Positions 1-64,000 of a DNA stretch of 64,000 nucleotides are shown one piece after another. Each line of letters opens with the position of its first letter. The first letter of the stretch is position 1. The notes under the pieces were generated by a model, which did not search any database, had not been told where the DNA came from, and saw nothing but the letters and a program-made list of their open reading frames with translations. The translations under genes and the position numbers were made by a program. This DNA is from Micromonospora profundi (GTDB lineage Bacteria; Actinomycetota; Actinomycetes; Mycobacteriales; Micromonosporaceae), in NCBI RefSeq assembly GCF_011927785.1, contig NZ_JAATJK010000001.1:1426001-1490000 (forward strand), written 5' to 3'.

Positions 1-95
1 CCTGCTCCGCAGGTTGACCATCAAGCTGTTGAAGGGGCTGCGGAGTTGTGCGTCGTAGTGGGCAACGTACTTCGATGGAAGGGGATCTCGTGTCC

Positions 96-1997
96 ATGAC
101 GAGACGACGATGGACGGCCGCGGTGAGCGTGGCGGCATTGCTGTGTTCGGTGCCTGGCTCGCCGGCCGCGGCGGACGACAACGCCGGCCGCCGGAGCCCG
201 CTTGACGGGGTAGAACTGCAGACCCTGGACGGCAGCGGCAACAACCGGGCGCACACCGGCTGGGGACGGGTGGGGACCGAGTATCCGCGGGTGGCGCCGG
301 CTCGCTACGTCGACGGTGTGGGGGAGCCGGTCGGCGGGCCGTCACCCCGGTACGTGAGCAACCGCATCTTCAACGACACCGGGCAGCAGTTGTACTCCGA
401 GCGCGGCGTGAGTCAGTGGGCCCAGGTCTGGGGGCAGTACGTCCTGCACACCGTCGGCCTGCGGGAGGACAGCGACGAAGCCCTGAACATTCCGTTGGAC
501 GTCACGGATCCGCTGGAGACCGCCGAGACCAACATCCCGTTCGTCCCGGCCGGCCGCAGTAAGGTCGTTCCCGGCACGGGCGTCACCGGTCCGCGGGAGG
601 CGGTGAACTTCAACAGTTCATACCTCGACGCCTTTGCGGTCTACGGCGGCACCGCGGAGCGGCTGGAGTGGATGCGGGAGGGCCCGGTCGACGGTGACCT
701 GGGCAACAACGGCGCCCGGCTGCTGATGCCGGGCAACCTGCTGCCCAGACGGGACGCGCGGGGCGATGCCGGCGCAGCGCCCATTGTGGACTCGCCTGGC
801 GCCCTCCTCCTCGAGAAGGGTGTGGTGGCCGGCGACATCCGGGCCGGCGAGAACGTCGGGCTCACCGCGGTGCAGACCCTGTTCGCCCGGGAGCACAACC
901 GGATCGTCGCCGAGCTGCCGTCCACGCTGAGCGAGGAGGAGAAGTTCCAGATCGCCCGCCGCGTGGTGATCGCGACCGAGCAGTACATCACGTACCAGGA
1001 TTTCCTTCCGGCGATGGGCGTGCGGCCGGCCGAGTACCGCGGCTACCGGCCACAGGTCAACGCAGGGCTCGGCAACGAGTTCGCCACGGTGGGATTCCGG
1101 GCACACAGCATGGTCCGTGGCGACTTCGCGGTTCGGGTCGCCGAGAAGCGCTACTCGGCGGCGCAACTCGACGCCTTCCGCGCACGCGGCCTGGTCGTCA
1201 CCGCCGACCACGGCACGGTGACGGTGACCGTGCCGCCGCAGGCCGCCGCGTTCAATCCCGAGTTCGTCGGTGAGCTCGGCCTCGGCCCGCTGTTGCAGGG
1301 CCTGGGAGAGCGGCCGCAGGGCAAGAACGACGAGCAGATCGGCGACATCACCCGCAACATCCGGGTACACAACCCGGTCGGGTGCGAATTGCCGTCGGCG
1401 GGCTGCCAGATCTTGATCTTCGACATCTCCGCGATCGACATCGCCCGGGGACGGGATCACGGCATGCCGTCCTACAACGAGCTGCGCCGAGCGTACGGAC
1501 TGGCGCCGAAGCCGACGTTCCGGTCGATCACCGGCGAGGCGAGTGAGACGTTCCCCGCGGACCCGGAGTTGAGTCCCGGCGATGAGATCAACGATCCGGA
1601 CAGTCTCGACTTCCTTCGTGTCCTCGACCGCGAGGGCAACGCGGTGCCGCCCGGCAGCGAGCGTGCGGTGGCCGGGGTACGGCGTACAACCCTTGCCGCC
1701 CGGCTCGCCGCCATCTACGACACGACGGCCGACCTGGACGCCGTCACCGGCATGGTCTCGGAACCGCACGTGCCCGGCACCGAGCTGGGTGAGCTGCAGC
1801 TGGCGATCTGGAAGCGGCAGTTCGAGGCGACACGTGACGGCGACCGGTTCTTCTACCTGAACGACCCCACGCTCACCAAGATCCGGCGGGCGTACGGGAT
1901 CGATTATCGCAGGACGCTGGCCGATCTCATCGTGCTCAACACCGACGTGCAGCGTGCCGAGCTTCCCCGCAACGTCTTCCTGACCAGCCGTCACTGA
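96..1997 (+). CDS. Secreted animal-type haem peroxidase
   Basis: Resembles bacterial members of the animal haem peroxidase family, which use H2O2 to oxidise small substrates or halides. The ATG at 96 begins a signal peptide (basic MTRRRW, hydrophobic stretch, then SPAAA before DD), so the enzyme is probably exported. Family signatures are visible: LFAREHNRI, the FRAHSM helix that would carry the haem-ligand histidine, and DIARGRDHG. The length of about 633 aa fits the family. A GTG at 90 lies nearer the GAAGGGGA ribosome site and is an alternative start. It stands alone with its own terminator downstream, so a link to the enediyne cluster is not shown. Substrate unknown. Confidence 0.85.
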   Translation: MTRRRWTAAVSVAALLCSVPGSPAAADDNAGRRSPLDGVELQTLDGSGNNRAHTGWGRVGTEYPRVAPARYVDGVGEPVGGPSPRYVSNRIFNDTGQQLYSERGVSQWAQVWGQYVLHTVGLREDSDEALNIPLDVTDPLETAETNIPFVPAGRSKVVPGTGVTGPREAVNFNSSYLDAFAVYGGTAERLEWMREGPVDGDLGNNGARLLMPGNLLPRRDARGDAGAAPIVDSPGALLLEKGVVAGDIRAGENVGLTAVQTLFAREHNRIVAELPSTLSEEEKFQIARRVVIATEQYITYQDFLPAMGVRPAEYRGYRPQVNAGLGNEFATVGFRAHSMVRGDFAVRVAEKRYSAAQLDAFRARGLVVTADHGTVTVTVPPQAAAFNPEFVGELGLGPLLQGLGERPQGKNDEQIGDITRNIRVHNPVGCELPSAGCQILIFDISAIDIARGRDHGMPSYNELRRAYGLAPKPTFRSITGEASETFPADPELSPGDEINDPDSLDFLRVLDREGNAVPPGSERAVAGVRRTTLAARLAAIYDTTADLDAVTGMVSEPHVPGTELGELQLAIWKRQFEATRDGDRFFYLNDPTLTKIRRAYGIDYRRTLADLIVLNTDVQRAELPRNVFLTSRH

Positions 1998-2013
1998 AAG
2001 GCCCCTTCCGGCT

Positions 2014-2045
2014 GCTTCCCGGCGCCGCCCGAGGCGCCGGGAAGC
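2014..2045 (+). terminator. Strong hairpin after the peroxidase gene
   Basis: Perfect 13-bp inverted repeat (GCTTCCCGGCGCC / GGCGCCGGGAAGC) with a 6-nt loop, starting 16 bases after the peroxidase stop. No clear U-tract follows, as is common in actinomycetes. The remaining gap to the next gene (2046-2359) shows no convincing ORF or promoter, only the GAGGAGGA ribosome site at its end. Confidence 0.7.
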
Positions 2046-2359
2046 GGACCGGCGTCCGACGGATGTCGACCCCGAACACGCCCCTTTCCGGGGGCCACCA
2101 GCGCCTGCGCCGGAGCCCGGTCGGCACCAGTCCGAAAGCGGCCGTGGTATCGCCGCACGCGGCGGGTGGCCGGGCAATCTTTCGATGGCTGTACCGGCTC
2201 GGATGGCCAGAATGAGGAGCGAAGCCGGGACGAGACGTCGACACGATCGCATTGGGTCCGCACCGCTGGACCGGATGATCGGTCGTGCCGTGCGGCGCCG
2301 GTGAAGCTTGGCTTCATCCTTACGTCTTCTCACGGTAGGGACCGCTGAGGAGGAATTTG

Positions 2360-3208
2360 ATGAGCCGCGACACCGTACTCGTCTCTGCCGAATGGGCCGA
2401 GAAGAATCTCGATACTCCCGGGGTCGTCTTCATCGAGGTCGATGAGGACACGACCGCCTACGACGGTGGCCATATTCCGGGCGCGATCAAGATCGATTGG
2501 AAGTCTGACCTGCAGGATCCGGTCCGGCGTGACTTCGTCGACCAGGAGCAGTTCGCCCAGCTCCTGTCGGAGAAGGGGATCGCCAACGACGACACCGTGA
2601 TCCTGTACGGCGGTAACAACAACTGGTTCGCGGCGTACGCGTACTGGTACTTCAAGCTCTACGGCCACCGCGACGTGAGGCTGATCGACGGTGGCCGCAA
2701 GAAGTGGGAACTCGACGCCCACCCGTATTCCACGGACGTCGCGGGCCGGCCGGCGACGCGGTACCAGGCATCGGTGCCGGATCTGTCGATCCGCGCGTTC
2801 CGCGACGAGGTCGTGCAGTCCATCGGGGTGAAGAATCTGGTCGACGTACGCAGCCCGGACGAGTTCGCCGGGCGGCTGCTCGCGCCGGCGCATTTGCCGC
2901 AGGAGCAGTCGCAGCGCGGTGGGCACATCCCGACCGCGATCAGTGTGCCGTGGAGCAAGGCGGCCAACGAGGACGGCACGTTCAAGTCCGACGATGAGCT
3001 CGCCGAGATCTACGGCGCCGCCGGCCTGGACGGTAGCAGGGCCACCATCGCGTACTGCCGGATCGGTGAGCGTTCCTCGCACACGTGGTTCGTGCTCAAG
3101 GAACTCCTTGGCCACGCCAATGTGAAGAACTATGACGGTTCGTGGACCGAGTACGGTTCGCTCATCGGCGTACCGATCGCCATCGGTGACGAGCCCGGGA
3201 AGGCGTGA
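2360..3208 (+). CDS. Thiosulfate/3-mercaptopyruvate sulfurtransferase (two-domain rhodanese)
   Basis: Cytosolic tandem-rhodanese protein of 282 aa, normal for the CysA/SseA type. Such enzymes move sulfane sulfur from thiosulfate or mercaptopyruvate to cyanide or thiol acceptors. The N-terminal domain is the inactive copy (GHIPGAIKIDW). The C-terminal domain carries the catalytic loop CRIGERS with Cys about residue 233; an R-I-G-E-R-S loop is typical of actinobacterial thiosulfate sulfurtransferases. The ATG at 2360 follows GAGGAGGA; an in-frame TTG at 2357 is less likely. Its stop overlaps the start of the next gene (GTGA), so the two are probably co-transcribed. Confidence 0.9.
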   Translation: MSRDTVLVSAEWAEKNLDTPGVVFIEVDEDTTAYDGGHIPGAIKIDWKSDLQDPVRRDFVDQEQFAQLLSEKGIANDDTVILYGGNNNWFAAYAYWYFKLYGHRDVRLIDGGRKKWELDAHPYSTDVAGRPATRYQASVPDLSIRAFRDEVVQSIGVKNLVDVRSPDEFAGRLLAPAHLPQEQSQRGGHIPTAISVPWSKAANEDGTFKSDDELAEIYGAAGLDGSRATIAYCRIGERSSHTWFVLKELLGHANVKNYDGSWTEYGSLIGVPIAIGDEPGKA

Positions 3209-3762
3209 CGCCGGACACGTCGACCTCCATTTTCGGTGGTCAGACTGAGCTCGGGCCGTTGCCATCCTTCTGTATCGATAGGGCTGACAATCTGAAGACA
3301 CGGCCGTGGCGGCACGGTGACCTGGACCTTTTGCAGGCGTCCGAGTCGATCTTCTCGCCCGAGACGTACCCTCGGCGCTTCCTTGCTGGTGATCGTCGCT
3401 TGCGGCCGCTCCATCTCAGGGTGTCGGGGCAGATGTCCGCGCGCGGGCGCCGTTGGATGGGGCAGGTGGCGGTCGATGGAGATCGGCTGGTCGCGCTCGC
3501 GGAGTGCGGCTGGGATCCAGCAAACCCGCAGTCACCGGCTTTGGCCGTCATGGTTGCCGACGCGTGGCAGCAACGTGGCCTCGGACGCAGGGTGCTTCGC
3601 GAGCTTGTGCGTCGGTGCCTGAGTGCAGGACTGGTTGTTTTCAACCTCGACTACGTGGCTTCGAACGCCACGCTGGGGACCCTCGTGGGGTCGTTGACCT
3701 CCAACACTCGGCACCGCGGCGGCTGTGACCTCGTTCATAGACGTCTCGTGGCGCCTGACTGA
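3205..3762 (+). CDS. GNAT-family N-acetyltransferase
   Basis: GNAT-fold protein of 185 aa. The acetyl-CoA pyrophosphate-binding loop is seen as QQRGLGRRVL in the C-terminal half, preceded by the expected strand ALAVMVADAW. The first 30 residues are poorly conserved in character. The GTG start overlaps the rhodanese stop codon, so translation is probably coupled. The fold is clear, the acceptor substrate is not; it could acetylate a small amine or a protein N-terminus. Confidence 0.75.
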   Translation: MTPDTSTSIFGGQTELGPLPSFCIDRADNLKTRPWRHGDLDLLQASESIFSPETYPRRFLAGDRRLRPLHLRVSGQMSARGRRWMGQVAVDGDRLVALAECGWDPANPQSPALAVMVADAWQQRGLGRRVLRELVRRCLSAGLVVFNLDYVASNATLGTLVGSLTSNTRHRGGCDLVHRRLVAPD

Positions 3763-3792
3763 AGACACCGGTCGTGGTGACGTTGTAGAGAT

Positions 3793-3825
3793 CGGGTGGC
3801 GGCCATCCCCACAGGCCGCCACCCG
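3793..3825 (+). terminator. Hairpin terminator after rhodanese-GNAT pair
   Basis: Perfect 12-bp stem CGGGTGGCGGCC / GGCCGCCACCCG with a 9-nt loop, 30 bases after the GNAT stop. It would end the two-gene transcript. Confidence 0.65.
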
Positions 3826-3915
3826 CCCTGCTGCCGACAGCCGGGTTGAATCATCCAACTCGAAGTCCGTTGGTGTCCATTAGCGGCCTTCTCCACAACG
3901 TCGAACGGAGATCTC

Positions 3916-4776
3916 GTGTCCCAACGTGGCGAAGAGCACCGGCTTTCCGGTCTCGACGGCTTCGCGTTTCCGGTCTCCTGCACCGCAGGCGGTGAGACGC
4001 GTGCTCGTGCGGTAGCGCAGCGGATGGAACGCGCTGTGGCGTGGCTCGACGGACAAGTGGGCACGCCGTCGGTTCCGGCGCTGTTCGTGGTGGGCCCCGA
4101 GGAGTGGGATGGGATCGCCCTCGGTCTGCCGTACGGCATGCCGCACGTCGAGGACGGGCGCATCGTGGTCGGGCAGCGTCCGGGGCCTTTCTGGCAGACC
4201 CTTCTCGACGCTGCCGCTCCCGGTCTGCCTGCCGAGTCGCGGCAACGGCTTGCCGCGGTCTACGGCGAGCCACCGGATCTCGGCACCTTCGCGGATTTAC
4301 TGGTAGTGCACGAACTGGGCCACGTGACCCACGGCGAGGGCTGGCCAGGCCATTCGGTCGGCTTCTGGCTGCGCGAGCTTGCGGCGAATCTGTGTCTGCA
4401 CGGGTACGTCGCGGAGGTCGAGCCGGAATCGATGCCCGTGCTGGAAACCGTCTACGACGTGATCTGGGAGACGGGGCCCGGTCCCTGGCCGGTGCGTGAT
4501 CTCCACTGTATGGCGGATTCGCTGGCAGGCGACGGCACAAACTATGTCTGGTTCCAATTCGGACTGCAGATCCTCGCGCGCCGGCTGTGGGAGTCGGCCG
4601 ACACGACCGCTCTGCGGGGCGTCGTCGCTCTCCTGCGGGGCCCTGCCCAGCCGTTCGGCAACGTCATCGACGTACTCGCGACATTCGACCGGCATGCCGC
4701 TCGCGCGGTCCTCGACTGGCCGCACCTCGGTAACGCCGTCACCCGCGACGAGGTGCGGAACGCGTCCAGCGCGTAG
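3916..4776 (+). CDS. Uncharacterised HExxH metallopeptidase-like protein
   Basis: A 286-aa soluble protein that I cannot place in a named family. It carries a zinc-peptidase-type motif HELGH at residues 132-136, followed about 16 residues later by FWLRELAANL, whose Glu could be a third metal ligand as in gluzincins. No signal peptide or membrane segment is seen. GTG at 3916 is preceded by ACGGAG. It contains a TTA codon at 4297 (residue 128), rare in high-GC actinomycetes and therefore possibly bldA-dependent. Peptidase activity is inferred from the motif only. Confidence 0.55.
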   Translation: MSQRGEEHRLSGLDGFAFPVSCTAGGETRARAVAQRMERAVAWLDGQVGTPSVPALFVVGPEEWDGIALGLPYGMPHVEDGRIVVGQRPGPFWQTLLDAAAPGLPAESRQRLAAVYGEPPDLGTFADLLVVHELGHVTHGEGWPGHSVGFWLRELAANLCLHGYVAEVEPESMPVLETVYDVIWETGPGPWPVRDLHCMADSLAGDGTNYVWFQFGLQILARRLWESADTTALRGVVALLRGPAQPFGNVIDVLATFDRHAARAVLDWPHLGNAVTRDEVRNASSA

Positions 4777-4950
4777 GGCCCCCACGAGGTCGTCTGGCTT
4801 CTGAGGTGACCGTTGAACGGCCAGGGGGATCGTACGTTCTCCCAGGTAGAGGAGTGGGCGCTGTGCTACAATGCGAGCATCCGGATGTGAAATCCGAGGC
4901 CGACGTTCTCCTCATATCGGCTACTCCAGGAACTGGACGGAATCCTGACC

Positions 4951-5127
4951 GTGTTTGACTCTCGCCATATTAGGACGTTTCAAGAAGTGGTGCGTACTCA
5001 GTCATATACGACGGCAGCACGGACCTTGGGCTATACCCAGCCCGCGATCACCCAACAGATGAAGGCGCTCGAGCGCGCGGCCGGTACTCCGTTGTTCACC
5101 CGGGCCGGGCGGGGGGGGACTGCGTAG
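4951..5127 (+). pseudogene. LysR-family regulator, 5' fragment
   Basis: GTG at 4951 opens a LysR-type winged-helix N-terminus (HIRTFQEVVRTQSYTTAART, then the recognition helix TQPAITQQMKALER). The reading frame stops at TAG 5125-5127, inside the left inverted repeat of the adjoining IS element. Only about 58 codons remain; the effector-binding domain is absent and no remainder appears on the far side of the IS. It is a broken gene, possibly able to express a DNA-binding stub. A TACAAT box at 4867-4872 could be its -10 element. Confidence 0.8.
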
Positions 5128-5141
5128 ATTTCCGTGTTTGA
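5116..5141 (+). repeat. IS256 left terminal inverted repeat
   Basis: Begins GGGACTGCGTAG and ends in the core GATTTCCGTGTTTG that is repeated inverted at 6481-6506. It supplies the stop codon of the LysR fragment. Confidence 0.8.
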
Positions 5142-5195
5142 CCTGGGTGTGGTCCGTTGGACAGGACGTTGATCCTGTCCGGAAAGGACCACGTC

Positions 5196-6458
5196 ATGGC
5201 AGACAAGAAGAACGCTGCTCGGCTTCCTGAACCGACCGCGGTGGAGGTGGAGTTCGCGCAGCAACTGGTCGAGCGGGCGAAGGCCGACGGCGTGTCGTTG
5301 GTCGGGCCGGGTGGGCTCCTCGCGGGGATCACCCGCACGGTTCTCGAGTCAGCGCTCGATGCGGAGCTGGACGCGCACCTCGACGAGGCCGGTGTCGACG
5401 AGGCCACCGGCCGGCGGGCCAACGTCCGTAACGGTCGCGGGGCGAAGACGGTGCAGACCGAGGTCGGGCCGGTGCGGATCCAGGTCCCGCGGGACCGGGC
5501 AGGGTCGTTCACGCCGCGGATCGTGCCGAAGCACGCCCGCCGCCTGGACGGGTTCAACGAGGCGATCCTGTCGCTGTACGCGAAAGGATTGACGACCGGT
5601 GAGATCTCCGCGCATCTGGCGGACGTGTACGACGCCGAGGTGTCCCGGGAGCTGATCAGCCGGGTCACCGACAGCGTCGTGGACGAGATGGAAGCCTGGC
5701 GGCAGCGGCCCCTCGACAGGATCTATCCGGTGGTGTTCATCGACGCGCTGGTGATGAAGATCCGCCAAGGGCAGGTCGCGAACCGGCCTGTCTACGTCGT
5801 TGTCGGCATCAGCCTCGACGGGGAACGCGACGTGCTTGGTATGTGGGCCGGCACCGGCGGGGAAGGCGCCAAGCAGTGGGCCGGCTACCTCACCGAACTG
5901 CGTAACCGGGGCGTCGAGGACGTGTTCATGGTCTGCTCCGACGGCTTGAAAGGCATGACCGACGCTATCGAGCAGGTCTGGCCGCAGGCGGTGCACCAGC
6001 AGTGCGTCGTGCACCTCGTCCGGGCGTCGCTGCGGTACACCAACCGCAAGGACTGGCAGAAGATCACCCCCGCCCTGCGGGAGATCTACACCGCCCCCAC
6101 CGTCGCCGCGGCGGAGGCACGCTTCGAGGCGTTCGCCGCCGAGTTCGGTGACCAGTACCCGGCCGTGATCCGGCTGTGGCGCACCTCCTGGCCGCAGTTC
6201 GTGCCGTTCCTCGACTACGACCACGAAGTCCGCAAGGTCCTCTACACGACCAACATCATCGAGAGTTTGAACGCCCGGTTCCGGCAAGCGGCCCGTCGGC
6301 GCGGGCACTTCCCGACCGAGCAGGCCGCGATGAAGGTCCTCTACCTCGTCGTCCAGCAGAAACGCCGGGGTGGCGGGAGTATCACCGGCCGGGTCTACGG
6401 TTGGGCCAAGGCCCTCAACGCCCTGATCCTCGCCTACGGCGACCGGATCACCATCTAA
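5196..6458 (+). CDS. IS256-family (mutator) transposase
   Basis: Full-length 420-aa transposase. DDE family features are present: VVFIDALVMK (first Asp), VCSDGLKGM with QQCVVHLVR (second Asp and the CxxH-like zinc motif of IS256/MULE), and TTNIIESLNARFR near the C-terminus (catalytic Glu). ATG at 5196 follows the ribosome site GGAAAGGA. It appears intact and possibly active; it lies in a typical IS with terminal inverted repeats. Confidence 0.95.
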   Translation: MADKKNAARLPEPTAVEVEFAQQLVERAKADGVSLVGPGGLLAGITRTVLESALDAELDAHLDEAGVDEATGRRANVRNGRGAKTVQTEVGPVRIQVPRDRAGSFTPRIVPKHARRLDGFNEAILSLYAKGLTTGEISAHLADVYDAEVSRELISRVTDSVVDEMEAWRQRPLDRIYPVVFIDALVMKIRQGQVANRPVYVVVGISLDGERDVLGMWAGTGGEGAKQWAGYLTELRNRGVEDVFMVCSDGLKGMTDAIEQVWPQAVHQQCVVHLVRASLRYTNRKDWQKITPALREIYTAPTVAAAEARFEAFAAEFGDQYPAVIRLWRTSWPQFVPFLDYDHEVRKVLYTTNIIESLNARFRQAARRRGHFPTEQAAMKVLYLVVQQKRRGGGSITGRVYGWAKALNALILAYGDRITI

Positions 6459-6480
6459 GAATCTCGATCACACCACAGGC

Positions 6481-6506
6481 CCAAACACGGAAATCGACAC
6501 ACTCCC
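6481..6506 (-). repeat. IS256 right terminal inverted repeat
   Basis: Inverted counterpart of 5116-5141; matches at about 22 of 26 positions. Confidence 0.8.
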
Positions 6507-6518
6507 GTCGTTCCCGTT

Positions 6519-8162
6519 TCACGTGGTCTGTTGTTCGAGTCCTTCGGGGCCGTTGTCGATGATGTTCACGAAGTGTTCTTCGATGTCGTCGGCGAGGGTG
6601 GCGTCGTGCATGTCGGTGCGCACTTGCAGGCCGATGTCCTGGCCTTCAGGGGTGGGCGAGATGATCAGCATGACGGGGAAGGAGCATTTGGTGGCGAGTG
6701 CGGCGCCTTCGGCGATGAGTGTTCCGGTGATGTCGCCGAGCTTGAGCTCGGGTGTGGCGTTGTAGTTGAGTGACACCACCCGGTCGAGCTGGATCAATTT
6801 CTCGGGCCCGCTGAGCGCGGCTCCCAGCTCTTCGGGGACGATGAGCACGTCGCGGGCAGCCATGGCCTGCCGGTATGCTTCGCGGGTTCGCTCCAGCAGG
6901 TGGGGACCTGAGTGGGATGGGCCGTTGGGGCGGAGCAGGATGGTGCCGACCCGGTTGGTGATGGTTCGGTCGATCACGTCGCCGGAGTTGTTCGCGATGG
7001 GGACCATCACCGCGAAGTCCGGTGCTGCGCCGGCCCGGATGAGGGACTCCTGGTAGACCGCCGCGATACCAACCGATGGTGGCATGCCGTGGACCCGGGC
7101 GTACTCGTCCCAGGGTTGCAGTTGCTTCTGTGACACGAGGAAGCTGCGCATGACGGCCGGGCCGGGAAGCGAGTACCGGGAATTGTCGGGCATCGGAGGG
7201 ATCTGTGCTGACCCGTCGCTGCGGGCGGGAAGCCGGCAGGCCGGTAGGTCACGCAGTTCGTCGTGCCAGTATTGGCGTTGTTTCTCGATGTCGGCCGATG
7301 CGAGCTGGTGCCGGAAGTCGCACGCCATCTCGGCCAGTGATGCGGTGCGGCCCGGCCACTGCGGTGGATTGCCGGCCAGCCGCGCCGCGTAGGCCGCGGA
7401 CAGCTCCGCGGTCAGGATGCCCCACGAGCGGCCGTCGAACCCGGAGTGGTCCAGGGCCACCCCGAACAGGGTGCGCCGCCCGCTACGGGCGAGCGCACAC
7501 CGCCACACCTTGCCCTGCTCGATCGGCAGCGGCATCCGCAGGGTCTGCCGGAGCGCCTCGATCGCCGCCTCGTCACCGGCCTGCTCGCTCAGGTGATGAA
7601 ACTCCGCCTGTCCGGGATCGGCCGGCACCTCCGCCAGCCCGAGCTCCGGCCCGTCGAGATACCGGGCGTGCAGCGCCTGATGACGGCGGTGCGCATCGGT
7701 GGCGGCGCGCTCCAGCGCCACCGCGTCGATCGGGCCGTCGAACCACCAGGAGAACTCGGCCACAATCTTCTGCGGAACCGTTTCGGCCTGCACCGGAGTG
7801 ATCGCCACCAGCTGGTCACCCTCGGCGGCCGACGACCTGCCGGGAAGGGGCCGGTCGCCGGCTGACCCGCCGCGGGCGGTGTCGATCCACGCGGCGAGCT
7901 GCGCCACAGTGGGGGTCCGGAAGATCTGGGTGAACCTGACCCGCACCCCGGTGAGCTGCTCCAGCCGGGCACAGGCCACCGTCACCCACACCGAGTTGAG
8001 CCCGAGATCGAAGACCGACGTCGTACGCGGCAGCCCGGCGACCTCGAGCAGCTCGGCGAAGACCCGCTCGACCATGACCTCCGTGTCACCGCGCGGGCGG
8101 TCCTGGGGGGAAACATCGGACACGTCGGTGCCGACGGTCTCCGAAGCCTCTTGCTGCCTCAT
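6519..8162 (-). CDS. Carrier protein-condensation (T-C) didomain NRPS protein
   Basis: A 547-aa protein with an N-terminal carrier domain (about 20-100; 4'-phosphopantetheine site FDLGLNS, where the usual G/H before Ser is Asn) and a C-terminal condensation domain (about 120-540). The condensation core HHxxxDG reads DHSGFDG: the second, catalytic His and the Asp are kept, the first His is replaced. There is no A or TE domain, so it must be loaded in trans. Such small C proteins in enediyne clusters join a carrier-bound acyl group to the core (SgcC5 of C-1027 is the precedent for a stand-alone enzyme). The ATG at 8162 follows CGAGGAG; the frame extends further upstream without a better start. 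It ends 12 bp from the IS256 end. Confidence 0.8.
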   Translation of the reverse strand: MRQQEASETVGTDVSDVSPQDRPRGDTEVMVERVFAELLEVAGLPRTTSVFDLGLNSVWVTVACARLEQLTGVRVRFTQIFRTPTVAQLAAWIDTARGGSAGDRPLPGRSSAAEGDQLVAITPVQAETVPQKIVAEFSWWFDGPIDAVALERAATDAHRRHQALHARYLDGPELGLAEVPADPGQAEFHHLSEQAGDEAAIEALRQTLRMPLPIEQGKVWRCALARSGRRTLFGVALDHSGFDGRSWGILTAELSAAYAARLAGNPPQWPGRTASLAEMACDFRHQLASADIEKQRQYWHDELRDLPACRLPARSDGSAQIPPMPDNSRYSLPGPAVMRSFLVSQKQLQPWDEYARVHGMPPSVGIAAVYQESLIRAGAAPDFAVMVPIANNSGDVIDRTITNRVGTILLRPNGPSHSGPHLLERTREAYRQAMAARDVLIVPEELGAALSGPEKLIQLDRVVSLNYNATPELKLGDITGTLIAEGAALATKCSFPVMLIISPTPEGQDIGLQVRTDMHDATLADDIEEHFVNIIDNGPEGLEQQTT

Positions 8163-8285
8163 GTCCACTCCTCGGGAATGACGGGAAAGGGGCTGGCGAA
8201 CCGCACCGGCCAGAGCCCGAGGATCACCCCACCCCGCCGGCCACGCACCTCCCGAGTTGCTACCCCGGCGTCGGAGCTGGGGTGC

Positions 8286-8336
8286 CCGGCACGATGGGAG
8301 AAGATGACGTACCTGGTGGCCAATAGCCTCCGAGAC
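8286..8336 (+). promoter_or_regulatory. Duplicated leader/promoter element, copy A
   Basis: From -51 to the start codon of the LLM oxidoreductase gene the sequence aligns without gaps to 15603-15653. It shares CCGGCACGATGGGAGAAGA and CAATAGC ten bases before ATG. CAATAG at this spacing would fit the -10 box of a leaderless transcript; no Shine-Dalgarno lies at the start. The promoter role is inferred. Confidence 0.45.
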
Positions 8337-9317
8337 ATGCGATTTGGTCTTTCCGTACCCCAGGGCAGCGGGTTCGAGCTCGTCGGCATCCCGGCGGCCG
8401 AGCAGTGGGATGCGATACGTGATCTCGCCCAGGCCGCCGACGCCGGGCCGTTCGATTCGATCTGGGTGGACGACCACTTCGTCACCTATCCGCCGTCGGC
8501 CGAATCAGTGTTCGAAGTGTGGTCGATGATGGCGGCATTCGCCGTCTGCACGTCGCGGGTGCGGCTGGGGCAGCTCTGCACATGCGTGGGTTACCGCAAT
8601 CCGGCCTACCTGGCCAAGATGGCCGCCGGCATCGACGTCATGTCCGGCGGCCGGCTGCAGGTGGGCGTCGGCGCCGGTTGGTTCGAGCACGAATGGCGTG
8701 CTTTCGGCTACGGCTTTCCCAGTACCGCCGATCGGCTCGGCATGCTCGACGAGGGGGTGCAGATCATGCGGCAGATGTGGACGACCGGCACCGCCACCCT
8801 CATGGGAAAGCACTACCAGGTCGACGGTGCGTCCTGCCGGCCGCTGCCCGCGCAGGAGGGCGGGATCCCGTTGTGGGTCGGAGGCGGCGGTGAGAAGAAG
8901 ACGCTGCGGATCGCGGCCAAGTACGCGCAGTACTCGCACTTCGGCGTGTTGCTTGACGAGTTCGCACACAAGTCCAAGGTCCTGGCCGAGCACTGCAAGG
9001 ATGTGGGCACCGACTTCGACGCGATTGTCCGGTCGATCACCCTCAACGTGGCCATCGGTGAGACCGAAAAGGATGTCGCCGACAAGGTGGCCTGGACCCG
9101 GGCCCACTACGAGCCGCTGCTGCGGGCCGAGGAGCTCGAGCTCCTCATGCGTTACTCCGCGCCCAACCTGGTCGGCACGCCCGAACAGATCGTCGAGCGG
9201 CTGGCGAAGGCCGGAAAGTCCGGCCTCGGGTATCTGATCGTCCGATTCGTCGACGCGGCCTTCGACCGGACCAGCATCGACCTGTTCGCCAACAAGGTGA
9301 TTCCGGAACTGGCCTGA
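8337..9317 (+). CDS. LLM-class (luciferase-like) flavin oxidoreductase, probably F420-dependent
   Basis: A 326-aa TIM-barrel protein with typical features: start MRFGLSVPQG, FDSIWVDDHF, the conserved ASGRLQ/VGVGAGWFEHEWRAFG block (here DVMSGGRLQVGVGAGW) and GGIPLWVGGGGEKKTLR. Members use F420 or FMN for hydride transfer or monooxygenation. Cofactor choice cannot be read from sequence with certainty. ATG at 8337 was chosen because of family alignment; the transcript may be leaderless. Transcribed divergently from the T-C gene, it could act on the cluster product or be a neighbour. Confidence 0.85.
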   Translation: MRFGLSVPQGSGFELVGIPAAEQWDAIRDLAQAADAGPFDSIWVDDHFVTYPPSAESVFEVWSMMAAFAVCTSRVRLGQLCTCVGYRNPAYLAKMAAGIDVMSGGRLQVGVGAGWFEHEWRAFGYGFPSTADRLGMLDEGVQIMRQMWTTGTATLMGKHYQVDGASCRPLPAQEGGIPLWVGGGGEKKTLRIAAKYAQYSHFGVLLDEFAHKSKVLAEHCKDVGTDFDAIVRSITLNVAIGETEKDVADKVAWTRAHYEPLLRAEELELLMRYSAPNLVGTPEQIVERLAKAGKSGLGYLIVRFVDAAFDRTSIDLFANKVIPELA

Positions 9318-9442
9318 CGGCTCTTAACCGAGAACGCCGTGTCACCCCATCGTGTGATGTTCGATCCGGTTCCTCGGCCGGCTGTAGCTGAGGGGTTACG
9401 GATGGTGGTCTTGACGTCGTGGTGACGCTAGACTCCACGGCC

Positions 9443-10000
9443 ATGGGATTGCTCACCTTCAGCATCAACGTCACTGTGGATGGTTGCATCGACCATGAGA
9501 AGGGGATCGCCGACGACGAGACGCACGCCTTCTTCACCCGTCTCTTGGAGGAGAGCGGGGCGATGCTGTGGGGCCGCGTCACCTACGAGATGATGGAGAG
9601 CCACTGGCCGGCCGTCGCCCGCGGGGACGTGGAGGCGCCGCAGGCCCAGCGTGATTGGGCGGCCAAGCTGGACGCTCAACCGAAGTACGTGGTGTCGTCG
9701 ACGCGCACGGAATTCCCCTGGTCCAACAGCTACCACATCGCTGGCGATCTGCGCGAGGGCGTGGAGAAGCTCAAGGACGCGACCCCGGAGGGGGTCCTGC
9801 TCGGAAGCGGCAAGCTCGCGACCGAGCTCGACCGGCTGGACCTGATCGACGAGTACAAGCTGCTTGTTCATCCCATGATCGCCGGCGACGGCCCGACGCT
9901 GTATCAGGGCGGGCTGCCGGCCACTCGCCGGCTCGAGCTGCTCTCGGCCGAGCCGATGAGCAACGGCGTGATGTCCATGCACTACCGCCGCGCACGCTGA
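9443..10000 (+). CDS. Dihydrofolate reductase-family (RibD C-terminal-like) protein
   Basis: A 185-aa protein of the RibD-C/DHFR-like superfamily: LTFSINVTVDGCID at the start, MLWGRVTYEMM, KYVVSSTRTEFPW, GVLLGSGKLATELDRLDLIDEYKLLVHP, and a terminal MHYRRAR. These proteins bind NADPH; most are of unknown substrate and are not the housekeeping folate enzyme. ATG at 9443 aligns with the family start. A decayed relative lies at 13544-13680. Confidence 0.85.
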   Translation: MGLLTFSINVTVDGCIDHEKGIADDETHAFFTRLLEESGAMLWGRVTYEMMESHWPAVARGDVEAPQAQRDWAAKLDAQPKYVVSSTRTEFPWSNSYHIAGDLREGVEKLKDATPEGVLLGSGKLATELDRLDLIDEYKLLVHPMIAGDGPTLYQGGLPATRRLELLSAEPMSNGVMSMHYRRAR

Positions 10001-10229
10001 ATCATCGAGGTCCACTCTCCGAGCAGCACATCGGTGCCGCTTCTCTCCGCAGGGGAGGAGCGGCTTGATGTGTGCCGGGAGAGGCGTAACCCGGCACCGC
10101 ACGGGAAGAGACCGGTGCACTACCGCCCGGAGACCGTGGCGCCGCTGAATGAGCTGGCCGAGGTGCTGCTGCGCGCGCCCACTCGCTGCCGCCGGTGAGC
10201 GGGAGCTGATCGCCCTCGGCGTTCGCCGC

Positions 10230-10720
10230 CGTCCAGCGTCGCCGGCCTGATCACCGCCCAGGTGCTCAGCGACCTCTACGACACCGTGACGGTCGTCGAC
10301 CGGGATACCCCGCCGGACGCCGTGCTGCCCCCGCCGCGGCGTGCCGCAGTCCCGGGAGCTGCATGTCCTGCTGGCCCGCGGGCGCCTGGCGCTCGACGAG
10401 ATCTTCCCCGGGTTCTCGGACGACCTCACCCGCGCCGGCGCCCCGTTGGTCGACCTCAACGCGGAGGTTCACCGGTTCGGCTATCGGATGCGCGGGGTGC
10501 TCGGTGAGCAGCCGCCCGGCGACGACGAGGGCTATGCCCGGTTCGCCGAGTCGCTCGGCGTGCCGGAGCTGACCGAGATGATCCGGCGCAGGGAAACGCT
10601 TTTCTCCGCGTGCTGAACCTGGTCGACGAGCCGGCCCGGTTGCCGCGTCCGGCCGTGGCACCGGGCCGTGCTCCGGGCTGGCGGCCGATCGGCGCGCGGC
10701 CCGGTGCCCGGCGACGCGGG
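10230..10720 (+). pseudogene. Decayed FAD-dependent monooxygenase
   Basis: Pieces of a flavin monooxygenase are readable in different frames. First comes VAGLITAQVLSDLYDTVTVVDRD (end of the Rossmann motif), then, after a frameshift near 10330-10345, SRELHVLLARGRLALDEIFPG followed by RFGYRM. A C-terminal scrap reads VLNLVDEPARLPRP after an apparent internal deletion near 10610. The order and wording parallel the intact gene at 43646-45019 (VLADVYPEVLVVDRDEL; HGLVARGQQILEKQFPG; AGLIDEPTALLRP). The middle (substrate domain, GD motif) is missing. 10001-10230 contains nothing else I recognise. Confidence 0.7.
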
Positions 10721-10764
10721 CCGGGCATGACGTGGCCCTACCCGGGGCCCGGGGCTGACGGCGG

Positions 10765-11328
10765 TCACACCGCGCGGCGTCGGCGGACCTCGAGGACCGC
10801 GATGCCCGCCAGGACGATCACGTTCGCCCCGAGCGCCAGCGCGGTGAGCGGGTCGAGGCCGTCGGCGACGTGCTGGTGACCGCCCGCCGCAGGCGCCCCG
10901 GACCGATCGCGGGCCTCCGCCTCGTCCCACCCGGCCGGCTGCGCCGCCGTTCCGACACCGAACGCGGTGCTGCCGGAGACCTGGGTGAGATTCTCCAGCT
11001 CGAGGTGGTACGCGACGCGGTAGCTGCCGGTCGGCAACCTGCCTATCGGCTGCGACACCTCGGCCCCCGAGACTCGCGGCGCGCCCACGGACATGATCTG
11101 GCCGGCGGCGTTAACCACGGTGATGTGGACCTCGCCGGGCCGGACCGGGGCGGGGGCGCTCAGCCTCACCGCAGCCGGCCCGGCCGATAGCGACGCGCCG
11201 TCGGCCGGCCAGGTGGCGACGTCGATGCGGGCGGGGGCACGGAACAGGGGAGCGGCCAGCACGCCGACGGCCACCGTCAGGATGACGATGGCCATCGTGC
11301 GCCGGATCACGACGGCAGGGGCCGCCAT
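10765..11328 (-). CDS. CopC-domain copper-resistance-like exported protein
   Basis: A 187-aa protein with an N-terminal membrane or signal segment (MAIVILTVAVGVLAAPLF), a CopC/immunoglobulin-like domain (PADGASLSAGPAAVRLSAPAPVRPGEVHITVV...GRLPTGSYRVAYHL) and a C-terminal transmembrane helix ending in RRRRAV. CopC-like domains bind or escort copper outside the membrane; obvious His/Met copper ligands are few here. The start overlaps the stop of the membrane gene at 11328-11775 (ATGA), so they form an operon. Not obviously part of the biosynthetic cluster. Confidence 0.65.
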   Translation of the reverse strand: MAAPAVVIRRTMAIVILTVAVGVLAAPLFRAPARIDVATWPADGASLSAGPAAVRLSAPAPVRPGEVHITVVNAAGQIMSVGAPRVSGAEVSQPIGRLPTGSYRVAYHLELENLTQVSGSTAFGVGTAAQPAGWDEAEARDRSGAPAAGGHQHVADGLDPLTALALGANVIVLAGIAVLEVRRRRAV

Positions 11329-11775
11329 CAGGCGGTCGCCGGAATTCGCTGCTCAGACCCGCCGCAGTTGCACGCCGCCGCCATCCGCTCCTCGGCGGTG
11401 GGGCGCAGGTGCAGGTACATCGCGACGACCATCGGCAGGAAGACCACCGCGTTGTAGAACAGGTGCAGTTCGACACGGGCGAAGACCAGCTGCGCGATGC
11501 TCGTCGGCACCGGCCTGCCGAGCAGATATTGACCGGTGAGCGCCTGGATCAGGAGCAGTAGGTGCTCGATGTGGTGCCAGAACTGGATGATCAGCGCTGC
11601 GGTCCACCAGGTGCGGGCGCGGCCGGTGAAGCCGGGCCGGAGCAGGGCGAACCCGGCCAGCATCACTATGGCGTATCCGTAGTGGAGCCATTCGGAGCTG
11701 ATGAGCCACGGGAACGGAATGCCGAGGAGGCCCCTGGCCTCCGGTCGGCTCCAGCTCAGGCCTGTCGGCGTACGG
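11328..11775 (-). pseudogene. Multi-pass membrane protein, N-terminally truncated by IS21 remnant
   Basis: The remaining part contains several hydrophobic segments (YGYAIVMLAGFALL, WWTAALIIQFWHH, LLLLIQALTG, AVVFLPMVVAMYLHL) and ends CNCGGSEQRIPATA. His-rich HHIEHLLLL sits in a membrane helix. The 5' part is replaced by the IS21 remnant whose istB ends at 11815; the open frame runs into the IS without a proper start. It precedes the CopC-like gene, which suggests a metal-related role for the original protein. Exact break point uncertain (about 11770-11810). Confidence 0.6.
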
Positions 11776-11814
11776 GTGTGCGTCCCCAGGTAGGTACGGA
11801 TGAACGTGGCCAGG

Positions 11815-12585
11815 TCAGGCGACGTTGGCGTGGCCGTCGATGGCGGTGAGGCGGTTCTTGAGTCGGTAGCTGGGTCCGTTGATCGCGACGACGTCGCAGT
11901 GGTGCAGGAGCCGGTCGAGGATGGCGGTGGCGAGGACTTCGTCGCCGAAGACCTGGCCCCATTCGCCGAAGCTCTTGTTCGAGGTGAGGAGGGTGGAGCC
12001 TTTCTCGTAGCGCTTGGAGATGACCTGGAAGACGAGGTTGGCCTGGGCGCGTTCGAGGGGCTGGTAGCCGACCTCATCGATCACGAGGATGTTCGGTCGT
12101 AGGTAGGTGTGCAGTTTCCGGGCGAGGCGTCCGATGTCGTCGGCGGCGGTGAGGTGGCGGACCATGTCGTCGAGGCTGGTGAAGTAGACGGTGAACCCGG
12201 CTCGGCAGGCGGCGACGGCGAGGGCCACGGCGATGTGGGTTTTCCCGACGCCGGGCGGTCCGAGCAGGGCGACGTTGGCTTTGGCCTGCACGAACGCAGG
12301 GGTGGCCAGGTCCCGGATCTTGCGGGGGTCCAGCTCGGGTTGGAAAGCGAAGTCGTATTCGTCGAGGGTCTTGTGGTGGGGCAGCTTCGACAGGCGCAAC
12401 GCTGAGCGAAAGCGACGTTCGTCGCGGACGGCCTGTTCTTCTTCGAGGACCAGGTCGAGGAAGTCCAGGTAGCCCATGGCTTCGGTGTCCGCGCGGGCGG
12501 TCAGGTCCGCCAAGGTGCGGGCCAGGTGCGGCAGTCCGAGGCGGGTGGCGGTGGCGCGGATGCGGTCGGCGACGAGGTCACTCAC
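11815..12585 (-). CDS. istB: IstB-like ATP-binding protein (IS21 helper of transposition)
   Basis: Full-length 256-aa IstB. The Walker A is LLGPPGVGKTH, Walker B ILVIDEVGY, and the family string NLVFQVISKRYEKGSTLLTSNK is present. It is an AAA+ regulator that works with the IstA transposase. The GTG start overlaps the stop of the istA remnant (GTGA), the usual IS21 arrangement. Confidence 0.92.
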   Translation of the reverse strand: MSDLVADRIRATATRLGLPHLARTLADLTARADTEAMGYLDFLDLVLEEEQAVRDERRFRSALRLSKLPHHKTLDEYDFAFQPELDPRKIRDLATPAFVQAKANVALLGPPGVGKTHIAVALAVAACRAGFTVYFTSLDDMVRHLTAADDIGRLARKLHTYLRPNILVIDEVGYQPLERAQANLVFQVISKRYEKGSTLLTSNKSFGEWGQVFGDEVLATAILDRLLHHCDVVAINGPSYRLKNRLTAIDGHANVA

Positions 12586-12800
12586 GAGGTCGTGCCCTTC
12601 GGGTAGCGGCGTGCGGTGGTGAACGGGCTGGTGCCGGCGATCTGGTCATAGACCGACAGCGGCGGGCGGTCGACGACGACTTGAGCCGCGGCGGCCCGGT
12701 TCAGCAGCGCCTGCAGCGGACCGGCGCCGGGGGCGAGCCGCGTGCGTGCCTGCGGGGTGTCGCCGGTGGTGGTCGCGCGGGTGCTCGTGGGCGGCGGGCA
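12582..12800 (-). pseudogene. istA: istA transposase, C-terminal remnant
   Basis: Directly upstream of istB the minus strand encodes LQALLNRAAAAQVVVDRPPL, then SVYDQIAGTSPFTTARRYPK and GTTS before the stop, a plausible IstA C-terminus. The rest of the about 400-500 aa transposase is absent and the sequence merges with an HxlR-type fragment, so the element is immobile. The left boundary is approximate. Confidence 0.65.
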
Positions 12801-12906
12801 TGTGCTGCCGGCCCCAGGTGCCGAGCGCCGCCATCACCGGCACCAGGTCCACGCTGGCGCTGATCAGGCTGTACCGGATCTTCTCTTGTTCGGCATTCAT
12901 CAGGTT
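12780..12906 (-). pseudogene. HxlR-type regulator fragment
   Basis: The minus strand reads NAEQEKIRYSLISASVDLVP followed by VMAALGTWGRQHMP, matching the wing and terminal helix of HxlR winged-helix regulators (compare the usual Y-x-LT...LxPVLxALxxWG). A stop lies shortly upstream and no HTH remains. A small relic at the IS21 scar. Confidence 0.5.
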
Positions 12907-12978
12907 TGGGGCACTTCGCGGTGGGCCGTGTTAACGTCCTCGGACCGCTTTTAGTCCGCAATCAGTGTGGGGGAGACA

Positions 12979-13488
12979 GTGAGGCCGATCAGCGAGCGGG
13001 TCGCCCGGCGCTACAGCGACGAGAAGGCCGACCCGGTCGCCTGGGACGACGCCGAGGCGAGGCTGGCGGCGGCGGAGGTCGCCTGGGTGGTGACCGTGCG
13101 GCCCGACGGCCGTCCCCACGCGACGCCGGTGGTTCCGGCTACCGTGGACGGAAAGATCTACTTCCACACCGGCACCGAGGAGGTGAAATTCGCCAACCTC
13201 CAGGCCAGTCCCCACGTGCTCGTGCTGGCCGGTGACACTGCCTGGGACGACGGCCTCGACGTCGCCGTCGAGGGCACCGCCGCCATGGTGGGCGACGACG
13301 CCCTGCTCCGCCGGCTCGCCGCCGTCCTCCGCGACCGCTGGGACGGCCGCTGGCGCCTCGAGATCGTGGACGGCGAGGTGATCTCCGGGGTCCCCGGCAC
13401 CGACCTGAGGTTCTTCGAGGTGACGCCGGTCAAGGCCCACGGGCACGCCAAGGGCGACCCGTACGGTCACACTACGTACCGCTTCTGA
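12979..13488 (+). CDS. Pyridoxamine 5'-phosphate oxidase/F420-binding split-barrel protein
   Basis: A 169-aa flavin- or F420-binding split-barrel protein: AAAEVAWVVTVRPDGRPHATPVV, KIYFHTGTEEVKFANLQASP, VAVEGTAAMV and a closing FFEVTPVKAHGHAKGDPYG. Related to the TIGR03667/PPOX class F420-dependent family. The GTG at 12979 sits five bases after GGGGGAG; an upstream in-frame GTG (12967) is less well placed. Role unknown. Confidence 0.8.
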   Translation: MRPISERVARRYSDEKADPVAWDDAEARLAAAEVAWVVTVRPDGRPHATPVVPATVDGKIYFHTGTEEVKFANLQASPHVLVLAGDTAWDDGLDVAVEGTAAMVGDDALLRRLAAVLRDRWDGRWRLEIVDGEVISGVPGTDLRFFEVTPVKAHGHAKGDPYGHTTYRF

Positions 13489-13543
13489 TCGACAAGCCGA
13501 CGCCCGACGAACCGCTTGGCGACGAATCCAGGATCGCTCCCGG

Positions 13544-13680
13544 AGGAGACGACATTCTTCGCCAGACGATCGACAAGGCGAAGAAGTACGTCGTCCCGAG
13601 CTCAGACGAGTACGAGATGGTGGTTCACCCCCGCCTGGCGGGGCGCGGGCCCCACCTGTTCGCCGGTCAAGCCGCTCGAT
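13544..13680 (+). pseudogene. Internally deleted DHFR-like (RibD-C) gene
   Basis: One frame reads IDKAKKYVVPSS joined directly to DEYEMVVHPRLAGRGPHLF. In the intact relative at 9443 these two blocks are about 50 residues apart (KYVVSSTRTEFP and DEYKLLVHPMIAGDGPTLY), so the middle has been deleted and both ends are gone. The stretch 13680-13967 shows no gene I can support. Confidence 0.6.
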
Positions 13681-13967
13681 GTGCGGTTCACCGGCAAGAC
13701 GGACGGCGGACTCGTGTCCGGGGCGCCGCAGGTCGCGCGCATTCACCTTCTCGGCGCCGTTGAGCGCACGGCCGATGGTGCTCCGGGTCCCTGCTGCGTC
13801 ATGTCTCAGTCCCCGGAGGTTGGCCAGGAGCCGAGGATCGTCCGGGCTCGGCCGGAGTCGCGCATCTCGCGTTGCCACGAGACGCGGCCGCAATTGCGGA
13901 GATGCGGCGCGACGGGCCACCGACCACGTTGGGAGCTGTAGCCCGCGCCCGCGAACGGAGAACAGCC

Positions 13968-14249
13968 ATGGGTCCTGGTCCTGCCCAGCAACAGCCGGTC
14001 TTCACCGGCCCCACCGCCTACCGCGCGCCCGGAACACGCCGGCAGGAGACCCTGTGCCTGTTGTTCGCCGAGGCTCTCGGCGTGGACCGGGTGGGGCTGG
14101 ACGACAGCTTCTTCGACCTCGGCGGCCAGTCGCTCAACGGCGTCCGGCTGATCAGCCTCATCACCAAGGAGCTGGGACGGGAGCTGTCGATCGACGAGCT
14201 GTTCGACTACCCGACCGTCGCCGAGCTGGACGAGTACCTCCGAGACTGA
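13968..14249 (+). CDS. Stand-alone peptidyl carrier protein
   Basis: A 93-aa carrier domain with the phosphopantetheine motif FFDLGGQSLNGVRL (Ser at about 58) and a normal four-helix tail (LSIDELFDYPTVAELDEYL). The first 20 residues (GPGPAQQQPVFTGPTAYRAP) look like an A-T linker, suggesting it was split from a larger NRPS. ATG at 13968 has CGGAGAAC upstream. It lies 19 bp before the stand-alone condensation gene; the two could form a T + C pair that presents an aminoacyl or aryl group to the enediyne core. Confidence 0.9.
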   Translation: MGPGPAQQQPVFTGPTAYRAPGTRRQETLCLLFAEALGVDRVGLDDSFFDLGGQSLNGVRLISLITKELGRELSIDELFDYPTVAELDEYLRD

Positions 14250-14268
14250 GCATCTGCGGGAGACAAGC

Positions 14269-15588
14269 ATGAGGACGACCGATAGGGCTCCGCTGTCCCT
14301 GAATCAGACCTTCAACAGCCTCTTCGACGCCGGCGGCGACGACGGCCCCTTCGGTTGCCGCAACCATGTGGTCGTCGGGTGGCGCGTCACCGGGAAACGC
14401 CCGATCGACGTCGACGCGCTGCGCGAGGCGCTGCTCGATGTCGTGCGGCGACACGAGGCGCTCCGGACGCGCATCGCCGGGCCGGACGGCGATCGGCACC
14501 AGGAGATCCTGCCGCCGAGTCCGGTCCGGCTGGACGTCCGCGACTTCCCGGCCGTCGCGATGGCATCGCGTGCGGAACGGGCGGAGACGCTGATCCACGA
14601 GGTCGAGACGGGGACGATCAGCACACAGGAAGCGCCGTTCCTGCGGGCCGTGCTGGCCCGTTTCGACTGCCAGGACGCCGTGCTGGTGCTGATGGTCCAT
14701 CACCTCAGCGTGGACGGACAGTCGATGGCGCTGATCATTCGCGACCTGGCCCACTGCTACGCCGCCCGCACCGGGCACGAGGGTGCGGACCTACCGGTTG
14801 CTCCGCAGTACCGCGAGTACGGCATCTGGGAGCGCGAGGCCGCCGCGTCGGACGAGGCCCGCGAGTTCTGGCGCCGCCGGCTCGACGGCGCCCGATTCAC
14901 CGCGATCCCCACCGACATGCCGCGCTCGGCCGGCCTCGCCGAGTCGTCGGCCCGGCACCGCTTTCTGATCCCGGGTGATGTCATGGCCGCCCTCGACCGG
15001 GTGGCCCGGTCGAACCGCGCCACCCGTTTCATGGCCCTCGCCGCGGTCTACCAGCTGCTCGTGCAGCGGCTGACCGGCGCAACGGACGTGGTGATGGCGA
15101 CCTTCACCCCCGGCCGGGGCGGCGGGCTGTTCGACGAGACCGTCGGCACGCTCTACAACTTCGTGCCGCTGCGGACGGACCTCACCGGGTGCACGTCGTA
15201 CCTGGACGTGCTCCAGCGGGTCCGGCAGACCTGTCTCGAGGCCTTCTCGCACGACATCCCGGCCATGCAGATCTTCGCCGAGGCGCCGCAGCTGATGGAG
15301 ACGGTCATGACCGACAACGCGACCGCGATGGTGTTCGAGAGTGTCCCGACGGATTCGGTGATCGACGGGCCTGGCGATCTGAGGTTCGTGCGCGTCACCC
15401 GGCTGCTGAGATCGCAGGAACTGGCGTCGGCGATACCGGACGGCGCGCTCTGGGACGTCAACATCGACCCGTCGTCCGGCGACGGTATCGGCGCCATCGC
15501 CTACAAGCGGAATCTCTTCCGCGAGGACACCATCGCGTCGATGGCCGAGGAGTTCGTCCGGATCGCCCGGGACGTGCGACCGGCGTGA
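14269..15588 (+). CDS. Stand-alone NRPS condensation enzyme
   Basis: A 439-aa free-standing condensation domain with an intact HHxxxDG motif (MVHHLSVDGQS, His about residue 144), and later DVVMATFTPGRG and ETVGTLYNFVPLRTDL. Size and isolation resemble SgcC5 of C-1027, which forms an ester between a carrier-bound beta-amino acid and the enediyne diol. Downstream of a discrete carrier protein, it is a candidate for attaching the peripheral unit as ester or amide. Donor and acceptor are inferred. Confidence 0.85.
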   Translation: MRTTDRAPLSLNQTFNSLFDAGGDDGPFGCRNHVVVGWRVTGKRPIDVDALREALLDVVRRHEALRTRIAGPDGDRHQEILPPSPVRLDVRDFPAVAMASRAERAETLIHEVETGTISTQEAPFLRAVLARFDCQDAVLVLMVHHLSVDGQSMALIIRDLAHCYAARTGHEGADLPVAPQYREYGIWEREAAASDEAREFWRRRLDGARFTAIPTDMPRSAGLAESSARHRFLIPGDVMAALDRVARSNRATRFMALAAVYQLLVQRLTGATDVVMATFTPGRGGGLFDETVGTLYNFVPLRTDLTGCTSYLDVLQRVRQTCLEAFSHDIPAMQIFAEAPQLMETVMTDNATAMVFESVPTDSVIDGPGDLRFVRVTRLLRSQELASAIPDGALWDVNIDPSSGDGIGAIAYKRNLFREDTIASMAEEFVRIARDVRPA

Positions 15589-15602
15589 CGTCGCTGCCAG
15601 GG

Positions 15603-15680
15603 CCGGCACGATGGGAGAAGAGCTGATCTGCCGTGGTCAATAGCGTCTACGGCATGCAATTCGGTCAGGACGGCGTCTAA
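15603..15680 (+). other. Duplicated leader/promoter element, copy B, with 8-codon ORF
   Basis: Gapless alignment (about 46/64 identical) with 8286-8349, including the ATG and the next codons. Here the ATG opens MQFGQDGV and stops at 15678-15680. It reads as a decayed 5' end of a second LLM oxidoreductase gene, or as a retained leaderless-type promoter driving 15693-16874, whose own ribosome site GGAGAAGG begins right after the stop. Confidence 0.5.
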
Positions 15681-15692
15681 GGAGAAGGCACA

Positions 15693-16874
15693 ATGGAAAT
15701 CACCCAAGCGCCGCCCCGGTCGGAGCTGGTTCGTCGCGCCTCGGAACTCGTTCCGCTGCTGCGGGACAAGGCACAGTGGATGGAGGAAAACCGGCTCATC
15801 CACGACGACGTGCTGGAAGCTCTCGCCGGGTCCGGTCTGCTGAAGATGCGGGTTCCGGTCCGCTACGGCGGCTTCGAGTCCGACATGCGTACGGTGGTCG
15901 ACGTGCTGGCCGAACTCGGCCGGGGCGACGGCTCGACGGCCTGGACGGTCGCGGTGTGGCAGATCAGCACCTGGATGACGGGCCTGTTCCCGGACGAGGT
16001 GCAGGACGAGGTGTTCGCGACGCCGGACGTGCGGATCAGCGGCATCCTCAGCCCGGGCGCGATGGCCGTGCCCGCCGACGGCGGCTATCTCGTCAACGGC
16101 AAGTGGTCGTTCAACTCCGGCGCCCAGCAGAGCGCGTGGAACACGAACGCGGCGGTCACCCCGACCGGCGACGGCGGGTTCGCGCCGATCATGATTCTGG
16201 TGCCGATCGCCGACCTGCAGATCGTCGACGACTGGCACACGTCGGGCCTGCGCGGCTCCGGCAGCATCACCACCATCGCGCAGGACGTGTTCGTGCCGCA
16301 CGAGCGGGTGCTGCAGATGGGGCCGGTGCTGCAAGGGCAGCACAACTCCAGGTTGAACGCGGGCTCCCCGATCTTCCAGGCGCCGTTCATGCCGACGGCA
16401 TGCTCGACGATCAGCGCACCCGCCCTCGGCCTTGCGCTGGGGGCGAAGGACGTGTTCCTGGAGCGGCTGCCTGGCCGGAAGATCACCTATACCGCGTACG
16501 AGAACCAGGCCGAGGCGCCGATCACCCACCTCGAGGTGGCCGACGCGATCGTGAAGATCGACGAGGTCGGGTTCCACGCGCACCGGGCGGCCGACCTGAT
16601 CGACGCCAAGGGCCGGGCCGGCGAGCAGTGGACGTTGCAGGAGCGGGCTCGCATCCGGCTCGACCTGGGCGCCGCCTGCCTGCGGGCCAAGGAGGCGGTC
16701 GACGTGCTGGCCGGCGCGAGCGGCGGCTCGTCCATCTACCGCGACGTCGCGATCCAGCGCGTCCAGCGTGACGTCCAGGCACTCAACCTGCACGCCATCC
16801 TGCACCCCAGCACCAACTTCGAGCTGTACGGCCGGATCATCTGCGGTCTGGAGCCCAACACGCACTACATCTAG
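15693..16874 (+). CDS. Acyl-CoA dehydrogenase-fold flavin-dependent monooxygenase
   Basis: A 393-aa member of the HsaA/HpaB-like group D flavin hydroxylases built on the acyl-CoA dehydrogenase fold: FESDMRTVVDVLAELGRGDGSTAWTVA, VNGKWSFNSGAQQSAW, ADLQIVDDWHTSGLRGSGS and a C-terminal helical domain. Such enzymes use FADH2 from a separate reductase to hydroxylate phenols or similar. The only reductase in the window is at 34137-34640. Possible substrates are a dihydroxyphenyl unit or the enediyne core (inference). A terminator-like hairpin follows. Confidence 0.8.
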   Translation: MEITQAPPRSELVRRASELVPLLRDKAQWMEENRLIHDDVLEALAGSGLLKMRVPVRYGGFESDMRTVVDVLAELGRGDGSTAWTVAVWQISTWMTGLFPDEVQDEVFATPDVRISGILSPGAMAVPADGGYLVNGKWSFNSGAQQSAWNTNAAVTPTGDGGFAPIMILVPIADLQIVDDWHTSGLRGSGSITTIAQDVFVPHERVLQMGPVLQGQHNSRLNAGSPIFQAPFMPTACSTISAPALGLALGAKDVFLERLPGRKITYTAYENQAEAPITHLEVADAIVKIDEVGFHAHRAADLIDAKGRAGEQWTLQERARIRLDLGAACLRAKEAVDVLAGASGGSSIYRDVAIQRVQRDVQALNLHAILHPSTNFELYGRIICGLEPNTHYI

Positions 16875-16891
16875 CAGCCGGCGAAGCACCA

Positions 16892-16931
16892 TCACGCCCG
16901 GTCGCATCGACGCAGATGCGACCGGGCGTGA
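16892..16931 (+). terminator. Hairpin between monooxygenase and MFS genes
   Basis: Perfect 17-bp stem TCACGCCCGGTCGCATC / GATGCGACCGGGCGTGA with a 6-nt loop, 17 bases after the monooxygenase stop. It may end or attenuate transcription into the transporter gene. Confidence 0.65.
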
Positions 16932-16983
16932 CCCCGTTCCATCGGGTCCCATCGAGAACAACGAGAAGATCGGAGGTGGACCC

Positions 16984-18252
16984 GTGCCGCGGTTGAACCT
17001 GGTCCGAGTGCTCGGCTCCACGATGCCGGAGCCCGGCCCCCGACGCGTATACGCGTTGTCCCTGCTCATCAACACCTTCGGCACTGGCCTGCTGATGGTC
17101 AGCCTGCCCTTGTACCTGATCCGTGTCGTCGAGCTGTCGGCCATGGAGGTCGGCCTTGGCCTGACCATCGCCGCGACGATCACCCTGGTGGCCGGCATGC
17201 CGCTCGGTGACCTGGCGGACCGGCGCGGCCCGCTCGGGATGACCAAGGCGATGCTGCTGGTGCAGTGCGCGGCGACGATCGGCCTGCTCTTCATCACCAA
17301 CTTCGCCACCTTCGTCGTCGTGGTCACCGTCGAGATGGTGGCGGGACGGGCGATCGTCAACGCCGAAGGGGCGCTGCTGCGGCGCGTGGCCGACGACAGC
17401 GCGGCCGGTTTCCGCTCGTTGACCCACGCGATCACCAATGTGGGCTTCTCGCTCGGCTTCGCCGGCTCCGGCATCGCGATCCAGATCGGCACGCCGGCCG
17501 CCTTCCAGGCGGTGATCGTCGTGAACGCGCTGACCTTCATCGGCGCCTGGATCGTCCTGCACCGCGCGATGCCGCGCTACGATCCGCTGCCCGTTCCGCA
17601 CGAGTCGCTGCGCTGGGGCGTGCTGCGCGACAAGGCGTTCGTGGCCTTCTCGGTGGTCGGCGCCGCCTTCAGCCTGCAGTTCAGCGTGCTCCTGTTGCTG
17701 CTGCCGGTCTGGGTGGCCGAGAAGACGAACGCGCCGGGCTGGGCCATCTCGGCCTCCTTGGTGATCAACACCGTCCTGGTCGTCGCATTCCAGGTTCGGC
17801 TGGGCGGCAAGGTGCAGACGCTGCGGCAGGGCGGGCTAGCGTGGCGGCGGGCCGGGTTGGCCTTCCTGGGCAGCTGCGTCCTGTTGGGCTTCACCGCGGG
17901 TCTGCCGGGCTGGGCCGCGCTGCTGATGATCATTGCCGCCGTCAGCGTGCACACGGTCGGCGAGATCTGGCACCTGGCCGGCGGGTTCGCCCTGGGCATG
18001 GGCCTGCCCCCGGCCCACGCCCAGGGTCAGTACGACGGCTTCAGCAGCATCCTGGGCGGCATCGGAGCGGCGGTGGCCCCGGTCCTGCTGCTCGGTCCGA
18101 TCCTCGAGGGCGGCCGGACCGGCCTGACCGTCCTGGGCGCGTTCTTTGCCCTGACCAGCCTGTTGATGCCGGCCGTGGCCCGGTGGGGCGAGCGGACTCG
18201 GCCGACCGTTCCGGACACCGCCGGCGCGAAGGTCGTCGATGCGCCGGCCTGA
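16984..18252 (+). CDS. Major facilitator superfamily transporter
   Basis: A 422-aa protein with 11-12 predicted membrane segments. The MFS loop 2-3 signature is seen as GMPLGDLADRRGPLG. The start GTG 16984 follows GGAGGTGG at good spacing. In enediyne clusters MFS pumps commonly export the product and contribute to self-protection; that role is inferred from position between tailoring and dpg genes. Confidence 0.85.
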   Translation: MPRLNLVRVLGSTMPEPGPRRVYALSLLINTFGTGLLMVSLPLYLIRVVELSAMEVGLGLTIAATITLVAGMPLGDLADRRGPLGMTKAMLLVQCAATIGLLFITNFATFVVVVTVEMVAGRAIVNAEGALLRRVADDSAAGFRSLTHAITNVGFSLGFAGSGIAIQIGTPAAFQAVIVVNALTFIGAWIVLHRAMPRYDPLPVPHESLRWGVLRDKAFVAFSVVGAAFSLQFSVLLLLLPVWVAEKTNAPGWAISASLVINTVLVVAFQVRLGGKVQTLRQGGLAWRRAGLAFLGSCVLLGFTAGLPGWAALLMIIAAVSVHTVGEIWHLAGGFALGMGLPPAHAQGQYDGFSSILGGIGAAVAPVLLLGPILEGGRTGLTVLGAFFALTSLLMPAVARWGERTRPTVPDTAGAKVVDAPA

Positions 18253-18360
18253 CGCGCGACTCGGCCGACGCCGGTCGGTGGCGCAGCACAGCGGGAGATG
18301 GCCGGCTGTGGCGCAGGCCCGGACGATGGTTCTCGTGGCCGGCCGAGATGGGGGAGCAGC

Positions 18361-19458
18361 ATGCACATGCCGATGAGCGCCGACGTCGCCCGGGCGCCGG
18401 CCCCGTCGATCGCCGGAGTGGGCACGGCGGTGTCGCCCGAGTCCTACTCACAGCAGGACGTGCTGGACACCTTCGGCATCGCCGATCCCCGCATCCGTTC
18501 GGTCTTTCTCAACAGTGCCATCCAGCGTCGTCACCTCTCGCTTCCGCCGATGGCCGACGACGGCACACCGTCGTCGGAGACGCAGGCGGATCTGCTCGAC
18601 AAGCACAAGAGGTTGGCTCTCGACATGGGTGTGCGCGCGCTGCGGGCCTGCCTGGACGACGTGGGCGCGACGCTCGCCGACATCCGCTATCTGTGCTGCG
18701 TCACGTCGACCGGGTTCCTGACGCCGGGCCTCACCGCCCTGCTCATCCGGGAGCTGGGAATCGACCGGCACTGTGCCCGCGCGGACGTCGTCGGAATGGG
18801 CTGCAACGCCGGCCTCAACGGGTTGAACACGGCGTCCAGCTGGGCCGCGGTCAACCCGGGTGAGCTGGCGGTGCTGGTGTGCGCGGAGGCCTGCTCGGCC
18901 GCGTACACCCTGGACGCGACGATGCGCACCGCCGTGGTGAACAGCCTGTTCGGCGACGGCGCGGCGGCGCTCGCGGTGGTCGGCGGCGGCAGTCCCAGCG
19001 CCGCCGACGCGAGCGACCACCCCCGCGTCCTCAAGTTCGCCAGCTGCCTCATTCCCGAGGCGATCGACGCCATGCGCTACGACTGGGACGGAGCACAGAA
19101 CCGCTTCAGCTTCTTCCTCGATCCGCAGGTGCCCTATGTCGTTGGCGCGCACGCGGAACTCGCGACGGATCGCCTGTTGGCCGGGACGGGGCTGTGCCGC
19201 AACGACATCAGGCACTGGCTGGTGCATTCTGGCGGCAAGAAGGTGATCGACGCCGTGATGGTGAATCTGGGCCTCAGCCGATACGACGTCCGCCACACCA
19301 CCGGGGTCCTGCGCGACTTCGGCAATCTGTCGAGCGGCTCGTTCCTCTTCTCGTACGAACGTCTTCTGCGAGAGAAAGTCACTGCCTCGGGCGATTACGG
19401 AGTGTTCATGACCATGGGTCCCGGTTCCACGATCGAGACGGCGCTGATCCAGTGGTGA
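18361..19458 (+). CDS. dpgA: 3,5-dihydroxyphenylacetyl-CoA synthase (type III PKS, DpgA)
   Basis: A 365-aa chalcone/stilbene-synthase-type ketosynthase. DpgA condenses four malonyl-CoA to 3,5-dihydroxyphenylacetyl-CoA. The catalytic Cys lies in VVGMGCNAGLNGLNTA (about residue 148); the His is in WLVHSGGKKVID and the Asn region in DFGNLSSGSFLF, giving the Cys-His-Asn set. FLTPGLTALLIRELG and the C-terminal MGPGSTIE also fit. ATG 18361 follows GGGGGAG. The overlap with a DpgB-like gene supports DpgA rather than a generic type III PKS. Confidence 0.85.
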   Translation: MHMPMSADVARAPAPSIAGVGTAVSPESYSQQDVLDTFGIADPRIRSVFLNSAIQRRHLSLPPMADDGTPSSETQADLLDKHKRLALDMGVRALRACLDDVGATLADIRYLCCVTSTGFLTPGLTALLIRELGIDRHCARADVVGMGCNAGLNGLNTASSWAAVNPGELAVLVCAEACSAAYTLDATMRTAVVNSLFGDGAAALAVVGGGSPSAADASDHPRVLKFASCLIPEAIDAMRYDWDGAQNRFSFFLDPQVPYVVGAHAELATDRLLAGTGLCRNDIRHWLVHSGGKKVIDAVMVNLGLSRYDVRHTTGVLRDFGNLSSGSFLFSYERLLREKVTASGDYGVFMTMGPGSTIETALIQW

Positions 19459-20147
19459 CAGCGGATACCGTCTTCGCCGTACGCAATCCGGAGGGCGACA
19501 TCGAGCTGCGCGTCGATGGCTCGAAACCCCTCACCGTCGCCCACATCTCCGCCGTGGAGACGGCCTGCGCCGCGGTTGAGGCCGGTCGGGCCGGAGCTGT
19601 CCTGCCCGTGTACGTGTCCGGCACGCCCGGCGCCGCTTGGACGAGCGGCATGGATGTGGCTCTGGTGTCCAAGTGGGAGCGTCTTGTGCGCCGGCTCGAG
19701 CGGCTCGGTGCGACGACCGTCGCGATCGCCTCCGGTGATTGCGGCGGCATGGCCCTGGACGTGTTGCTGGCCACCGACTTTCGCATCGCGACGCCCGACG
19801 TCCGCCTGACGCTGCCGGTCGACGGGGAGGCCACCTGGCCCGGCATGGCTGTCTTCCGGCTCGTCCAGCAGGCCGGCGGGATGCGTCTGCGGCGGGCGAT
19901 CCTCTTCGGCACGCCCGTCGAGGCATCCGAGGGCGTCGACCTGGGCCTGATCGACGAGGTGACCGACGACCCGGCCACGGCACTGGCCGCGGTGACCGCG
20001 CGGGCGGCGGCCCTGACCGGCTCGGAGCTGGCCGTCCGCCGCCGGCTGATGGCCGATGCCGCTACTACCAGCTTCGACGAGGCCCTCGGCCGTCACCTCG
20101 CCGCCTGCGACCGGGCCCTGCGGCGCTCGGCCCCGAAGGCGCCGTGA
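19455..20147 (+). CDS. dpgB: Enoyl-CoA hydratase-family partner DpgB
   Basis: A 230-aa crotonase-fold protein: VAIASGDCGGMALDVLLATDFRIAT forms the oxyanion-hole region, with RAILFGTPVEASEGVDLGLIDEV after it. In Dpg biosynthesis DpgB assists DpgA in cyclisation and dehydration/aromatisation of the tetraketide. The GTG start overlaps the dpgA stop, so translation is coupled. A DpgD homologue, usual in glycopeptide clusters, is not seen in the window. Confidence 0.8.
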   Translation: MTADTVFAVRNPEGDIELRVDGSKPLTVAHISAVETACAAVEAGRAGAVLPVYVSGTPGAAWTSGMDVALVSKWERLVRRLERLGATTVAIASGDCGGMALDVLLATDFRIATPDVRLTLPVDGEATWPGMAVFRLVQQAGGMRLRRAILFGTPVEASEGVDLGLIDEVTDDPATALAAVTARAAALTGSELAVRRRLMADAATTSFDEALGRHLAACDRALRRSAPKAP

Positions 20148-20186
20148 GGTGTCGGGTCCCGGGCGGGCACGATCCGCGAGTCCGCG

Positions 20187-21044
20187 ATGGCGCTCGATCA
20201 CAGCCTGATCGGTGTGCCCGGACGCCCGCAGGAGCGCTCCTGGGCCTCCACCGACGCGCTGCTCTACGCCCTCGGCGTCGGGGCCGGGTTCGGTGACCCG
20301 CTGCGTGAACTCGAGTTCACCACCGAGAACAGCGAAGGCATCGAGCAGAAGGTCCTTCCCACGTACGGTGTCCTGCTGGCCCGCGCCCGGACGGCACGCA
20401 GCCTCGGCGACTTCGATCGCGCGCGGCTGGTGCAGGCCGGGCAGTCCATCGAGCTGCATCGGCCGCTGCCGGTGTCGGGCACTGTCCGCACCTCGACGAG
20501 CGTCACCGCGATCTATGACAAGGGTTCCGGCGCGCTGGTCGAGTTCGAGAGCGTGGCGGTGGACTCGGTGGGCGGCGAGCCCCTCGTCACCGCCCGGTAC
20601 GGCATGTTCGTCCGCGGCGAGGGCGGATTCGGCGGCCCCCGGGGCGTTTCCGTGCCGTGGGCGCCGCCCGCCCGCGATCCGGACCACCGGGTCGTCGAGC
20701 CGACCCGCCCCGAGCAGGCGCTGCTCTACCGGCTCTCCGGCGACCGCAATCCGCTGCACGCCGATCCCCGGTGCGCGGCGCGGGGCGGCTTCACCCGGCC
20801 CATCCTGCACGGCCCCTGCACCTACGGCTTCACCGGGAGGGTGCTGCTGCACGAGCTGTGCGACTCCGACCCGGCCCGGTTCCTCGCCATGTCGGGCCGG
20901 TTCACCGCCCCGGTCGTTCCCGGTGAGGCGCTGGTCGTCTCGATCTGGCGCGGGCCCGGCGGCACGGCCGTCTTCCGGACGGCCAAGGAGGACGGGACCG
21001 TTGTCATCGACCACGGCCGGATGACGTACCGGCCGGCCGGCTGA
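20187..21044 (+). CDS. MaoC-like (R)-hydratase, double hot-dog
   Basis: A 285-aa protein resembling hydratase 2/MFE-2-type enoyl-CoA hydratases. The C-terminal half carries the hydratase motif YRLSGDRNPLHADP (Asp and His catalytic pair) with GFTRPILHGPCTYG; the N-terminal half is the non-catalytic hot dog. It would add water to trans-2-enoyl-CoA. Following dpgAB it could help dehydrate or aromatise the Dpg polyketide, or act on another acyl chain. ATG 20187 lacks a strong ribosome site. Confidence 0.8.
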   Translation: MALDHSLIGVPGRPQERSWASTDALLYALGVGAGFGDPLRELEFTTENSEGIEQKVLPTYGVLLARARTARSLGDFDRARLVQAGQSIELHRPLPVSGTVRTSTSVTAIYDKGSGALVEFESVAVDSVGGEPLVTARYGMFVRGEGGFGGPRGVSVPWAPPARDPDHRVVEPTRPEQALLYRLSGDRNPLHADPRCAARGGFTRPILHGPCTYGFTGRVLLHELCDSDPARFLAMSGRFTAPVVPGEALVVSIWRGPGGTAVFRTAKEDGTVVIDHGRMTYRPAG

Positions 21045-21054
21045 GCGAACAGCC

Positions 21055-21076
21055 GACCGGCTCGGTGCGGCCGGTC
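21055..21076. terminator. Weak hairpin between convergent genes
   Basis: GACCGGC / GCCGGTC with an 8-nt loop between the convergent MaoC (plus) and DUF1702 (minus) genes; the distal arm touches the DUF1702 stop. Confidence 0.35.
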
Positions 21077-22040
21077 AGGCGTCGTCGAAATGCGCGCGAA
21101 TCCGTTGCCGCCACAACTCGTACGCGGGCTCGGCCGCCGCGGAGGTTACCGCGGTGTCGTCGGCGAGGGCCACCGCCTTGTCGACGGACAGGCCGGTGAG
21201 GGCCTGACAGGCGGCGGCGGTGTAGTCCGGCACCAGGCCGGCGTAGGACCGCGCCTTCACCGCGAAGACCGCGCCCAGGGCCAGCTGCCCCTGATCGTCG
21301 CCGGCGGCCCGCCGCAGCGTACCCAGGGCGTCCACGTCGCTTCCGCCGGCGAAGGTCGCGGCCAGCCCCACGCCGCTCCACAGGTCGGGCCGGCGATGCC
21401 CGGCGAACCGTCCGACCGCGGCGGCGACGTCGGGCGCGTGGCCGCCGCCGATGAACCACAGGGCCCGGCCGATGCCCTGATCGATCGCGCGGAGGAAGTA
21501 GTCGGGTGCGCCGTCCCATCCGTACGCCGCAGGGATTTTCTGCTCGTCGACCCAGCGCTTGGTCTGGAAATACGCGCGGTCGAAGCCGTAGCCGTCGACT
21601 GCCAGCCAGCTCATCGTCGGGTGATAGGGGTCGCCGCTCAGGTCGGGGACCACCTTTCTCCACAGCGGACGGGGCAGCCGGGCCATGGCGAAGCCGATGC
21701 CGATGTAGGCGAGGAAGATGTGCCGCCGACCCGGCCCGAGCAGCAGATCGCGGGTCCGGTGACCGCCGCCCATCGCGTCGAGGACGGTGAACGCCATCGT
21801 CGCCCCCTCGTACGCGAAGCCGCGCATCTCCGCGCCCACCAGGTCGAGCCGGCGCTCGACCTCCCACTGGTCGCGGGCGTCGATTCCCCACTCGAACCCG
21901 CAGATGACGGCCTGGGGCACGGCCTCCAGACGCCGTGCGGCCGGGGTCGACCGGGCCGGAAAGCCTCGTCTGGCGAAGGTCACGTCGATGAGCTTGGGCG
22001 AGAGCACGAGCCTGCGCACCGAGCCGAGGACAGTTGGCAT
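21075..22040 (-). CDS. Second DUF1702 / UnbL-like enediyne cassette protein
   Basis: A 321-aa paralogue of the UnbL-type protein at 27161-28147. Both share AxDQGIGRALWFIGG and RRxDLWSGVGLAAT(F/Y)AGG, an acid-rich MRGFAYEGATMAFTVLDA region, and YGFDRAYFQTKRWVD. DUF1702 proteins belong to the conserved enediyne warhead set; their chemistry is not established. It ends a minus-strand trio with a P450 and a TEBC-type thioesterase, all transcribed away from the main cassette. It may act on the same polyene or on an unlinked PKS product. Confidence 0.8.
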   Translation of the reverse strand: MPTVLGSVRRLVLSPKLIDVTFARRGFPARSTPAARRLEAVPQAVICGFEWGIDARDQWEVERRLDLVGAEMRGFAYEGATMAFTVLDAMGGGHRTRDLLLGPGRRHIFLAYIGIGFAMARLPRPLWRKVVPDLSGDPYHPTMSWLAVDGYGFDRAYFQTKRWVDEQKIPAAYGWDGAPDYFLRAIDQGIGRALWFIGGGHAPDVAAAVGRFAGHRRPDLWSGVGLAATFAGGSDVDALGTLRRAAGDDQGQLALGAVFAVKARSYAGLVPDYTAAACQALTGLSVDKAVALADDTAVTSAAAEPAYELWRQRIRAHFDDA

Positions 22041-22122
22041 TGGCCCACCTTCCGGTTTGACGCCGGGCGGTCACTTGTCATCAGCCGGCGTGGATCGTGC
22101 CGAACCGGCTCACGGCCGGCGC

Positions 22123-23490
22123 TCAGACCGCGAGCACCCGCAGCGGCAGGCCGCCGCGGACCCGGAGCGACAGCATGGCCTCGGGCTGCGGCGCGGCTGG
22201 CCCCGGTAACTCGAACCGGAAGCGGCGGGCGACCATGGCCGCCACGAGGACCGCCTCCAGCATGCCGAGATGGCTTCCGACGCAGACCCGCGGGCCCGCC
22301 CCGAACGGAATGTAGGCGTACCGGTGCGCGACGGGCGGGGCGTCGGCCGCGAACCGCTCCGGCCGGAACTGATCCGGGGCGTCCCAGAAGCCGGGGTGCC
22401 GGTGCAGCGTATAAGGGCTGATCATGACGTCGGCGCCGGCCGGGATCGGGTAACCGCCGATCTCGTCGGCGGCCACCGCCCGGCGCGGCAGTCCCCACAC
22501 CGCCGGGTAGAGCCGCATTGTCTCCTGGATGACCGTCGTGGTGTACGGCAGGCGGATCAGGTCGGCGAACCCGGGCGTGCGGTCGCCGAGCACGTCGATG
22601 GCCTCGGCGCGCACCCGCTCGGCTGCTTCCGGATGGCTGCTGAGCAGGTACCAAGCCCAGGAGAGCGTGCTCGCCGTGGTCTCGTGCCCGGCCAGGAGCA
22701 TCGTGACGATCTGGTCGCGCAGCCCGCGCCAGCGGATGTCGGCGTCCCGCTCGCTCCCGGCCACGCGCAGCAGCACCGACATCAGGTCGGACCCGTCCGT
22801 GCCGGACCCGGGCGCGCGGGTGCTGACGATCGTGCGCACCGCCCCCTCGATCCTGCGCCGGGCGGCCCGGAAGCGGCGGTGACGCGGCAACGGCAGCCAC
22901 AGCGGAAGCACGCCCAGCGTGACCATCTCGAACATGGCCTGGTCCTGTGCGGCCTCGAAGGCCGGCCCGAGGAAGCTCAGCGGACTCAGGTCGGCGTCGA
23001 GCAGGGTCCGGCCGAGCACGTCCATCGTGAGCGCCGTCATCTCCTCGGACAGGTCGACGACGTCGCCGGTCCGTGCGTGAAGCCGCGCGGTCAGGTGGTC
23101 GCCCGCCGCAGCCACGACACCCGCGAAACCCGCGATGCGCTCGCGGCGGAACGCCGGCGAGATGGCGCGGCGCTGACCCCGCCACGCCTCGCCCTCACTG
23201 GTGAGCAGGCCGTCGCCGAGGATCCGGCGCCGGGCCTCGGCCAGGCCCATCCCCTTGTGATAGTTGTCGGCGTTGTCGGCGAGCACGTGCCGGGCGTGAT
23301 CCGGATGGTTGAAGAAGTAGAGGGTCTTCGGCCCCATCGCGAAGCGGACCACATCGCCGTACTCGCCGGCCGCGTCGGACAGCAACCTCAGCCGGTCACC
23401 CCACAGCTTGCGCAACAGTCCGGGGGTCGCCCACGGCGGCGGCCCGGGGTAGGACCGCCGGCCGCGCACTGCCGGGGCGGCCGGGTTCAT
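22123..23490 (-). CDS. Cytochrome P450
   Basis: A 455-aa P450 without a membrane anchor. Visible motifs are the I-helix oxygen groove LLAGHETTAS, K-helix IQETMRLYP, and the haem loop FGAGPRVCVGSHLGMLE with the Cys thiolate ligand. It resembles the CYP102/CYP4-like bacterial group in overall pattern (long PERF region). P450s occur in 9-membered enediyne clusters (E7-type), so core oxidation is plausible. The start overlaps the stop of the upstream thioesterase (ATGA); likely one operon with the DUF1702 gene. Confidence 0.88.
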   Translation of the reverse strand: MNPAAPAVRGRRSYPGPPPWATPGLLRKLWGDRLRLLSDAAGEYGDVVRFAMGPKTLYFFNHPDHARHVLADNADNYHKGMGLAEARRRILGDGLLTSEGEAWRGQRRAISPAFRRERIAGFAGVVAAAGDHLTARLHARTGDVVDLSEEMTALTMDVLGRTLLDADLSPLSFLGPAFEAAQDQAMFEMVTLGVLPLWLPLPRHRRFRAARRRIEGAVRTIVSTRAPGSGTDGSDLMSVLLRVAGSERDADIRWRGLRDQIVTMLLAGHETTASTLSWAWYLLSSHPEAAERVRAEAIDVLGDRTPGFADLIRLPYTTTVIQETMRLYPAVWGLPRRAVAADEIGGYPIPAGADVMISPYTLHRHPGFWDAPDQFRPERFAADAPPVAHRYAYIPFGAGPRVCVGSHLGMLEAVLVAAMVARRFRFELPGPAAPQPEAMLSLRVRGGLPLRVLAV

Positions 23491-23960
23491 GCCCGGCCCC
23501 CGGTGCCGCTGCCCACGGGGTAGCCGACCGAAGCGACCGCGTACGCCTCCAGGGCCGAACCGAGCTGCGGCGGCACCTGAGCCGGGGTGGTGTCACCCCC
23601 GGCAACCCGCAGGCACATCACCCGCTGACGGCTGCGGGCGACCACGTCCTCCCGGCCCTCGCGCATGCGCACCACGTCGAAGGCGACGCGGATCTGGGTC
23701 AGGGTCAGCTCCTCCAGACGCATCCGGATCGCGACCTCGTCGAACGCGGAGACGTCGGCCAGGAGTTCGGCCTCGGACTCGACGCAGCGCAGCACCAGGT
23801 CGCCGCTCAGCTCGTCGAGCACGTCCGGTGCGTGCTTTAGCAGGAACATCTCCCGGCACTGGCCCTGCCAGCGTATGTAGTTCACGTCGTAGACGGTTCC
23901 CAAGAGGTTGGTCTCGTCGAAGCCGACGACGTGCCGGTACTCGAAATACTGCTTTCTCAC
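23487..23960 (-). CDS. Second TEBC-type enediyne thioesterase
   Basis: A 157-aa hot-dog thioesterase close to the E10/TEBC family and paralogous to 33689-34117 (shared YRHxVGFxETN and RWQGxCREMFL). The Asn18, Tyr28 and Arg36 positions match the residues reported as important in CalE7 (Asn19, Tyr29, Arg37; from memory). Nearby residues differ: GTVYD instead of GNVYY and Q instead of R before CRE, which may change substrate. GTG 23960 follows GGAGG; an upstream in-frame ATG (24002) lacks a ribosome site. Confidence 0.8.
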   Translation of the reverse strand: MRKQYFEYRHVVGFDETNLLGTVYDVNYIRWQGQCREMFLLKHAPDVLDELSGDLVLRCVESEAELLADVSAFDEVAIRMRLEELTLTQIRVAFDVVRMREGREDVVARSRQRVMCLRVAGGDTTPAQVPPQLGSALEAYAVASVGYPVGSGTGGRA

Positions 23961-24059
23961 AGGGCCGCCTCCGTCAGCGTCATTCACGCAGGTGTTCGGC
24001 ACGTTGTCTAAGTCCTACGATGACGGGATCCGTGCCGCTGTCCATCTCGGGCATTGCTC

Positions 24060-24430
24060 ATCGGCACAGGATGCGGTGTTTCTGTCGGGCAGCGGTCAGG
24101 GTGGCCAGCCCGAGTCGTACGCCGTCTTGACCGCATCGACGCGATTGCGGGGTGGACAGGGGATTCTGACGGCGGTCCCAGGCGGACAGGGCCAGCTCCG
24201 GGTCGATCATCCGGCGGCCCCCGGCGATCGCGCGGATGGCGTTGGCCAGTTCCTCCGGCGGCGAGTCTTTGAGCAGAAGACCCGACACCTGCGCCGCGGC
24301 TGACCGTGCCGGACCGGCCCAGGTTCGTGAGGATGAGGGTGCGGCACTCCGGCAGCTCGGTGCGAAGCTGGGCCGCCGCCGACAGGCCGTCCGCGCGGGG
24401 CAGGTCGATGTCGCGCACCGGTGCGGTCAT
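24060..24430 (-). pseudogene. NarL/LuxR-type response regulator relic
   Basis: Receiver-domain pieces lie in two frames: VRDIDLPRADGLSAAAQLRT and RTLILTNLGR, then after a shift GLLLKDSPPEELANAIRAIA with GGRRMIDPELA. These match the middle and end of a NarL-type receiver. The phospho-acceptor start and the whole LuxR HTH are missing. It is non-functional; it may once have regulated the nearby genes. Confidence 0.6.
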
Positions 24431-25229
24431 GCGGAAACTCCCGAAACAGGTGTTCGAGGAAGATCAGGTGGCCCGTAAGACAGGTGAATCCGCGTGTTAG
24501 GCCGTCGGTGGAACCGATTCAACTGATTCCCAGTGATTGATACCCAAGCCGGTGTCGTGATACGTTTTCCACCTAGTTCGACGTCGGATATGCGAGATTA
24601 TTCGATCGGCCTGGAGCGCTCAATGCAAGATCATTTTTCAGCCGATCGGACTGATTTTTCGGTGTGCCGTACGATCGGTCGGAACCGCACGCACTAATTG
24701 ACTCCCCCCGTGCAGCACTGAATTCCCTCATTGATAGGAATCAATCTATAGTAGTGCACGTCGTGATGGCGCGTCGAGTCCTGGCGATCACGCGTTCCGG
24801 CACGTGAGCCTTTGATTGAGGCAGAGTTGCCAGGTCAGCGCGCTCGCGAAGATCTTTTGCCGAGCGGTTCGGCCGTCTCCGTGCCGAGCCTCCGTCGCCC
24901 TGGTCGGGAAGGCCGACCGGCTGAAGTCCGGCTCGTCCCGGAAAATGTCGCTTCGATCGGTGCAATCACGAGGCCCGGCTGACCGTTCTGCCGGCTAAAT
25001 ACCATCTATTAACATCGACGTAATAAATGGCCTTCCCGTCCGGTCCGGTCGGGGTCCGCCCAAAGCGGGAACGTCGCCCTTTTCGCCTTCCGGGCCGGGC
25101 GGGAACGCGCCGGGCCTCCGATCCGAGGTCTGTGCTCAGCAAGAGCTGACGGCGTCCCCGGTCGGCGCGGGACAGGGGACCGCAGGACGTCCTCGGATGC
25201 TGATCCCCGCGACGCCAGGCCGGCCGCTG
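24431..25229. other. Gene-free, locally AT-richer intergenic region
   Basis: About 800 bp without a supportable gene. 24500-24780 and 24980-25030 are clearly less GC-rich than the surroundings. A small dyad TTGAT-AGGA-ATCAA lies at 24731-24744 and a larger one at 25002-25030. The rest (25031-25229) is GC-rich and follows the oxidase stop. No tRNA or known riboswitch fold was recognised. Confidence 0.5.
25002..25030. repeat. 29-bp imperfect palindrome, operator-like
   Basis: CCATCTATTA and TAATAAATGG are imperfect inverted arms around a 9-bp spacer. It is AT-rich, so it looks more like a regulator-binding site than a terminator, though no promoter or intact gene start is adjacent. Confidence 0.4.
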
Positions 25230-26840
25230 TCAGGCGGGCCGCACGGCGAGAGCGTGGTGGAACACGTCCAAGGGGTCGTAGTGGGCCTTGACCCGCTGCA
25301 GGCGGGGGTAGTTGTCCTGGTAGTACAGGGTGGACCAGGGGATGCCTGATCGGTTGACGGCCGGGTCGGCGAGGTCGTTGTCCGGGTAGTTGATGTAGGC
25401 GCCGTCCAGCGGGTGAGGCACACCGCCGGTGTCGGCGTACACCTGGTGGTAGAAGTCGCGGATCCAGGCGTCGTGCGCCGCGTCCAACGCCGGATCGGTC
25501 CACGCCGCCAGGTAAATCAGTCCGATGACGGCGTCGCGGTGGGACGTGGCCGTAGCCGTCGGCGGCACGGTGTTGATCTTTCCGCCATAGGTGCTCAGGC
25601 CGACGGTGCCGACCAGCAGGCCCTCGTCACCCGGCTGGGTGAGCAGTCGGTAGATCGTCGATACCTGGGTCTCGGTGAACCGGGACCGCAGGTAGCCGGA
25701 CTTCATCCGGAACCGGACGCTCTGGGAGTCGTCCGCGCCGCCCAGCACAGCGGTCATCCACGGCTTCCACTCCTTGCGGACGTCCTGCGGCGCGCCGACG
25801 CCGTCGCTGAGCGCGGCGATGAAGTCGTCCAGCAGCTGCTCGGCGTCCGGACCGAAGACCTGGCCGATCAGCATGTGCGCACCGGTCTGCCGACGGTTGA
25901 GGTCCAGCGCACCGTAGAGCCGGCTGCTGGCCAGTCCCGGTGCGGCATTCTCCTCGCACCACTGGCTGTGGTTGCGCACCAACCGGGCGAACTTCTGCTC
26001 GTCCATCCCCTCCCACGGCCACGTGCAGGAGTAGTCGAGGATCTTGGCCGGCGCCGGCGGCAGCAGGGTGCCGGGATCGGTGCCGGTGACGCCGGGTGTG
26101 CGCAGCCAGTACCGGGTGACGATCCCGAAGTTCCCGCCGCCGCCGCCGGTGTGTGCCCACCACAGGTCGTGGTGGGGATCGGCCGGATCCCGAGTGGCTA
26201 CCACGGACCTGACCCGGCCGCGTCGGTCGGTCACCACCACTTCCACGGCGTCGAGGTGATCGGCGACGAGGCCGTATTCGCGGGACAGCACGCCGTATCC
26301 GCCGCCGGCGATGTGCCCGCCGACGCCTACCATCGGGCACCAGCCGGCCGGAACGGTGACGCCCCAGCCGAAGAACAGCCGGCGGTGCAGCTCGGCCAAG
26401 GTCGCGCCGGCCTCGACGGCGAAGGCATTGCGGGCCGGGTCGAAGTAGACCTGCGTCATCCCGGCCAGGTCGATGATGACTTGAACAGCCGGGTTGTCGA
26501 CGAAGTCGGACAGGCAGTGCCCACCGCTACGGACCACCACCCGCTGTCCGGCCCGGACCGCGTCGTGTACCGCCTGGACGACCTGCTGTGTCGAGCCGAC
26601 CACGCGCACGTAGTCCGGACTGGCCGCATACCGTTTGTTGCGCCCCTGGACCAGTTCCTCGTAGCGGACGTCGGCCGGGCGCACGGTCACCGGCCCGATG
26701 GGGGGCGGGCAGCCGCCAGCGGCACCGCCGGCCGGGAAGCCGCCGGCCGCGGCTGCCGGCGCCACGACGGTCTGCGCGGCGGCCAGACCGGCCGCCACCG
26801 CGGCGGTACGCAGAACCTGACGTCGAGTGTGTTCGGACAT
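25230..26840 (-). CDS. Tat-exported bicovalent-FAD oxidase (berberine bridge enzyme-like)
   Basis: A 536-aa PCMH-type FAD oxidase. The N-terminus has a twin-arginine signal (SEHTRRQVLR, a long Ala-rich hydrophobic run). Two predicted flavin attachment residues are visible: His108 in RSGGHC and Cys168 in GWCPMVGVGGHIAGGGYG. The C-terminus has the BBE-type YINYPDNDL and YYQDNYPRLQRVKAHYDPLDVF. Such enzymes oxidise alcohols, sugars or C-H bonds with O2. Export means it could act on a secreted product, as some antibiotic-finishing oxidases do. Transcribed divergently from unbL. Start ATG 26840 chosen at the Tat signal. Confidence 0.85.
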   Translation of the reverse strand: MSEHTRRQVLRTAAVAAGLAAAQTVVAPAAAAGGFPAGGAAGGCPPPIGPVTVRPADVRYEELVQGRNKRYAASPDYVRVVGSTQQVVQAVHDAVRAGQRVVVRSGGHCLSDFVDNPAVQVIIDLAGMTQVYFDPARNAFAVEAGATLAELHRRLFFGWGVTVPAGWCPMVGVGGHIAGGGYGVLSREYGLVADHLDAVEVVVTDRRGRVRSVVATRDPADPHHDLWWAHTGGGGGNFGIVTRYWLRTPGVTGTDPGTLLPPAPAKILDYSCTWPWEGMDEQKFARLVRNHSQWCEENAAPGLASSRLYGALDLNRRQTGAHMLIGQVFGPDAEQLLDDFIAALSDGVGAPQDVRKEWKPWMTAVLGGADDSQSVRFRMKSGYLRSRFTETQVSTIYRLLTQPGDEGLLVGTVGLSTYGGKINTVPPTATATSHRDAVIGLIYLAAWTDPALDAAHDAWIRDFYHQVYADTGGVPHPLDGAYINYPDNDLADPAVNRSGIPWSTLYYQDNYPRLQRVKAHYDPLDVFHHALAVRPA

Positions 26841-27160
26841 GGCGCATTCTCCTCTGATGGCGAGCGTGGTGCTGAGGTGTCGGCCCAAGCTGTCACTGGT
26901 TCCGTCCGGCGATGTCAGGAATGCGATGCGGCCAGCCAACCCGCATACACGATGGTGACGTGATCGAGACCGGCGCATCTCACGGATTGCTTGGCGGCCG
27001 GCGATCACTCGCGCGGCAGTAGCGGGACGGGCCGGCGTCGCGGTAGCTCCCGGCAACACCAAAGAAGACACTCCACCGGCGCCTTGTCAGGCTCGGGGCA
27101 CTTGGCCGACTCGCATCGAGATCCTTATCTGTCGACTAGCGGCACAGGAGTAGCCCACCG
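26841..27160. promoter_or_regulatory. Divergent intergenic region: oxidase / enediyne cassette
   Basis: 320 bp separating the minus-strand oxidase and unbL, the first gene of the long warhead operon. Promoters for both must lie here. I see an AGGAG ribosome site before unbL but no confident -10/-35 or operator. Confidence 0.45.
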
Positions 27161-28147
27161 ATGAAAGCTCTTCGAGCAATTCGCCGTAAGGTGATGACAC
27201 CCAGCCGATCCGCCACCGGGCTGGATGTCCGCGGCTTCTACGTCAAGAGCACTGAGGCCCGCACGCTTCTGGAGTCCATCGGTGGCACGTTCCTCGACGG
27301 CTACGCGATCGCGGCCGAGGCGCGCACGCCGGCCGAGGCCGAGGCGCCGCTGGCGGCCGTGCCGACCCGGTTCCGCGGCTTCGCGCACGAGGGCGCGGCC
27401 ATGGCCTTCGCCGTCCGCGACGCGCTGCGCCCAGGCGGGCGCAACGTCGAGCGGTTCCTGGACGGCGCCGGCGCCGACCACGTCTACATGGCCTACGTCG
27501 GCGTCGGATGGGCGATGGCGCGGGTGCCCCGCATGCGGTGGCCGTCCCTGCACGCCCCCGATCCGCTGCTGCGATGGCTGGTGCTCGACGGCTACGGGTT
27601 TCACCAGGCCTACTTCCGCACCGGGCGCTACGTCTTCGACCAGTACGAGAACGGCTCGCCGCCGTGGCAGGAAACGACGTCGCGGGACTACGCGCCCCGC
27701 GCCGTCGACCAGGGCATCGGCCGGGCGCTGTGGTTCATCGGCGGCACCGACCCCGCCGTCGTGGCCGGCCTGGTCGAGCGGTTCCCGAGCCGCCGCCGGG
27801 CCGACCTCTGGAGCGGGGTCGGGCTGGCCGCCACGTACGCCGGCGGCGCCACCGAGGCGGAGCTGACCGCGCTCTGGGAGCACGGCCGCGACTACCGGGC
27901 GCAGCTGGCCCAGGGCGCGGCCTTCGCCGCCGGCGCGCGAGCCCGGGCGAACCTGATCTGCCCGCACAACGAGACGGCCACCCAGATCTTCTGCGGCCAG
28001 CCGGTGGCGCTGGCCCAGAAGGTGACCGACGAGGCAATGACGGGTCTTCCGGCCGACGGCCCGATGCCGGCGTACGAAGTCTGGCGCCGGCGGGTCTCGG
28101 AGGCCTTTGTGCGATCCGGCCACCTCGAACTGACCGCGACGGAGTAG
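27161..28147 (+). CDS. unbL: DUF1702 enediyne cassette protein (UnbL-like)
   Basis: A 328-aa soluble protein of the DUF1702 family, one of the five genes that define the enediyne warhead cassette (with pksE, tebC, unbV, unbU). Conserved strings include RFRGFAHEGAAMAFAV, GVGWAMARVP, DGYGFHQAYF, DQGIGRALWFIGG and RRADLWSGVGLAATYAGG. Function is unknown; it is thought to help convert the PKS product to the core. It begins the long plus-strand run and ends 3 bp before pksE. ATG 27161 is preceded by AGGAG. Confidence 0.85.
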   Translation: MKALRAIRRKVMTPSRSATGLDVRGFYVKSTEARTLLESIGGTFLDGYAIAAEARTPAEAEAPLAAVPTRFRGFAHEGAAMAFAVRDALRPGGRNVERFLDGAGADHVYMAYVGVGWAMARVPRMRWPSLHAPDPLLRWLVLDGYGFHQAYFRTGRYVFDQYENGSPPWQETTSRDYAPRAVDQGIGRALWFIGGTDPAVVAGLVERFPSRRRADLWSGVGLAATYAGGATEAELTALWEHGRDYRAQLAQGAAFAAGARARANLICPHNETATQIFCGQPVALAQKVTDEAMTGLPADGPMPAYEVWRRRVSEAFVRSGHLELTATE

Positions 28148-28150
28148 AAC

Positions 28151-31100
28151 GTGACCCGCATCGCAATAGTCGGGATGGCCTGCCGCTATCCGGACGCCGA
28201 CAGCCCACGCGAGCTGTGGGAGAACGCCCTCGCCGGGCGCCGCGCCTTCCGGCGGCTGCCGTCGGAACGGATGAACCTCGACGACTACTGGGCCGCCGAC
28301 CCGGCCGCGCCCGACCGCTTTTACGCCCGGACGGCCGCCGTCATCGAGGGCTACCGATTCGACAGGGTGGCGTTCAAGGTGGCCGGCAGCACCTACCGGT
28401 CGACCGACCTGACCCACTGGCTGGCCCTCGACGTCGCCGCGCAGGCGCTGACCGACGCCGGCTTCCCGGACGGCGCGGGCCTGCCCCGGGAGCGTACGGC
28501 CGTGGTGGTGGGCAACAGCCTCACCGGCGAGTTCTCGCGGGCCGGGCAGATGCGCCTGCGCTGGCCGTTCGTCCGGCGTACGGTGGCCGCGGCGCTGCGG
28601 CGGGAGGGCTGGGACGACGACCGGCTCGGCACCTTCCTGGCCGAGCTCGAACAGACGTACAAGGCACCGTTCCCTGGCGTCGACGAGGACACCCTGGCCG
28701 GTGGCCTGTCCAACACGATCGCCGGTCGCATCTGCAACTACTTCGACCTCAACGGCGGCGGCTTCACCGTCGACGGCGCCTGCTCGTCGTCGCTGCTGTC
28801 CGTCGCGACGGCCTGCAACGCCCTGGTCGACGGCACGGTCGATGTGGCCGTGGCCGGCGGCGTCGACCTGTCGATCGACCCGTTCGAGATGATCGGCTTC
28901 GCCAAGACCGGGGCGCTGGCCCGTGGCGAGATGAAGGTCTACGACCGCGGCGCCAATGGGTTCTGGCCCGGTGAGGGCTGCGGCATGGTCGTGCTGATGC
29001 GCGAGGAGGATGCGCGCGACAGCCGCCGCGTGATCGCCACGGTGGCCGGCTGGGGTATGTCGTCGGACGGCAAGGGCGGCATGACCCGGCCCGAGCTCAG
29101 CGGCTACCAGCTGGCGATGCGGCGGGCGTACGAGCGGGCCGGGTTCGGCCTCGAGACGGTGGCCCTGTTCGAGGGACACGGAACCGGCACCCCGGTCGGC
29201 GACGCGACCGAGCTGCGGGCGTTGTCGGAGGCGCGGCGCTCGGCCGGGGCCACCGGGACGCCGGCCGTGATCGGCTCGGCCAAGGCGATGATCGGCCACA
29301 CCAAGGCCGCCGCCGGCGTGGCGGGCCTGATCCGGGCCGCGATGGCCGTGCGTCACCAGGTGCTGCCGCCCGCGCTGGGCTGCAACGACCCCCACGACGT
29401 GCTGACCGCTCCGGACGCGACGCTGCGGGTGCTGCGGCAGGCCGAGGCGTGGCCGGCCGACGTCCCGGTGCGGGCCGGCGTGACCGCCATGGGCTTCGGC
29501 GGCATCAACACCCACGTCGTGCTCGAGAACACGCGGCGGCGCAACGGATTCGACGCCCGCAGCCGGGCGATCGCGGCGGCCATCCAGGACTGCGAGCTGT
29601 TGCTGGTCGACGCCGGCTCGGCCGCCGAGCTGGCTGACCGCCTGCGGCAGCTGACCGAGTTCGTGCCCGTGCTGTCGTACGCCCAGCTCGGTGACCTGGC
29701 CGCCACCCTGCACCGGCAGCTGCGCGACCTGCCCTACCGCGCGGCGGTGGTGGCCCGGTCGCCCGAGGACGCCACGGAGCGCCTGCGCAGCCTGCTCGAC
29801 AAGGTCGAGGCGGGGGAGACCACCGCGTTCAGCGCGGACGGCCGGACCATGCTCGGCCACTTCCCCAAGTGCGGCCAGCTCGGCTTCCTGTTCCCGGGCC
29901 AGGGCTCGGGCCGGGGCACCAGCGGCGGCGCGATGCGGCGCCGGTTCGCCGAGGCGGACGCCGTGTTCGCCAAGGCCGCGCTGCCCACCGACGGCGACAT
30001 GGTGGCGACCGAGGTGGCCCAGCCGCGGATCGTCGCCGGCTCGCTCGCCGGCCTGCAGGTCCTCACCGCGCTCGGCGTGCACGCCACGGTGGCCGTCGGC
30101 CACAGTCTCGGTGAGCTCACGGCCCTGCACTGGGCCGGGGCCATGGACGAGGACGCGCTGCTGCGCCTGGCCGTGCAGCGCGGCCGGGCCATGGGCGAGC
30201 ACGGAATGACCGGCGGGATGGCCCGGATCAGTGCGCCCGCCGCGGACGTCGAGGAGCTGATCCGCGGCGCGGGGGTGGTGATCGCCGCGGCCAACGGACC
30301 CCGGCAGACCGTCGTCGCCGGGCCGGTCGAGGCGGTCGAGGCGGCCTGCGACCGGGCTCGCAACGCCGGGTACGACGCCGGCCGGCTGCCCGTGTCGCAC
30401 GCGTTTCACTCGCCCCTGGTCGCCAAGGCGGCCGTGGTGTTCGGCGGCGCGATTGACGACCACGTCTGGGCGCCGCTGACCGGGCGGGTGATTTCCACCG
30501 TGACCGGCGAACCGGTGCCGGCCGACGCCGACCTGACCGGGCTGCTGCGCGACCAGATCACCGATCCGGTGCTGTTCCAGCAGGCGATCGCGCTGGCCGC
30601 CAAGGAGGTCGACCTGCTGATCGAGGTTGGCCCGGGTCAGGTGCTCTCGGGACTGGCCGCCTCGGCAGACCTGCGCGCGGTGGCGCTCGACACCGACGAC
30701 GAGTCGCTGACCGGCGTGCTGCGGGTGGTCGGGGCCGCGTTCGTGGTCGGCGCGGCCGCGGTCGACTCGCGCCTGTTCCACGGCCGCCTGATCCGGCCCC
30801 TCAAGGTCGGGGCCGAGCAGTCGTTCTTCGCCAGCCCGTGCGAGGCGGCCCCAGCCGACAGCATCGGCGCGGCGGCCCTGGCGGCCGCGCCGGCCCCCGT
30901 GGCTCCGGCCGACACCCCGGCGGTCACGACCGCCGAGCCTGCGGCTTCGGGCCTGGAACTGCTGCGGCAGCTGGCCGCCGAACGGGCTGAGCTGCCGCTC
31001 GACCTGGTGCGCCCGGAAAGCCGGCTGCTCGACGACCTGCACCTGAGCTCGATCACCGTCGGCCAGATCGTCAACCAGGTCGCCAGCCGACTCGGCGTGC

Positions 31101-33688
31101 CGGCCGGGCAGGTGCCGCCGAACTTCGCGACGTCGACAGTGCAGGAGCTCGCGAAAGCGTACGAGGCCCTGTCGGACACCGCCGGGACCGACGCGCCAGC
31201 CCGTTCGGCAGCGCCGGAAGGGGCGGCGCCCTGGGTCCGGCCGTGGTCGGTCGACCTCGACGTCGCCCCGGTCCCACCGCGCGTCGCACCCGAGACAGAC
31301 GGCGCCTGGCAGGTCTTCTCGCCCGGCGACCACCCGTTCGCCGGCGACTTGAGCGACAGCCTGGCCCGGGCCGGGGTGGGCGCGGGCGTCCTGGTCTGCC
31401 TGCCGCCGGACTGCGGCCCGGACGACCTCGACCTGGCCCTGCGCGGAGCCAAGGTGGTGCTGGCGGGCGCGCCGGACCGGCGGTTCGTGCTCGTGCAGCA
31501 CGGCCGGGGCGCGGCCGGCCTGGCCAAGACGTTGCACCTGGAGTCGCCGCCGACCCGGGTCACGGTGGTGCACCTGGCCACCGGCGACGACGCGGTGGCC
31601 CGCGTGACGGCCGAGACCGCGGCGACGGAGTCGTTCGCCGAGGTGTTCTACGACGCCGACGGCACCCGCCGGACCCCGCGGCTGCGGGTGCTGCCGTTCG
31701 AACCGGCCCGGACGGTTCCGGCACTCACGTCCGCGGACGTGCTGCTGGCGACCGGCGGCGGTAAGGGCATCACCGCCGAGTGCGCGCTGGCCATGGCCTG
31801 CGACAGCGGGGCCAGGCTGGCTCTGCTGGGCCGTTCCGACCCAGCCCGCGACACCGAGCTGGCGGCCAATCTGCAGCGGATGACCGAGGCCGGCATCGTG
31901 GTCGAGTACGCGCAGGCCGACGTCACCGACCGTGCGTCGGTCCAGCGCGCGGTGGGCGCGCTCAGCGCCGCCCTCGGCCCGATCACCGCGGTGCTGCACG
32001 GGGCGGGCCGCAACGAGCCGGCGTCGCTGGTCACCCTGGACCGGGACGCGTTCGCTCGTACGCTCGCGCCCAAGGTCGACGGCCTGCACGCGGTGCTGGC
32101 CGCGGTCGATCCGCAGCAGTTGCGGCTGCTGGTCTCCCTGGGCAGCATCATCGGCCACGCCGGGCTGCCCGGCGAGGCGCACTACGCCACGGCGAACGAG
32201 TGGCTGGACGACGCCACCGCCGAGTTCGGTCGGCTGCATCCGCACTGCCGCACGCTCTGCCTCGAGTGGTCGGTGTGGTCGGGCGTCGGCATGGGCGAGA
32301 AGCTGGACGTGGTCGACGCGCTCGACCGCGACGGGGTCAGCGCCATTACGCCCGATCAGGGCCTCGCCGTGCTCCGGCGGCTGTTGTCCGACCCGGACAG
32401 CCCGGGGACGGTGGTGATCAGCGGCCGGACCCACGGGATCGGCACGATGCGCTACGCCGAGCCCGACCTGCCGCTGCTGCGGTTCGTCGACCGCCCGCTC
32501 GTACGCTATCCGGGCGTGGAGCTCGTCTGCGAGGTTGAGCTGAGCGCGGGCACCGATCTCTACCTGGCCGACCACCTGCTCGACGGCAACCAGCTCTTCC
32601 CGGCGGTCTTCGGCATGGAGGCCATGGCCCAGGTGGCGGCGGCCGTCACGGGCCACACCGGCGCGCCGGTCGTCGACGACGCCGAGTTCCTGCGGCCGAT
32701 CGTCGTGCCGCCGCACGGCAGCACCCGCATCCGGATCGCGGCCGTGGACACCGGGCCGGTCGTCGAGGTCGCGCTGCGCAGCGAGGAGACCGCGTTCGGA
32801 GCCGACCACTTCCGGGCCCGGTTGCGCTTCGACGCGACGATCCCGGCGGCCGGGTCGCCGGAGCCCGTCGAGCCCGGCGGGCCCGCCGTCCCGCTCGACC
32901 CGGCGACCGACCTCTACGGCCCGATCCTGTTTCAGGGCCGCAGGTTCCAGCGGCTGCGAACCTACCACCGGGCCGAGGCCCGTGACGTCGACGTCGACGT
33001 GACCGCCGACCTCGCGACCGATTGGTTCGCGTCCTACCTGCCGTCGACGCTGCTGCTCGGCGATCCGGGCGTCCGGGACGCGATGATGCACGGCAACCAG
33101 GTCTGCGTGCCCGACGCCACGCTGCTGCCGCAGGGGATCGACCGGATCGTGCCGGCCGGCGCGGCCATGCACGACGCCGCGGCGCTGCGGTTCCAGGCCA
33201 CCGAACGGTCGCGCGACGGCGACACCTACGTCTACGACGTCGCGCTGCGGGATGAGGGCGGCCGGGTCGTCGAACGGTGGGAGGGGCTGCGCCTGCGCGC
33301 GGTGCGCAAGGGTGACGGCTCCGGCCCCTGGCACCCGGTGCTGCTCGGCTGCTATGTGGAACGCGCGGCCGGGGACCTGCTGGGGTCGCCGGTCGTGGCC
33401 AGGGCGGAACCCGTGCCGATGATCGGCCGGACTGCGCGGGAGTGGGCCGATCGGCTCGGCTCGCGGTTCGAGGCGGCCCAGCGGGTGGCCGAGGCGACCG
33501 GCGAGCCTCTGGACACCGCTGCGACGCGGGTCGAGGCGGCCGGGGCGGGGGACTGGCGGGTGATCGCGGCCGGGCCGGCCGGCTGGGTCGTGCTCGGCCA
33601 CGGCGACAAGCGGGTCGCCACCCTGGTCACGCGACTGTCCGGGGGGCCGGAAACGGTCGCCGTGGCTATGGCGAGCGGAGAGGCGTGA
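28151..33688 (+). CDS. pksE: Enediyne iterative type I polyketide synthase (PKSE), PPTase domain degenerate
   Basis: An 1845-aa multidomain PKS. Order: KS about 1-460 (Cys211 in DGACSSS, His343 in EGHGTGT, His383 in MIGHTKAA), AT about 570-880 (Ser652 in VGHSLGE), ACP about 935-1010 (Ser967 in LHLSSITVGQ), KR about 1190-1450 (ATGGGKGITAE; AHYATANEW), DH about 1460-1730 (YLADHLLDGNQLFP). This KS-AT-ACP-KR-DH order with a central ACP is specific to enediyne PKSs, which make a C15-C16 polyene from acetyl units. They normally end in a PPTase domain and are about 1900-1980 aa. Here the tail after 1735 is only about 110 aa: GEPLDTAATRVEAAG and GWVVLGHGDKRVAT recall its end, but the SH-motif, the GxDxE and WxxKEA motifs are missing. 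A discrete PPTase lies at 37715-38458. Confidence 0.95.
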   Translation: MTRIAIVGMACRYPDADSPRELWENALAGRRAFRRLPSERMNLDDYWAADPAAPDRFYARTAAVIEGYRFDRVAFKVAGSTYRSTDLTHWLALDVAAQALTDAGFPDGAGLPRERTAVVVGNSLTGEFSRAGQMRLRWPFVRRTVAAALRREGWDDDRLGTFLAELEQTYKAPFPGVDEDTLAGGLSNTIAGRICNYFDLNGGGFTVDGACSSSLLSVATACNALVDGTVDVAVAGGVDLSIDPFEMIGFAKTGALARGEMKVYDRGANGFWPGEGCGMVVLMREEDARDSRRVIATVAGWGMSSDGKGGMTRPELSGYQLAMRRAYERAGFGLETVALFEGHGTGTPVGDATELRALSEARRSAGATGTPAVIGSAKAMIGHTKAAAGVAGLIRAAMAVRHQVLPPALGCNDPHDVLTAPDATLRVLRQAEAWPADVPVRAGVTAMGFGGINTHVVLENTRRRNGFDARSRAIAAAIQDCELLLVDAGSAAELADRLRQLTEFVPVLSYAQLGDLAATLHRQLRDLPYRAAVVARSPEDATERLRSLLDKVEAGETTAFSADGRTMLGHFPKCGQLGFLFPGQGSGRGTSGGAMRRRFAEADAVFAKAALPTDGDMVATEVAQPRIVAGSLAGLQVLTALGVHATVAVGHSLGELTALHWAGAMDEDALLRLAVQRGRAMGEHGMTGGMARISAPAADVEELIRGAGVVIAAANGPRQTVVAGPVEAVEAACDRARNAGYDAGRLPVSHAFHSPLVAKAAVVFGGAIDDHVWAPLTGRVISTVTGEPVPADADLTGLLRDQITDPVLFQQAIALAAKEVDLLIEVGPGQVLSGLAASADLRAVALDTDDESLTGVLRVVGAAFVVGAAAVDSRLFHGRLIRPLKVGAEQSFFASPCEAAPADSIGAAALAAAPAPVAPADTPAVTTAEPAASGLELLRQLAAERAELPLDLVRPESRLLDDLHLSSITVGQIVNQVASRLGVPAGQVPPNFATSTVQELAKAYEALSDTAGTDAPARSAAPEGAAPWVRPWSVDLDVAPVPPRVAPETDGAWQVFSPGDHPFAGDLSDSLARAGVGAGVLVCLPPDCGPDDLDLALRGAKVVLAGAPDRRFVLVQHGRGAAGLAKTLHLESPPTRVTVVHLATGDDAVARVTAETAATESFAEVFYDADGTRRTPRLRVLPFEPARTVPALTSADVLLATGGGKGITAECALAMACDSGARLALLGRSDPARDTELAANLQRMTEAGIVVEYAQADVTDRASVQRAVGALSAALGPITAVLHGAGRNEPASLVTLDRDAFARTLAPKVDGLHAVLAAVDPQQLRLLVSLGSIIGHAGLPGEAHYATANEWLDDATAEFGRLHPHCRTLCLEWSVWSGVGMGEKLDVVDALDRDGVSAITPDQGLAVLRRLLSDPDSPGTVVISGRTHGIGTMRYAEPDLPLLRFVDRPLVRYPGVELVCEVELSAGTDLYLADHLLDGNQLFPAVFGMEAMAQVAAAVTGHTGAPVVDDAEFLRPIVVPPHGSTRIRIAAVDTGPVVEVALRSEETAFGADHFRARLRFDATIPAAGSPEPVEPGGPAVPLDPATDLYGPILFQGRRFQRLRTYHRAEARDVDVDVTADLATDWFASYLPSTLLLGDPGVRDAMMHGNQVCVPDATLLPQGIDRIVPAGAAMHDAAALRFQATERSRDGDTYVYDVALRDEGGRVVERWEGLRLRAVRKGDGSGPWHPVLLGCYVERAAGDLLGSPVVARAEPVPMIGRTAREWADRLGSRFEAAQRVAEATGEPLDTAATRVEAAGAGDWRVIAAGPAGWVVLGHGDKRVATLVTRLSGGPETVAVAMASGEA

Positions 33689-34117
33689 ATGGCCGTGGAG
33701 AAATACTACGAATACCGCCACACCGTGGGGTTCGAGGAAACCAACATGGTGGGCAACGTTTATTACGTCAATTATCTGCGGTGGCAGGGCCGGTGTCGGG
33801 AAATGTTCCTGAAGGATAGGGCGCCGGCGGTCCTCGACGATCTGCGGAACGATCTGAAACTGTTCACGCTCAAGGTCGACTGCGAGTTCTTCGCGGAGCT
33901 GGCCGCGTTCGACGAGCTGCTGATCCGGATGCGGCTGACCGAGCTGGCCCAGACCCAGGTGCAGTTCGGATTCGACTACGTGCGGCGCGACGGGGACGGC
34001 GAGACGCTTGTCGCGCGCGGTAGCCAGCGAGTCGCCTGCATGCGCGGGCCCAACACCCGGACGGTTCCGGCTCGGGTGCCGGAGACGCTGGCCAAGGCGC
34101 TGCTGCCCTATGCCTAG
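33689..34117 (+). CDS. tebC: Enediyne hot-dog thioesterase (TEBC/E10)
   Basis: A 142-aa 4-hydroxybenzoyl-CoA thioesterase-like protein that releases the polyene from PKSE. The signature is YRHTVGFEETNMVGNVYYVN with LRWQGRCREMF; Asn19, Tyr29 and Arg37 coincide with residues reported for CalE7, which hydrolyses without an acidic catalytic residue. ATG 33689 directly follows the pksE stop, so the two are translationally coupled, as in other enediyne cassettes. Confidence 0.93.
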   Translation: MAVEKYYEYRHTVGFEETNMVGNVYYVNYLRWQGRCREMFLKDRAPAVLDDLRNDLKLFTLKVDCEFFAELAAFDELLIRMRLTELAQTQVQFGFDYVRRDGDGETLVARGSQRVACMRGPNTRTVPARVPETLAKALLPYA

Positions 34118-34136
34118 GGGGTCGGTGGAGGCAAAC

Positions 34137-34640
34137 ATGGAAAAGCTCCAGGAGACCGTCTTCGAGAAGACATCCCTGCGCCGGGTCTTCGGCGCCTTCG
34201 CGACCGGGGTCACCGTGGTGACGGTGGGTGGCGAGTTCCCGCACGGCATGACCGCCAACTCGTTCACCGCGGTGTCTCTTGATCCGCCGCTGATCCTGGT
34301 CTGTGTCGGGCACGACGCGCTCATGCACGAGGTCCTCGGGCAGCGGACCGCGTTCGCGGTGTCGATCCTGGCCGCCGACCAGACCGGGGTGGCGCGCTAC
34401 TTCGCCGACAAGCGCCGGCCGATCGGGCGGGACCAGTTCGACGCCGTGCCGTGGTCGTCCGGGGCGTGCAGCGGCGCGCCCCTTATCGACGGCTCGCTGG
34501 CTCACCTGGAATGCGCGTTGGAACGGACCCACGAGGCCGGCGATCACACTATCTACATCGGGCGGCTTCTCTCCCTGTGGCGCCGGCCCGGGGATGACGC
34601 ACTGCTCTTCCTGAACGGCGAACTGCGGCACGCCGCCTGA
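34137..34640 (+). CDS. Flavin reductase (SgcE6/HpaC-like)
   Basis: A 167-aa NAD(P)H:flavin reductase-like protein: RRVFGAFATGVTVVTVGGEF, HGMTANSFTAVSLDPPLILVCV, and GSLAHLECALERTHEAGDHTIYIG. It supplies FADH2 to partner monooxygenases; in C-1027 SgcE6 serves this role. The two acyl-CoA-dehydrogenase-fold oxygenases (15693 and 55006) are the likely clients, as no other reductase is encoded nearby. ATG 34137 follows GTGGAGG. Confidence 0.9.
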   Translation: MEKLQETVFEKTSLRRVFGAFATGVTVVTVGGEFPHGMTANSFTAVSLDPPLILVCVGHDALMHEVLGQRTAFAVSILAADQTGVARYFADKRRPIGRDQFDAVPWSSGACSGAPLIDGSLAHLECALERTHEAGDHTIYIGRLLSLWRRPGDDALLFLNGELRHAA

Positions 34641-34767
34641 TCGCGGCCGCTATCGAGCATTGCGCGAGAAGAAAGCAGGCCCGCGCAGAATCCACGATTC
34701 GTACGGCAGTGTTCGCTGCCCCGCCCGGCGTCGGGTGACGCCAATTCCGTAGAGATGAGAGGATCCA

Positions 34768-36726
34768 ATGCGATCAAGCCCCGTCGCGGTGGTCCGCAAA
34801 CTCGCTCCCGCGCTCTTCGTCCTCGCCCTGGCCGCCACGTTGTTCGTGGTGGCGCAGCGGCCCACGGCCTCGGCGGCCGAGAGGGCCGCCCTGAGCTCGA
34901 AGTTCCGGTTCGCCGAGATGCCGATCGCGCTGCCGGACAACCTCCCGAACAAGTCGATTCGGGTGGTCAACCCGCGGTACCAGCACATCCGGTCGTGGAT
35001 CTCGTCGGTCGGCGCGGCCATCTCGGTCAACGACCTCGACAGTCAGGGCGTGGCCAACGACCTGTGCCTCGTGGACACCCGGTCCGACGCGGCGATCGTC
35101 ACCCCGGCCCCGGCAGGCGGCGAGACCTACCAGCCGTTCGTGCTCGACCCGGCCCCGCTGCCCATGAACGACGCGATCGCGCCGATGGGCTGCGTCCCCG
35201 GCGACTACAACGGCGACGGCTGGGCCGACCTGCTGGTCTACTACTGGGGCCGTACGCCGGTGGTGTTCCTACACCGCGGCGAGGCGGGACCGCCGAGCCT
35301 GGCGAAATACCTGCCCATCGAGCTGATCGCGCCGTCCACCGGATCCGACGGCACCTACCAGGGCAAGCAGTGGAACACCAACGCCGTTGCGGTGGCCGAC
35401 TTCGACGGTGACGGGCACCCGGACCTCGGCGTGTTCAACTACTTCCCGGAGAGCGGCGTTCTCGATCCCGACGGGCACCCCAACGTACAGATGAACCACT
35501 CGATGTCGCGGGCCACCAACGCCGGCGGCGCGCACCTCCTGCGGTTCACCCGGGCCACCGCGACCTCGGTCTCCTACCAGGAGCAGCCGGCCATCGATCC
35601 CCGCTACTCCACCGGCTGGACGCTCGGTGCCAGCTCGGCGGACCTCGACGGCGACCTCCTGCCCGAGCTCTACCTGGCCAACGACTTCGGTCAGGACCGC
35701 ATGTTCCACAACCGGTCGACGCCCGGGAACATCAGGTTCGAGCTGGTGGAGGGCAAGCGGGACGCGTTCACCCCGAAGTCCTTGGTTCTTGGGCACGACT
35801 CGTTCAAGGGCATGTCCATCGAGTTCGGCGACCTGAGCGGGACCGGGCGGTTCGACGCGTTCGTCAGCAACATCACCACGTCGTGGGGCCTGGAGGAGAG
35901 CAACTTCGTCTGGGTCAACACCGCGGGCAGCGCGGCCGCCGCCCGGGAGAACCTCTCCGACGGCCGGGCGCCGTTCCGCAACGACGCCGCCGACCTCGAC
36001 ATGGCGTGGACCGGCTGGGGCTGGGACGCCAAGATGGCCGACTTCGACAACAGTGGCCAGCTGGCCGTCGTGCAGGCCTGCGGGTTCGTGCGCGGCACGA
36101 CCAACCGGTTCAACTGGCTGCAGGAGCTGGCCATGAGCAACGACCTGCTGCTCGAGAACCCGGACATGTGGCCCAAGGCCGAGCCGGGCGACGACATCGC
36201 CGGGCACGAACCCATGGCGTTCTGGGTCCGCGACGGCAACGGCCGGTACGCCAACCTCAGCGCCGACCTCGGTCTGGACGCCGACACTACCCCGACCCGG
36301 GGCGTGGCGGTGAGCGACACGGACGGTGACGGCGGGCAGGAGTTCGCGGTCGCCCGCCAGTTCGGACCGCCGGCCTTCTACCGCAACACCGCCGCCGACC
36401 GCGGTGACTTCCTGGGCCTGCGCCTGTACCGCCCGGTGACGTCCGGCGCGGCGGCGATCGGCACGCCCGCCTACGGCGCCAAGGTCGTCCTGACCAGGAC
36501 CGACGGCAGCCGGCAGATCGCCCAGCTCGACGGCGGCGGCGGTCACTCCGGCAAGCGGAGCTTCGACGTGTTCTTCGGCCTCGGCGACGCGGGCGCGCAG
36601 CCGGTGTCGGCCGAGATCAGCTGGCGCGACCTGGACGGCGTTGCCCACACGCAGACGATCAGCTTGGCCCCCGGCTGGCACAACCTGATGCTGACCGACA
36701 AGGCCGAGGAGGTAGCAGCGAAATGA
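34768..36726 (+). CDS. unbV: UnbV-like exported FG-GAP/ASPIC repeat protein
   Basis: A 652-aa enediyne cassette protein. Residues 1-38 form a signal peptide (VRKLAPALFVLALAATLFVV, then TASA-AE). Repeats with calcium-type loops follow: DYNGDGWADLLVYYWG (about 148), DFDGDGHPDLGVF (about 211), DLDGDLLPELYLAND (about 292), DTDGDGGQEFAV (about 515); the C-terminus has an ASPIC/UnbV-type domain (GKRSFDVFFGLGDA). Predicted to form a beta-propeller outside the membrane. Role unknown but conserved with PKSE; its stop overlaps unbU. Confidence 0.9.
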   Translation: MRSSPVAVVRKLAPALFVLALAATLFVVAQRPTASAAERAALSSKFRFAEMPIALPDNLPNKSIRVVNPRYQHIRSWISSVGAAISVNDLDSQGVANDLCLVDTRSDAAIVTPAPAGGETYQPFVLDPAPLPMNDAIAPMGCVPGDYNGDGWADLLVYYWGRTPVVFLHRGEAGPPSLAKYLPIELIAPSTGSDGTYQGKQWNTNAVAVADFDGDGHPDLGVFNYFPESGVLDPDGHPNVQMNHSMSRATNAGGAHLLRFTRATATSVSYQEQPAIDPRYSTGWTLGASSADLDGDLLPELYLANDFGQDRMFHNRSTPGNIRFELVEGKRDAFTPKSLVLGHDSFKGMSIEFGDLSGTGRFDAFVSNITTSWGLEESNFVWVNTAGSAAAARENLSDGRAPFRNDAADLDMAWTGWGWDAKMADFDNSGQLAVVQACGFVRGTTNRFNWLQELAMSNDLLLENPDMWPKAEPGDDIAGHEPMAFWVRDGNGRYANLSADLGLDADTTPTRGVAVSDTDGDGGQEFAVARQFGPPAFYRNTAADRGDFLGLRLYRPVTSGAAAIGTPAYGAKVVLTRTDGSRQIAQLDGGGGHSGKRSFDVFFGLGDAGAQPVSAEISWRDLDGVAHTQTISLAPGWHNLMLTDKAEEVAAK

Positions 36727-37718
36727 CGACGACCGAGAGCGTCACGACCACCATCCCCGTCTCACCGGCCCCGATTCCGCCGGTGCTGCAGGCGGCGGCG
36801 GACAAGCGGGCCACGCGGCCACCCCGCGTGGACAGTCGTGACCCGCGCTACCTGGCCTTGCGCAACTTCGCCATCTCGATGAGCATCTTCAATATTCTCG
36901 GCTACACGATTCTCGGCTTCGAGCAACCGTGGTCGTGGCCGTTCTTCGCGCTGGCGATCGGCCTCGGCCTGGAGATCGTGATCGGGCTGATCGCGGCGTG
37001 GGCCAGCAGGACAGTCCCCGCGTTCGCCGGGCACGGGGCGTGGGGGGTCTACACCTATCTGCTCCCGGCCTACATCACCACGCTCGCGGTCAACATGCTG
37101 CTGTACGCGAACGACCGCTTCTGGCCGATCGCCCTGGCCGTCGTGATCGGCGTCGGCCAGAAGGCGGTCCTCATCGCGCCGATCAACGGGCGCTGGCGGC
37201 ACTTCATGAACCCGTCCAACTTCGGCATTACCGCGACGCTGGTCCTCTTCTCGTGGGTCAACATCGCCCCGCCGTACCACTTCACCGAGCACGTGCCCGA
37301 CGTGTTCCGGATCATGATCCCGGTCATCCTGCTGACCGCCGGCACGGTCCTCAACTCCGTCCTGACCAAGAAGGTGCCGTTGATCCTGGGCTGGCTCGGC
37401 TCGTTCGTGATCCAGGCGCTGATCCGCTGGTGGGGCTGGGACATCGCCCTGTACGCGGCCCTGGTGCCGATGACCGGCGTGGCGTTCCTGTTGTTCACCA
37501 ACTACATGGTGACCGACCCCGGCACGACCCCGAGCAAGCCGCGGGCGCAGTTCATGTTCGGCGCGAGTGTCGGCACCGTCTACGGCGTCCTGATGATCTT
37601 CGACGTCGTGTACACGCTGTTCTTCGCGACGACGCTGGTCTGTCTCGGCCGGGGCCTGATGTGGTGGATCAAGTGGCTGCGGGAGCGCCGCCAGGCGCCC
37701 GCCCCGCAACCGGTGTGA
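36723..37718 (+). CDS. unbU: UnbU-like integral membrane enediyne protein
   Basis: A 331-aa multi-pass membrane protein with about 8 hydrophobic segments (for example AISMSIFNILGYTILGF, YTYLLPAYITTLAVNMLLYA, VILLTAGTVLNSVL). RHFMNPSNFGITATLVLF and NYMVTDPGTTPSKPRAQFMFG recall the RnfD/NqrB-like fold of the enediyne UnbU family, possibly a redox or flavin-linked membrane protein. It overlaps unbV (ATGA) and the PPTase gene behind it. Exact function unknown. Confidence 0.88.
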   Translation: MTTTESVTTTIPVSPAPIPPVLQAAADKRATRPPRVDSRDPRYLALRNFAISMSIFNILGYTILGFEQPWSWPFFALAIGLGLEIVIGLIAAWASRTVPAFAGHGAWGVYTYLLPAYITTLAVNMLLYANDRFWPIALAVVIGVGQKAVLIAPINGRWRHFMNPSNFGITATLVLFSWVNIAPPYHFTEHVPDVFRIMIPVILLTAGTVLNSVLTKKVPLILGWLGSFVIQALIRWWGWDIALYAALVPMTGVAFLLFTNYMVTDPGTTPSKPRAQFMFGASVGTVYGVLMIFDVVYTLFFATTLVCLGRGLMWWIKWLRERRQAPAPQPV

Positions 37719-38458
37719 AGCCGGCCGTCGTCGACTGTCGGGTGTGGTGGATCGACCCGGCGCACGCTCCCCGGTGGTGCGAGGAGCTGCTGAGCGAGCC
37801 GGAACGGGCCCGCGCCGAGTCGATCCACCGCCGTGCCGCGCGACGGCGGTTCACCACGGCCACCGCGCTGCTCAAGGTCGCGGTGGCCGTGACGTCCGGA
37901 GGCAGTCCGGGCGGGGTCGAGATCCGCCGCGCCTGCCCGGACTGCCGGCGACTGCACGGTCGTCCCGTGCTGGCCGGGGGCGCGCCGTACGTCTCGCTCT
38001 CGCACTCGGGTGACCGGGTGGCGGTGGCGCTGTGCGCCGACGCGCCCGTCGGGGTCGACGTCGAGCAGGTCGACGCCGGCATCGACGTCGACGCCATGGT
38101 GCCGTTCGTGCTCGGCGCGTCGGAGCAGCCGGCGTTCCGCGCGGTGCGCAGTCGACAGGCTCGTGTCGAGGCGTTCTTTCGCTGCTGGACGCGGAAGGAG
38201 GCGGTGCTCAAGGCGACCGGGGACGGGCTGCGGATTCCGATGCGGGAGGTGACGGTCGGGACGCCGTACGGCCCGGCCCGGCTGATCGGATTCCCTGGCC
38301 GGCCGGAGCTGCCGGGGACGACCCGGATCGTCGACCTGCGGGCCGAGCCGGGCTATCTCGGCGCGGTCGCGGTGCTCACCGCGCGGCCCGTACGCGTCAT
38401 CGAGCTCGACGGCCGGGACGCGTTCGCGGCCACGGCGGAACGGCACGGTGGAAGCTGA
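37715..38458 (+). CDS. Discrete Sfp-type 4'-phosphopantetheinyl transferase
   Basis: A 247-aa PPTase that transfers phosphopantetheine from CoA to carrier-protein serines. All three motifs are intact: VSLSHSGDRVAVAL (94-107), PVGVDVEQV (111-119) and FFRCWTRKEAVLKATGDGL (155-173). GTG 37715 overlaps the unbU stop, placing it inside the cassette operon. Canonical PKSEs carry their own PPTase domain; this pksE lacks its key motifs, so this enzyme probably activates the PKSE ACP and perhaps the NRPS carriers too. Whether it arose from the PKSE tail or was recruited from an NRPS/Sfp lineage is open; the motif style looks like Sfp type. Confidence 0.9.
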   Translation: MKPAVVDCRVWWIDPAHAPRWCEELLSEPERARAESIHRRAARRRFTTATALLKVAVAVTSGGSPGGVEIRRACPDCRRLHGRPVLAGGAPYVSLSHSGDRVAVALCADAPVGVDVEQVDAGIDVDAMVPFVLGASEQPAFRAVRSRQARVEAFFRCWTRKEAVLKATGDGLRIPMREVTVGTPYGPARLIGFPGRPELPGTTRIVDLRAEPGYLGAVAVLTARPVRVIELDGRDAFAATAERHGGS

Positions 38459-38523
38459 ACGGTCGCGGCAGCCGTGCCACGGTCAAGACAACCGCGTCGT
38501 CCCGTCGACGCCTACGAAAGACG

Positions 38524-39099
38524 GTGAAATCCGTGGCGCACATCGAACTTGGAATCGACGAGACCATACTCCCCGGGATCATGGGTCTCCTCGCCTACCG
38601 GCCGCAGACCGGAGGCCCCCTGCAACAGCTGGCCAACGCGCTGCTCGTCGAGCCGAACTCGCTGTCGCGGGGCGACCGCGAGCTGATCGCCGCGTACGTG
38701 TCCGGCCTGAACCGGTGCGAGTTCTGCCGTGACTCGCACTCGGCCTTCGCGGCGGAACAGCTCGAGGGCGGTTCAGGCCTGGTGGCCGACGTGCACGCGG
38801 ACCCCGCTTCAGCCCCGATCTCGACGCTGATGAAGGCCCTGCTGCCGATCGCCGCCGCCGTGCAGCAGGGCGGGCGTGAGGTGACCCCGTCCCTGGTGAG
38901 CCGGGCCAAGGCGGCCGGGGCGACCGACGTCGAGATCCATGACACGGTGCTGATCGCCGCGGCGTTCTGCATGTTCAACCGTTACGTCGACGGGCTGGGC
39001 ACGCGGCCCGGCCAGGACAGCAGCCAGTACGCCGCGATGGCCAAGCTGATCGCCACCACCGGCTACGACGTGTCGCCCGGCACGCGGGGCGACGGATGA
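38524..39099 (+). CDS. AhpD/carboxymuconolactone decarboxylase-like protein
   Basis: A 191-aa all-helical protein of the AhpD/CMD superfamily. The redox motif CEFCRDSHS (CxxC followed by His) is at about residues 64-72, and SLVSRAKAAGATDVEIHDTVLIAAAFCMFNRYVDGLGT is the typical C-terminal helix pair. Such proteins act as alkylhydroperoxidases or peroxidase-like enzymes. Start taken as GTG 38524; GTG 38533 is an alternative. It heads a four-gene overlapping run (AhpD, SCP2, E8-like, GMC) inside the warhead operon, suggesting handling of reactive or hydrophobic intermediates. Confidence 0.8.
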   Translation: MKSVAHIELGIDETILPGIMGLLAYRPQTGGPLQQLANALLVEPNSLSRGDRELIAAYVSGLNRCEFCRDSHSAFAAEQLEGGSGLVADVHADPASAPISTLMKALLPIAAAVQQGGREVTPSLVSRAKAAGATDVEIHDTVLIAAAFCMFNRYVDGLGTRPGQDSSQYAAMAKLIATTGYDVSPGTRGDG

Positions 39100-39542
39100 G
39101 CCCGATCGACACGAGTCCACTGGCCGACCGCCTGGCCTTCGCCCGGCAGGTCAAGGCGGCCACCGACGAGCAACTGCTGGAACTGATGCGATCGCCGCGT
39201 CGCGCGCCGCTCGTCGCCGACATCGCCGCCGACCTGCCTGCGGTCTTCGTGGCCGAGCGTGCCGGCGATCTCGATGCGGTCGTGCACTGGAGGGTGACCG
39301 GGCGGCCCGACGGCGGCGCCGACGTGCTGGAACTGGTGATCTCGAGGGGAACGCTCGCGGTGTCGGCGGAACCGGTCCGTACGCCCCGGCTGACCCTCAC
39401 GCTCGGACCGGTCGACTTCCTGAAGATGGTCACCGGCAACGCGAGCCCGAGGATGCTGTTCCTGCGAGGGCGGATGAAGGCCCGCGGCGATCTGGGCCTG
39501 ACCACGCGCTTCCCGGCGTTCTTCGACACGCCCCGGACGTGA
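39096..39542 (+). CDS. SCP2 sterol-binding-like protein
   Basis: A 148-aa protein with a sterol carrier protein 2-like fold: LPAVFVAERAGDLDAVVHWRVTGRPDGGADV, VISRGTLAVSAE, and LTLGPVDFLKMVTGNASPRMLFLRGRMKARGDLGL. SCP2 domains bind long hydrophobic ligands. Start overlaps the AhpD stop (ATGA). In this place it may bind the heptaene or a lipophilic core precursor; this is inference. Confidence 0.75.
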   Translation: MSPIDTSPLADRLAFARQVKAATDEQLLELMRSPRRAPLVADIAADLPAVFVAERAGDLDAVVHWRVTGRPDGGADVLELVISRGTLAVSAEPVRTPRLTLTLGPVDFLKMVTGNASPRMLFLRGRMKARGDLGLTTRFPAFFDTPRT

Positions 39543-39552
39543 GGGAGGGGCC

Positions 39553-40113
39553 ATGGACACGACTTTGACGACCGACCAGGTGCTCACGCTGGAGGCGTTC
39601 GCCGACACCATCATTCCCGGCGAGAAGCGGGGCCCGGAGGACCGGGCGATCGCCGGCGCCGCGACCGGCGGGGGGGCCGTCGCCTCCGGGGCGATCGAGC
39701 TGATGCTCTCCCCGGAGGGCGGCCTGGCCGACACCCTGGACGACCTCGCCGACGGTCTGAACGAGCACGCGCGCGACTATGCGGCCCGCGTCGGCCTCAC
39801 TCCGGAGCCGGCGGTGACGCCGTTCGTGGCGCTGGCGTTCGCCGACCGGATCGCGCTGGCCCGGGAACTGCTGAGCCCGGGACACCCGGAGCAGGAGCTG
39901 TGGGTGGCGCTGGCCATGTTCAGCGCCATGGCCTGGGACACCGGCGCGCACATGCACACGACCGAGGCGCTGGCGGCGGGCCACCCGGGCCTGACCGCCA
40001 TGGGTTTCATGCCGCCCGATCCGGACGGCGCCTGGCGGTTCCCCCGATTCTCGTACGGCCGCCCCCTCGCCGCGATCCATCCGCGGACGACCCCGAGAGG
40101 TGATCCCGAGTGA
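39553..40113 (+). CDS. E8-like small protein (DUF5987 type), GMC oxidase partner
   Basis: A 186-aa protein found next to GMC oxidoreductases in enediyne clusters. Features: TLTTDQVLTLEAFADTIIPGEKRGPEDRAIAGAA, similar to the gluconate 2-dehydrogenase subunit 3 N-terminus, and a C-terminal FMPPDPDGAWRFPRFSYGRP. No signal peptide is present. Its stop overlaps the GMC start (GTGA), consistent with a two-subunit oxidoreductase. Function unproven. Confidence 0.7.
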   Translation: MDTTLTTDQVLTLEAFADTIIPGEKRGPEDRAIAGAATGGGAVASGAIELMLSPEGGLADTLDDLADGLNEHARDYAARVGLTPEPAVTPFVALAFADRIALARELLSPGHPEQELWVALAMFSAMAWDTGAHMHTTEALAAGHPGLTAMGFMPPDPDGAWRFPRFSYGRPLAAIHPRTTPRGDPE

Positions 40114-41747
40114 CAGCGTTCAGGCAGACCGATGTCGTGGTCGTCGGGAGCGGCTTCGGCGGTGCGATCCCCGCCTATCACCTGGCCGCCGGTGGCGCCT
40201 CGGTCACGGTCCTGGAGCGAGGGCCGTGGCTGGCCGCCGACGAGTTCGAGCACGACTTCAAGTTCGGTTCGTCATCGACCCGGGTGTTCGAGTTCACGAT
40301 GGGCGAGGGCATGAACGTGCTGGGCGGCAACTGCGTCGGCGGCGGCAGCGTCGTCTACTTCGCGGCCATGCCCCGCGCGCCCCGTTTCGTGTTCGAGCGC
40401 CAGGGCAGCCTGGGGCGTCGGATGTGGCCTACCGCCGTCACGCGGGAGACGCTCGATCCCTGGTACGACCGGGTCGCCCAGGCCCTGCCGATCACCTGCA
40501 GCAGCTGGGACGACGTCACCTATTCCGGCGGCGTGTTCGCCGCGGCCTGCGACCACGCCGGCCGTACGGCCAATCCGGTCGCCGCGGCGATCGACACCGA
40601 TCTTTGCACGAACTGCAACTGGATGATGTCCGGTTGCAAGTTCGACGCGAAGCGCTCGTTGCTGCTCAACTACCTGCCGGCCGCCGTCGGACACGGCGCC
40701 CGGATCCTGCCCCTGCACGAGGTGCAGCGGATCGAGCGCACCACCGGCGGCGATTTCCGCGTGCACTACACGGTGGTCGACCCGGTCGACTACCGGGTGC
40801 AGGTAGCCGCCGGAGTCATCGAGGCGAAGGTGGTCGTGGTCGCGGCCGGCGCAGCCGCGACGCCGGTCATCCTGCAGCGCTCCGAGGAGCAGCTGGGGGC
40901 CATGCCGGCCGCGGTGGGGCGCTATTTCTCCGGCAACGGGGAACGGCTCAACACGGCCGTGCTCAACGAGGACCGGGTGCGCGAGGTGCTCGGCCTCGAC
41001 CGTGGCGACGGCCTGGCCTACGCGGCCAACCAGATCGGCAGGGGTCCCTCCGCGGCAAGCTGGGACCGGCTCGACGGCTCGCTGCCCGAGTTCAGCCGCT
41101 ACTCGCTCGAGCAGCTCTACTTCCCGCCGGGCTTCGGCACGATTCTCGCGCAGGCACCCGACGCGGTCGGACCGACCTGGTTCGGGCCCGACAAGAAGGA
41201 GATCCTGCGGCGCTGGCAGTCGTGGCTGACCATCTTCATCATGTCCGAGGACGACAACGAAGGCGTCTTCGGGCCGCCGCCGTTGACCGGCAACGCCGAC
41301 CGCATCTCGATGCAGATGCTCAGCCGGGGCAACCTGCGGTACGAACCGACGGCAAACACGCGGCACGGATGGGCCCTGGCCGACGCCGACATCCGCGACA
41401 TCCTGGAGCGGGACGGCCTGGCCCGGGTGATGCCGTGGACCAACGACGTCATCGGGGCGTACACGGTGCATCCGCTGGCGTCGTGCCGGATGGGCGACGA
41501 CCCCGCGACCTCGGCCCTGAACGACATGAACGAGCTGCGCGAGCACCCCGGCATCTTCGTGACCGACGGCTCGGCCGTGCCCGGAGCGCTGACCGTCAAT
41601 CCCGCGTTCACCATCGCCGCCCTGGCCGAGCGGGCCGTCCCCGGCATCGTCCGGGCCGCCCGGGCCCGCGGCGTCGACGTCCGCTATCTCGGGTCACTCC
41701 CGCCGGCGGCCCGGGCCGGACGGCCCGTGGTCGTCCCCTCGGTATAG
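40110..41747 (+). CDS. GMC-family FAD oxidoreductase (cholesterol oxidase-like, E9 type)
   Basis: A 545-aa flavoprotein: N-terminal dinucleotide fold VVVGSGFGGAIPAYHLAAGG, conserved MNVLGGNCVGGGSVVY, a Cys cluster DLCTNCNWMMSGCKFDAK as in cholesterol-oxidase-like GMC enzymes, and the C-terminal catalytic His and Asn in YTVHPLASCRMG and TVNPAFTIAALAERA. Oxidises an alcohol or desaturates a substrate with FAD. Equivalent oxidoreductases (E9) are conserved in 9-membered enediyne clusters. Overlaps the E8-like gene. Confidence 0.88.
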   Translation: MTAFRQTDVVVVGSGFGGAIPAYHLAAGGASVTVLERGPWLAADEFEHDFKFGSSSTRVFEFTMGEGMNVLGGNCVGGGSVVYFAAMPRAPRFVFERQGSLGRRMWPTAVTRETLDPWYDRVAQALPITCSSWDDVTYSGGVFAAACDHAGRTANPVAAAIDTDLCTNCNWMMSGCKFDAKRSLLLNYLPAAVGHGARILPLHEVQRIERTTGGDFRVHYTVVDPVDYRVQVAAGVIEAKVVVVAAGAAATPVILQRSEEQLGAMPAAVGRYFSGNGERLNTAVLNEDRVREVLGLDRGDGLAYAANQIGRGPSAASWDRLDGSLPEFSRYSLEQLYFPPGFGTILAQAPDAVGPTWFGPDKKEILRRWQSWLTIFIMSEDDNEGVFGPPPLTGNADRISMQMLSRGNLRYEPTANTRHGWALADADIRDILERDGLARVMPWTNDVIGAYTVHPLASCRMGDDPATSALNDMNELREHPGIFVTDGSAVPGALTVNPAFTIAALAERAVPGIVRAARARGVDVRYLGSLPPAARAGRPVVVPSV

Positions 41748-41767
41748 GCGAATCACCTGGAGGAACC

Positions 41768-42562
41768 ATGTCGAGTCCGACAACCGTCTACGACGACCTG
41801 ACCGCCGACGGCAACGACGTCGAGGCGCTGGTGCTCGGCCTGAGCGACGCCGAGTGGTCGACGCCCACGCCCGCTCCGGGGTGGACGGTCAAACACCAGA
41901 TCGCCCACCTGGCCTTCGTGTCCCGGCTGGCCGCGCTGTCGGCCCGGGAGCCGGACACGTTCGCCGCCCACGTGGCCGACGCCAAGCGGAACTTCCAGGG
42001 CGCGGTGGAGGCGGCCCTTCCCCCCTATCTCGAGCTGTCCCCGGACGAGCTCGTGGACCGGTGGCGGCAGGAGCGCACCGCGGCGGCCGAGGCGCTCGCG
42101 GCCGTGGAGCCCACTGCCACGGTGCCCTGGTTGGTCACGCCGCTGCCGCCGAGCGTGCTGGCCGCGGCCGGCATGATGGAGCTGTTCGGCCACGGCCAGG
42201 ACATCGCCGACGCGCTCGGGCGCACCCGCCGGCTGACCGACCGGATCGGCCACCTGGCGTGGTTCGGCGTCCGCACCCGCGACTTCGGCTACCACGCGCA
42301 CGGCCTGACGCCGCCGCAGGAGGAGTTCCGGGTCGAGCTGACCGGTCCGTCCGGGGTGGTCTGGGAGTTCGGGCCGGCCGACGCGACCGAGCGGGTGACC
42401 GGGCCCGCCGCCGACTTCGCGCTGCTCGTCAGTCGTCGCCGGCACCGCGCCGACCTGGCCCTGATCGCCAAGGGCGCGGAGGCCGACCGCTGGCTGGACG
42501 TCGCCCAGGCCTACCGCGGGCCTGCCGGGGCCGGGCGCCGGCCCGGTCAGTTCGCCCGGTGA
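41768..42562 (+). CDS. DinB/mycothiol-dependent-type protein (TIGR03084-like)
   Basis: A 264-aa protein with an N-terminal DinB/maleylpyruvate isomerase-type helical bundle: VYDDLTADGNDVEALVLGLSDAEWSTPTPAPGWTVKHQIAHLAF gives the metal-binding His, and a further His lies in LFGHGQDIADALGR. TIGR03084 proteins are actinobacterial and of unknown function; related folds use mycothiol or bacillithiol. ATG 41768 follows GGAGGAAC. Last gene of the warhead run before a strong hairpin. It may detoxify or transfer a thiol to a reactive intermediate (inference). Confidence 0.75.
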   Translation: MSSPTTVYDDLTADGNDVEALVLGLSDAEWSTPTPAPGWTVKHQIAHLAFVSRLAALSAREPDTFAAHVADAKRNFQGAVEAALPPYLELSPDELVDRWRQERTAAAEALAAVEPTATVPWLVTPLPPSVLAAAGMMELFGHGQDIADALGRTRRLTDRIGHLAWFGVRTRDFGYHAHGLTPPQEEFRVELTGPSGVVWEFGPADATERVTGPAADFALLVSRRRHRADLALIAKGAEADRWLDVAQAYRGPAGAGRRPGQFAR

Positions 42563-42575
42563 CACACCCGGAGTA

Positions 42576-42612
42576 GGGTCCGCCGCCACGAGATGCTCGT
42601 GGCGGCGGACCC
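42576..42612. terminator. Perfect bidirectional hairpin terminator
   Basis: 17-bp perfect stem GGGTCCGCCGCCACGAG / CTCGTGGCGGCGGACCC with a 3-nt ATG loop, exactly between the convergent TIGR03084 (plus) and AraC (minus) genes. It likely ends the 15-kb warhead transcript. Confidence 0.8.
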
Positions 42613-42624
42613 ATCTCCGTGGCC

Positions 42625-43395
42625 TCATGCGCTCCGTCTGGTCCGGGTGGGCCGACCCAGGCTCTCGGTCTCCAGGTCGGGGATCGCGTAGAGGACGGGC
42701 AGGTCGGTCACCCGCCTGGGGCGCAGCGCGATGCCGACCACGCTTGTCGACTTGTCGGACACGGCGACCGGATCGACGTCGCCGAGCAGCATCGACCGGC
42801 GCGTCCATGGTTCCGGGTCGGCGCTGTCGGCGGTGGCCACGGCCCGGATGTACCACTGCCCCGGGGGAACGTCCGCGAGACAGTAGCGGGCGTGCCGACC
42901 GGCCTCCGCCTCGACGACGGTCGACGCCGCCGGCCGGCGCTGGATGATTGGCGTCTCGAAGGCGCCGATGTAGACCTGGGCGGTGGCGAACCCGGAGGGC
43001 AGGGTCACCGTTCCGACGATGGTGCCACCGGTGCCCTGCGTCTGGCGGTCGGGCTGCGGCGTCCCGCGCATGCCCTCGACCCACATGCGACGGAACCGGC
43101 TGGGCGAGGTGCCCACGCTGTCGGTGAAGTAATTGGTGAACGAGCCCAGACTGTTGTAGCCGACGGCCAAGGAGATGTCGGTGACGCTCAGCGTGGTCGT
43201 GGCGAGCAGGCGCTTGGCCTGGTAGATGCGGACGGCGGACAGATAGCGCCCGGGCGAGACCCGGGTGGCCGTGCGGAAGACCCGGGAGAAGTGGAACCGG
43301 CTGAGGATAGCGCTTCGGGCGATCTCGTCCAGCGATAACGGCCCGCTGTAATCTGTCCAGATACGCGCGATGGCGGACTTGATGGCGCCGTTCAA
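42625..43395 (-). CDS. AraC-family transcriptional regulator
   Basis: A 256-aa protein with an N-terminal AraC double HTH (SLDEIARSAILSRFHFSRVF, then VTDISLAVGYNSLGSFTNYF and GTSPSRFRRM, about residues 15-110). The C-terminal about 140 aa (GTIVGTVTLPSGFATAQVYI, YCLADVPPGQWYIRAVA) has the look of a carboxypeptidase-regulatory/beta-sandwich domain. TTG 43395 is chosen because GGGGGTGTCAC sits before it; the ATG at 43458 has no ribosome site. It is the only apparently intact dedicated regulator in the cluster and is divergent from the FAD monooxygenase; likely pathway-specific. Confidence 0.8.
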   Translation of the reverse strand: MNGAIKSAIARIWTDYSGPLSLDEIARSAILSRFHFSRVFRTATRVSPGRYLSAVRIYQAKRLLATTTLSVTDISLAVGYNSLGSFTNYFTDSVGTSPSRFRRMWVEGMRGTPQPDRQTQGTGGTIVGTVTLPSGFATAQVYIGAFETPIIQRRPAASTVVEAEAGRHARYCLADVPPGQWYIRAVATADSADPEPWTRRSMLLGDVDPVAVSDKSTSVVGIALRPRRVTDLPVLYAIPDLETESLGRPTRTRRSA

Positions 43396-43645
43396 TGTGA
43401 CACCCCCAGTGATTGCTTGAACACTTGCAGATAACACCTTGCCCGGACGGGCTCGCATCCCGAGGGGGACACGGATCGAGCCCTGGTCGAGCCTCGCTCA
43501 AGCCCGGCCACGGTCGTGTTCCTGCCGTCCCGTCACGTTTCGGCAGCACAGCGGAAGGTGCCCGGCCCGTCGCGTTCTCCGATGCTGGCTTTGGCCCCTG
43601 GCTCGGCACGGGGTTCACGGTCCGCACAGTGAGGACGAGATCGCT

Positions 43646-45019
43646 ATGCCTGAGCAGCACGTACCCCGCGCTGTCGTGCTCGGCGGCAGCCTGGCCGGCC
43701 TACTCGCCGCCCACGTGCTCGCCGACGTCTACCCGGAAGTCCTGGTGGTGGACCGCGACGAGCTGGCGGGGGTGGCCGGTCCCCGCCGCGGCGTTCCGCA
43801 CGGCCGCCATGCCCACGGCCTGGTCGCCCGCGGCCAGCAGATCCTGGAGAAGCAGTTCCCCGGCCTCCTCGGCGACATGGAGGCGGCCGGCATCCGGCCC
43901 GGCGACTTCAGCGGCGACATCCGCTGGTACTTCAACGGCATGCTGCTCAGCCCGGCCCGCACCGGCCTGCTGTCGGTGCCGTGCACCCGGCCGGTCATCG
44001 AGCGGGTCGTGCGCAACCGAGTCGAGAAGGTGCGCAGCATCCGCTTCCTCGAGCAGCACGACATCGTCGGGCTGGCCACGACACCCGGCGCCGGCCGGGT
44101 CACCGGTGTCCGCGTGCAGCCCCGCGACGGTCGCTCCGGCGTCGAGCTGCTGACGGCCGACCTGGTCGTCGACACCACCGGCCGGGGATCGCGGACCCCG
44201 GCCTGGCTCGAGGAGCTCGGCTACGCCCGGCCCGCCGAGGACAAGGTGAAGGTGGACCTCGCGTACACCACGCGGCACTTCCGGGTGCCGCGCGACCCGT
44301 TCGGCCGCGACATCGCCATCATCGCGGCGGCCACGCCCTCGCACCCGCGCGGCGCGTTCTACTACCGGCTTCCCGGCGACGACGGACTGGTCGAGCTGTC
44401 GCTCACCGGCGTGCTCGGCGACCATCCGCCGACCGACCCCGACGGCTTCCTCGAGTTCGTACGCTCGGTGCCGGTGCCGGAGATCTACGAATCCGTCCGG
44501 GTGGCCGAGCCGATCGACGACGCGGTGATGTTCCGCTTCCCGGCCAGCGTCCGCCGCCGCTACGAGCGCCTAACCCGGTTCCCGGACGGCCTGCTGGTGA
44601 TGGGGGACGCGGTGTGCAGCTTCAACCCCGTCTACGCCCAGGGCATGGCCGTCGCCGCCATCCAGTCGCGCGCCCTGGCCGAGCAGCTCACGAAGTCCGC
44701 GGTGCCGTCGCCTGTGGCGTTCTTCCGCGACATCGCCCGCGAGATCGACTCGCCGTGGGACTTCGCGGCGACGGCCGACCTCGGCTACGCCGGCGTGCCG
44801 GGCCCCCGCAGCGCGAAGGTCCGCTTCATCAACGCGTACGTCACCCGCGTGCAGCGGGCCGCGGTGCACGACCCCAGCCTCACGAACGCCCTGATGCGGG
44901 TCGCCGGTCTCATCGACGAGCCGACGGCCCTGCTCCGCCCCGGCCGGATCCTGCGCACGTTGCGGCGATCCGGCCGTCCCGCCCCCGCCCCCGCGCCGCT
45001 CGTAGCGGCTCACGACTGA
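43646..45019 (+). CDS. FAD-dependent monooxygenase/oxidoreductase
   Basis: A 457-aa flavoprotein with a Rossmann fold at the N-terminus (AVVLGGSLAGLLAAHVLAD; VVDRDEL), an RGVPHGRHAHGL segment typical of this actinobacterial subgroup, and the GD motif DGLLVMGDAVCSFNPVYAQGM. Class A-type; it would hydroxylate, epoxidise or dehydrogenate using NAD(P)H. ATG 43646 follows GAGGA. It heads the epoxide hydrolase-methyltransferase operon, so it could form the epoxide that the hydrolase opens, or oxidise the aromatic unit. A decayed relative lies at 10230-10720. Confidence 0.85.
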   Translation: MPEQHVPRAVVLGGSLAGLLAAHVLADVYPEVLVVDRDELAGVAGPRRGVPHGRHAHGLVARGQQILEKQFPGLLGDMEAAGIRPGDFSGDIRWYFNGMLLSPARTGLLSVPCTRPVIERVVRNRVEKVRSIRFLEQHDIVGLATTPGAGRVTGVRVQPRDGRSGVELLTADLVVDTTGRGSRTPAWLEELGYARPAEDKVKVDLAYTTRHFRVPRDPFGRDIAIIAAATPSHPRGAFYYRLPGDDGLVELSLTGVLGDHPPTDPDGFLEFVRSVPVPEIYESVRVAEPIDDAVMFRFPASVRRRYERLTRFPDGLLVMGDAVCSFNPVYAQGMAVAAIQSRALAEQLTKSAVPSPVAFFRDIAREIDSPWDFAATADLGYAGVPGPRSAKVRFINAYVTRVQRAAVHDPSLTNALMRVAGLIDEPTALLRPGRILRTLRRSGRPAPAPAPLVAAHD

Positions 45020-45035
45020 TTCCGGAGGTTGCCGG

Positions 45036-46205
45036 ATGCGCCCGTTCCGCATCAATTTCCCGCAGTCCGACCTCGACGATCTGGCCCGTCGTCTCGACCA
45101 CACCCGCTGGCCGGACGAGATTCCCGGCGTCGGCTGGGACCGCGGTGCGCCACTGGACTACGTGAAGGAGCTCGCCGGCTACTGGCGGACCCAGTTCGAC
45201 TGGCGGGCGGTCGAGGCCCGGCTGAACGAGTACCCGCACCATCTCACCGAGATCGACGGCGCGACCGTGCACTTCATGCACATCCGGTCGGCCGAGGCCG
45301 GGGCCATGCCGCTCATCCTGACCCACGGCTGGCCCGGGACGGTGGCCGAGTTCCTCGACATCATCGGCCCGCTGATCGATCCGGTCGCGCACGGTGGTGA
45401 CCCGGCTGACGCGTTCCACCTTGTCATCCCGTCGATCCCCGGCTACGGCTTCTCGGGCCCGACCGGGGAGACCGGCTGGGACACCGGCCGGGTGGCCGGC
45501 GCCTGGAAGGAGCTGATGCGCCGACTCGGCTACGAGCGCTACGCCGTGCAGGGCGGGGACTGGGGCTCACCGATCTCGCTGAGGCTCGGCCTGGCCGACC
45601 CCGAACACGTCGCAGGCGTGCACATCAACATGTGCGTGACGCTCCCGCCGCCCGACCCGGCGGCGATGGCCGGCCTGGACGACGCCGACCTTGCCCGGCT
45701 CGACTTCGGCCTGCGGTTCATCCAGGACGGCATGGGATGGCAGAAGATCCAGTCGACGCGGCCGCAGACCCTGGCCTACGCGCTGACCGACTCGCCGGTC
45801 GGGCAGTTGGCCTGGATCGCCGAGAAATACAAGGAGTGGACCGACTCGGCCAAGGTGCCGGAGGACGCGGTGAGCCGTGACCACATCCTCACCGCAGTCA
45901 CCATCTACTGGCTGACCGCCACGGCCGGCTCCAGCGCCCAGTTCTACTACGAGTCGTCCCACGGGGACGCCGAGTTCGCCCGCACCTGGGGCGGTCCGTG
46001 GCCGTTGACCATGCCGGTCGCCGTCGCGTCGTTCCCGCGGGACGCGGTGCGGCCGGTCCGTCGGTTCGCCGAGTTGATCCTGCCGACGCTCAGCCAGTGG
46101 ACCGAGTTCGACCGCGGCGGGCACTTCCCGGCCCTGGAACAGCCCGAGCTGCTGGTCGGTGACATCCGCCGGTTCGCCCGCTCGCTGAAGGGGGTGACGC
46201 GATGA
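45036..46205 (+). CDS. Enediyne epoxide hydrolase (SgcF/NcsF2-like)
   Basis: A 389-aa alpha/beta-hydrolase of the EHN/JHEH type. The N-terminal EHN region starts RPFRINFPQSDLDDLARRL; oxyanion HGWPG; the Asp nucleophile is in VQGGDWGSPIS; the acid-base His is in RGGHFPALEQPELL. Epoxide hydrolases of this kind (SgcF, NcsF2) turn a core epoxide into a vicinal diol in 9-membered enediynes and are a marker of that class. Good ribosome site GGAGG. Its end overlaps the methyltransferase start. Confidence 0.92.
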   Translation: MRPFRINFPQSDLDDLARRLDHTRWPDEIPGVGWDRGAPLDYVKELAGYWRTQFDWRAVEARLNEYPHHLTEIDGATVHFMHIRSAEAGAMPLILTHGWPGTVAEFLDIIGPLIDPVAHGGDPADAFHLVIPSIPGYGFSGPTGETGWDTGRVAGAWKELMRRLGYERYAVQGGDWGSPISLRLGLADPEHVAGVHINMCVTLPPPDPAAMAGLDDADLARLDFGLRFIQDGMGWQKIQSTRPQTLAYALTDSPVGQLAWIAEKYKEWTDSAKVPEDAVSRDHILTAVTIYWLTATAGSSAQFYYESSHGDAEFARTWGGPWPLTMPVAVASFPRDAVRPVRRFAELILPTLSQWTEFDRGGHFPALEQPELLVGDIRRFARSLKGVTR

Positions 46206-47020
46206 ACCCCGTCGACATGGGCCGGCACTACGACGAGCGGTCGCCGATCGAGGCAGAGTTCCGCGACGGCCAGGTCCACATGTACTACTGGTACGACCGG
46301 GAGGACCAGGCGACGCTTCCCGAGGCGATCGAGCGGATCAGCCGCAAGGTGACCGACACGCTCGGCCTGCGGGCCGGTGAGCACCTGCTGGACGCGGGCT
46401 GCGGTCCCGGCAAGACGGGGGTGGCCCTGGCCCGGCAGCTCGGCGTCCGGGTAACCGGCGTCACGGTCAGCGCGTTCGAGGTCGAGAAGGCGAACCAGCG
46501 GGCCGAGGCGAACGGCGTCGGCGGCCTTGCCCGCTTCGAGCTCGGCGACTTCATGCGGCTGAGTTACCCGGATGGCACGTTCGACGCGGTGCTGGCGCTG
46601 GAGTCGCTGCAGAACGCGACGGACCTCGACCAGGTGCTGCGCGAGCTGTACCGGGTGCTGCGCCCGGGCGGCCGGCTCACCCTGTCCGACTTCAGCCGCG
46701 AGTCGGACAGCGACCCGCGGCGGCTGGCCACGTTCATGGCCAGCATAAAGCTGACCGCCCTGCCGTCGCTGGCCGAGTGGACCGAGCGGGTGCGGGCGGC
46801 CGGCTTCGAGGTGGAGGAGTACACCCAGTGCGGTCCCCGGGTCTACGGCCGGAAGGCGAAGTTCCTGGAGGCCGCGACGGCGCGGCGGGCCGAGGTGGTC
46901 GCGAAGTTCGGCGAGGACGCGGTCGCCAGCTTCTCGCGCAACACCATAGGCTTCTTCGCGGCGCGCAGCGACCAGGTCGGGTACGTCATCGTGTCCGCCC
47001 GTAAGCCGTACGCACGCTGA
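46202..47020 (+). CDS. SAM-dependent class I methyltransferase
   Basis: A 272-aa Rossmann methyltransferase: motif I HLLDAGCGPGKTGVALA, motif II/post region DGTFDAVLALESLQN, motif III LRPGGRLTLSDFSRES, C-terminal Gly-poor cap. It belongs to the group often annotated as cyclopropane/ubiE-like O- or C-methyltransferases. The ATG overlaps the epoxide hydrolase stop. Target could be a phenol of the peripheral unit or a core oxygen. A strong bidirectional hairpin follows. Confidence 0.88.
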   Translation: MNPVDMGRHYDERSPIEAEFRDGQVHMYYWYDREDQATLPEAIERISRKVTDTLGLRAGEHLLDAGCGPGKTGVALARQLGVRVTGVTVSAFEVEKANQRAEANGVGGLARFELGDFMRLSYPDGTFDAVLALESLQNATDLDQVLRELYRVLRPGGRLTLSDFSRESDSDPRRLATFMASIKLTALPSLAEWTERVRAAGFEVEEYTQCGPRVYGRKAKFLEAATARRAEVVAKFGEDAVASFSRNTIGFFAARSDQVGYVIVSARKPYAR

Positions 47021-47026
47021 GCCGCC

Positions 47027-47063
47027 GGTGCGCCGTCCCGGCTTCGGGCCGGGACGGCGCACC
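47027..47063. terminator. Bidirectional hairpin terminator
   Basis: 16-bp perfect stem GGTGCGCCGTCCCGGC / GCCGGGACGGCGCACC with a 5-nt TTCGG loop, between the convergent methyltransferase and solute-binding genes. Confidence 0.8.
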
Positions 47064-47069
47064 CGGCGC

Positions 47070-48434
47070 TCAGATGCTGACGGCCAGCAGGTCGGGGCTG
47101 CGCCGCGGCGGCCCGGCGCAGTACGCGTTGTAGGCGTCGAGGATCTTCTGTGCCCGCGTGTTCGCCTCGCGGAACCGGGCAACCGGCTCGGCCCCGCCGG
47201 TCAGGACATCATGCATCGCGCCGGTCAGCTCGCTCATGATCTCGGCGTGCCCACCGAGCAGGGGCCCGAGCGCCGCCGGGGAGCCGTCCGCCGATTCGAG
47301 CTGGTCGCCGGCCACCCGCAGGTGCGGGGGCCGGCCCTCCCGGTCGAGCAGGTCGGCGGCCGTCCGGGTGACCGGGATGCGGTAGTGTTCGCGGGCCCAG
47401 ACAGCGGCGTTGCGCGGGTTCTCCAGGTGCTGCATGAAGGCCAGCGCGCCGTCCTGCTCGATCGGGTCGAGGCCGGCGGCAAGCCAGAGCGACATGCCAC
47501 CCAGGACGTTCCCGGCCAGCGGCACCTCGTCGTTGTGCGGCAGCGGGCCCAACCCGACGGTGAATCCGTTCCGCTCTCCTCGCCGTAGCATGTGCGAGGC
47601 GTCGACGGAGGAGCTGAGCATGAATGCCACCTCCTGATTCTCGAACGCGGCGAAGCAGTCCGGGAAATCCCGCAGCTCACCCGAGTAGCGGAAGTGACCG
47701 TCGCGGTGCAGGCGCCGCCACCACTCGACGAAGGCGAGCATCGCGGTCGAGGCCAGGTCGACCCGCTCGGCCCGGCCCGACCGGCCGTTGTCGTGATCGG
47801 CGATCAGCGCGCCCTGCTGCGCGGCCGCCTGCAGGAAGGGCCAGTAGAAGTTGGGCCAGGCGATGCCGTGCGCAGGGCCGCCGGGAACCTTCGCGAGCGC
47901 CTGACAGGCCGCGGTGACCTCGCGCCAAGTGCGCGGCGGCTCGGCCACGCGAGCCCTGGCCAGCAGGTCCATGTTGGCGAAGAGCACCATGGTGGAGGCC
48001 GTGCGGGGCAGCGACATCTGCTCGCCGGCGTAGCCGAAGTAGTCGCGGATCGCCGGCATCATGTCGCCCAGCACCACGGGCTCGCCGAGTATCTCGGCGC
48101 GTCCGGCGATGGCTGGGCCGATGGCCGTGAACAGCGGCGATCCGTCCGGCCCGAGGGTGTCGAGCGCGACCCGGGTGACGGCGTCGTGGTATTCGACGAC
48201 GTGCGGGGTGGCGCCCTGCTCGACCGCCCGGGCCACCTCGGCCGGCATCTGCTGGAAGTCGAACCGCGTGATGACGACGTGATATTCCGGGTGCGCCTGG
48301 TTGAACTCGTCCGCCGCCGACAGGGCGACGTCCACCGCGTCCGTCGCCCATTTGGTCGGATCCGTCAGCCAGACATCGATTCTCCTCTTCCGCGGGTCGT
48401 CCGGACCGGCACCGGAACGGGATTGAACTGCCAT
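47070..48434 (-). CDS. Extracellular-type solute-binding protein lacking a signal peptide
   Basis: A 454-aa protein of the ABC sugar-binding (UgpB/MalE-like) fold: AADEFNQAHPEYHVVITRFD, TASTMVLFANMDLLARA, FAAFENQEVAFMLSSS, LGGMSLWLAAGLDPIEQ. Unlike family members it starts MAVQSRSGAGPDDPRKRRIDVWL with no signal peptide or lipobox, and no permease or ATPase is encoded nearby. ATG 48434 is set by GGAGGTC; extending upstream adds only Arg/Ala-rich sequence. It may bind the enediyne or a sugar-like intermediate in the cytosol (self-resistance or carrier role, inference). Confidence 0.8.
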   Translation of the reverse strand: MAVQSRSGAGPDDPRKRRIDVWLTDPTKWATDAVDVALSAADEFNQAHPEYHVVITRFDFQQMPAEVARAVEQGATPHVVEYHDAVTRVALDTLGPDGSPLFTAIGPAIAGRAEILGEPVVLGDMMPAIRDYFGYAGEQMSLPRTASTMVLFANMDLLARARVAEPPRTWREVTAACQALAKVPGGPAHGIAWPNFYWPFLQAAAQQGALIADHDNGRSGRAERVDLASTAMLAFVEWWRRLHRDGHFRYSGELRDFPDCFAAFENQEVAFMLSSSVDASHMLRRGERNGFTVGLGPLPHNDEVPLAGNVLGGMSLWLAAGLDPIEQDGALAFMQHLENPRNAAVWAREHYRIPVTRTAADLLDREGRPPHLRVAGDQLESADGSPAALGPLLGGHAEIMSELTGAMHDVLTGGAEPVARFREANTRAQKILDAYNAYCAGPPRRSPDLLAVSI

Positions 48435-48631
48435 GCGAGACCTCCAGCGGCGAAGTGGCGCAGTTCCCGCCACCGTCACAGGACGGCGCGTCCGGCGGCG
48501 ACTCCGGGCTTGCTCAGCCGGCCGGGCGGCGCCTGTCAGGCGGGCGGCAGCACTTCGCAAGATGTGGGGCCCCGCGGGCTATGCCAACGTCTCGGGCGAA
48601 GGTCTCCAGCCCTAGGACGAGAGGTGAGCCC

Positions 48632-49039
48632 ATGTCCACCGCACCGGCCATTCCCGGCACCGACAGGGCCGATATCACGGCGGTTCCCGCGCGCATGGTA
48701 GCGGCGTGGGCCGCCCACGACGCCGATGCCTTCGCCGACCTGTTCGCACCGGACGGGACGCTGATCCTGCCGGGCGTCTACCAGAAGGGGCGCGACCAGA
48801 TCCGGGAGTTCATGGCCACGGCGTACGCGGGGCGGTACCGGGGCACGCGCGTCACCGGATCGCCGATCGACGTCAAGGTGCTCGGGGACGGCGCGGTCGC
48901 GGTGCTCACCGAGGGCGGCGTGCTGGCGCCCGGCGAGACCGAGCTGTCGGACGAGGCGGCCATCCGGGCCTCGTGGATTCTCGTCAAGCGCGAGGGCCGG
49001 TGGCAGCTTGCGGTCTACCAGAACTGCCCGCGGGACTGA
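48632..49039 (+). CDS. SgcJ/EcaC-family (SnoaL-like) protein
   Basis: A 135-aa cystatin-like NTF2-fold protein (DUF4440 type): MVAAWAAHDADAFADLFAPDGTLILPG, QIREFMATAYAGRYRGTRVTG, ASWILVKREGRWQLAVYQNC. The SgcJ/EcaC family name comes from enediyne clusters; the proteins have been proposed to bind or cyclise core intermediates. ATG 48632 follows GAGAGGTGAG. Two bases before dpgC, so in one operon. Confidence 0.88.
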   Translation: MSTAPAIPGTDRADITAVPARMVAAWAAHDADAFADLFAPDGTLILPGVYQKGRDQIREFMATAYAGRYRGTRVTGSPIDVKVLGDGAVAVLTEGGVLAPGETELSDEAAIRASWILVKREGRWQLAVYQNCPRD

Positions 49040-49041
49040 CC

Positions 49042-50352
49042 GTGAGCGCACCCGTCACCCCCGCGATCCCCGTCGTCCCCGACCGGTTGCGGGCCGAGGT
49101 CCGAGACGCCGCCGCGCGCCTGGAAGACCTGGTGGCGGCCCTGCCCGCGCCAGCCGAGCGCGGCCCGGACCAGCGGGCCCTGGCTGCCGAGGCCCATGAG
49201 CGCGCGCGGGCGGCGAGGCGCCGGCTGCTGGCCGTTCAGGCGGACCGGCTCGGCCGGGAGGTGGTGGGGCCGGGCCGGTACCGGTCCCTGACCGACATGG
49301 CCTACGACCTGGCCGACATCGTTCCCGGCCTGGCTCCGAGCCGGGCGGAGATGGAGGTCGAGCGTGGCCGCCGCCAGAGCGCCAAGGAGGGCCTCGAGGT
49401 CGATCAGGGCATCGTCTACTCCGCCCTGTTCGGATCGAGCGTAGGCGTCGACCTGCTGCGCTCCCAGCGGAGCCCGACGGCCGACGCGTGCGCGCGACTG
49501 CCCGAGTTCCAGCGGACCGCCGTCCTGGAGATGTCGGTGGTGTCGGTGCGGCGGACGGACGGGGTGGCCGAGATAACCGTGGCCAACGAGCGTTACCTCA
49601 ACGCCGAGGACGCGGTGCTCGGCCATGAGCTGGAAGTCGCGGTGGACCTGGCCCTGCTCGATCCGGGCGTGCGCGTGGGCCTGGTGCGCGGCGGCGTCAT
49701 GAAGCACCCGCGCTACGCCGGCCGGCGGGTCTTCTGCCCGGGCATCAACCTGACCCTGCTGTGCGCCGGGCAGATCCCGTTCCTGGGTTTCGTCCTGCAG
49801 CGCGAGGTCGGCTATCTGAGCAAGATCCGGCGTGGCCTGTGGGATCCCGGGCAGGCGGACGACCCAGCGGCCCGGGGAGGCAAACCGTGGGTGGCGGTGA
49901 TCGACGAGTTCGCCATCGGCGGCGGCCTGCAGCTGATGCTGACGTTCGACTACGTGATCAGCTCGGACACGGCCTACTTCACGTTGCCGGCGGCGCGCGA
50001 GGGCATCGTGCCCGGCGCCGCCAACCTCCGGCTCGGTCGCGCCCTCGGCGCCCGCCTGGCTCGGCAGATGCTGCTGGGCGGCCGGCGGATCGACGCCCGC
50101 GACCCGCTGGCGACACTGCTCTGCGACGCCGTGGTGGGCGAGGACGCCGTCGACGGCGCGGTCGAGCGGGCGGTCCGCGCCCTGGACAGCCCGGCCGTGG
50201 TGGCCAACCGGCACATGCTCACGGCCTCCGAGGAACCCGAGGACCAGTTCCGGAGCTATGTCGCCGAGTTCGCCGAGGTGCAGGCGCGGCGCCTGTACAG
50301 CCCGGACGTACTGCATCGGTTGGAGCAGCAGTGGACGAAACGGCAACACTGA
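49042..50352 (+). CDS. dpgC: 3,5-dihydroxyphenylacetyl-CoA 1,2-dioxygenase (DpgC)
   Basis: A 436-aa cofactor-free dioxygenase on a crotonase fold. DpgC converts 3,5-dihydroxyphenylacetyl-CoA and O2 to 3,5-dihydroxyphenylglyoxylate and CoA. The helical N-terminal part (about 1-150) is followed by ERYLNAEDAVLGHELEVAVDLA, the FCPGINLTLL oxyanion strand and IDEFAIGGGLQLMLTFDYVI, with REGIVPGAANLRLGRALG. Length matches glycopeptide DpgC. It is about 29 kb from dpgAB, and the start follows the SgcJ-like gene by two bases. It overlaps the aminotransferase. Confidence 0.9.
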   Translation: MSAPVTPAIPVVPDRLRAEVRDAAARLEDLVAALPAPAERGPDQRALAAEAHERARAARRRLLAVQADRLGREVVGPGRYRSLTDMAYDLADIVPGLAPSRAEMEVERGRRQSAKEGLEVDQGIVYSALFGSSVGVDLLRSQRSPTADACARLPEFQRTAVLEMSVVSVRRTDGVAEITVANERYLNAEDAVLGHELEVAVDLALLDPGVRVGLVRGGVMKHPRYAGRRVFCPGINLTLLCAGQIPFLGFVLQREVGYLSKIRRGLWDPGQADDPAARGGKPWVAVIDEFAIGGGLQLMLTFDYVISSDTAYFTLPAAREGIVPGAANLRLGRALGARLARQMLLGGRRIDARDPLATLLCDAVVGEDAVDGAVERAVRALDSPAVVANRHMLTASEEPEDQFRSYVAEFAEVQARRLYSPDVLHRLEQQWTKRQH

Positions 50353-51659
50353 CCTCCGGAGCCCGCCTGCACGTCGACGACCTGCATCGCAGCGTGTCGA
50401 GCCGGCAGGTCGCGGCCATGACCTTCCTCAACGAGATCGTGGCCGAGTTCCCCGCGGCGATCTCGTTCGCACCGGGCGCCCCGTACGAGCCCTTCTTCGC
50501 CGACATCGAGGTCGGTCCGCTGCTGGACACCTTCGCCGCGGCCCGGCGGGCCGCCGGGCTCAGCCCGGAGACGGTGCGCCGGCACCTGTTCCAGTACGGC
50601 CCGAGCAAGGGAATCATCAACGATCTGGTCGCCGCCGCGCTGCGGGCCGACGAGGCGATGGACGTCCAGCCCGACGCGATCGTCATGACTGTCGGCTGTC
50701 AGGAGGCGTTGTTCCTTACCCTGCTCACGCTGCACCCGCCGGGCTCCGTCCTGGCGGTTCCCGATCCGTCGTACGTCGGTGTGACCGCCGCCGCCGACGC
50801 GCTGAACATCCCGGTCCACCCGGTGCCCGACGACGGCGCCGGCCCGGACCTGGTCGCTCTCCGCGCGGCGGCGGCGCGGGAGAGGACGGCCGGCCGTCGC
50901 CTCCGCGCGCTGTATGTCTCGCCCGACTTCGCCAACCCGTCCGGCAGCCGGCTCACCCTGGCCGCCCGGCACCGGCTGCTGGAGACGGCCGCGGACCTCG
51001 ACCTGATCGTGATCGAGGACAACCCGTACGCGTTCACGGCCGCCGCAGATGATCGGCTTCCCAGCCTCAAGTCGCTCGACCGCGAGGGCCGCGTCGTGCA
51101 CACCGGAACCTTCTCGAAGGTCGCGGTGCCGGGCGCCCGGGTGGGTTACGTGGTCGCCGACCAGTGGGTCGAGTCGCGCCTCGGTCCGCCGGTGCGCCTG
51201 GCCGCCATGATCGCAGCCGGCAAGAACGCGGTCACCCTCAACACCTCCCCGCTGGCCCAGGCGGTGATCGGCGGGCTCCTGATCGAGCACGGCGGTTCCC
51301 TCGCCGCGCTCGGCCGGCACAAGGCGGAGCAGCTGCGGAGCAACCGGGCCGTCCTGCTCGAACGGCTCGTCCACCATTTCGGCGAGCCGGACCGGCCCGA
51401 CGCCCGAGTTCGCTGGCAGGCGCCCGAGGGTGGCTACTTCGTGCAGATGGAGCTCCCAGTCGAGGCCGACGACGCGCTGTTGCGCTACTCCGCGGAGACG
51501 TTCGGTGTGCTCTGGACCCCGATGCGTGGCTTCTACCTCGGCGCGGGCGGGGAACGCCGGATCCGGCTGTCCTGTTCCGCTCTGGAGCACACGGAGATCG
51601 TCGACGGCGCCGCCCGGCTGGTTGGCTTCGTCGGCGCGCTGCCCGGGAACCGCCGATGA
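50331..51659 (+). CDS. Class I/II PLP aminotransferase, HpgT-like
   Basis: A 442-aa fold type I aminotransferase: FAPGAPYEPFF, MTVGCQEALFLTLL, YVSPDFANPSGSRLTL, IVIEDNPYAF, and the PLP lysine in TGTFSKVAVPGARVGYV; RIRLSCSALE holds the carboxylate Arg. In Dpg pathways HpgT converts 3,5-dihydroxyphenylglyoxylate to Dpg. GTG 50331 overlaps dpgC by 22 bp (GGAG ribosome site inside dpgC), which strongly links it to that reaction. A different alpha-keto substrate is possible. Confidence 0.82.
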   Translation: MDETATLTSGARLHVDDLHRSVSSRQVAAMTFLNEIVAEFPAAISFAPGAPYEPFFADIEVGPLLDTFAAARRAAGLSPETVRRHLFQYGPSKGIINDLVAAALRADEAMDVQPDAIVMTVGCQEALFLTLLTLHPPGSVLAVPDPSYVGVTAAADALNIPVHPVPDDGAGPDLVALRAAAARERTAGRRLRALYVSPDFANPSGSRLTLAARHRLLETAADLDLIVIEDNPYAFTAAADDRLPSLKSLDREGRVVHTGTFSKVAVPGARVGYVVADQWVESRLGPPVRLAAMIAAGKNAVTLNTSPLAQAVIGGLLIEHGGSLAALGRHKAEQLRSNRAVLLERLVHHFGEPDRPDARVRWQAPEGGYFVQMELPVEADDALLRYSAETFGVLWTPMRGFYLGAGGERRIRLSCSALEHTEIVDGAARLVGFVGALPGNRR

Positions 51660-54600
51660 GCGAGCAGATCCGGGTCAACCGGCTCGCGCTCTACCGGGCC
51701 GAGCAGACCGCTTTCTGGGCCGGCGGCCTGCAGCACAGCCGGGCCGTCCTGGTCGAGGGTGCGATCGATCCGGCCACGGTGGCCGCGGCGTGTGCCGGCC
51801 TGCGCCGTCGCCACGCCGCGCTGCGGCAGCGTTTCGACGACACCGGCGGAGAGCCGCGGCTTGTCCCGGACGACGGCGGGCCACCGGAGGTCGTCGCCGG
51901 TGCCACGCGATCGCTGGTCACCGCGCTCGCCGAGGCCGCGGCCGACGCGAGTTCTGCTTTCGAGCTGCGCGAGCGACCCGGGTTCCGGGTCGGTGTGTAC
52001 CCGGTGGAGGGGGACCGGACGCTGGTGGTCCTGACCCTGCACGCCGCGGTGGGTGGCCGATCCGCGGCCGCACGGCTGCTCTGGGAGCTGGGCGGGCAGC
52101 CGGCGCCGCCCCTCGCCGTGTCGCACGACGGCACGACCGCCAGCGAGGCGCGTCAGCCGATCGCCTGGCCCACCAGCCGCGGACGCGGACGCAGCCGTGG
52201 TCGATCGATCACGACGGCGTGGTCGTTGGGGGACGGCGACACCGTGCTCCTGCAACGGTTCGCCGCCGACGTGGGCGTTCCGGTCGCCTCCGTCCTGCGG
52301 TGTGCCCTGCGCGTGCTGCTCTTCCGCGAGACCGGCGAGCGCGACATCCTGATCGGCTCGCCCCGGCCCGGCCACATCGGCGAGGCCGCCGTCACACCCG
52401 AGGACATCCAGATCCTCCCGCACGCCCTCGGCCCGCGGATTCCGGGTGCCGAGGCGGTCCGGGCCGAACACGCGGCGACGGCCCACCCGATCCACCACCC
52501 CGACGCACTGGACCTGTTGCTGTCCCGAGCATCGCGGCCGGAACGGCACGCCGGGGCCGAACTTCAGGTCGGCTTCCGCGACACGGGCACCGGGCCGGCG
52601 ACCTGGGCCGGCCGGGTGGCATGCGACGTCGATCTGCCGGCCGCGCACTCGCCGTACGAGCTCGAGCTCGAGGTCGCCCTGCGGGGCGACCTGATCGCCG
52701 GGGCGTGGCGCGGTGCGGCCGGGCTGTTCGACGAGCAGACCCTGGAGCGGATGGGACGCAGCTACACCACCCTGATCCGGGAGCTTGTCAGGAACCCGGC
52801 CGGGCCGATCGGCGACCTTGACGTGATCCACCCGGACGACCAGGCGCGACTGGCGGCGTGGGAGGCGCCGACCCCGTCCGTCAGCGGTGGCCGCACGGTG
52901 GTCGACCTGGTCGGCGAGTGGATCGGCCGGACGCCCGGCGAGCCGGCGGTGATCCTGGCCGACGCCGTCCACACCTACCGGGAGCTGGACGACGCGGCGA
53001 GCCGGATCGCCGCCGCGTTGCGAGCGCTGGCGCTCCCGCCCGCGTCGCCGGTCGGTATCCTCGTGGCTCGCCGGGTCGAGCTGCCGGCGATCCTGCTCGG
53101 CGTCGCCCGAGCCGGCCGGGCCGCCGTGCCGATGGATCCGAGCCACCCGGTCGAGCGTCTGGCCCACATCGTCGGCGACAGCGGATGCGGGGCGGTGATC
53201 GGCGACGGTGCGCTGCCCGACGATCAGGTGAGCGCGCTCGGTGCTCCCGTGATCCCGTTGTCCGGCCTGCTGGCGGCCGACCCCGAGCCGGACGCAGGAC
53301 GGCCGCGCCCGGACTCGCTCGCGTACGTGCTCTACACCTCGGGGTCGACCGGCCGTCCCAAGGGCGTCGGAGTGACCCACCGCGGCCTGGCCAACTGCCT
53401 GGTGGCCACCCGGGAACTGCTCGACTTCCGGCCCGGACGGTCGTTGCTGGCGGTGACCACGATCTCCTTCGACATCGCGATGCTGGAGTTGTATCTCGCG
53501 CTGACCAGCGGCGGGCGGACGATCCTGGCCACCACCGCCCAAGCCCGGAGCGGCCCGCAGTTGCAGGCCGTGCTGGCCCGTCATCGGCCCGACATCATGC
53601 AGGCCACGCCGATGACGTGGCACATCCTGTTCGCCACGGGCTGGCCGGGGGATCCAGGTCTGACCGTGTCGTGCGGCGGCGACGTCGTCTCACCCGAACT
53701 GGCCAGCCGCCTGACCGCCTGCACCAGGGAGTTCTGGCACACGTACGGGCCCACCGAGGCCTCCATGTACGCCGTGTGCGAGCGGCTGCCACGGGAACCG
53801 CAGACGTCGATCGTGCCGGTCGGCCGCCCGCTGCCCGGCGTGTGGCTGCGGATCTGCGACGCCGCGGGGCGGCAGGTGCCGCCGGGCGTCATCGGTGAGC
53901 TGCACATCGGCGGCGTCGGCGTCGCGCGGGGCTATGTCGGCGCGCCCGGGCCGACCGCCGAGCGCTTCGTGCCCGACCCCACCTGCGCGGGCGGCCGGCT
54001 CTACCGCACCGGCGACCTGGCCCGGTGGCGCGCCGACGGCCGGCTGGAACTGCGGGGGCGCAACGATCGCCAGGTCAAGATCCGCGGACATCGGATCGAG
54101 CCGGACGAGATCGAGAGCGTCCTCGGCCGTCACCCCGAGATCGCGTACGCCGCGATCGTGGTGACCGGCCACGACAGCGGCAGCAAACGCATCGTGGCGT
54201 TCCTCCAGCCCCGGCAACCGGAGCCCGGCCCGGACCTGGTGACCCGGGTCTCCGCGCACGCCCGGCAGGCGCTACCGGCATACATGATGCCGTCCTCGTA
54301 CGCGCTGATGGGCGCGATGCCGCTGACCAGCACCGGCAAGGTCGACCGGGCGGCCCTGGCCCGGATTCGGCCCCCGCGGCCGAACGGCGCCGCGGCGGAC
54401 CGCGAGGCCCCGCCGCTCATGCGGGAACCGCTCGCCGCCGACGTCCGGCCGCTGCGCTGGACCGGCCGCGAGGACCGGCCCGTGCTGGCGTTGCTGCGTG
54501 GCGACGAGGCCTGGCCGACCGAGGCCGTGGCCGAGTTCGAGCGCTGGTTCCGGGTGGCGATTCTCGACGGCTCCGGTGGTAACGCGCGGGACGTGGCCGC

Positions 54601-54898
54601 TCGGCTGGCCACCCTCGAAGCGCCGGGCGCCGCCGTGGTGCTGGCCTGGGGCGATCTGGTGGCGGTGGCGGTCGAGGCGGCCCACGAACTGCGTGAGCGC
54701 ATCGGCGTCGCGCCGAGGGTGCTGGCGGTGGAGCCGACGGGACCGCCCCGACCGGATCGCCGTCCAAAGGGGATCATCAGCCGCGACCGCGAGCTGCTTC
54801 GCGAGTGGCGGGACGCTGATCTCGTCCTGCTGGCCCTGGACCCCGGCGCGGCGATGGACTGGTCGCTCCTGGCGTCCGCGGTCGCCGGGACGGGCTGA
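51656..54898 (+). CDS. NRPS: degenerate C - A - TE-like tail, no carrier
   Basis: A 1080-aa protein. C-like domain about 1-410: the HHxxxDG core reads LHAAVGG (128-134), keeping the second His but not the first or the Asp. A domain about 420-920: A3 [12 protein letters not shown]4 ISFDIAMLELY, A5 HTYGPTEAS, A7 YRTGD, A10 STGKVDR. Pocket residues read by eye: D-I-L-Q-S-G-T-M-Y-K, partly like Gly-type codes; not a secure prediction. About 960-1080: AVVLAWGDLVAVAVEAAHEL recalls a type I thioesterase GxSxG helix, but the Ser is absent. No carrier motif. It would load a carrier in trans (for example 13968). Start overlaps the aminotransferase stop (ATGA). Confidence 0.82.
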   Translation: MSEQIRVNRLALYRAEQTAFWAGGLQHSRAVLVEGAIDPATVAAACAGLRRRHAALRQRFDDTGGEPRLVPDDGGPPEVVAGATRSLVTALAEAAADASSAFELRERPGFRVGVYPVEGDRTLVVLTLHAAVGGRSAAARLLWELGGQPAPPLAVSHDGTTASEARQPIAWPTSRGRGRSRGRSITTAWSLGDGDTVLLQRFAADVGVPVASVLRCALRVLLFRETGERDILIGSPRPGHIGEAAVTPEDIQILPHALGPRIPGAEAVRAEHAATAHPIHHPDALDLLLSRASRPERHAGAELQVGFRDTGTGPATWAGRVACDVDLPAAHSPYELELEVALRGDLIAGAWRGAAGLFDEQTLERMGRSYTTLIRELVRNPAGPIGDLDVIHPDDQARLAAWEAPTPSVSGGRTVVDLVGEWIGRTPGEPAVILADAVHTYRELDDAASRIAAALRALALPPASPVGILVARRVELPAILLGVARAGRAAVPMDPSHPVERLAHIVGDSGCGAVIGDGALPDDQVSALGAPVIPLSGLLAADPEPDAGRPRPDSLAYVLYTSGSTGRPKGVGVTHRGLANCLVATRELLDFRPGRSLLAVTTISFDIAMLELYLALTSGGRTILATTAQARSGPQLQAVLARHRPDIMQATPMTWHILFATGWPGDPGLTVSCGGDVVSPELASRLTACTREFWHTYGPTEASMYAVCERLPREPQTSIVPVGRPLPGVWLRICDAAGRQVPPGVIGELHIGGVGVARGYVGAPGPTAERFVPDPTCAGGRLYRTGDLARWRADGRLELRGRNDRQVKIRGHRIEPDEIESVLGRHPEIAYAAIVVTGHDSGSKRIVAFLQPRQPEPGPDLVTRVSAHARQALPAYMMPSSYALMGAMPLTSTGKVDRAALARIRPPRPNGAAADREAPPLMREPLAADVRPLRWTGREDRPVLALLRGDEAWPTEAVAEFERWFRVAILDGSGGNARDVAARLATLEAPGAAVVLAWGDLVAVAVEAAHELRERIGVAPRVLAVEPTGPPRPDRRPKGIISRDRELLREWRDADLVLLALDPGAAMDWSLLASAVAGTG

Positions 54899-55005
54899 CG
54901 CGCGGCCGGGGTAGGCAAGGTCGAAGTGGGCAGGCTTGGCCCGGCCGGGTGACGGTGAGACTCGCTCCGTGACCTGGTCACCACCTACGCAGGGATGGAT
55001 CATCA

Positions 55006-56241
55006 ATGACCGCGAACACAGACACCGTCGAACGGCACGCCTCCGCCTCCTCCGAAGCCGGCATCACCGGGGACCAGATGATCGCGCGTGCCGAGGCGAT
55101 GGTCGACGAGCTCATCGAGCGGCAGGCCGAGACGGAGGCCCGCGGCTTCTACGCGGAGGACACCCACGAGCGCTTCGCCCGCAACGGCTTCTACCGCATT
55201 CTGGTGCCGCGCCGGTACGGCGGTTACGAGCTCGGGATCGATACCTTCTTCCGGGTCTGCGTCACCCTGGCACGCGGCTGCGGCTCGACCGGCTGGATGT
55301 TCGGCCTCGGGACCTCGCACGGGCAGGTCGCCGCCTCCATCTTCGGCGAACGGGCACAGGAGGAGATGTTCGCCGGCGGCGACTTCATCTGCCCCGGCAC
55401 CGCCATCCCCAGGGGTACGGCGGTGCCCGCGGCCGGCGGCGGCTGGACGGTCAACGGCACCTGGTCCTACTGCTCCGGATCGCCGTACGGGACGCACTTC
55501 ATGGGGCACTCGATGCTGCCCGCGGAGGACGGGAAGCCCCCCACCCAGCTGCTGTTCGTCGCCCCGCGCAGCCAGTGGAAGCGGCTGGACGACTGGGGAC
55601 AGCAGCTGGGCATGCGGGGCAGCGGCTCGCACGGCATCACGATGGAGAACGTCCACATCCCGCCGCACATGGGACTGCCCGGCGTGCAGCTGGTCCAGTA
55701 CGACGCGACGGCGGGCACCCCGGGGCGGACCCTGCACGGCAATCCGGAGTACGGCGGCGGCCCGCTCGCGTTCATCAACTTCCTCAACTGCTCCATCATG
55801 GTGGGCATGGCGAGGGGAGCGCTCGACGCGTACGAGCATCTGCTGCGCGAGCGCACGACGCTGGTCCCGCCGGTGGTGCCCCGCTATCTGGACCCGGACT
55901 ATCAGGTCTGGTACGGCGAAGCCGTGGGAATGATCGGCACCGCCGAGGCCGCGCTGATGAACGCCGTCCAGCAGTGGCATGACGCGGCCGTCCGAGGGCC
56001 GTCCGCGGTGACCCCGGAACTGGACCTGCGCCTCTCGGCCATCAGCCGGCACGTCGCCACGACGGCCTGGACGGCGGTGGAGGGGATCATCCTGCCCACC
56101 GCCGGGTCGAGTGCGATCCGCCACGGCGAGCGCCTGGAGCGCGTGTGGCGGGACCTGTCCACGTTGCGTACCCACGCCGGCCTGTCGATCCTGCTGCCGA
56201 CGATCGCCATGCGCGAGCTCGCCAAGAGCGTCGTCCGCTGA
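55006..56241 (+). CDS. Second acyl-CoA dehydrogenase-fold flavin monooxygenase
   Basis: A 411-aa relative of HsaA/HpaB-type hydroxylases: [65 protein letters not shown] and a C-terminal four-helix domain. It shares the fold with 15693-16874 but differs in the loop sequences, so a distinct substrate is likely. Would use FADH2 from the reductase at 34137. Between two NRPS genes and next to MbtH; hydroxylation of a carrier-bound or free aromatic amino acid is a reasonable guess. Confidence 0.82.
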
Positions 56242-56276
56242 TCCCCCTTTCGCACCGACGAGCGGAAAGAGATGCC

Positions 56277-56486
56277 ATGACGAACCCGTTCGAGGACACC
56301 GACGCGCAGTACCTCGTGCTCGTGAACGACGAGGGTCAGTACAGCCTGTGGCCGGCGACCATCGCCGTGCCCCAGGGCTGGGCCACGGCGTACGGGGAAA
56401 GCTCCCGTGCCGGCTGCCTGCAGTACGTGGAGGAGCACTGGACCGACATGCGGCCCCAGAGCCTGATCGACGCCGAACGCGGCTGA
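56277..56486 (+). CDS. MbtH-like protein
   Basis: A 69-aa MbtH-family protein with the family signature: [24 protein letters not shown], then VPQGW and the terminal WTDMRPQSL. MbtH proteins bind adenylation domains and are needed for their solubility or activity. It lies 11 bp before the two-module NRPS, whose A domains are the likely partners. Ribosome site GGAAAGAG. Confidence 0.95.
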
Positions 56487-56497
56487 GCGAGGGAATC

Positions 56498-59400
56498 GTG
56501 ACGACGCACAGCAGTGAACAGTTGACCCTCGGCGACCTCTTCGCGGCGCAGGCGGCCCGCACCCCGGACGCGATAGCGGTGGTGTGCGGGGACGTCTCGT
56601 TGTCGTACGCGGACCTGGACGCGCGGGCCAACCGCCTGGCCCGCTACCTGGTGGGTCAGGGCGCCGGCCCGCAGGGTCTGATCGCGGTGGCCCTGGAACG
56701 CTCGGCCGACCTCATCGTCGCCGTGCTCGCGGTGCTCAAGTCGGGCGCCGCCTACCTGCCGATCGACCTCGCCTACCCGGCCGACCGGATCGCCTTCATG
56801 CTCGCCGACGCCACCCCGGTGGCCGTCCTGACCGCCGGCGACGGGGCCACGATCGGGCTCGGCGCGGACGCCGGACGGGTGATCGCGCTGGACGACCCGG
56901 CCGTCGAGGCGGCGGTGGCGGCGATGCCGGGCACCGGCCTGTCCGACGCGGAGCGCACCGCGCCGCTGCGGCCCGCGCATCCCGCGTATGTGATCTACAC
57001 GTCCGGCTCGACCGGGCGGCCTAAGGGTGTCGTCGTGGAGCAGCGCTCGGCGGCCTGGCTGGCCTCGTGGGCGGCCGCCGAGTTCGGCCCGCACCAGTTC
57101 CGGCACGTGCTGGCGTCGACGTCGCTCAGCTTCGACGTGTCGGTGTTCGAGGTGTTCGGGCCGCTGGCCTGCGGCGGTTGCATCGAGCTGGTGCGCGACG
57201 TGCTGGTGCTGGCCCGCGGTGACTGGTCCGGAAGCCTGATCAGCACGGCGCCGTCGGCGATGGCGGCGGTGCTGGCCGAGGCCGACGGAACGGTGGCCGC
57301 GTCCACGGTGGTGCTGGCGGGTGAGGCGCTGACCGGGCCGGTGCTGCGCGCCGTGCACGCCGCCGTGCCCGGTGCACGGGTGGTCAACGCGTACGGGCCG
57401 ACCGAGGCCACGGTGTACGCCACGGCGGGCGACGCGACCGGCGACGACCCGCTCACCATCGGCCAGCCGCTCCCCGGTGCCCGGGTGTTCGTGCTGGACG
57501 CGCAGTTGCGTCCGGTGCCCGCCGGGGTCGCGGGCGAGCTCTACCTCGCGGGCGCGGGACTGGCCCGCGGCTATCTGAACCGGTCCGGGCTGACCGCCGA
57601 GCGTTTCGTGGCTTGCCCGTTCGACGCGGGCGCGCGCATGTACCGCACCGGCGACGTGGTCCGGTGGACCGAGGACGGCCGCCTGGAGTTCCTGGGCCGG
57701 GCGGACGACCAGGTGAAGATCCGGGGACTGCGGATCGAGCCCGGCGAGATCGAGTCGGTGCTGACCGCGCAGCCGGGGGTGGACCGCGCGGTGGTCGTGA
57801 TGCGCGAGGACCGCCCGGGCGACCCGCGGCTGATCGCCTACGTGGTGGCCGGGCCCGGCGCCTCGGTCGACCCGGCCGAGGTACGCCGGCAGGCCGCTCG
57901 CACGCTGCCGGACCACATGGTGCCGGCGGCGGTGACCGTGCTGGACGCGCTGCCGCTGTCGCCCAACGGCAAACTGGACCGGCGGGCGCTCCCGGCCCCG
58001 ACCTTCGGCGCCGCGGCCGGCGACCCCGAGCCCGCAACCCCGCACGAGGCCGTGCTGGCCGACCTGTTCGCCCAGGTGCTGGGGGTCGACCGGGTCGGCG
58101 TCGACACCAGCTTCTTCGACCTCGGCGGGCACTCGCTGCTGGCCACGCGGCTGATCAGCCGGGTCCGGGCGGCGCTCGGCGTGGAGCTCGGCCTGCGGGC
58201 GGTGTTCGAGAACCCGACCGTGCGGTCGCTGGCCCGGTCGCTGGCCGGGGCCGGCAGCGCGCGGCCGCCGCTGGTCCGCGTGACCGACCGGCCCGAGCGG
58301 CTGCCGCTGTCGTTCGCCCAGCAGCGGTTGTGGTTCATGAACGAGTACGACGGCCCGAGCGCGATCTTCAACGTCCCGTACGCCTGGCGGCTGTTCGGTG
58401 AGCTCGACGCGGTAGCCCTGACGGCGGCGCTGCGTGACGTGGTGGTCAGGCACGAGGCGCTGCGCACCGTGTTCGTGGTCGCCGACGGGCAGCCGTACCA
58501 GCAGGTGGTGGACGGGTCGGCGGCGGCGCCGACGATGACGATGGTGGTAGCCGATCCGGCCGGTCTGCCGGTGCTGCTCGCCCAGGCCGCACGGCACGTG
58601 TTCGACCTGGCGGACGAGCTGCCGGTGCGGGCCGGGCTGTTCCGGCTCGGTCCCGCGGAACACGTGCTGACGCTCGTGATGCACCACACCTCGACCGACG
58701 GCTGGTCGGTCGAGGTGCTGATCCGGGACCTGAGCACGGCCTACCGGGCGCGGCTCGCGGGCCGGGCGCCGGACTGGGCCGAGCTGCCGGTGCAGTACGC
58801 CGACTACACCCTGTGGCAGCGCGGCCTGCTGGCGGACGACCGCCTGCTGACCAGGCAGCTCGAGTTCTGGCGCTCGTCGCTGGCGGGCCTGCCCGACCAG
58901 CTCGAGCTGCCGGCCGACCGGCCGCGGCCACCGCAGCCGACCCACCGCGGTGGTCTCGTGCGGTTCGACGTGGACGCGGCGACGCACGCCCGGCTCGAGG
59001 AGCTGGCCCGTGAGCACCGCGTGACGCTGTTCATGGTGGTGCAGGCCGGGCTCGCCGTGCTGCTGTCGCGGTCCGGGGCGGGCGTCGACATCCCGATCGG
59101 CACGATGGTGGCCGGCCGCACCGACGAGGTGATGCACGACCTGGTCGGGTTCTTCGGCAACACGCTCGTGCTGCGCACCGACCTGTCCGGGGATCCGGGC
59201 TTCGGTGAGCTGCTGGACCGGGTGCGTGAGCTCGACCTGTCCGCGTTCGCCCACCAGGACGTACCGTTCGAGCGCCTGGTCGAGGAGCTCAACCCGGCCC
59301 GGTCGGCGTCGCGGCACCCGCTCTTCCAGGTGATGCTCACGTCCGACGACGACACGAGCGCCGCCTGGCAGGTGCCGGGGCTGCGGGCGCGCACCGAACC

Positions 59401-61426
59401 GCTGGCCGGCGCGACCGCCAAGTTCGACCTCAGCCTGTTCTTCCGCCCCGAGTACGGCGACGACGGCTCGCCCGCCGGGATCCGCTGCTCGATCGAGCAT
59501 GCCCTCGACCTGTTCGACCCGTCGACCGCGCGCACGCTCGGTGGGCGGCTCACGCGCCTGTTGGACCGGGCCGCCGCCGACCCGGCGCGTCCGGTCAGCC
59601 GCCTCGACCTGCTCACGCCCGCGGAACGGGACCTCATCCTGAACCGCTGGAACGACACCGCCCATCCCGCGCCAGCCCGTACGATTCCCGAGGCGTTCGC
59701 GGCGCAGGTGGCCCGGACCCCGGACGCGGTCGCCGTCGAGGACAACCGGACCAGCCTGACCTACCGGGAGCTGGACGAGCGGTCCGACCGGCTCGCGGCG
59801 GTGCTGACGGCCACCGGCGTCGGCGCGGAGTCGAGGGTCCTCGTCGTCATGAGACGGTCGGCGCAGCTGTGGGTCGCGCTGCTCGGGGTGTTGAAGGCGG
59901 GCGGGGTCTACGTGCCCGTCAACGTGAGCTGGCCGACGTCCCGGATCGCGTTCGTGGCGGAGGACACGAACGTCGTGGCCACTGTGTGCGACCACGATCT
60001 GCAAGAGCTCGCCGCCGAGGTCAGCCCGGACACGCCGGCGGTGCTGGCCACGGCCGGGGACGCCCTCGAATCAACCCCACAGGCGTTTCCCCGTACGCCC
60101 ATCCACCCGGAACGACTGGCCTACGTGATCTTCACGTCCGGGTCGACCGGGGTGCCCAAGGGCGTGGCCGTGGCCCACCGCGACGTGGTCGACATGATCC
60201 TCGACCCGGCCTGGCCCGAGGACGCCCACCAGCGGATGCTCGTGTACTCGCCGCACTCCTACGACATCTCGACCTACGAGCTGTGGATTGCGCTGCTGCG
60301 TGGCGGCACGTGCGTGGCCGCGCCGGCCGAGGAGACGAGCATCGCCGGCCTGGCCGAGACGATCGCCCGCACCCGGCCGAGTGCCGCCTGGCTCACGTCG
60401 GCGCTGTTCGACGCCGTGTCGGTCGAGGCGCCGGCGGCGCTGAGCGGGCTACGTTTCGCGGTGGTGGGCGGGGACGCGGTGTCCGGTGTGGCCCTTCGGC
60501 GGGTCGTCGAACGCTGCCCCGGCCTGCTGATGGTCAACGGGTACGGGCCGAGCGAGGCCACGACGTACTCGACGCTGCACATGATGCCCGAGTTCACCGA
60601 GGAACAGGCGGCGCGTCCGGTGCCGATCGGCGGCCCGATGGCCAACATGCAGGTGTACGTGCTCGACACCGCCCTGCAGCCGGTCCCGGTCGGGGCCACG
60701 GGCGAGCTCTACATCGCCGGCTCGGGACTGGCCCGGGGCTACCTGAACCGGCGCGGCCTGACGGCCGAGCGGTTCGTGGCGTGCCCGTTCCAGACCGGGG
60801 AACGCATGTACCGCACGGGCGACCTGGTGCAGTGGACCGCGGACGGCGTTCTCGTCTTCGTGGGCCGCACCGACCACCAGGTGAAGATCCGGGGCTTCCG
60901 GGTCGAGCTCGGCGAGATCGAGGCGCTGCTGATCGCGCAGCCCGGCGTCGGCCAGGTCGCGGTGCTGGCCCGGGAGGACCGGCCCGGCGACCGCCGCCTG
61001 GTCGCCTACGTGGTGCCGGAGCCGGGCGGCCGGGTCGACCCGGTGGCGATGCGACAGGCGGCCACCGACGCCCTGCCGGACTTCATGGTGCCGGCGGCCG
61101 TGATGGTGGTCGACGCGCTGCCGTTGACGGTCAACGGCAAGCTCGACCGCAGGGCGCTGCCGGCTCCGGACTACGGCGCCGCGACCGGCGGCCAGGATCC
61201 GGTCACGCCTCGCGAGGTTGTGCTCTGTGAGCTGTTCGCGTCGGCGCTCGGCGTCGAGCGGGTCGGGGTCGATGACAACTTCTTCGACCTCGGTGGGCAC
61301 TCGTTGCTCGCCGCGATCCTGCTGGCCCGGCTGGAGGATCAACACGACATCAAGGTGACCCTCAGAACGTTCCTCACCAACCCCAGCGTCAACGGGGTCC
61401 TCCGCCAGGCGGTCCTGGCCGGATAG
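56498..61426 (+). CDS. Dimodular NRPS (A-T-C-A-T)
   Basis: A 1642-aa NRPS. A1 about 1-500 ([11 protein letters not shown]; pocket by eye D-V-F-S-V-A-A-V-Y-K), T1 with Ser546 (DLGGHSLL), C about 590-1020 with intact HHTSTDG (His about 729-730), A2 about 1060-1560 ([11 protein letters not shown]; pocket by eye D-I-Y-W-V-G-G-T-Y-K, overall aliphatic-like), T2 with Ser1602. It starts with A, so it is an initiation protein; it has no TE, so the dipeptidyl product must be taken by a stand-alone C enzyme (6519 or 14269) or another factor. Substrates cannot be fixed by eye; Dpg is one candidate given dpgA-C. GTG 56498 follows GAGGGA. Confidence 0.93.
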
Positions 61427-61441
61427 GTCTCCCGGAGCTGG

Positions 61442-61475
61442 CGAGGGGCACGTCCCGTACGGGACGTGCCCCTCG
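61442..61475. terminator. 34-bp perfect palindrome, bidirectional terminator
   Basis: CGAGGGGCACGTCCCGT and its exact inverse, without a loop spacer (centre GT|AC), 16 bases after the NRPS stop and between convergent genes. With the next hairpin it forms a double terminator. Confidence 0.75.
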
Positions 61476-61494
61476 TCGCTGTCACGGCACGCGA

Positions 61495-61540
61495 AGAGCC
61501 GGGGTTGGGCCGCCCGTACGGGCCACCCAGCCCCGGCTCT
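61495..61540. terminator. Second hairpin before the aminotransferase end
   Basis: AGAGCCGGGGTTGGG / CCCAGCCCCGGCTCT, 15-bp arms with one mismatch, around a self-complementary GCCCGTACGGGC centre. It lies just past the stop of the minus-strand aminotransferase. Confidence 0.7.
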
Positions 61541-61546
61541 GTGGCG

Positions 61547-62749
61547 TCAGGCCGTGCCGAGGTACGCGCCGAGGCGGCGGACGCCCTCGGCCACGGTCTC
61601 GTCGTCCTTCGCGAACGCGATCCGGATCTGCGGCGCGCCGGCCCGGCCGGCGGAGCCGTAGAAGCAGTGGCCGGGTACGACGCCGACGCCGCCCTCGTGC
61701 AGCAGGCGGCTCGCGATGTCGTCCTCGCTCTCGCCGGGACGCGCGAACGACGAGGCGTCGCACATGACGTAGTAGGCGCCGGCCGGCTGCTCGAACGCGA
61801 CGCCGCACTTCTCGAGCCCGGTCACCAGGATATCCCGGCGCCGCGCGTAGACGGAACGCAGTTCCTCGAAGTAGCCCGCCGGCAGCGAGAGCGCCGCCGC
61901 CCCGGCCGCCTGGAACGGTGTCGGGGCGGCGATCGTCAGGAAGTCGTGCACCCGGGCGACGCGCTCCATGAGGTGCACCGGCCCGGTCACCCAGCCGACC
62001 CGCCAGCCGGTGACGGAGAACATCTTCGACAGCGCGTTGACCGTGATGGACTGCTGTTCCATGCCCGGCACGTCGGCGATCCGGACCGGCCGCTCGGCCG
62101 TGAAGTAGAGCTCGTCGTAGATGGCGTCGTGGATCGCGACGATGCCGAGGCGCAGGCACACGTCGGCCAGGCCGTGCATCTCCGCGGCCGAGAACACCCG
62201 GCCGGTGGGGTTGTGCGGCGAGTTCAGGACGACCGCGCGGGTGTCGCGGTCGGCGACGGCGGCCACGGCGGCCGGATCGAGCTGCCAGTCGGGGCCGCTC
62301 AGCCGCACGTAGCGGGGCTCCACGCCGATCAGCCGGAGGTTGATCGCGTACGACTCGTACGCGGGCTCGATGACGACGACGTTGGACCCGGGCTCGGCCA
62401 CGGCCATCAGCGCGGCCAGCATGCCCTCGGTCGCCCCGCATGTCACACAGATCTGCGTCTCCGGGTCGTACGGCTCCGGCAGGCCCCAGCGGTGCTGCTC
62501 GAACGCGCTGATCGCCTGCAGGAACGGCTGGCTGCCGCGCGGCGAGGTGTACTGGTTGTCGTGCGATCGGATGGCGGCGACGGCGGCCTCCTCCAAGGCC
62601 AAAGGCAGCGGATAGCTCGGGATCCCCTGGGACAGGTTGACGGCGTTCGCGGCCAGGCAGGCGCGCGTCATCCCGCGGATCACCGACTCGCCGGCCGGAA
62701 TGTTCGCGGGCGCCCTGACCACGTGTCGCAGGTCCGGCGTGACCGACAT
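61547..62749 (-). CDS. Class I aminotransferase
   Basis: A 400-aa fold type I PLP enzyme of the aspartate/aromatic aminotransferase group: NLSQGIPSYPLP, NQYTSPRGSQPFLQAI, CVTCGATEGMLAAL, VVLNSPHNPTGRVF, the PLP lysine in NALSKMFSVTGWRVGWV, and PQIRIAFAKDDE with the carboxylate Arg. ATG 62749 lies 13 bp after the radical SAM stop, so they are probably one operon. Amino donor and product unknown; it could make a non-proteinogenic amino acid or use one as donor. Confidence 0.88.
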   Translation of the reverse strand: MSVTPDLRHVVRAPANIPAGESVIRGMTRACLAANAVNLSQGIPSYPLPLALEEAAVAAIRSHDNQYTSPRGSQPFLQAISAFEQHRWGLPEPYDPETQICVTCGATEGMLAALMAVAEPGSNVVVIEPAYESYAINLRLIGVEPRYVRLSGPDWQLDPAAVAAVADRDTRAVVLNSPHNPTGRVFSAAEMHGLADVCLRLGIVAIHDAIYDELYFTAERPVRIADVPGMEQQSITVNALSKMFSVTGWRVGWVTGPVHLMERVARVHDFLTIAAPTPFQAAGAAALSLPAGYFEELRSVYARRRDILVTGLEKCGVAFEQPAGAYYVMCDASSFARPGESEDDIASRLLHEGGVGVVPGHCFYGSAGRAGAPQIRIAFAKDDETVAEGVRRLGAYLGTA

Positions 62750-62761
62750 GATCGGTACCTC

Positions 62762-64000
62762 CTAGTCGAGCTGGTCGCAGATCTCGTCGAGGATGCGGTA
62801 TTCCAGAGCTTCGTCCTCGTCCCGGCCGCCGAGCATGTAGTAGCCGAACTTCATGTGCTCCATGGGCCCATTCAGCTCGATGATGCCGTTGCGCAGGTCG
62901 GAGATCGCGGCCTCGACGTCCTCGAGTTGGACCTCGGTGTTTTCGCGGATGTAGAGCTCGGTGAGCCGGCGCGCCGGCAGGATCTCGCCGTGCCAGGCGC
63001 GTACCTGGGAATGGGTGTTGTAGCTGTCCCAGTACATGCGCGAGCCGGGGATGATGCCGGGCGCCGCGACCGAGATGCTGGTGATCAGGTCCTTGTACTC
63101 GGCGGCCATGGCCAGCCAGCTGTCCACCTCGCCGCGCAGGTTCTTCAACGTCGTGCCGGGCAGGCCCATGATGCCCGAGGCGAACAGCTTGTAGTCGAGC
63201 GACCGGGCCAGCTCCAGCGCCTCCCCGATCCGTTCCGGGCCCTTGTTGATGCCCTTGGAGTCGGCCTTGAGCAGCTTCGGGTCGAACGCCTCGAGCCCCA
63301 CGTTCCACGTACGCACGAAGCCCTTGCACAACTCGGCGGAGTCGAGGAACTCGTACACCAGCCCGTACGCGAGCATGAAGCGCTGCTTCCGCAGGATCGG
63401 CGACGCGGCGCACGCTTCGGCCATGTCGTTGAGGTACGAGATGCTGCCGTCCCACTGCTCGCGCGAGAAGCCGAGCGTCGAGTCGCCGCACGCGTACACG
63501 TTCGCACCGATGTCCCCGACGATGGTCTCGAGCACCGGGATCGCCGATGGGACGTCGACTGTCTTGGGCGTCAGACCCTGGATCGAGCAGTGCATGCACC
63601 GGCGGCCCGGCCGTTTGCCCCACGTGCAGCCGCCGTCGAGCGGGACCGTGACCATGCGCTTGAGGTCGTAGTGCCTGGCGTACCAGACGCTGAACGCCGG
63701 GTCGTAGTGCTGCTCGAGCTTGTCCAGGATCAGCCGGTAGTCCGGCAGGATCCGCCGGTTCAGCGGGAATGTGCTCGCCTCCTGGTTGACGACCTCGCCG
63801 GTGTTCGTCCGGTAGGCCAGCGACGGCACCTTCGTCAGGTCGACGCCGCCCTCGAGGTGGGTCAGCAGACCCATGAGCGTGAACGGGCCGTTGTTTCCGG
63901 TGCTGACGAAGTCGACCAGGCGGCTGCCGTACTTGCCGGTCAGCGTCTCCTTGTACAGGATGCCGGCGTGGTCGTTGCCGAACACGACGACGGCCTTCGG
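62762..64000 (-). CDS. Radical SAM protein with B12-type N-terminus (partial)
   Basis: The frame runs off the window; about 413 residues of the C-terminal part are visible. The upstream end VVVFGNDHAGILYKETL looks like the end of a cobalamin-binding domain (inference). The cysteine motif is CTWGKRPGRRCMHC, that is C-x9-C-x2-C, not the usual C-x3-C-x2-C of radical SAM enzymes. GLEAFDPKLLKADSKGINKG and ASGIMGLPGTT fit the later strands of a radical SAM barrel. Could be a methyltransferase or rearrangement enzyme for the cluster. Co-transcribed with the aminotransferase. Confidence 0.75.
   Translation of the reverse strand, partial: PKAVVVFGNDHAGILYKETLTGKYGSRLVDFVSTGNNGPFTLMGLLTHLEGGVDLTKVPSLAYRTNTGEVVNQEASTFPLNRRILPDYRLILDKLEQHYDPAFSVWYARHYDLKRMVTVPLDGGCTWGKRPGRRCMHCSIQGLTPKTVDVPSAIPVLETIVGDIGANVYACGDSTLGFSREQWDGSISYLNDMAEACAASPILRKQRFMLAYGLVYEFLDSAELCKGFVRTWNVGLEAFDPKLLKADSKGINKGPERIGEALELARSLDYKLFASGIMGLPGTTLKNLRGEVDSWLAMAAEYKDLITSISVAAPGIIPGSRMYWDSYNTHSQVRAWHGEILPARRLTELYIRENTEVQLEDVEAAISDLRNGIIELNGPMEHMKFGYYMLGGRDEDEALEYRILDEICDQLD

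Follow-up and report, generated by a model that had tools for sequence, protein, structure and literature searches.

The window, i.e., the whole 64,000-nucleotide stretch of Micromonospora profundi DNA analysed here, belongs to a genome assembled as one 6.93-Mb contig, and all features described below are located on the plus strand. The gene for the DUF1702 protein of an enediyne cassette (27161..28147, PF08012) lies directly upstream of the PKSE gene (28151..33688), which encodes a protein of 1845 aa with the domains KS-AT-ACP-KR-DH and a PPTase remnant, as assigned by Pfam and residue alignment. It is followed by genes for a 4HBT-type thioesterase of the cassette (TE, 33689..34117, PF13279), a flavin reductase (34131..34640, PF01613, start provisional), unbV (34768..36726, PF07593 and PF13517) and unbU (36723..37718). 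The last gave a weak PF03116 match below the cut-off and is conserved after unbV in relatives. Next comes the gene for a discrete Sfp-type PPTase of 247 aa (37715..38458, PF01648), the GTG start of which overlaps the unbU stop (GTGA), and then a carboxymuconolactone-decarboxylase-family gene (38449..39099, PF02627, start provisional). The positions given in the preliminary description for PKSE, the TE start at 33689, unbV, unbU and the PPTase were all recovered. The cassette genes of the window are open and complete. We infer that the PKSE-TE-unbV-unbU-PPTase run is transcribed as an operon; a promoter and terminator scan gave counts close to those of shuffled controls.

The ACP domain (residues 937–1002, 30959..31156) was recognized by a weak PF00550 match (E 0.022, below the cut-off) and carries the target Ser967 in the motif LHLSSI, while the DH domain (residues 1457–1721, 32519..33313) matched PF21089 and PF14765. 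The residues KS C211, AT S652, ACP S967, KR Y1345 and DH H1475 were the same in all 82 other aligned PKSEs. At columns at least 98% identical among these 82 proteins, the window PKSE matched at 169/169 positions in KS, 61/61 in AT, 13/13 in ACP, 70/71 in KR and 70/70 in DH, and therefore the protein is under constraint. The KS dN/dS between the window and Micromonospora sp. RP3T PKSEs was 0.09. Thus, the domain order and active sites are those of an enediyne PKSE (for ACP, by the weak Pfam match and the invariant Ser), and the TE, unbV, unbU and DUF1702 partner genes are present, unbU being assigned through synteny. What is missing is the integral C-terminal PPTase with the SH, GxDxE and WxxxExxxK motifs. 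Since the window protein is nested within the PKSE tree (SgcE and CalE8 themselves were outside the trees), it is a PKSE by descent and a variant without PPTase activity.

The C-terminal tail (residues 1728–1845, 33332..33685) was identified by tail alignment and hhalign as the remnant of the integral PPTase domain. In the PKSE alignment, the deletion junction falls between residues 1754 and 1755 (33412..33413), where 61–62 residues present in the relatives L004, L005, L009, L113 and L114, and 69 in the intact L063, are missing; compared with four full-length members of its clade, the window protein is short of 62 residues. The deleted half corresponds to the columns holding SxSH and GxDxE in the relatives; as for the third motif, its W, E and K are all gone. 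The kept C-terminal half (33413..33685) was fitted by hhalign to positions 101–194 of the 210-position intact-domain profile, with a gap at the WxxxECLxKA core. With one half of the domain deleted and the W..E..K core lost, the PPTase domain of the window PKSE is a remnant. The preliminary description had reported a tail devoid of all three motifs, and this was borne out by alignment, motif scoring and hhalign. It had also taken two fragments of the tail for the end of the domain, and they indeed match the conserved consensus segments GExxDxAATRV and GWxVFxxGxLRIATxVT. The possibility that the motifs are present but diverged was rejected for the window, in which the alignment shows them to be absent, although it is partly true for the relatives. 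Structure prediction, proposed earlier as a check, gave a confident AlphaFold2 model across most of the tail. A structure search with the PPTase half returned DH matches among the rows listed, because DH fills the lists. PF01648 was not found in the window PKSE, but it was likewise unlisted for all 120 PKSE matches, most of them motif-intact; its absence is therefore uninformative, and Pfam was dropped as a test for the cis domain.

A sequencing or assembly error could also remove part of a PPTase domain, and the region is high in GC and the finding comes from a single genome. However, the PKSE of RP3T (L003), which is 92% identical and was assembled independently, has the same deletion with the same junction; therefore, the deletion is not a sequencing error. 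Moreover, five clade members are without the motif residues yet do not have this deletion. The chance that the truncation is an artefact, through a frameshift or a false deletion, is practically negligible.

The discrete 247-aa protein, in contrast to the tail, contains SxSH, GxDxE and WxxKExxxK, the motifs of Sfp-type (group II) PPTases. It aligns with Sfp through GxDxE and WxxKExxxK, and the residues of these motifs do not vary across 36 homologues chosen out of 120 listed. The earlier claim of a PPTase with intact motifs overlapping unbU was thus confirmed. PF01648 was the only domain found in this protein and TE is a separate gene, so that the PPTase-Y-TE arrangement of the RerA/RerB type is not present. 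When the integral domain was compared with discrete PPTases, hhalign gave a probability of 93.6 (E 2.2e-7) with the motifs in register, as expected for homologues.

Among 354 Micromonosporaceae genomes, a PPTase of at least 63% identity occurs in eight, including that of the window, and none of the other matches listed exceeds 48%. The PKSEs beside these eight PPTases comprise seven with a decayed cis domain and one relic (L115), whose PPTase match also has a stop. The five long-tailed clade members (L004, L005, L009, L113 and L114) have substituted catalytic residues, and each contains an orthologous PPTase after unbU. The neighbourhood is conserved and the decay among the relatives is graded. 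The window-clade PPTases are monophyletic (support 98). Wherever resolution is sufficient in both, the PPTase tree is congruent with that of the PKSEs, and the groups window+L003 and L004+L009+L113 were recovered in each. A metagenome protein, P0139, in which the six motif residues read HGEWSK, was placed as a sister of the window clade (support 100); this one protein suggests that the metal-binding residues may have gone first. The longest-contig figure for P0139 (28177) is the same as that for the PPTase P0009. However, P0009 falls, without resolution, inside the other clade PPTases rather than as their sister, and therefore its joint inheritance with P0139 lacks support. The window also contains a type III PKS gene (18298..19458), homologues of which were found in six of the seven other window-clade genomes and in none of the seven neighbour-clade genomes.

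Two genomes allow a comparison of intact and decayed domains side by side. In RP3T, another PKSE cassette, with 6/6 motif residues, lies about 37 kb away from the first. This genome has five PF01648 matches, and the one nearest to the second PKSE, about 35 kb off, is the first cluster's own. In Phytohabitans suffuscus, the decayed L005 has its PPTase about 4 kb behind TE, while the nearest listed PPTase to the intact L058 is about 680 kb away. Both contrasts support a transfer of activation from cis to trans.

The same relatives bear on the question of whether the PKSE is non-functional and the tail deletion belongs to the decay of the whole cluster. In the closest relative, RP3T, parts of TE, unbV and unbU are deleted while the PPTase gene is kept; L115 is a relic, and the unbU match of L005 is split into two pieces in different frames. 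Against this, the window cassette is uninterrupted, its tested catalytic residues are kept and its KS is strongly constrained, and L004, L009, L113 and L114 retain unbroken PKSE, TE, unbV and unbU matches despite their substituted residues. We consider a non-functional PKSE in a decaying window cluster very improbable.

Another candidate client of the PPTase is encoded further downstream, where the NRPS genes begin 12.7 kb beyond it. One has condensation and adenylation domains (51164..54898) and the other two PP-binding stretches (56111..61426), further possible clients. The discrete PPTase could then be an enzyme dedicated to NRPS carrier domains, with the PKSE ACP primed by the other Sfp-like PPTase of the genome, a 221-aa ORF that is the only other PF01648 match and could prime the ACP. 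When wide flanks were examined, NRPS matches were found near each of the four clade relatives probed (L004, L005, L113 and L114, the last at a distance of at least 21 kb) and near none of four neighbour-clade loci, each probed over 65–82 kb. Also in favour of this explanation, L038 has a decayed cis domain and NRPS nearby, yet its genome has no match to the window PPTase at 1e-8, which also speaks against a replacement by this enzyme. On the other side, the PPTase gene sits after unbU within the PKSE-TE-unbV-unbU run, at a distance from the NRPS genes; its retention in RP3T despite the partial loss of TE, unbV and unbU fits both readings. An exclusive dedication to NRPS is rather unlikely in our view, although the operon PPTase may also, or even mainly, serve the cluster's NRPS carrier domains. 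As a general cause of the loss, NRPS was rejected: it fits the window clade and L038, but not the 22 Streptosporangiaceae-type decayed PKSEs, none of which had an NRPS match within 10 kb (a weak test, since this range also misses the more distant NRPS matches of L004 and L005). The intact PKSE L060 has an NRPS match within 10 kb.

According to motif scoring of 83 PKSEs, the cis domain was decayed (at most 3/6 motif residues) in 30 and near-intact (5–6/6) in 53; the preliminary description therefore generalized too far in stating that an integral PPTase domain stands at the end of known PKSEs. At least three changes between the intact and decayed states are needed on the PKSE tree; we read them as losses. 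The association between decay and PPTase across PKSEs is given without tree correction, with three independent pairs, too few for a sign test. The median dN/dS in the PPTase core was 0.47 for 13 decayed pairs vs 0.40 for 15 intact pairs, a contrast too small to prove relaxed constraint. In addition, the intact L041 has a PF01648 match 33.6 kb off, contrary to a simple association. Among the 22 Streptosporangiaceae-type decayed PKSEs, a PPTase lies about 15–29 kb off in 10 and was not found within 35 kb in 12. By eye, it is part of its own conserved cassette with a regulator, an acyl-CoA carboxylase beta-like and a small epsilon-like protein. This cassette holds the PPTase even away from PKSE, and therefore the enzyme may be a resident gene; the linkage was not accepted as proof of recruitment. 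When plasmids were searched with the PPTase, a single partial match was obtained, in a Nonomuraea record.

Based on the above sequence comparisons, we suggest the following course of events. The window PKSE would descend from an ordinary enediyne PKS that carried a PPTase as its integral C-terminal domain. A free-standing Sfp-type PPTase gene, probably acquired before the cis domain decayed, lies directly after unbU in the clade and is inherited with PKSE. Its presence would have made the cis domain redundant, so that the catalytic residues could be substituted, and about 62 codons would have been deleted in the window/RP3T lineage. The kept C-terminal half, predicted to fold, probably remains as an appendix with a structural role. 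The 247-aa PPTase is most likely the enzyme that phosphopantetheinylates Ser967 of the PKSE ACP in trans, and it probably primes the cluster's NRPS carrier domains as well. We regard this redundancy and priming in trans as the best reading and as quite probable. The replacement of a cis domain by a trans enzyme, put forward in the preliminary description, is thus supported by the substituted residues in the clade, the agreeing trees and the two within-genome contrasts. We lean only slightly towards the broader proposal that self-priming is not general among PKSEs, with at least three catalytic losses among the PKSEs sampled, two different Sfp-type PPTase lineages accompanying the loss in the two larger lineages, and a non-catalytic pseudo-PPTase fold kept as it is needed next to DH.

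A lineage that preserves graded stages of the loss, and whose gene run includes a possible replacement, makes the transfer of activation from cis to trans directly testable. If it is true, such a PKSE expressed with only its TE would remain unprimed in any host that does not prime it, and the discrete PPTase should be added. Furthermore, the finding points to a group of enediyne-NRPS clusters that are still uncharacterised.

The enediyne PKS is commonly described as activating itself, and its integral PPTase is regarded as a defining feature of this type of synthase. SgcE (C-1027) and CalE8 (calicheamicin) have TE, unbV, unbU and DUF1702 partners and an active integral PPTase at the end; SgcE is reportedly named a phosphopantetheinylating PKS in the title of a paper. 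They share with the window PKSE the KS-AT-ACP-KR-DH order and these partners, whereas the window protein has only a PPTase remnant at its C-terminus, with the discrete enzyme encoded downstream. In the portion of the source available, CalE8 is credited with a PPTase domain (PMC3107222). No report of a PKSE without its PPTase was found in the literature searched, as far as the accessible texts go, subscription papers being mostly outside its scope. The granaticin (PMC9813960) and rishirilide (PMC9769936) clusters contain an in-cluster Sfp-type PPTase, as does the window; however, granaticin is a type II PKS product (PMC9813960), and the parts of both sources available mention no replacement of a cis domain. 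RerA of Rhodococcus erythropolis PR4 is, like the window PKSE, iterative, related to enediyne/PUFA synthases and without its own PPTase, a neighbouring protein serving instead, and inactivation of the PPTase gave colourless cells (PMC11563203). In contrast to the window, the ACPs of RerA are arranged in tandem and RerB has the composition PPTase-Y-TE, with no decayed cis domain reported and unbV/unbU unnamed (PMC11563203). According to the available part of PMC3098273, PUFA synthases with PfaE also combine an iterative synthase with a separate PPTase, and the arrangement varies within the family, the PPTase being incorporated in pfaC in Pseudoalteromonas sp. DS-12. They are, however, other synthases, for which the discrete PPTase is the usual state.

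Up to the end of its DH domain, the PKSE (28151-33688, 1845 aa) is a normal enediyne-type iterative PKS by its Pfam domains. Columns with an identity of 98% or more across 82 other PKSEs were taken as conserved, and the window protein agrees with them at 169/169 positions in KS, 61/61 in AT, 13/13 in ACP, 70/71 in KR and 70/70 in DH. None of the 82 differs from it at the KS Cys, AT Ser, ACP Ser, KR Tyr or DH His. The short tail of about 110 aa mentioned in the preliminary description was borne out, with 118 residues following the DH vs. 187 to 216 in 38 intact domains (alignment A3). The PPTase domain lacks its N-terminal half. The deletion junction lies between residues 1754 and 1755, where four members of the window's clade have 62 residues, L114 of the same clade has 61 and the intact L063 has 69. 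The rest of the tail aligned by hhalign to positions 101-194 of the 210-position intact-domain profile, and the W..E..K core has gone through a second loss. Based on this tail alignment, in which both the N-terminal half and the core are gone, the loss of the cis PPTase motifs is real. The DH together with the remnant was predicted by AlphaFold2 to fold confidently (mean pLDDT 92.1), with lower values at the last residues.

Judged by profile, the intact C-terminal domain of PKSEs is a PPTase: a comparison of the two families by hhalign (38 intact domains, 36 discrete PPTases) gave a probability of 93.6 and an E-value of 2.2e-7, with the SH, GxDxE and W..E..K core in register. PF01648 is not among the Pfam entries for PKSEs (the window PKSE and 120 PKSE matches), so its absence from the window PKSE is no evidence. 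The discrete PPTase (37715-38458, 247 aa) is a PF01648 member, can be aligned to Sfp of Bacillus (1qr0, E 3.8e-5) across the GxDxE and WxxKExxxK motifs, and overlaps unbU by GTGA, in agreement with the preliminary description. The Mg ligands of Sfp are reported to be Asp107, Glu109 and Glu151, of which the first and third are essential and the second is not (PMC4103896).

Six motif residues (H; D, E; W, E, K) were scored in 83 PKSEs, comprising 80 loci (the most similar of 153 relatives), the window, L113 and L114; the cluster relic L115 was left out. All six were found in 49 PKSEs, five in four, four in none and three or fewer in 30. The four PKSEs with 5/6 deviate solely at the second acidic residue, which is not essential. 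Among the 30 decayed PKSEs, L025 has lost neither the first nor the third ligand and, by its residues, may be partly active, while the contig of L011 ends before the Lys position. The best 120 of 2083 DH-tail matches, which include the window protein and others from the first set, scored 6/6 in 86, 5/6 in four, 4/6 in two and three or fewer in 28. One of the proteins found, P0182 (1854 aa), appears to carry a deletion of its own.

In a FastTree phylogeny of PKSE residues 1-1725 (tail excluded, root not inferred), the decayed state needs three changes, forced by the starred branches. They fall on the window's clade of seven, on L038 (Micromonospora sp. ALFpr18c) and on a clade whose 22 members come from Streptosporangium, Nonomuraea, Microbispora and comparable genera, here called Streptosporangiaceae-type. 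Since the domain is intact on the deep branches, we interpret the changes as losses. A larger tree, to which 23 proteins from the set of 120 were added and in which 4/6 counted as decayed, needs four changes. The loss in L038 is a separate one (residues HDREAQ), and an NRPS match lies within 10 kb of this locus.

The window's deletion is common to L003 (Micromonospora sp. RP3T), where TE, unbV and unbU are partly deleted (L003:15558-16657) and the PKSE and PPTase are kept. The other members (L004, L005, L009, L113 and L114) have long tails, with small gaps in L114, in which SS replaces SH, Ala replaces the first Asp and the Lys is lost; their gene order is PKSE, TE, flavin reductase, unbV, unbU and PPTase. 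Two genes of L005 (Phytohabitans suffuscus), unbU and the GMC oxidoreductase gene (18958-19913 and 22420-24050), are each matched in two pieces that lie in different frames. L115 (G246 C1:2998500-3017000) is a relic of the same cluster, with the PKSE down to the DH and a tail remnant, an internal TGA stop in the PPTase match, and no unbV or unbU match. Among 354 Micromonosporaceae genomes, the PPTase was found at 63% identity or more only in these eight. The clade PPTases are monophyletic (support 98); the window with L003, and L004 with L009 and L113, form groups in both the PKSE and PPTase trees, while the placement of L005 and L114 in the latter is not resolved. The metagenome PKSE P0139 is sister to the whole clade (support 100), with residues HGEWSK, i.e., it keeps H, W and K and lacks the first and third ligands. 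The longest contig listed for P0139 and for the PPTase P0009 is 28177 in both cases, and from this equality alone we infer that they are neighbours. P0009 falls inside the clade PPTases, unresolved there, and not as their sister.

A relative of the window PPTase (E < 1e-35) was present in the genome for 29/30 decayed vs. 9/53 intact PKSEs. L051 was scored present on partial matches (E 5e-25; 28/30 without it), L058 (P. suffuscus) absent though its genome has the PPTase of L005 (10/53 by genome), and L054 (9e-35) and L047 (1.3e-30) narrowly miss the threshold. On the same contig and no more than 35 kb away, a PPTase was found for 17/30 decayed vs. 1/53 intact PKSEs (L041); this linkage may be undercounted, since contigs may be short and the PF01648 matches listed end at weak E-values. 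The Fisher values (2e-13 for genome, 9e-9 for linkage) ignore relatedness, and there are only three independent pairs, too few for a sign test to decide. In the Streptosporangiaceae-type clade, the PPTase belongs to another lineage and stands in its own conserved cassette (L116-L137), near the PKSE or not. In some genomes this cassette lies downstream of the PKSE, at about 15-29 kb, and in others on another contig; the other genes in it, identified by eye, encode regulator-like, acyl-CoA carboxylase beta-like and epsilon-like proteins. RP3T has a second PKSE cassette (L165) about 37 kb on along the same contig, with 6/6 residues; among all five PF01648 matches, the PPTase nearest to it is that of the first cluster, about 35 kb off. 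In P. suffuscus, the decayed L005 has its PPTase about 4 kb behind TE, and for the intact L058 the nearest among the matches listed is about 680 kb off.

On this comparative evidence, the proposed replacement of the cis domain by a trans PPTase is well supported. Against it, the median dN/dS of the PPTase core was 0.47 in 13 decayed vs. 0.40 in 15 intact pairs (chosen by us), only a weak hint of relaxed selection, and L038 lost its residues though no match to the window's PPTase was found in its genome. At 1e-60, a single PKSE match was found in the window genome, along with two PF01648 matches, and the other PPTase of this genome may be the priming enzyme.

Under the replacement reading, the cis domain would have become redundant through a PPTase that serves NRPSs and primes the PKSE as well. 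The window has NRPS genes (51164-61426) with PP-binding domains, and NRPS matches lie around L004, L005, L113 and L114 (for L114 at 21 kb or more). No NRPS match was found around the four loci probed (65-82 kb each) out of seven in the neighbour clade (Catellatospora and Hamadaea), the sister of the window's clade in the first tree; in the larger tree, an intact group (L057, L053, L055, L013, L019 and L029) is nearer (support 94). A type III PKS homologue occurs in six of the seven other clade genomes, within 20 kb of the PPTase in five; the seven genomes of the neighbour clade have none. The type III PKS (18298-19458) and the enoyl-CoA-hydratase-domain protein (48706-50352), together with the NRPS genes, suggest an enediyne-peptide hybrid product, perhaps with a dihydroxyphenylglycine-like unit, as we presume from resemblance.

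A cluster described from P. suffuscus, with one enediyne PKS, one type III PKS and 13 NRPSs, is probably that of L005; the terms "PPT" and "phosphopantetheinyl" are absent from the main text of that paper (PMC7692728). In Herbidospora, a PksE of 1795 aa is given as KS/AT/ACP/KR/DH (PMC4599437), and its length suggests that here, too, the PPTase domain is missing.
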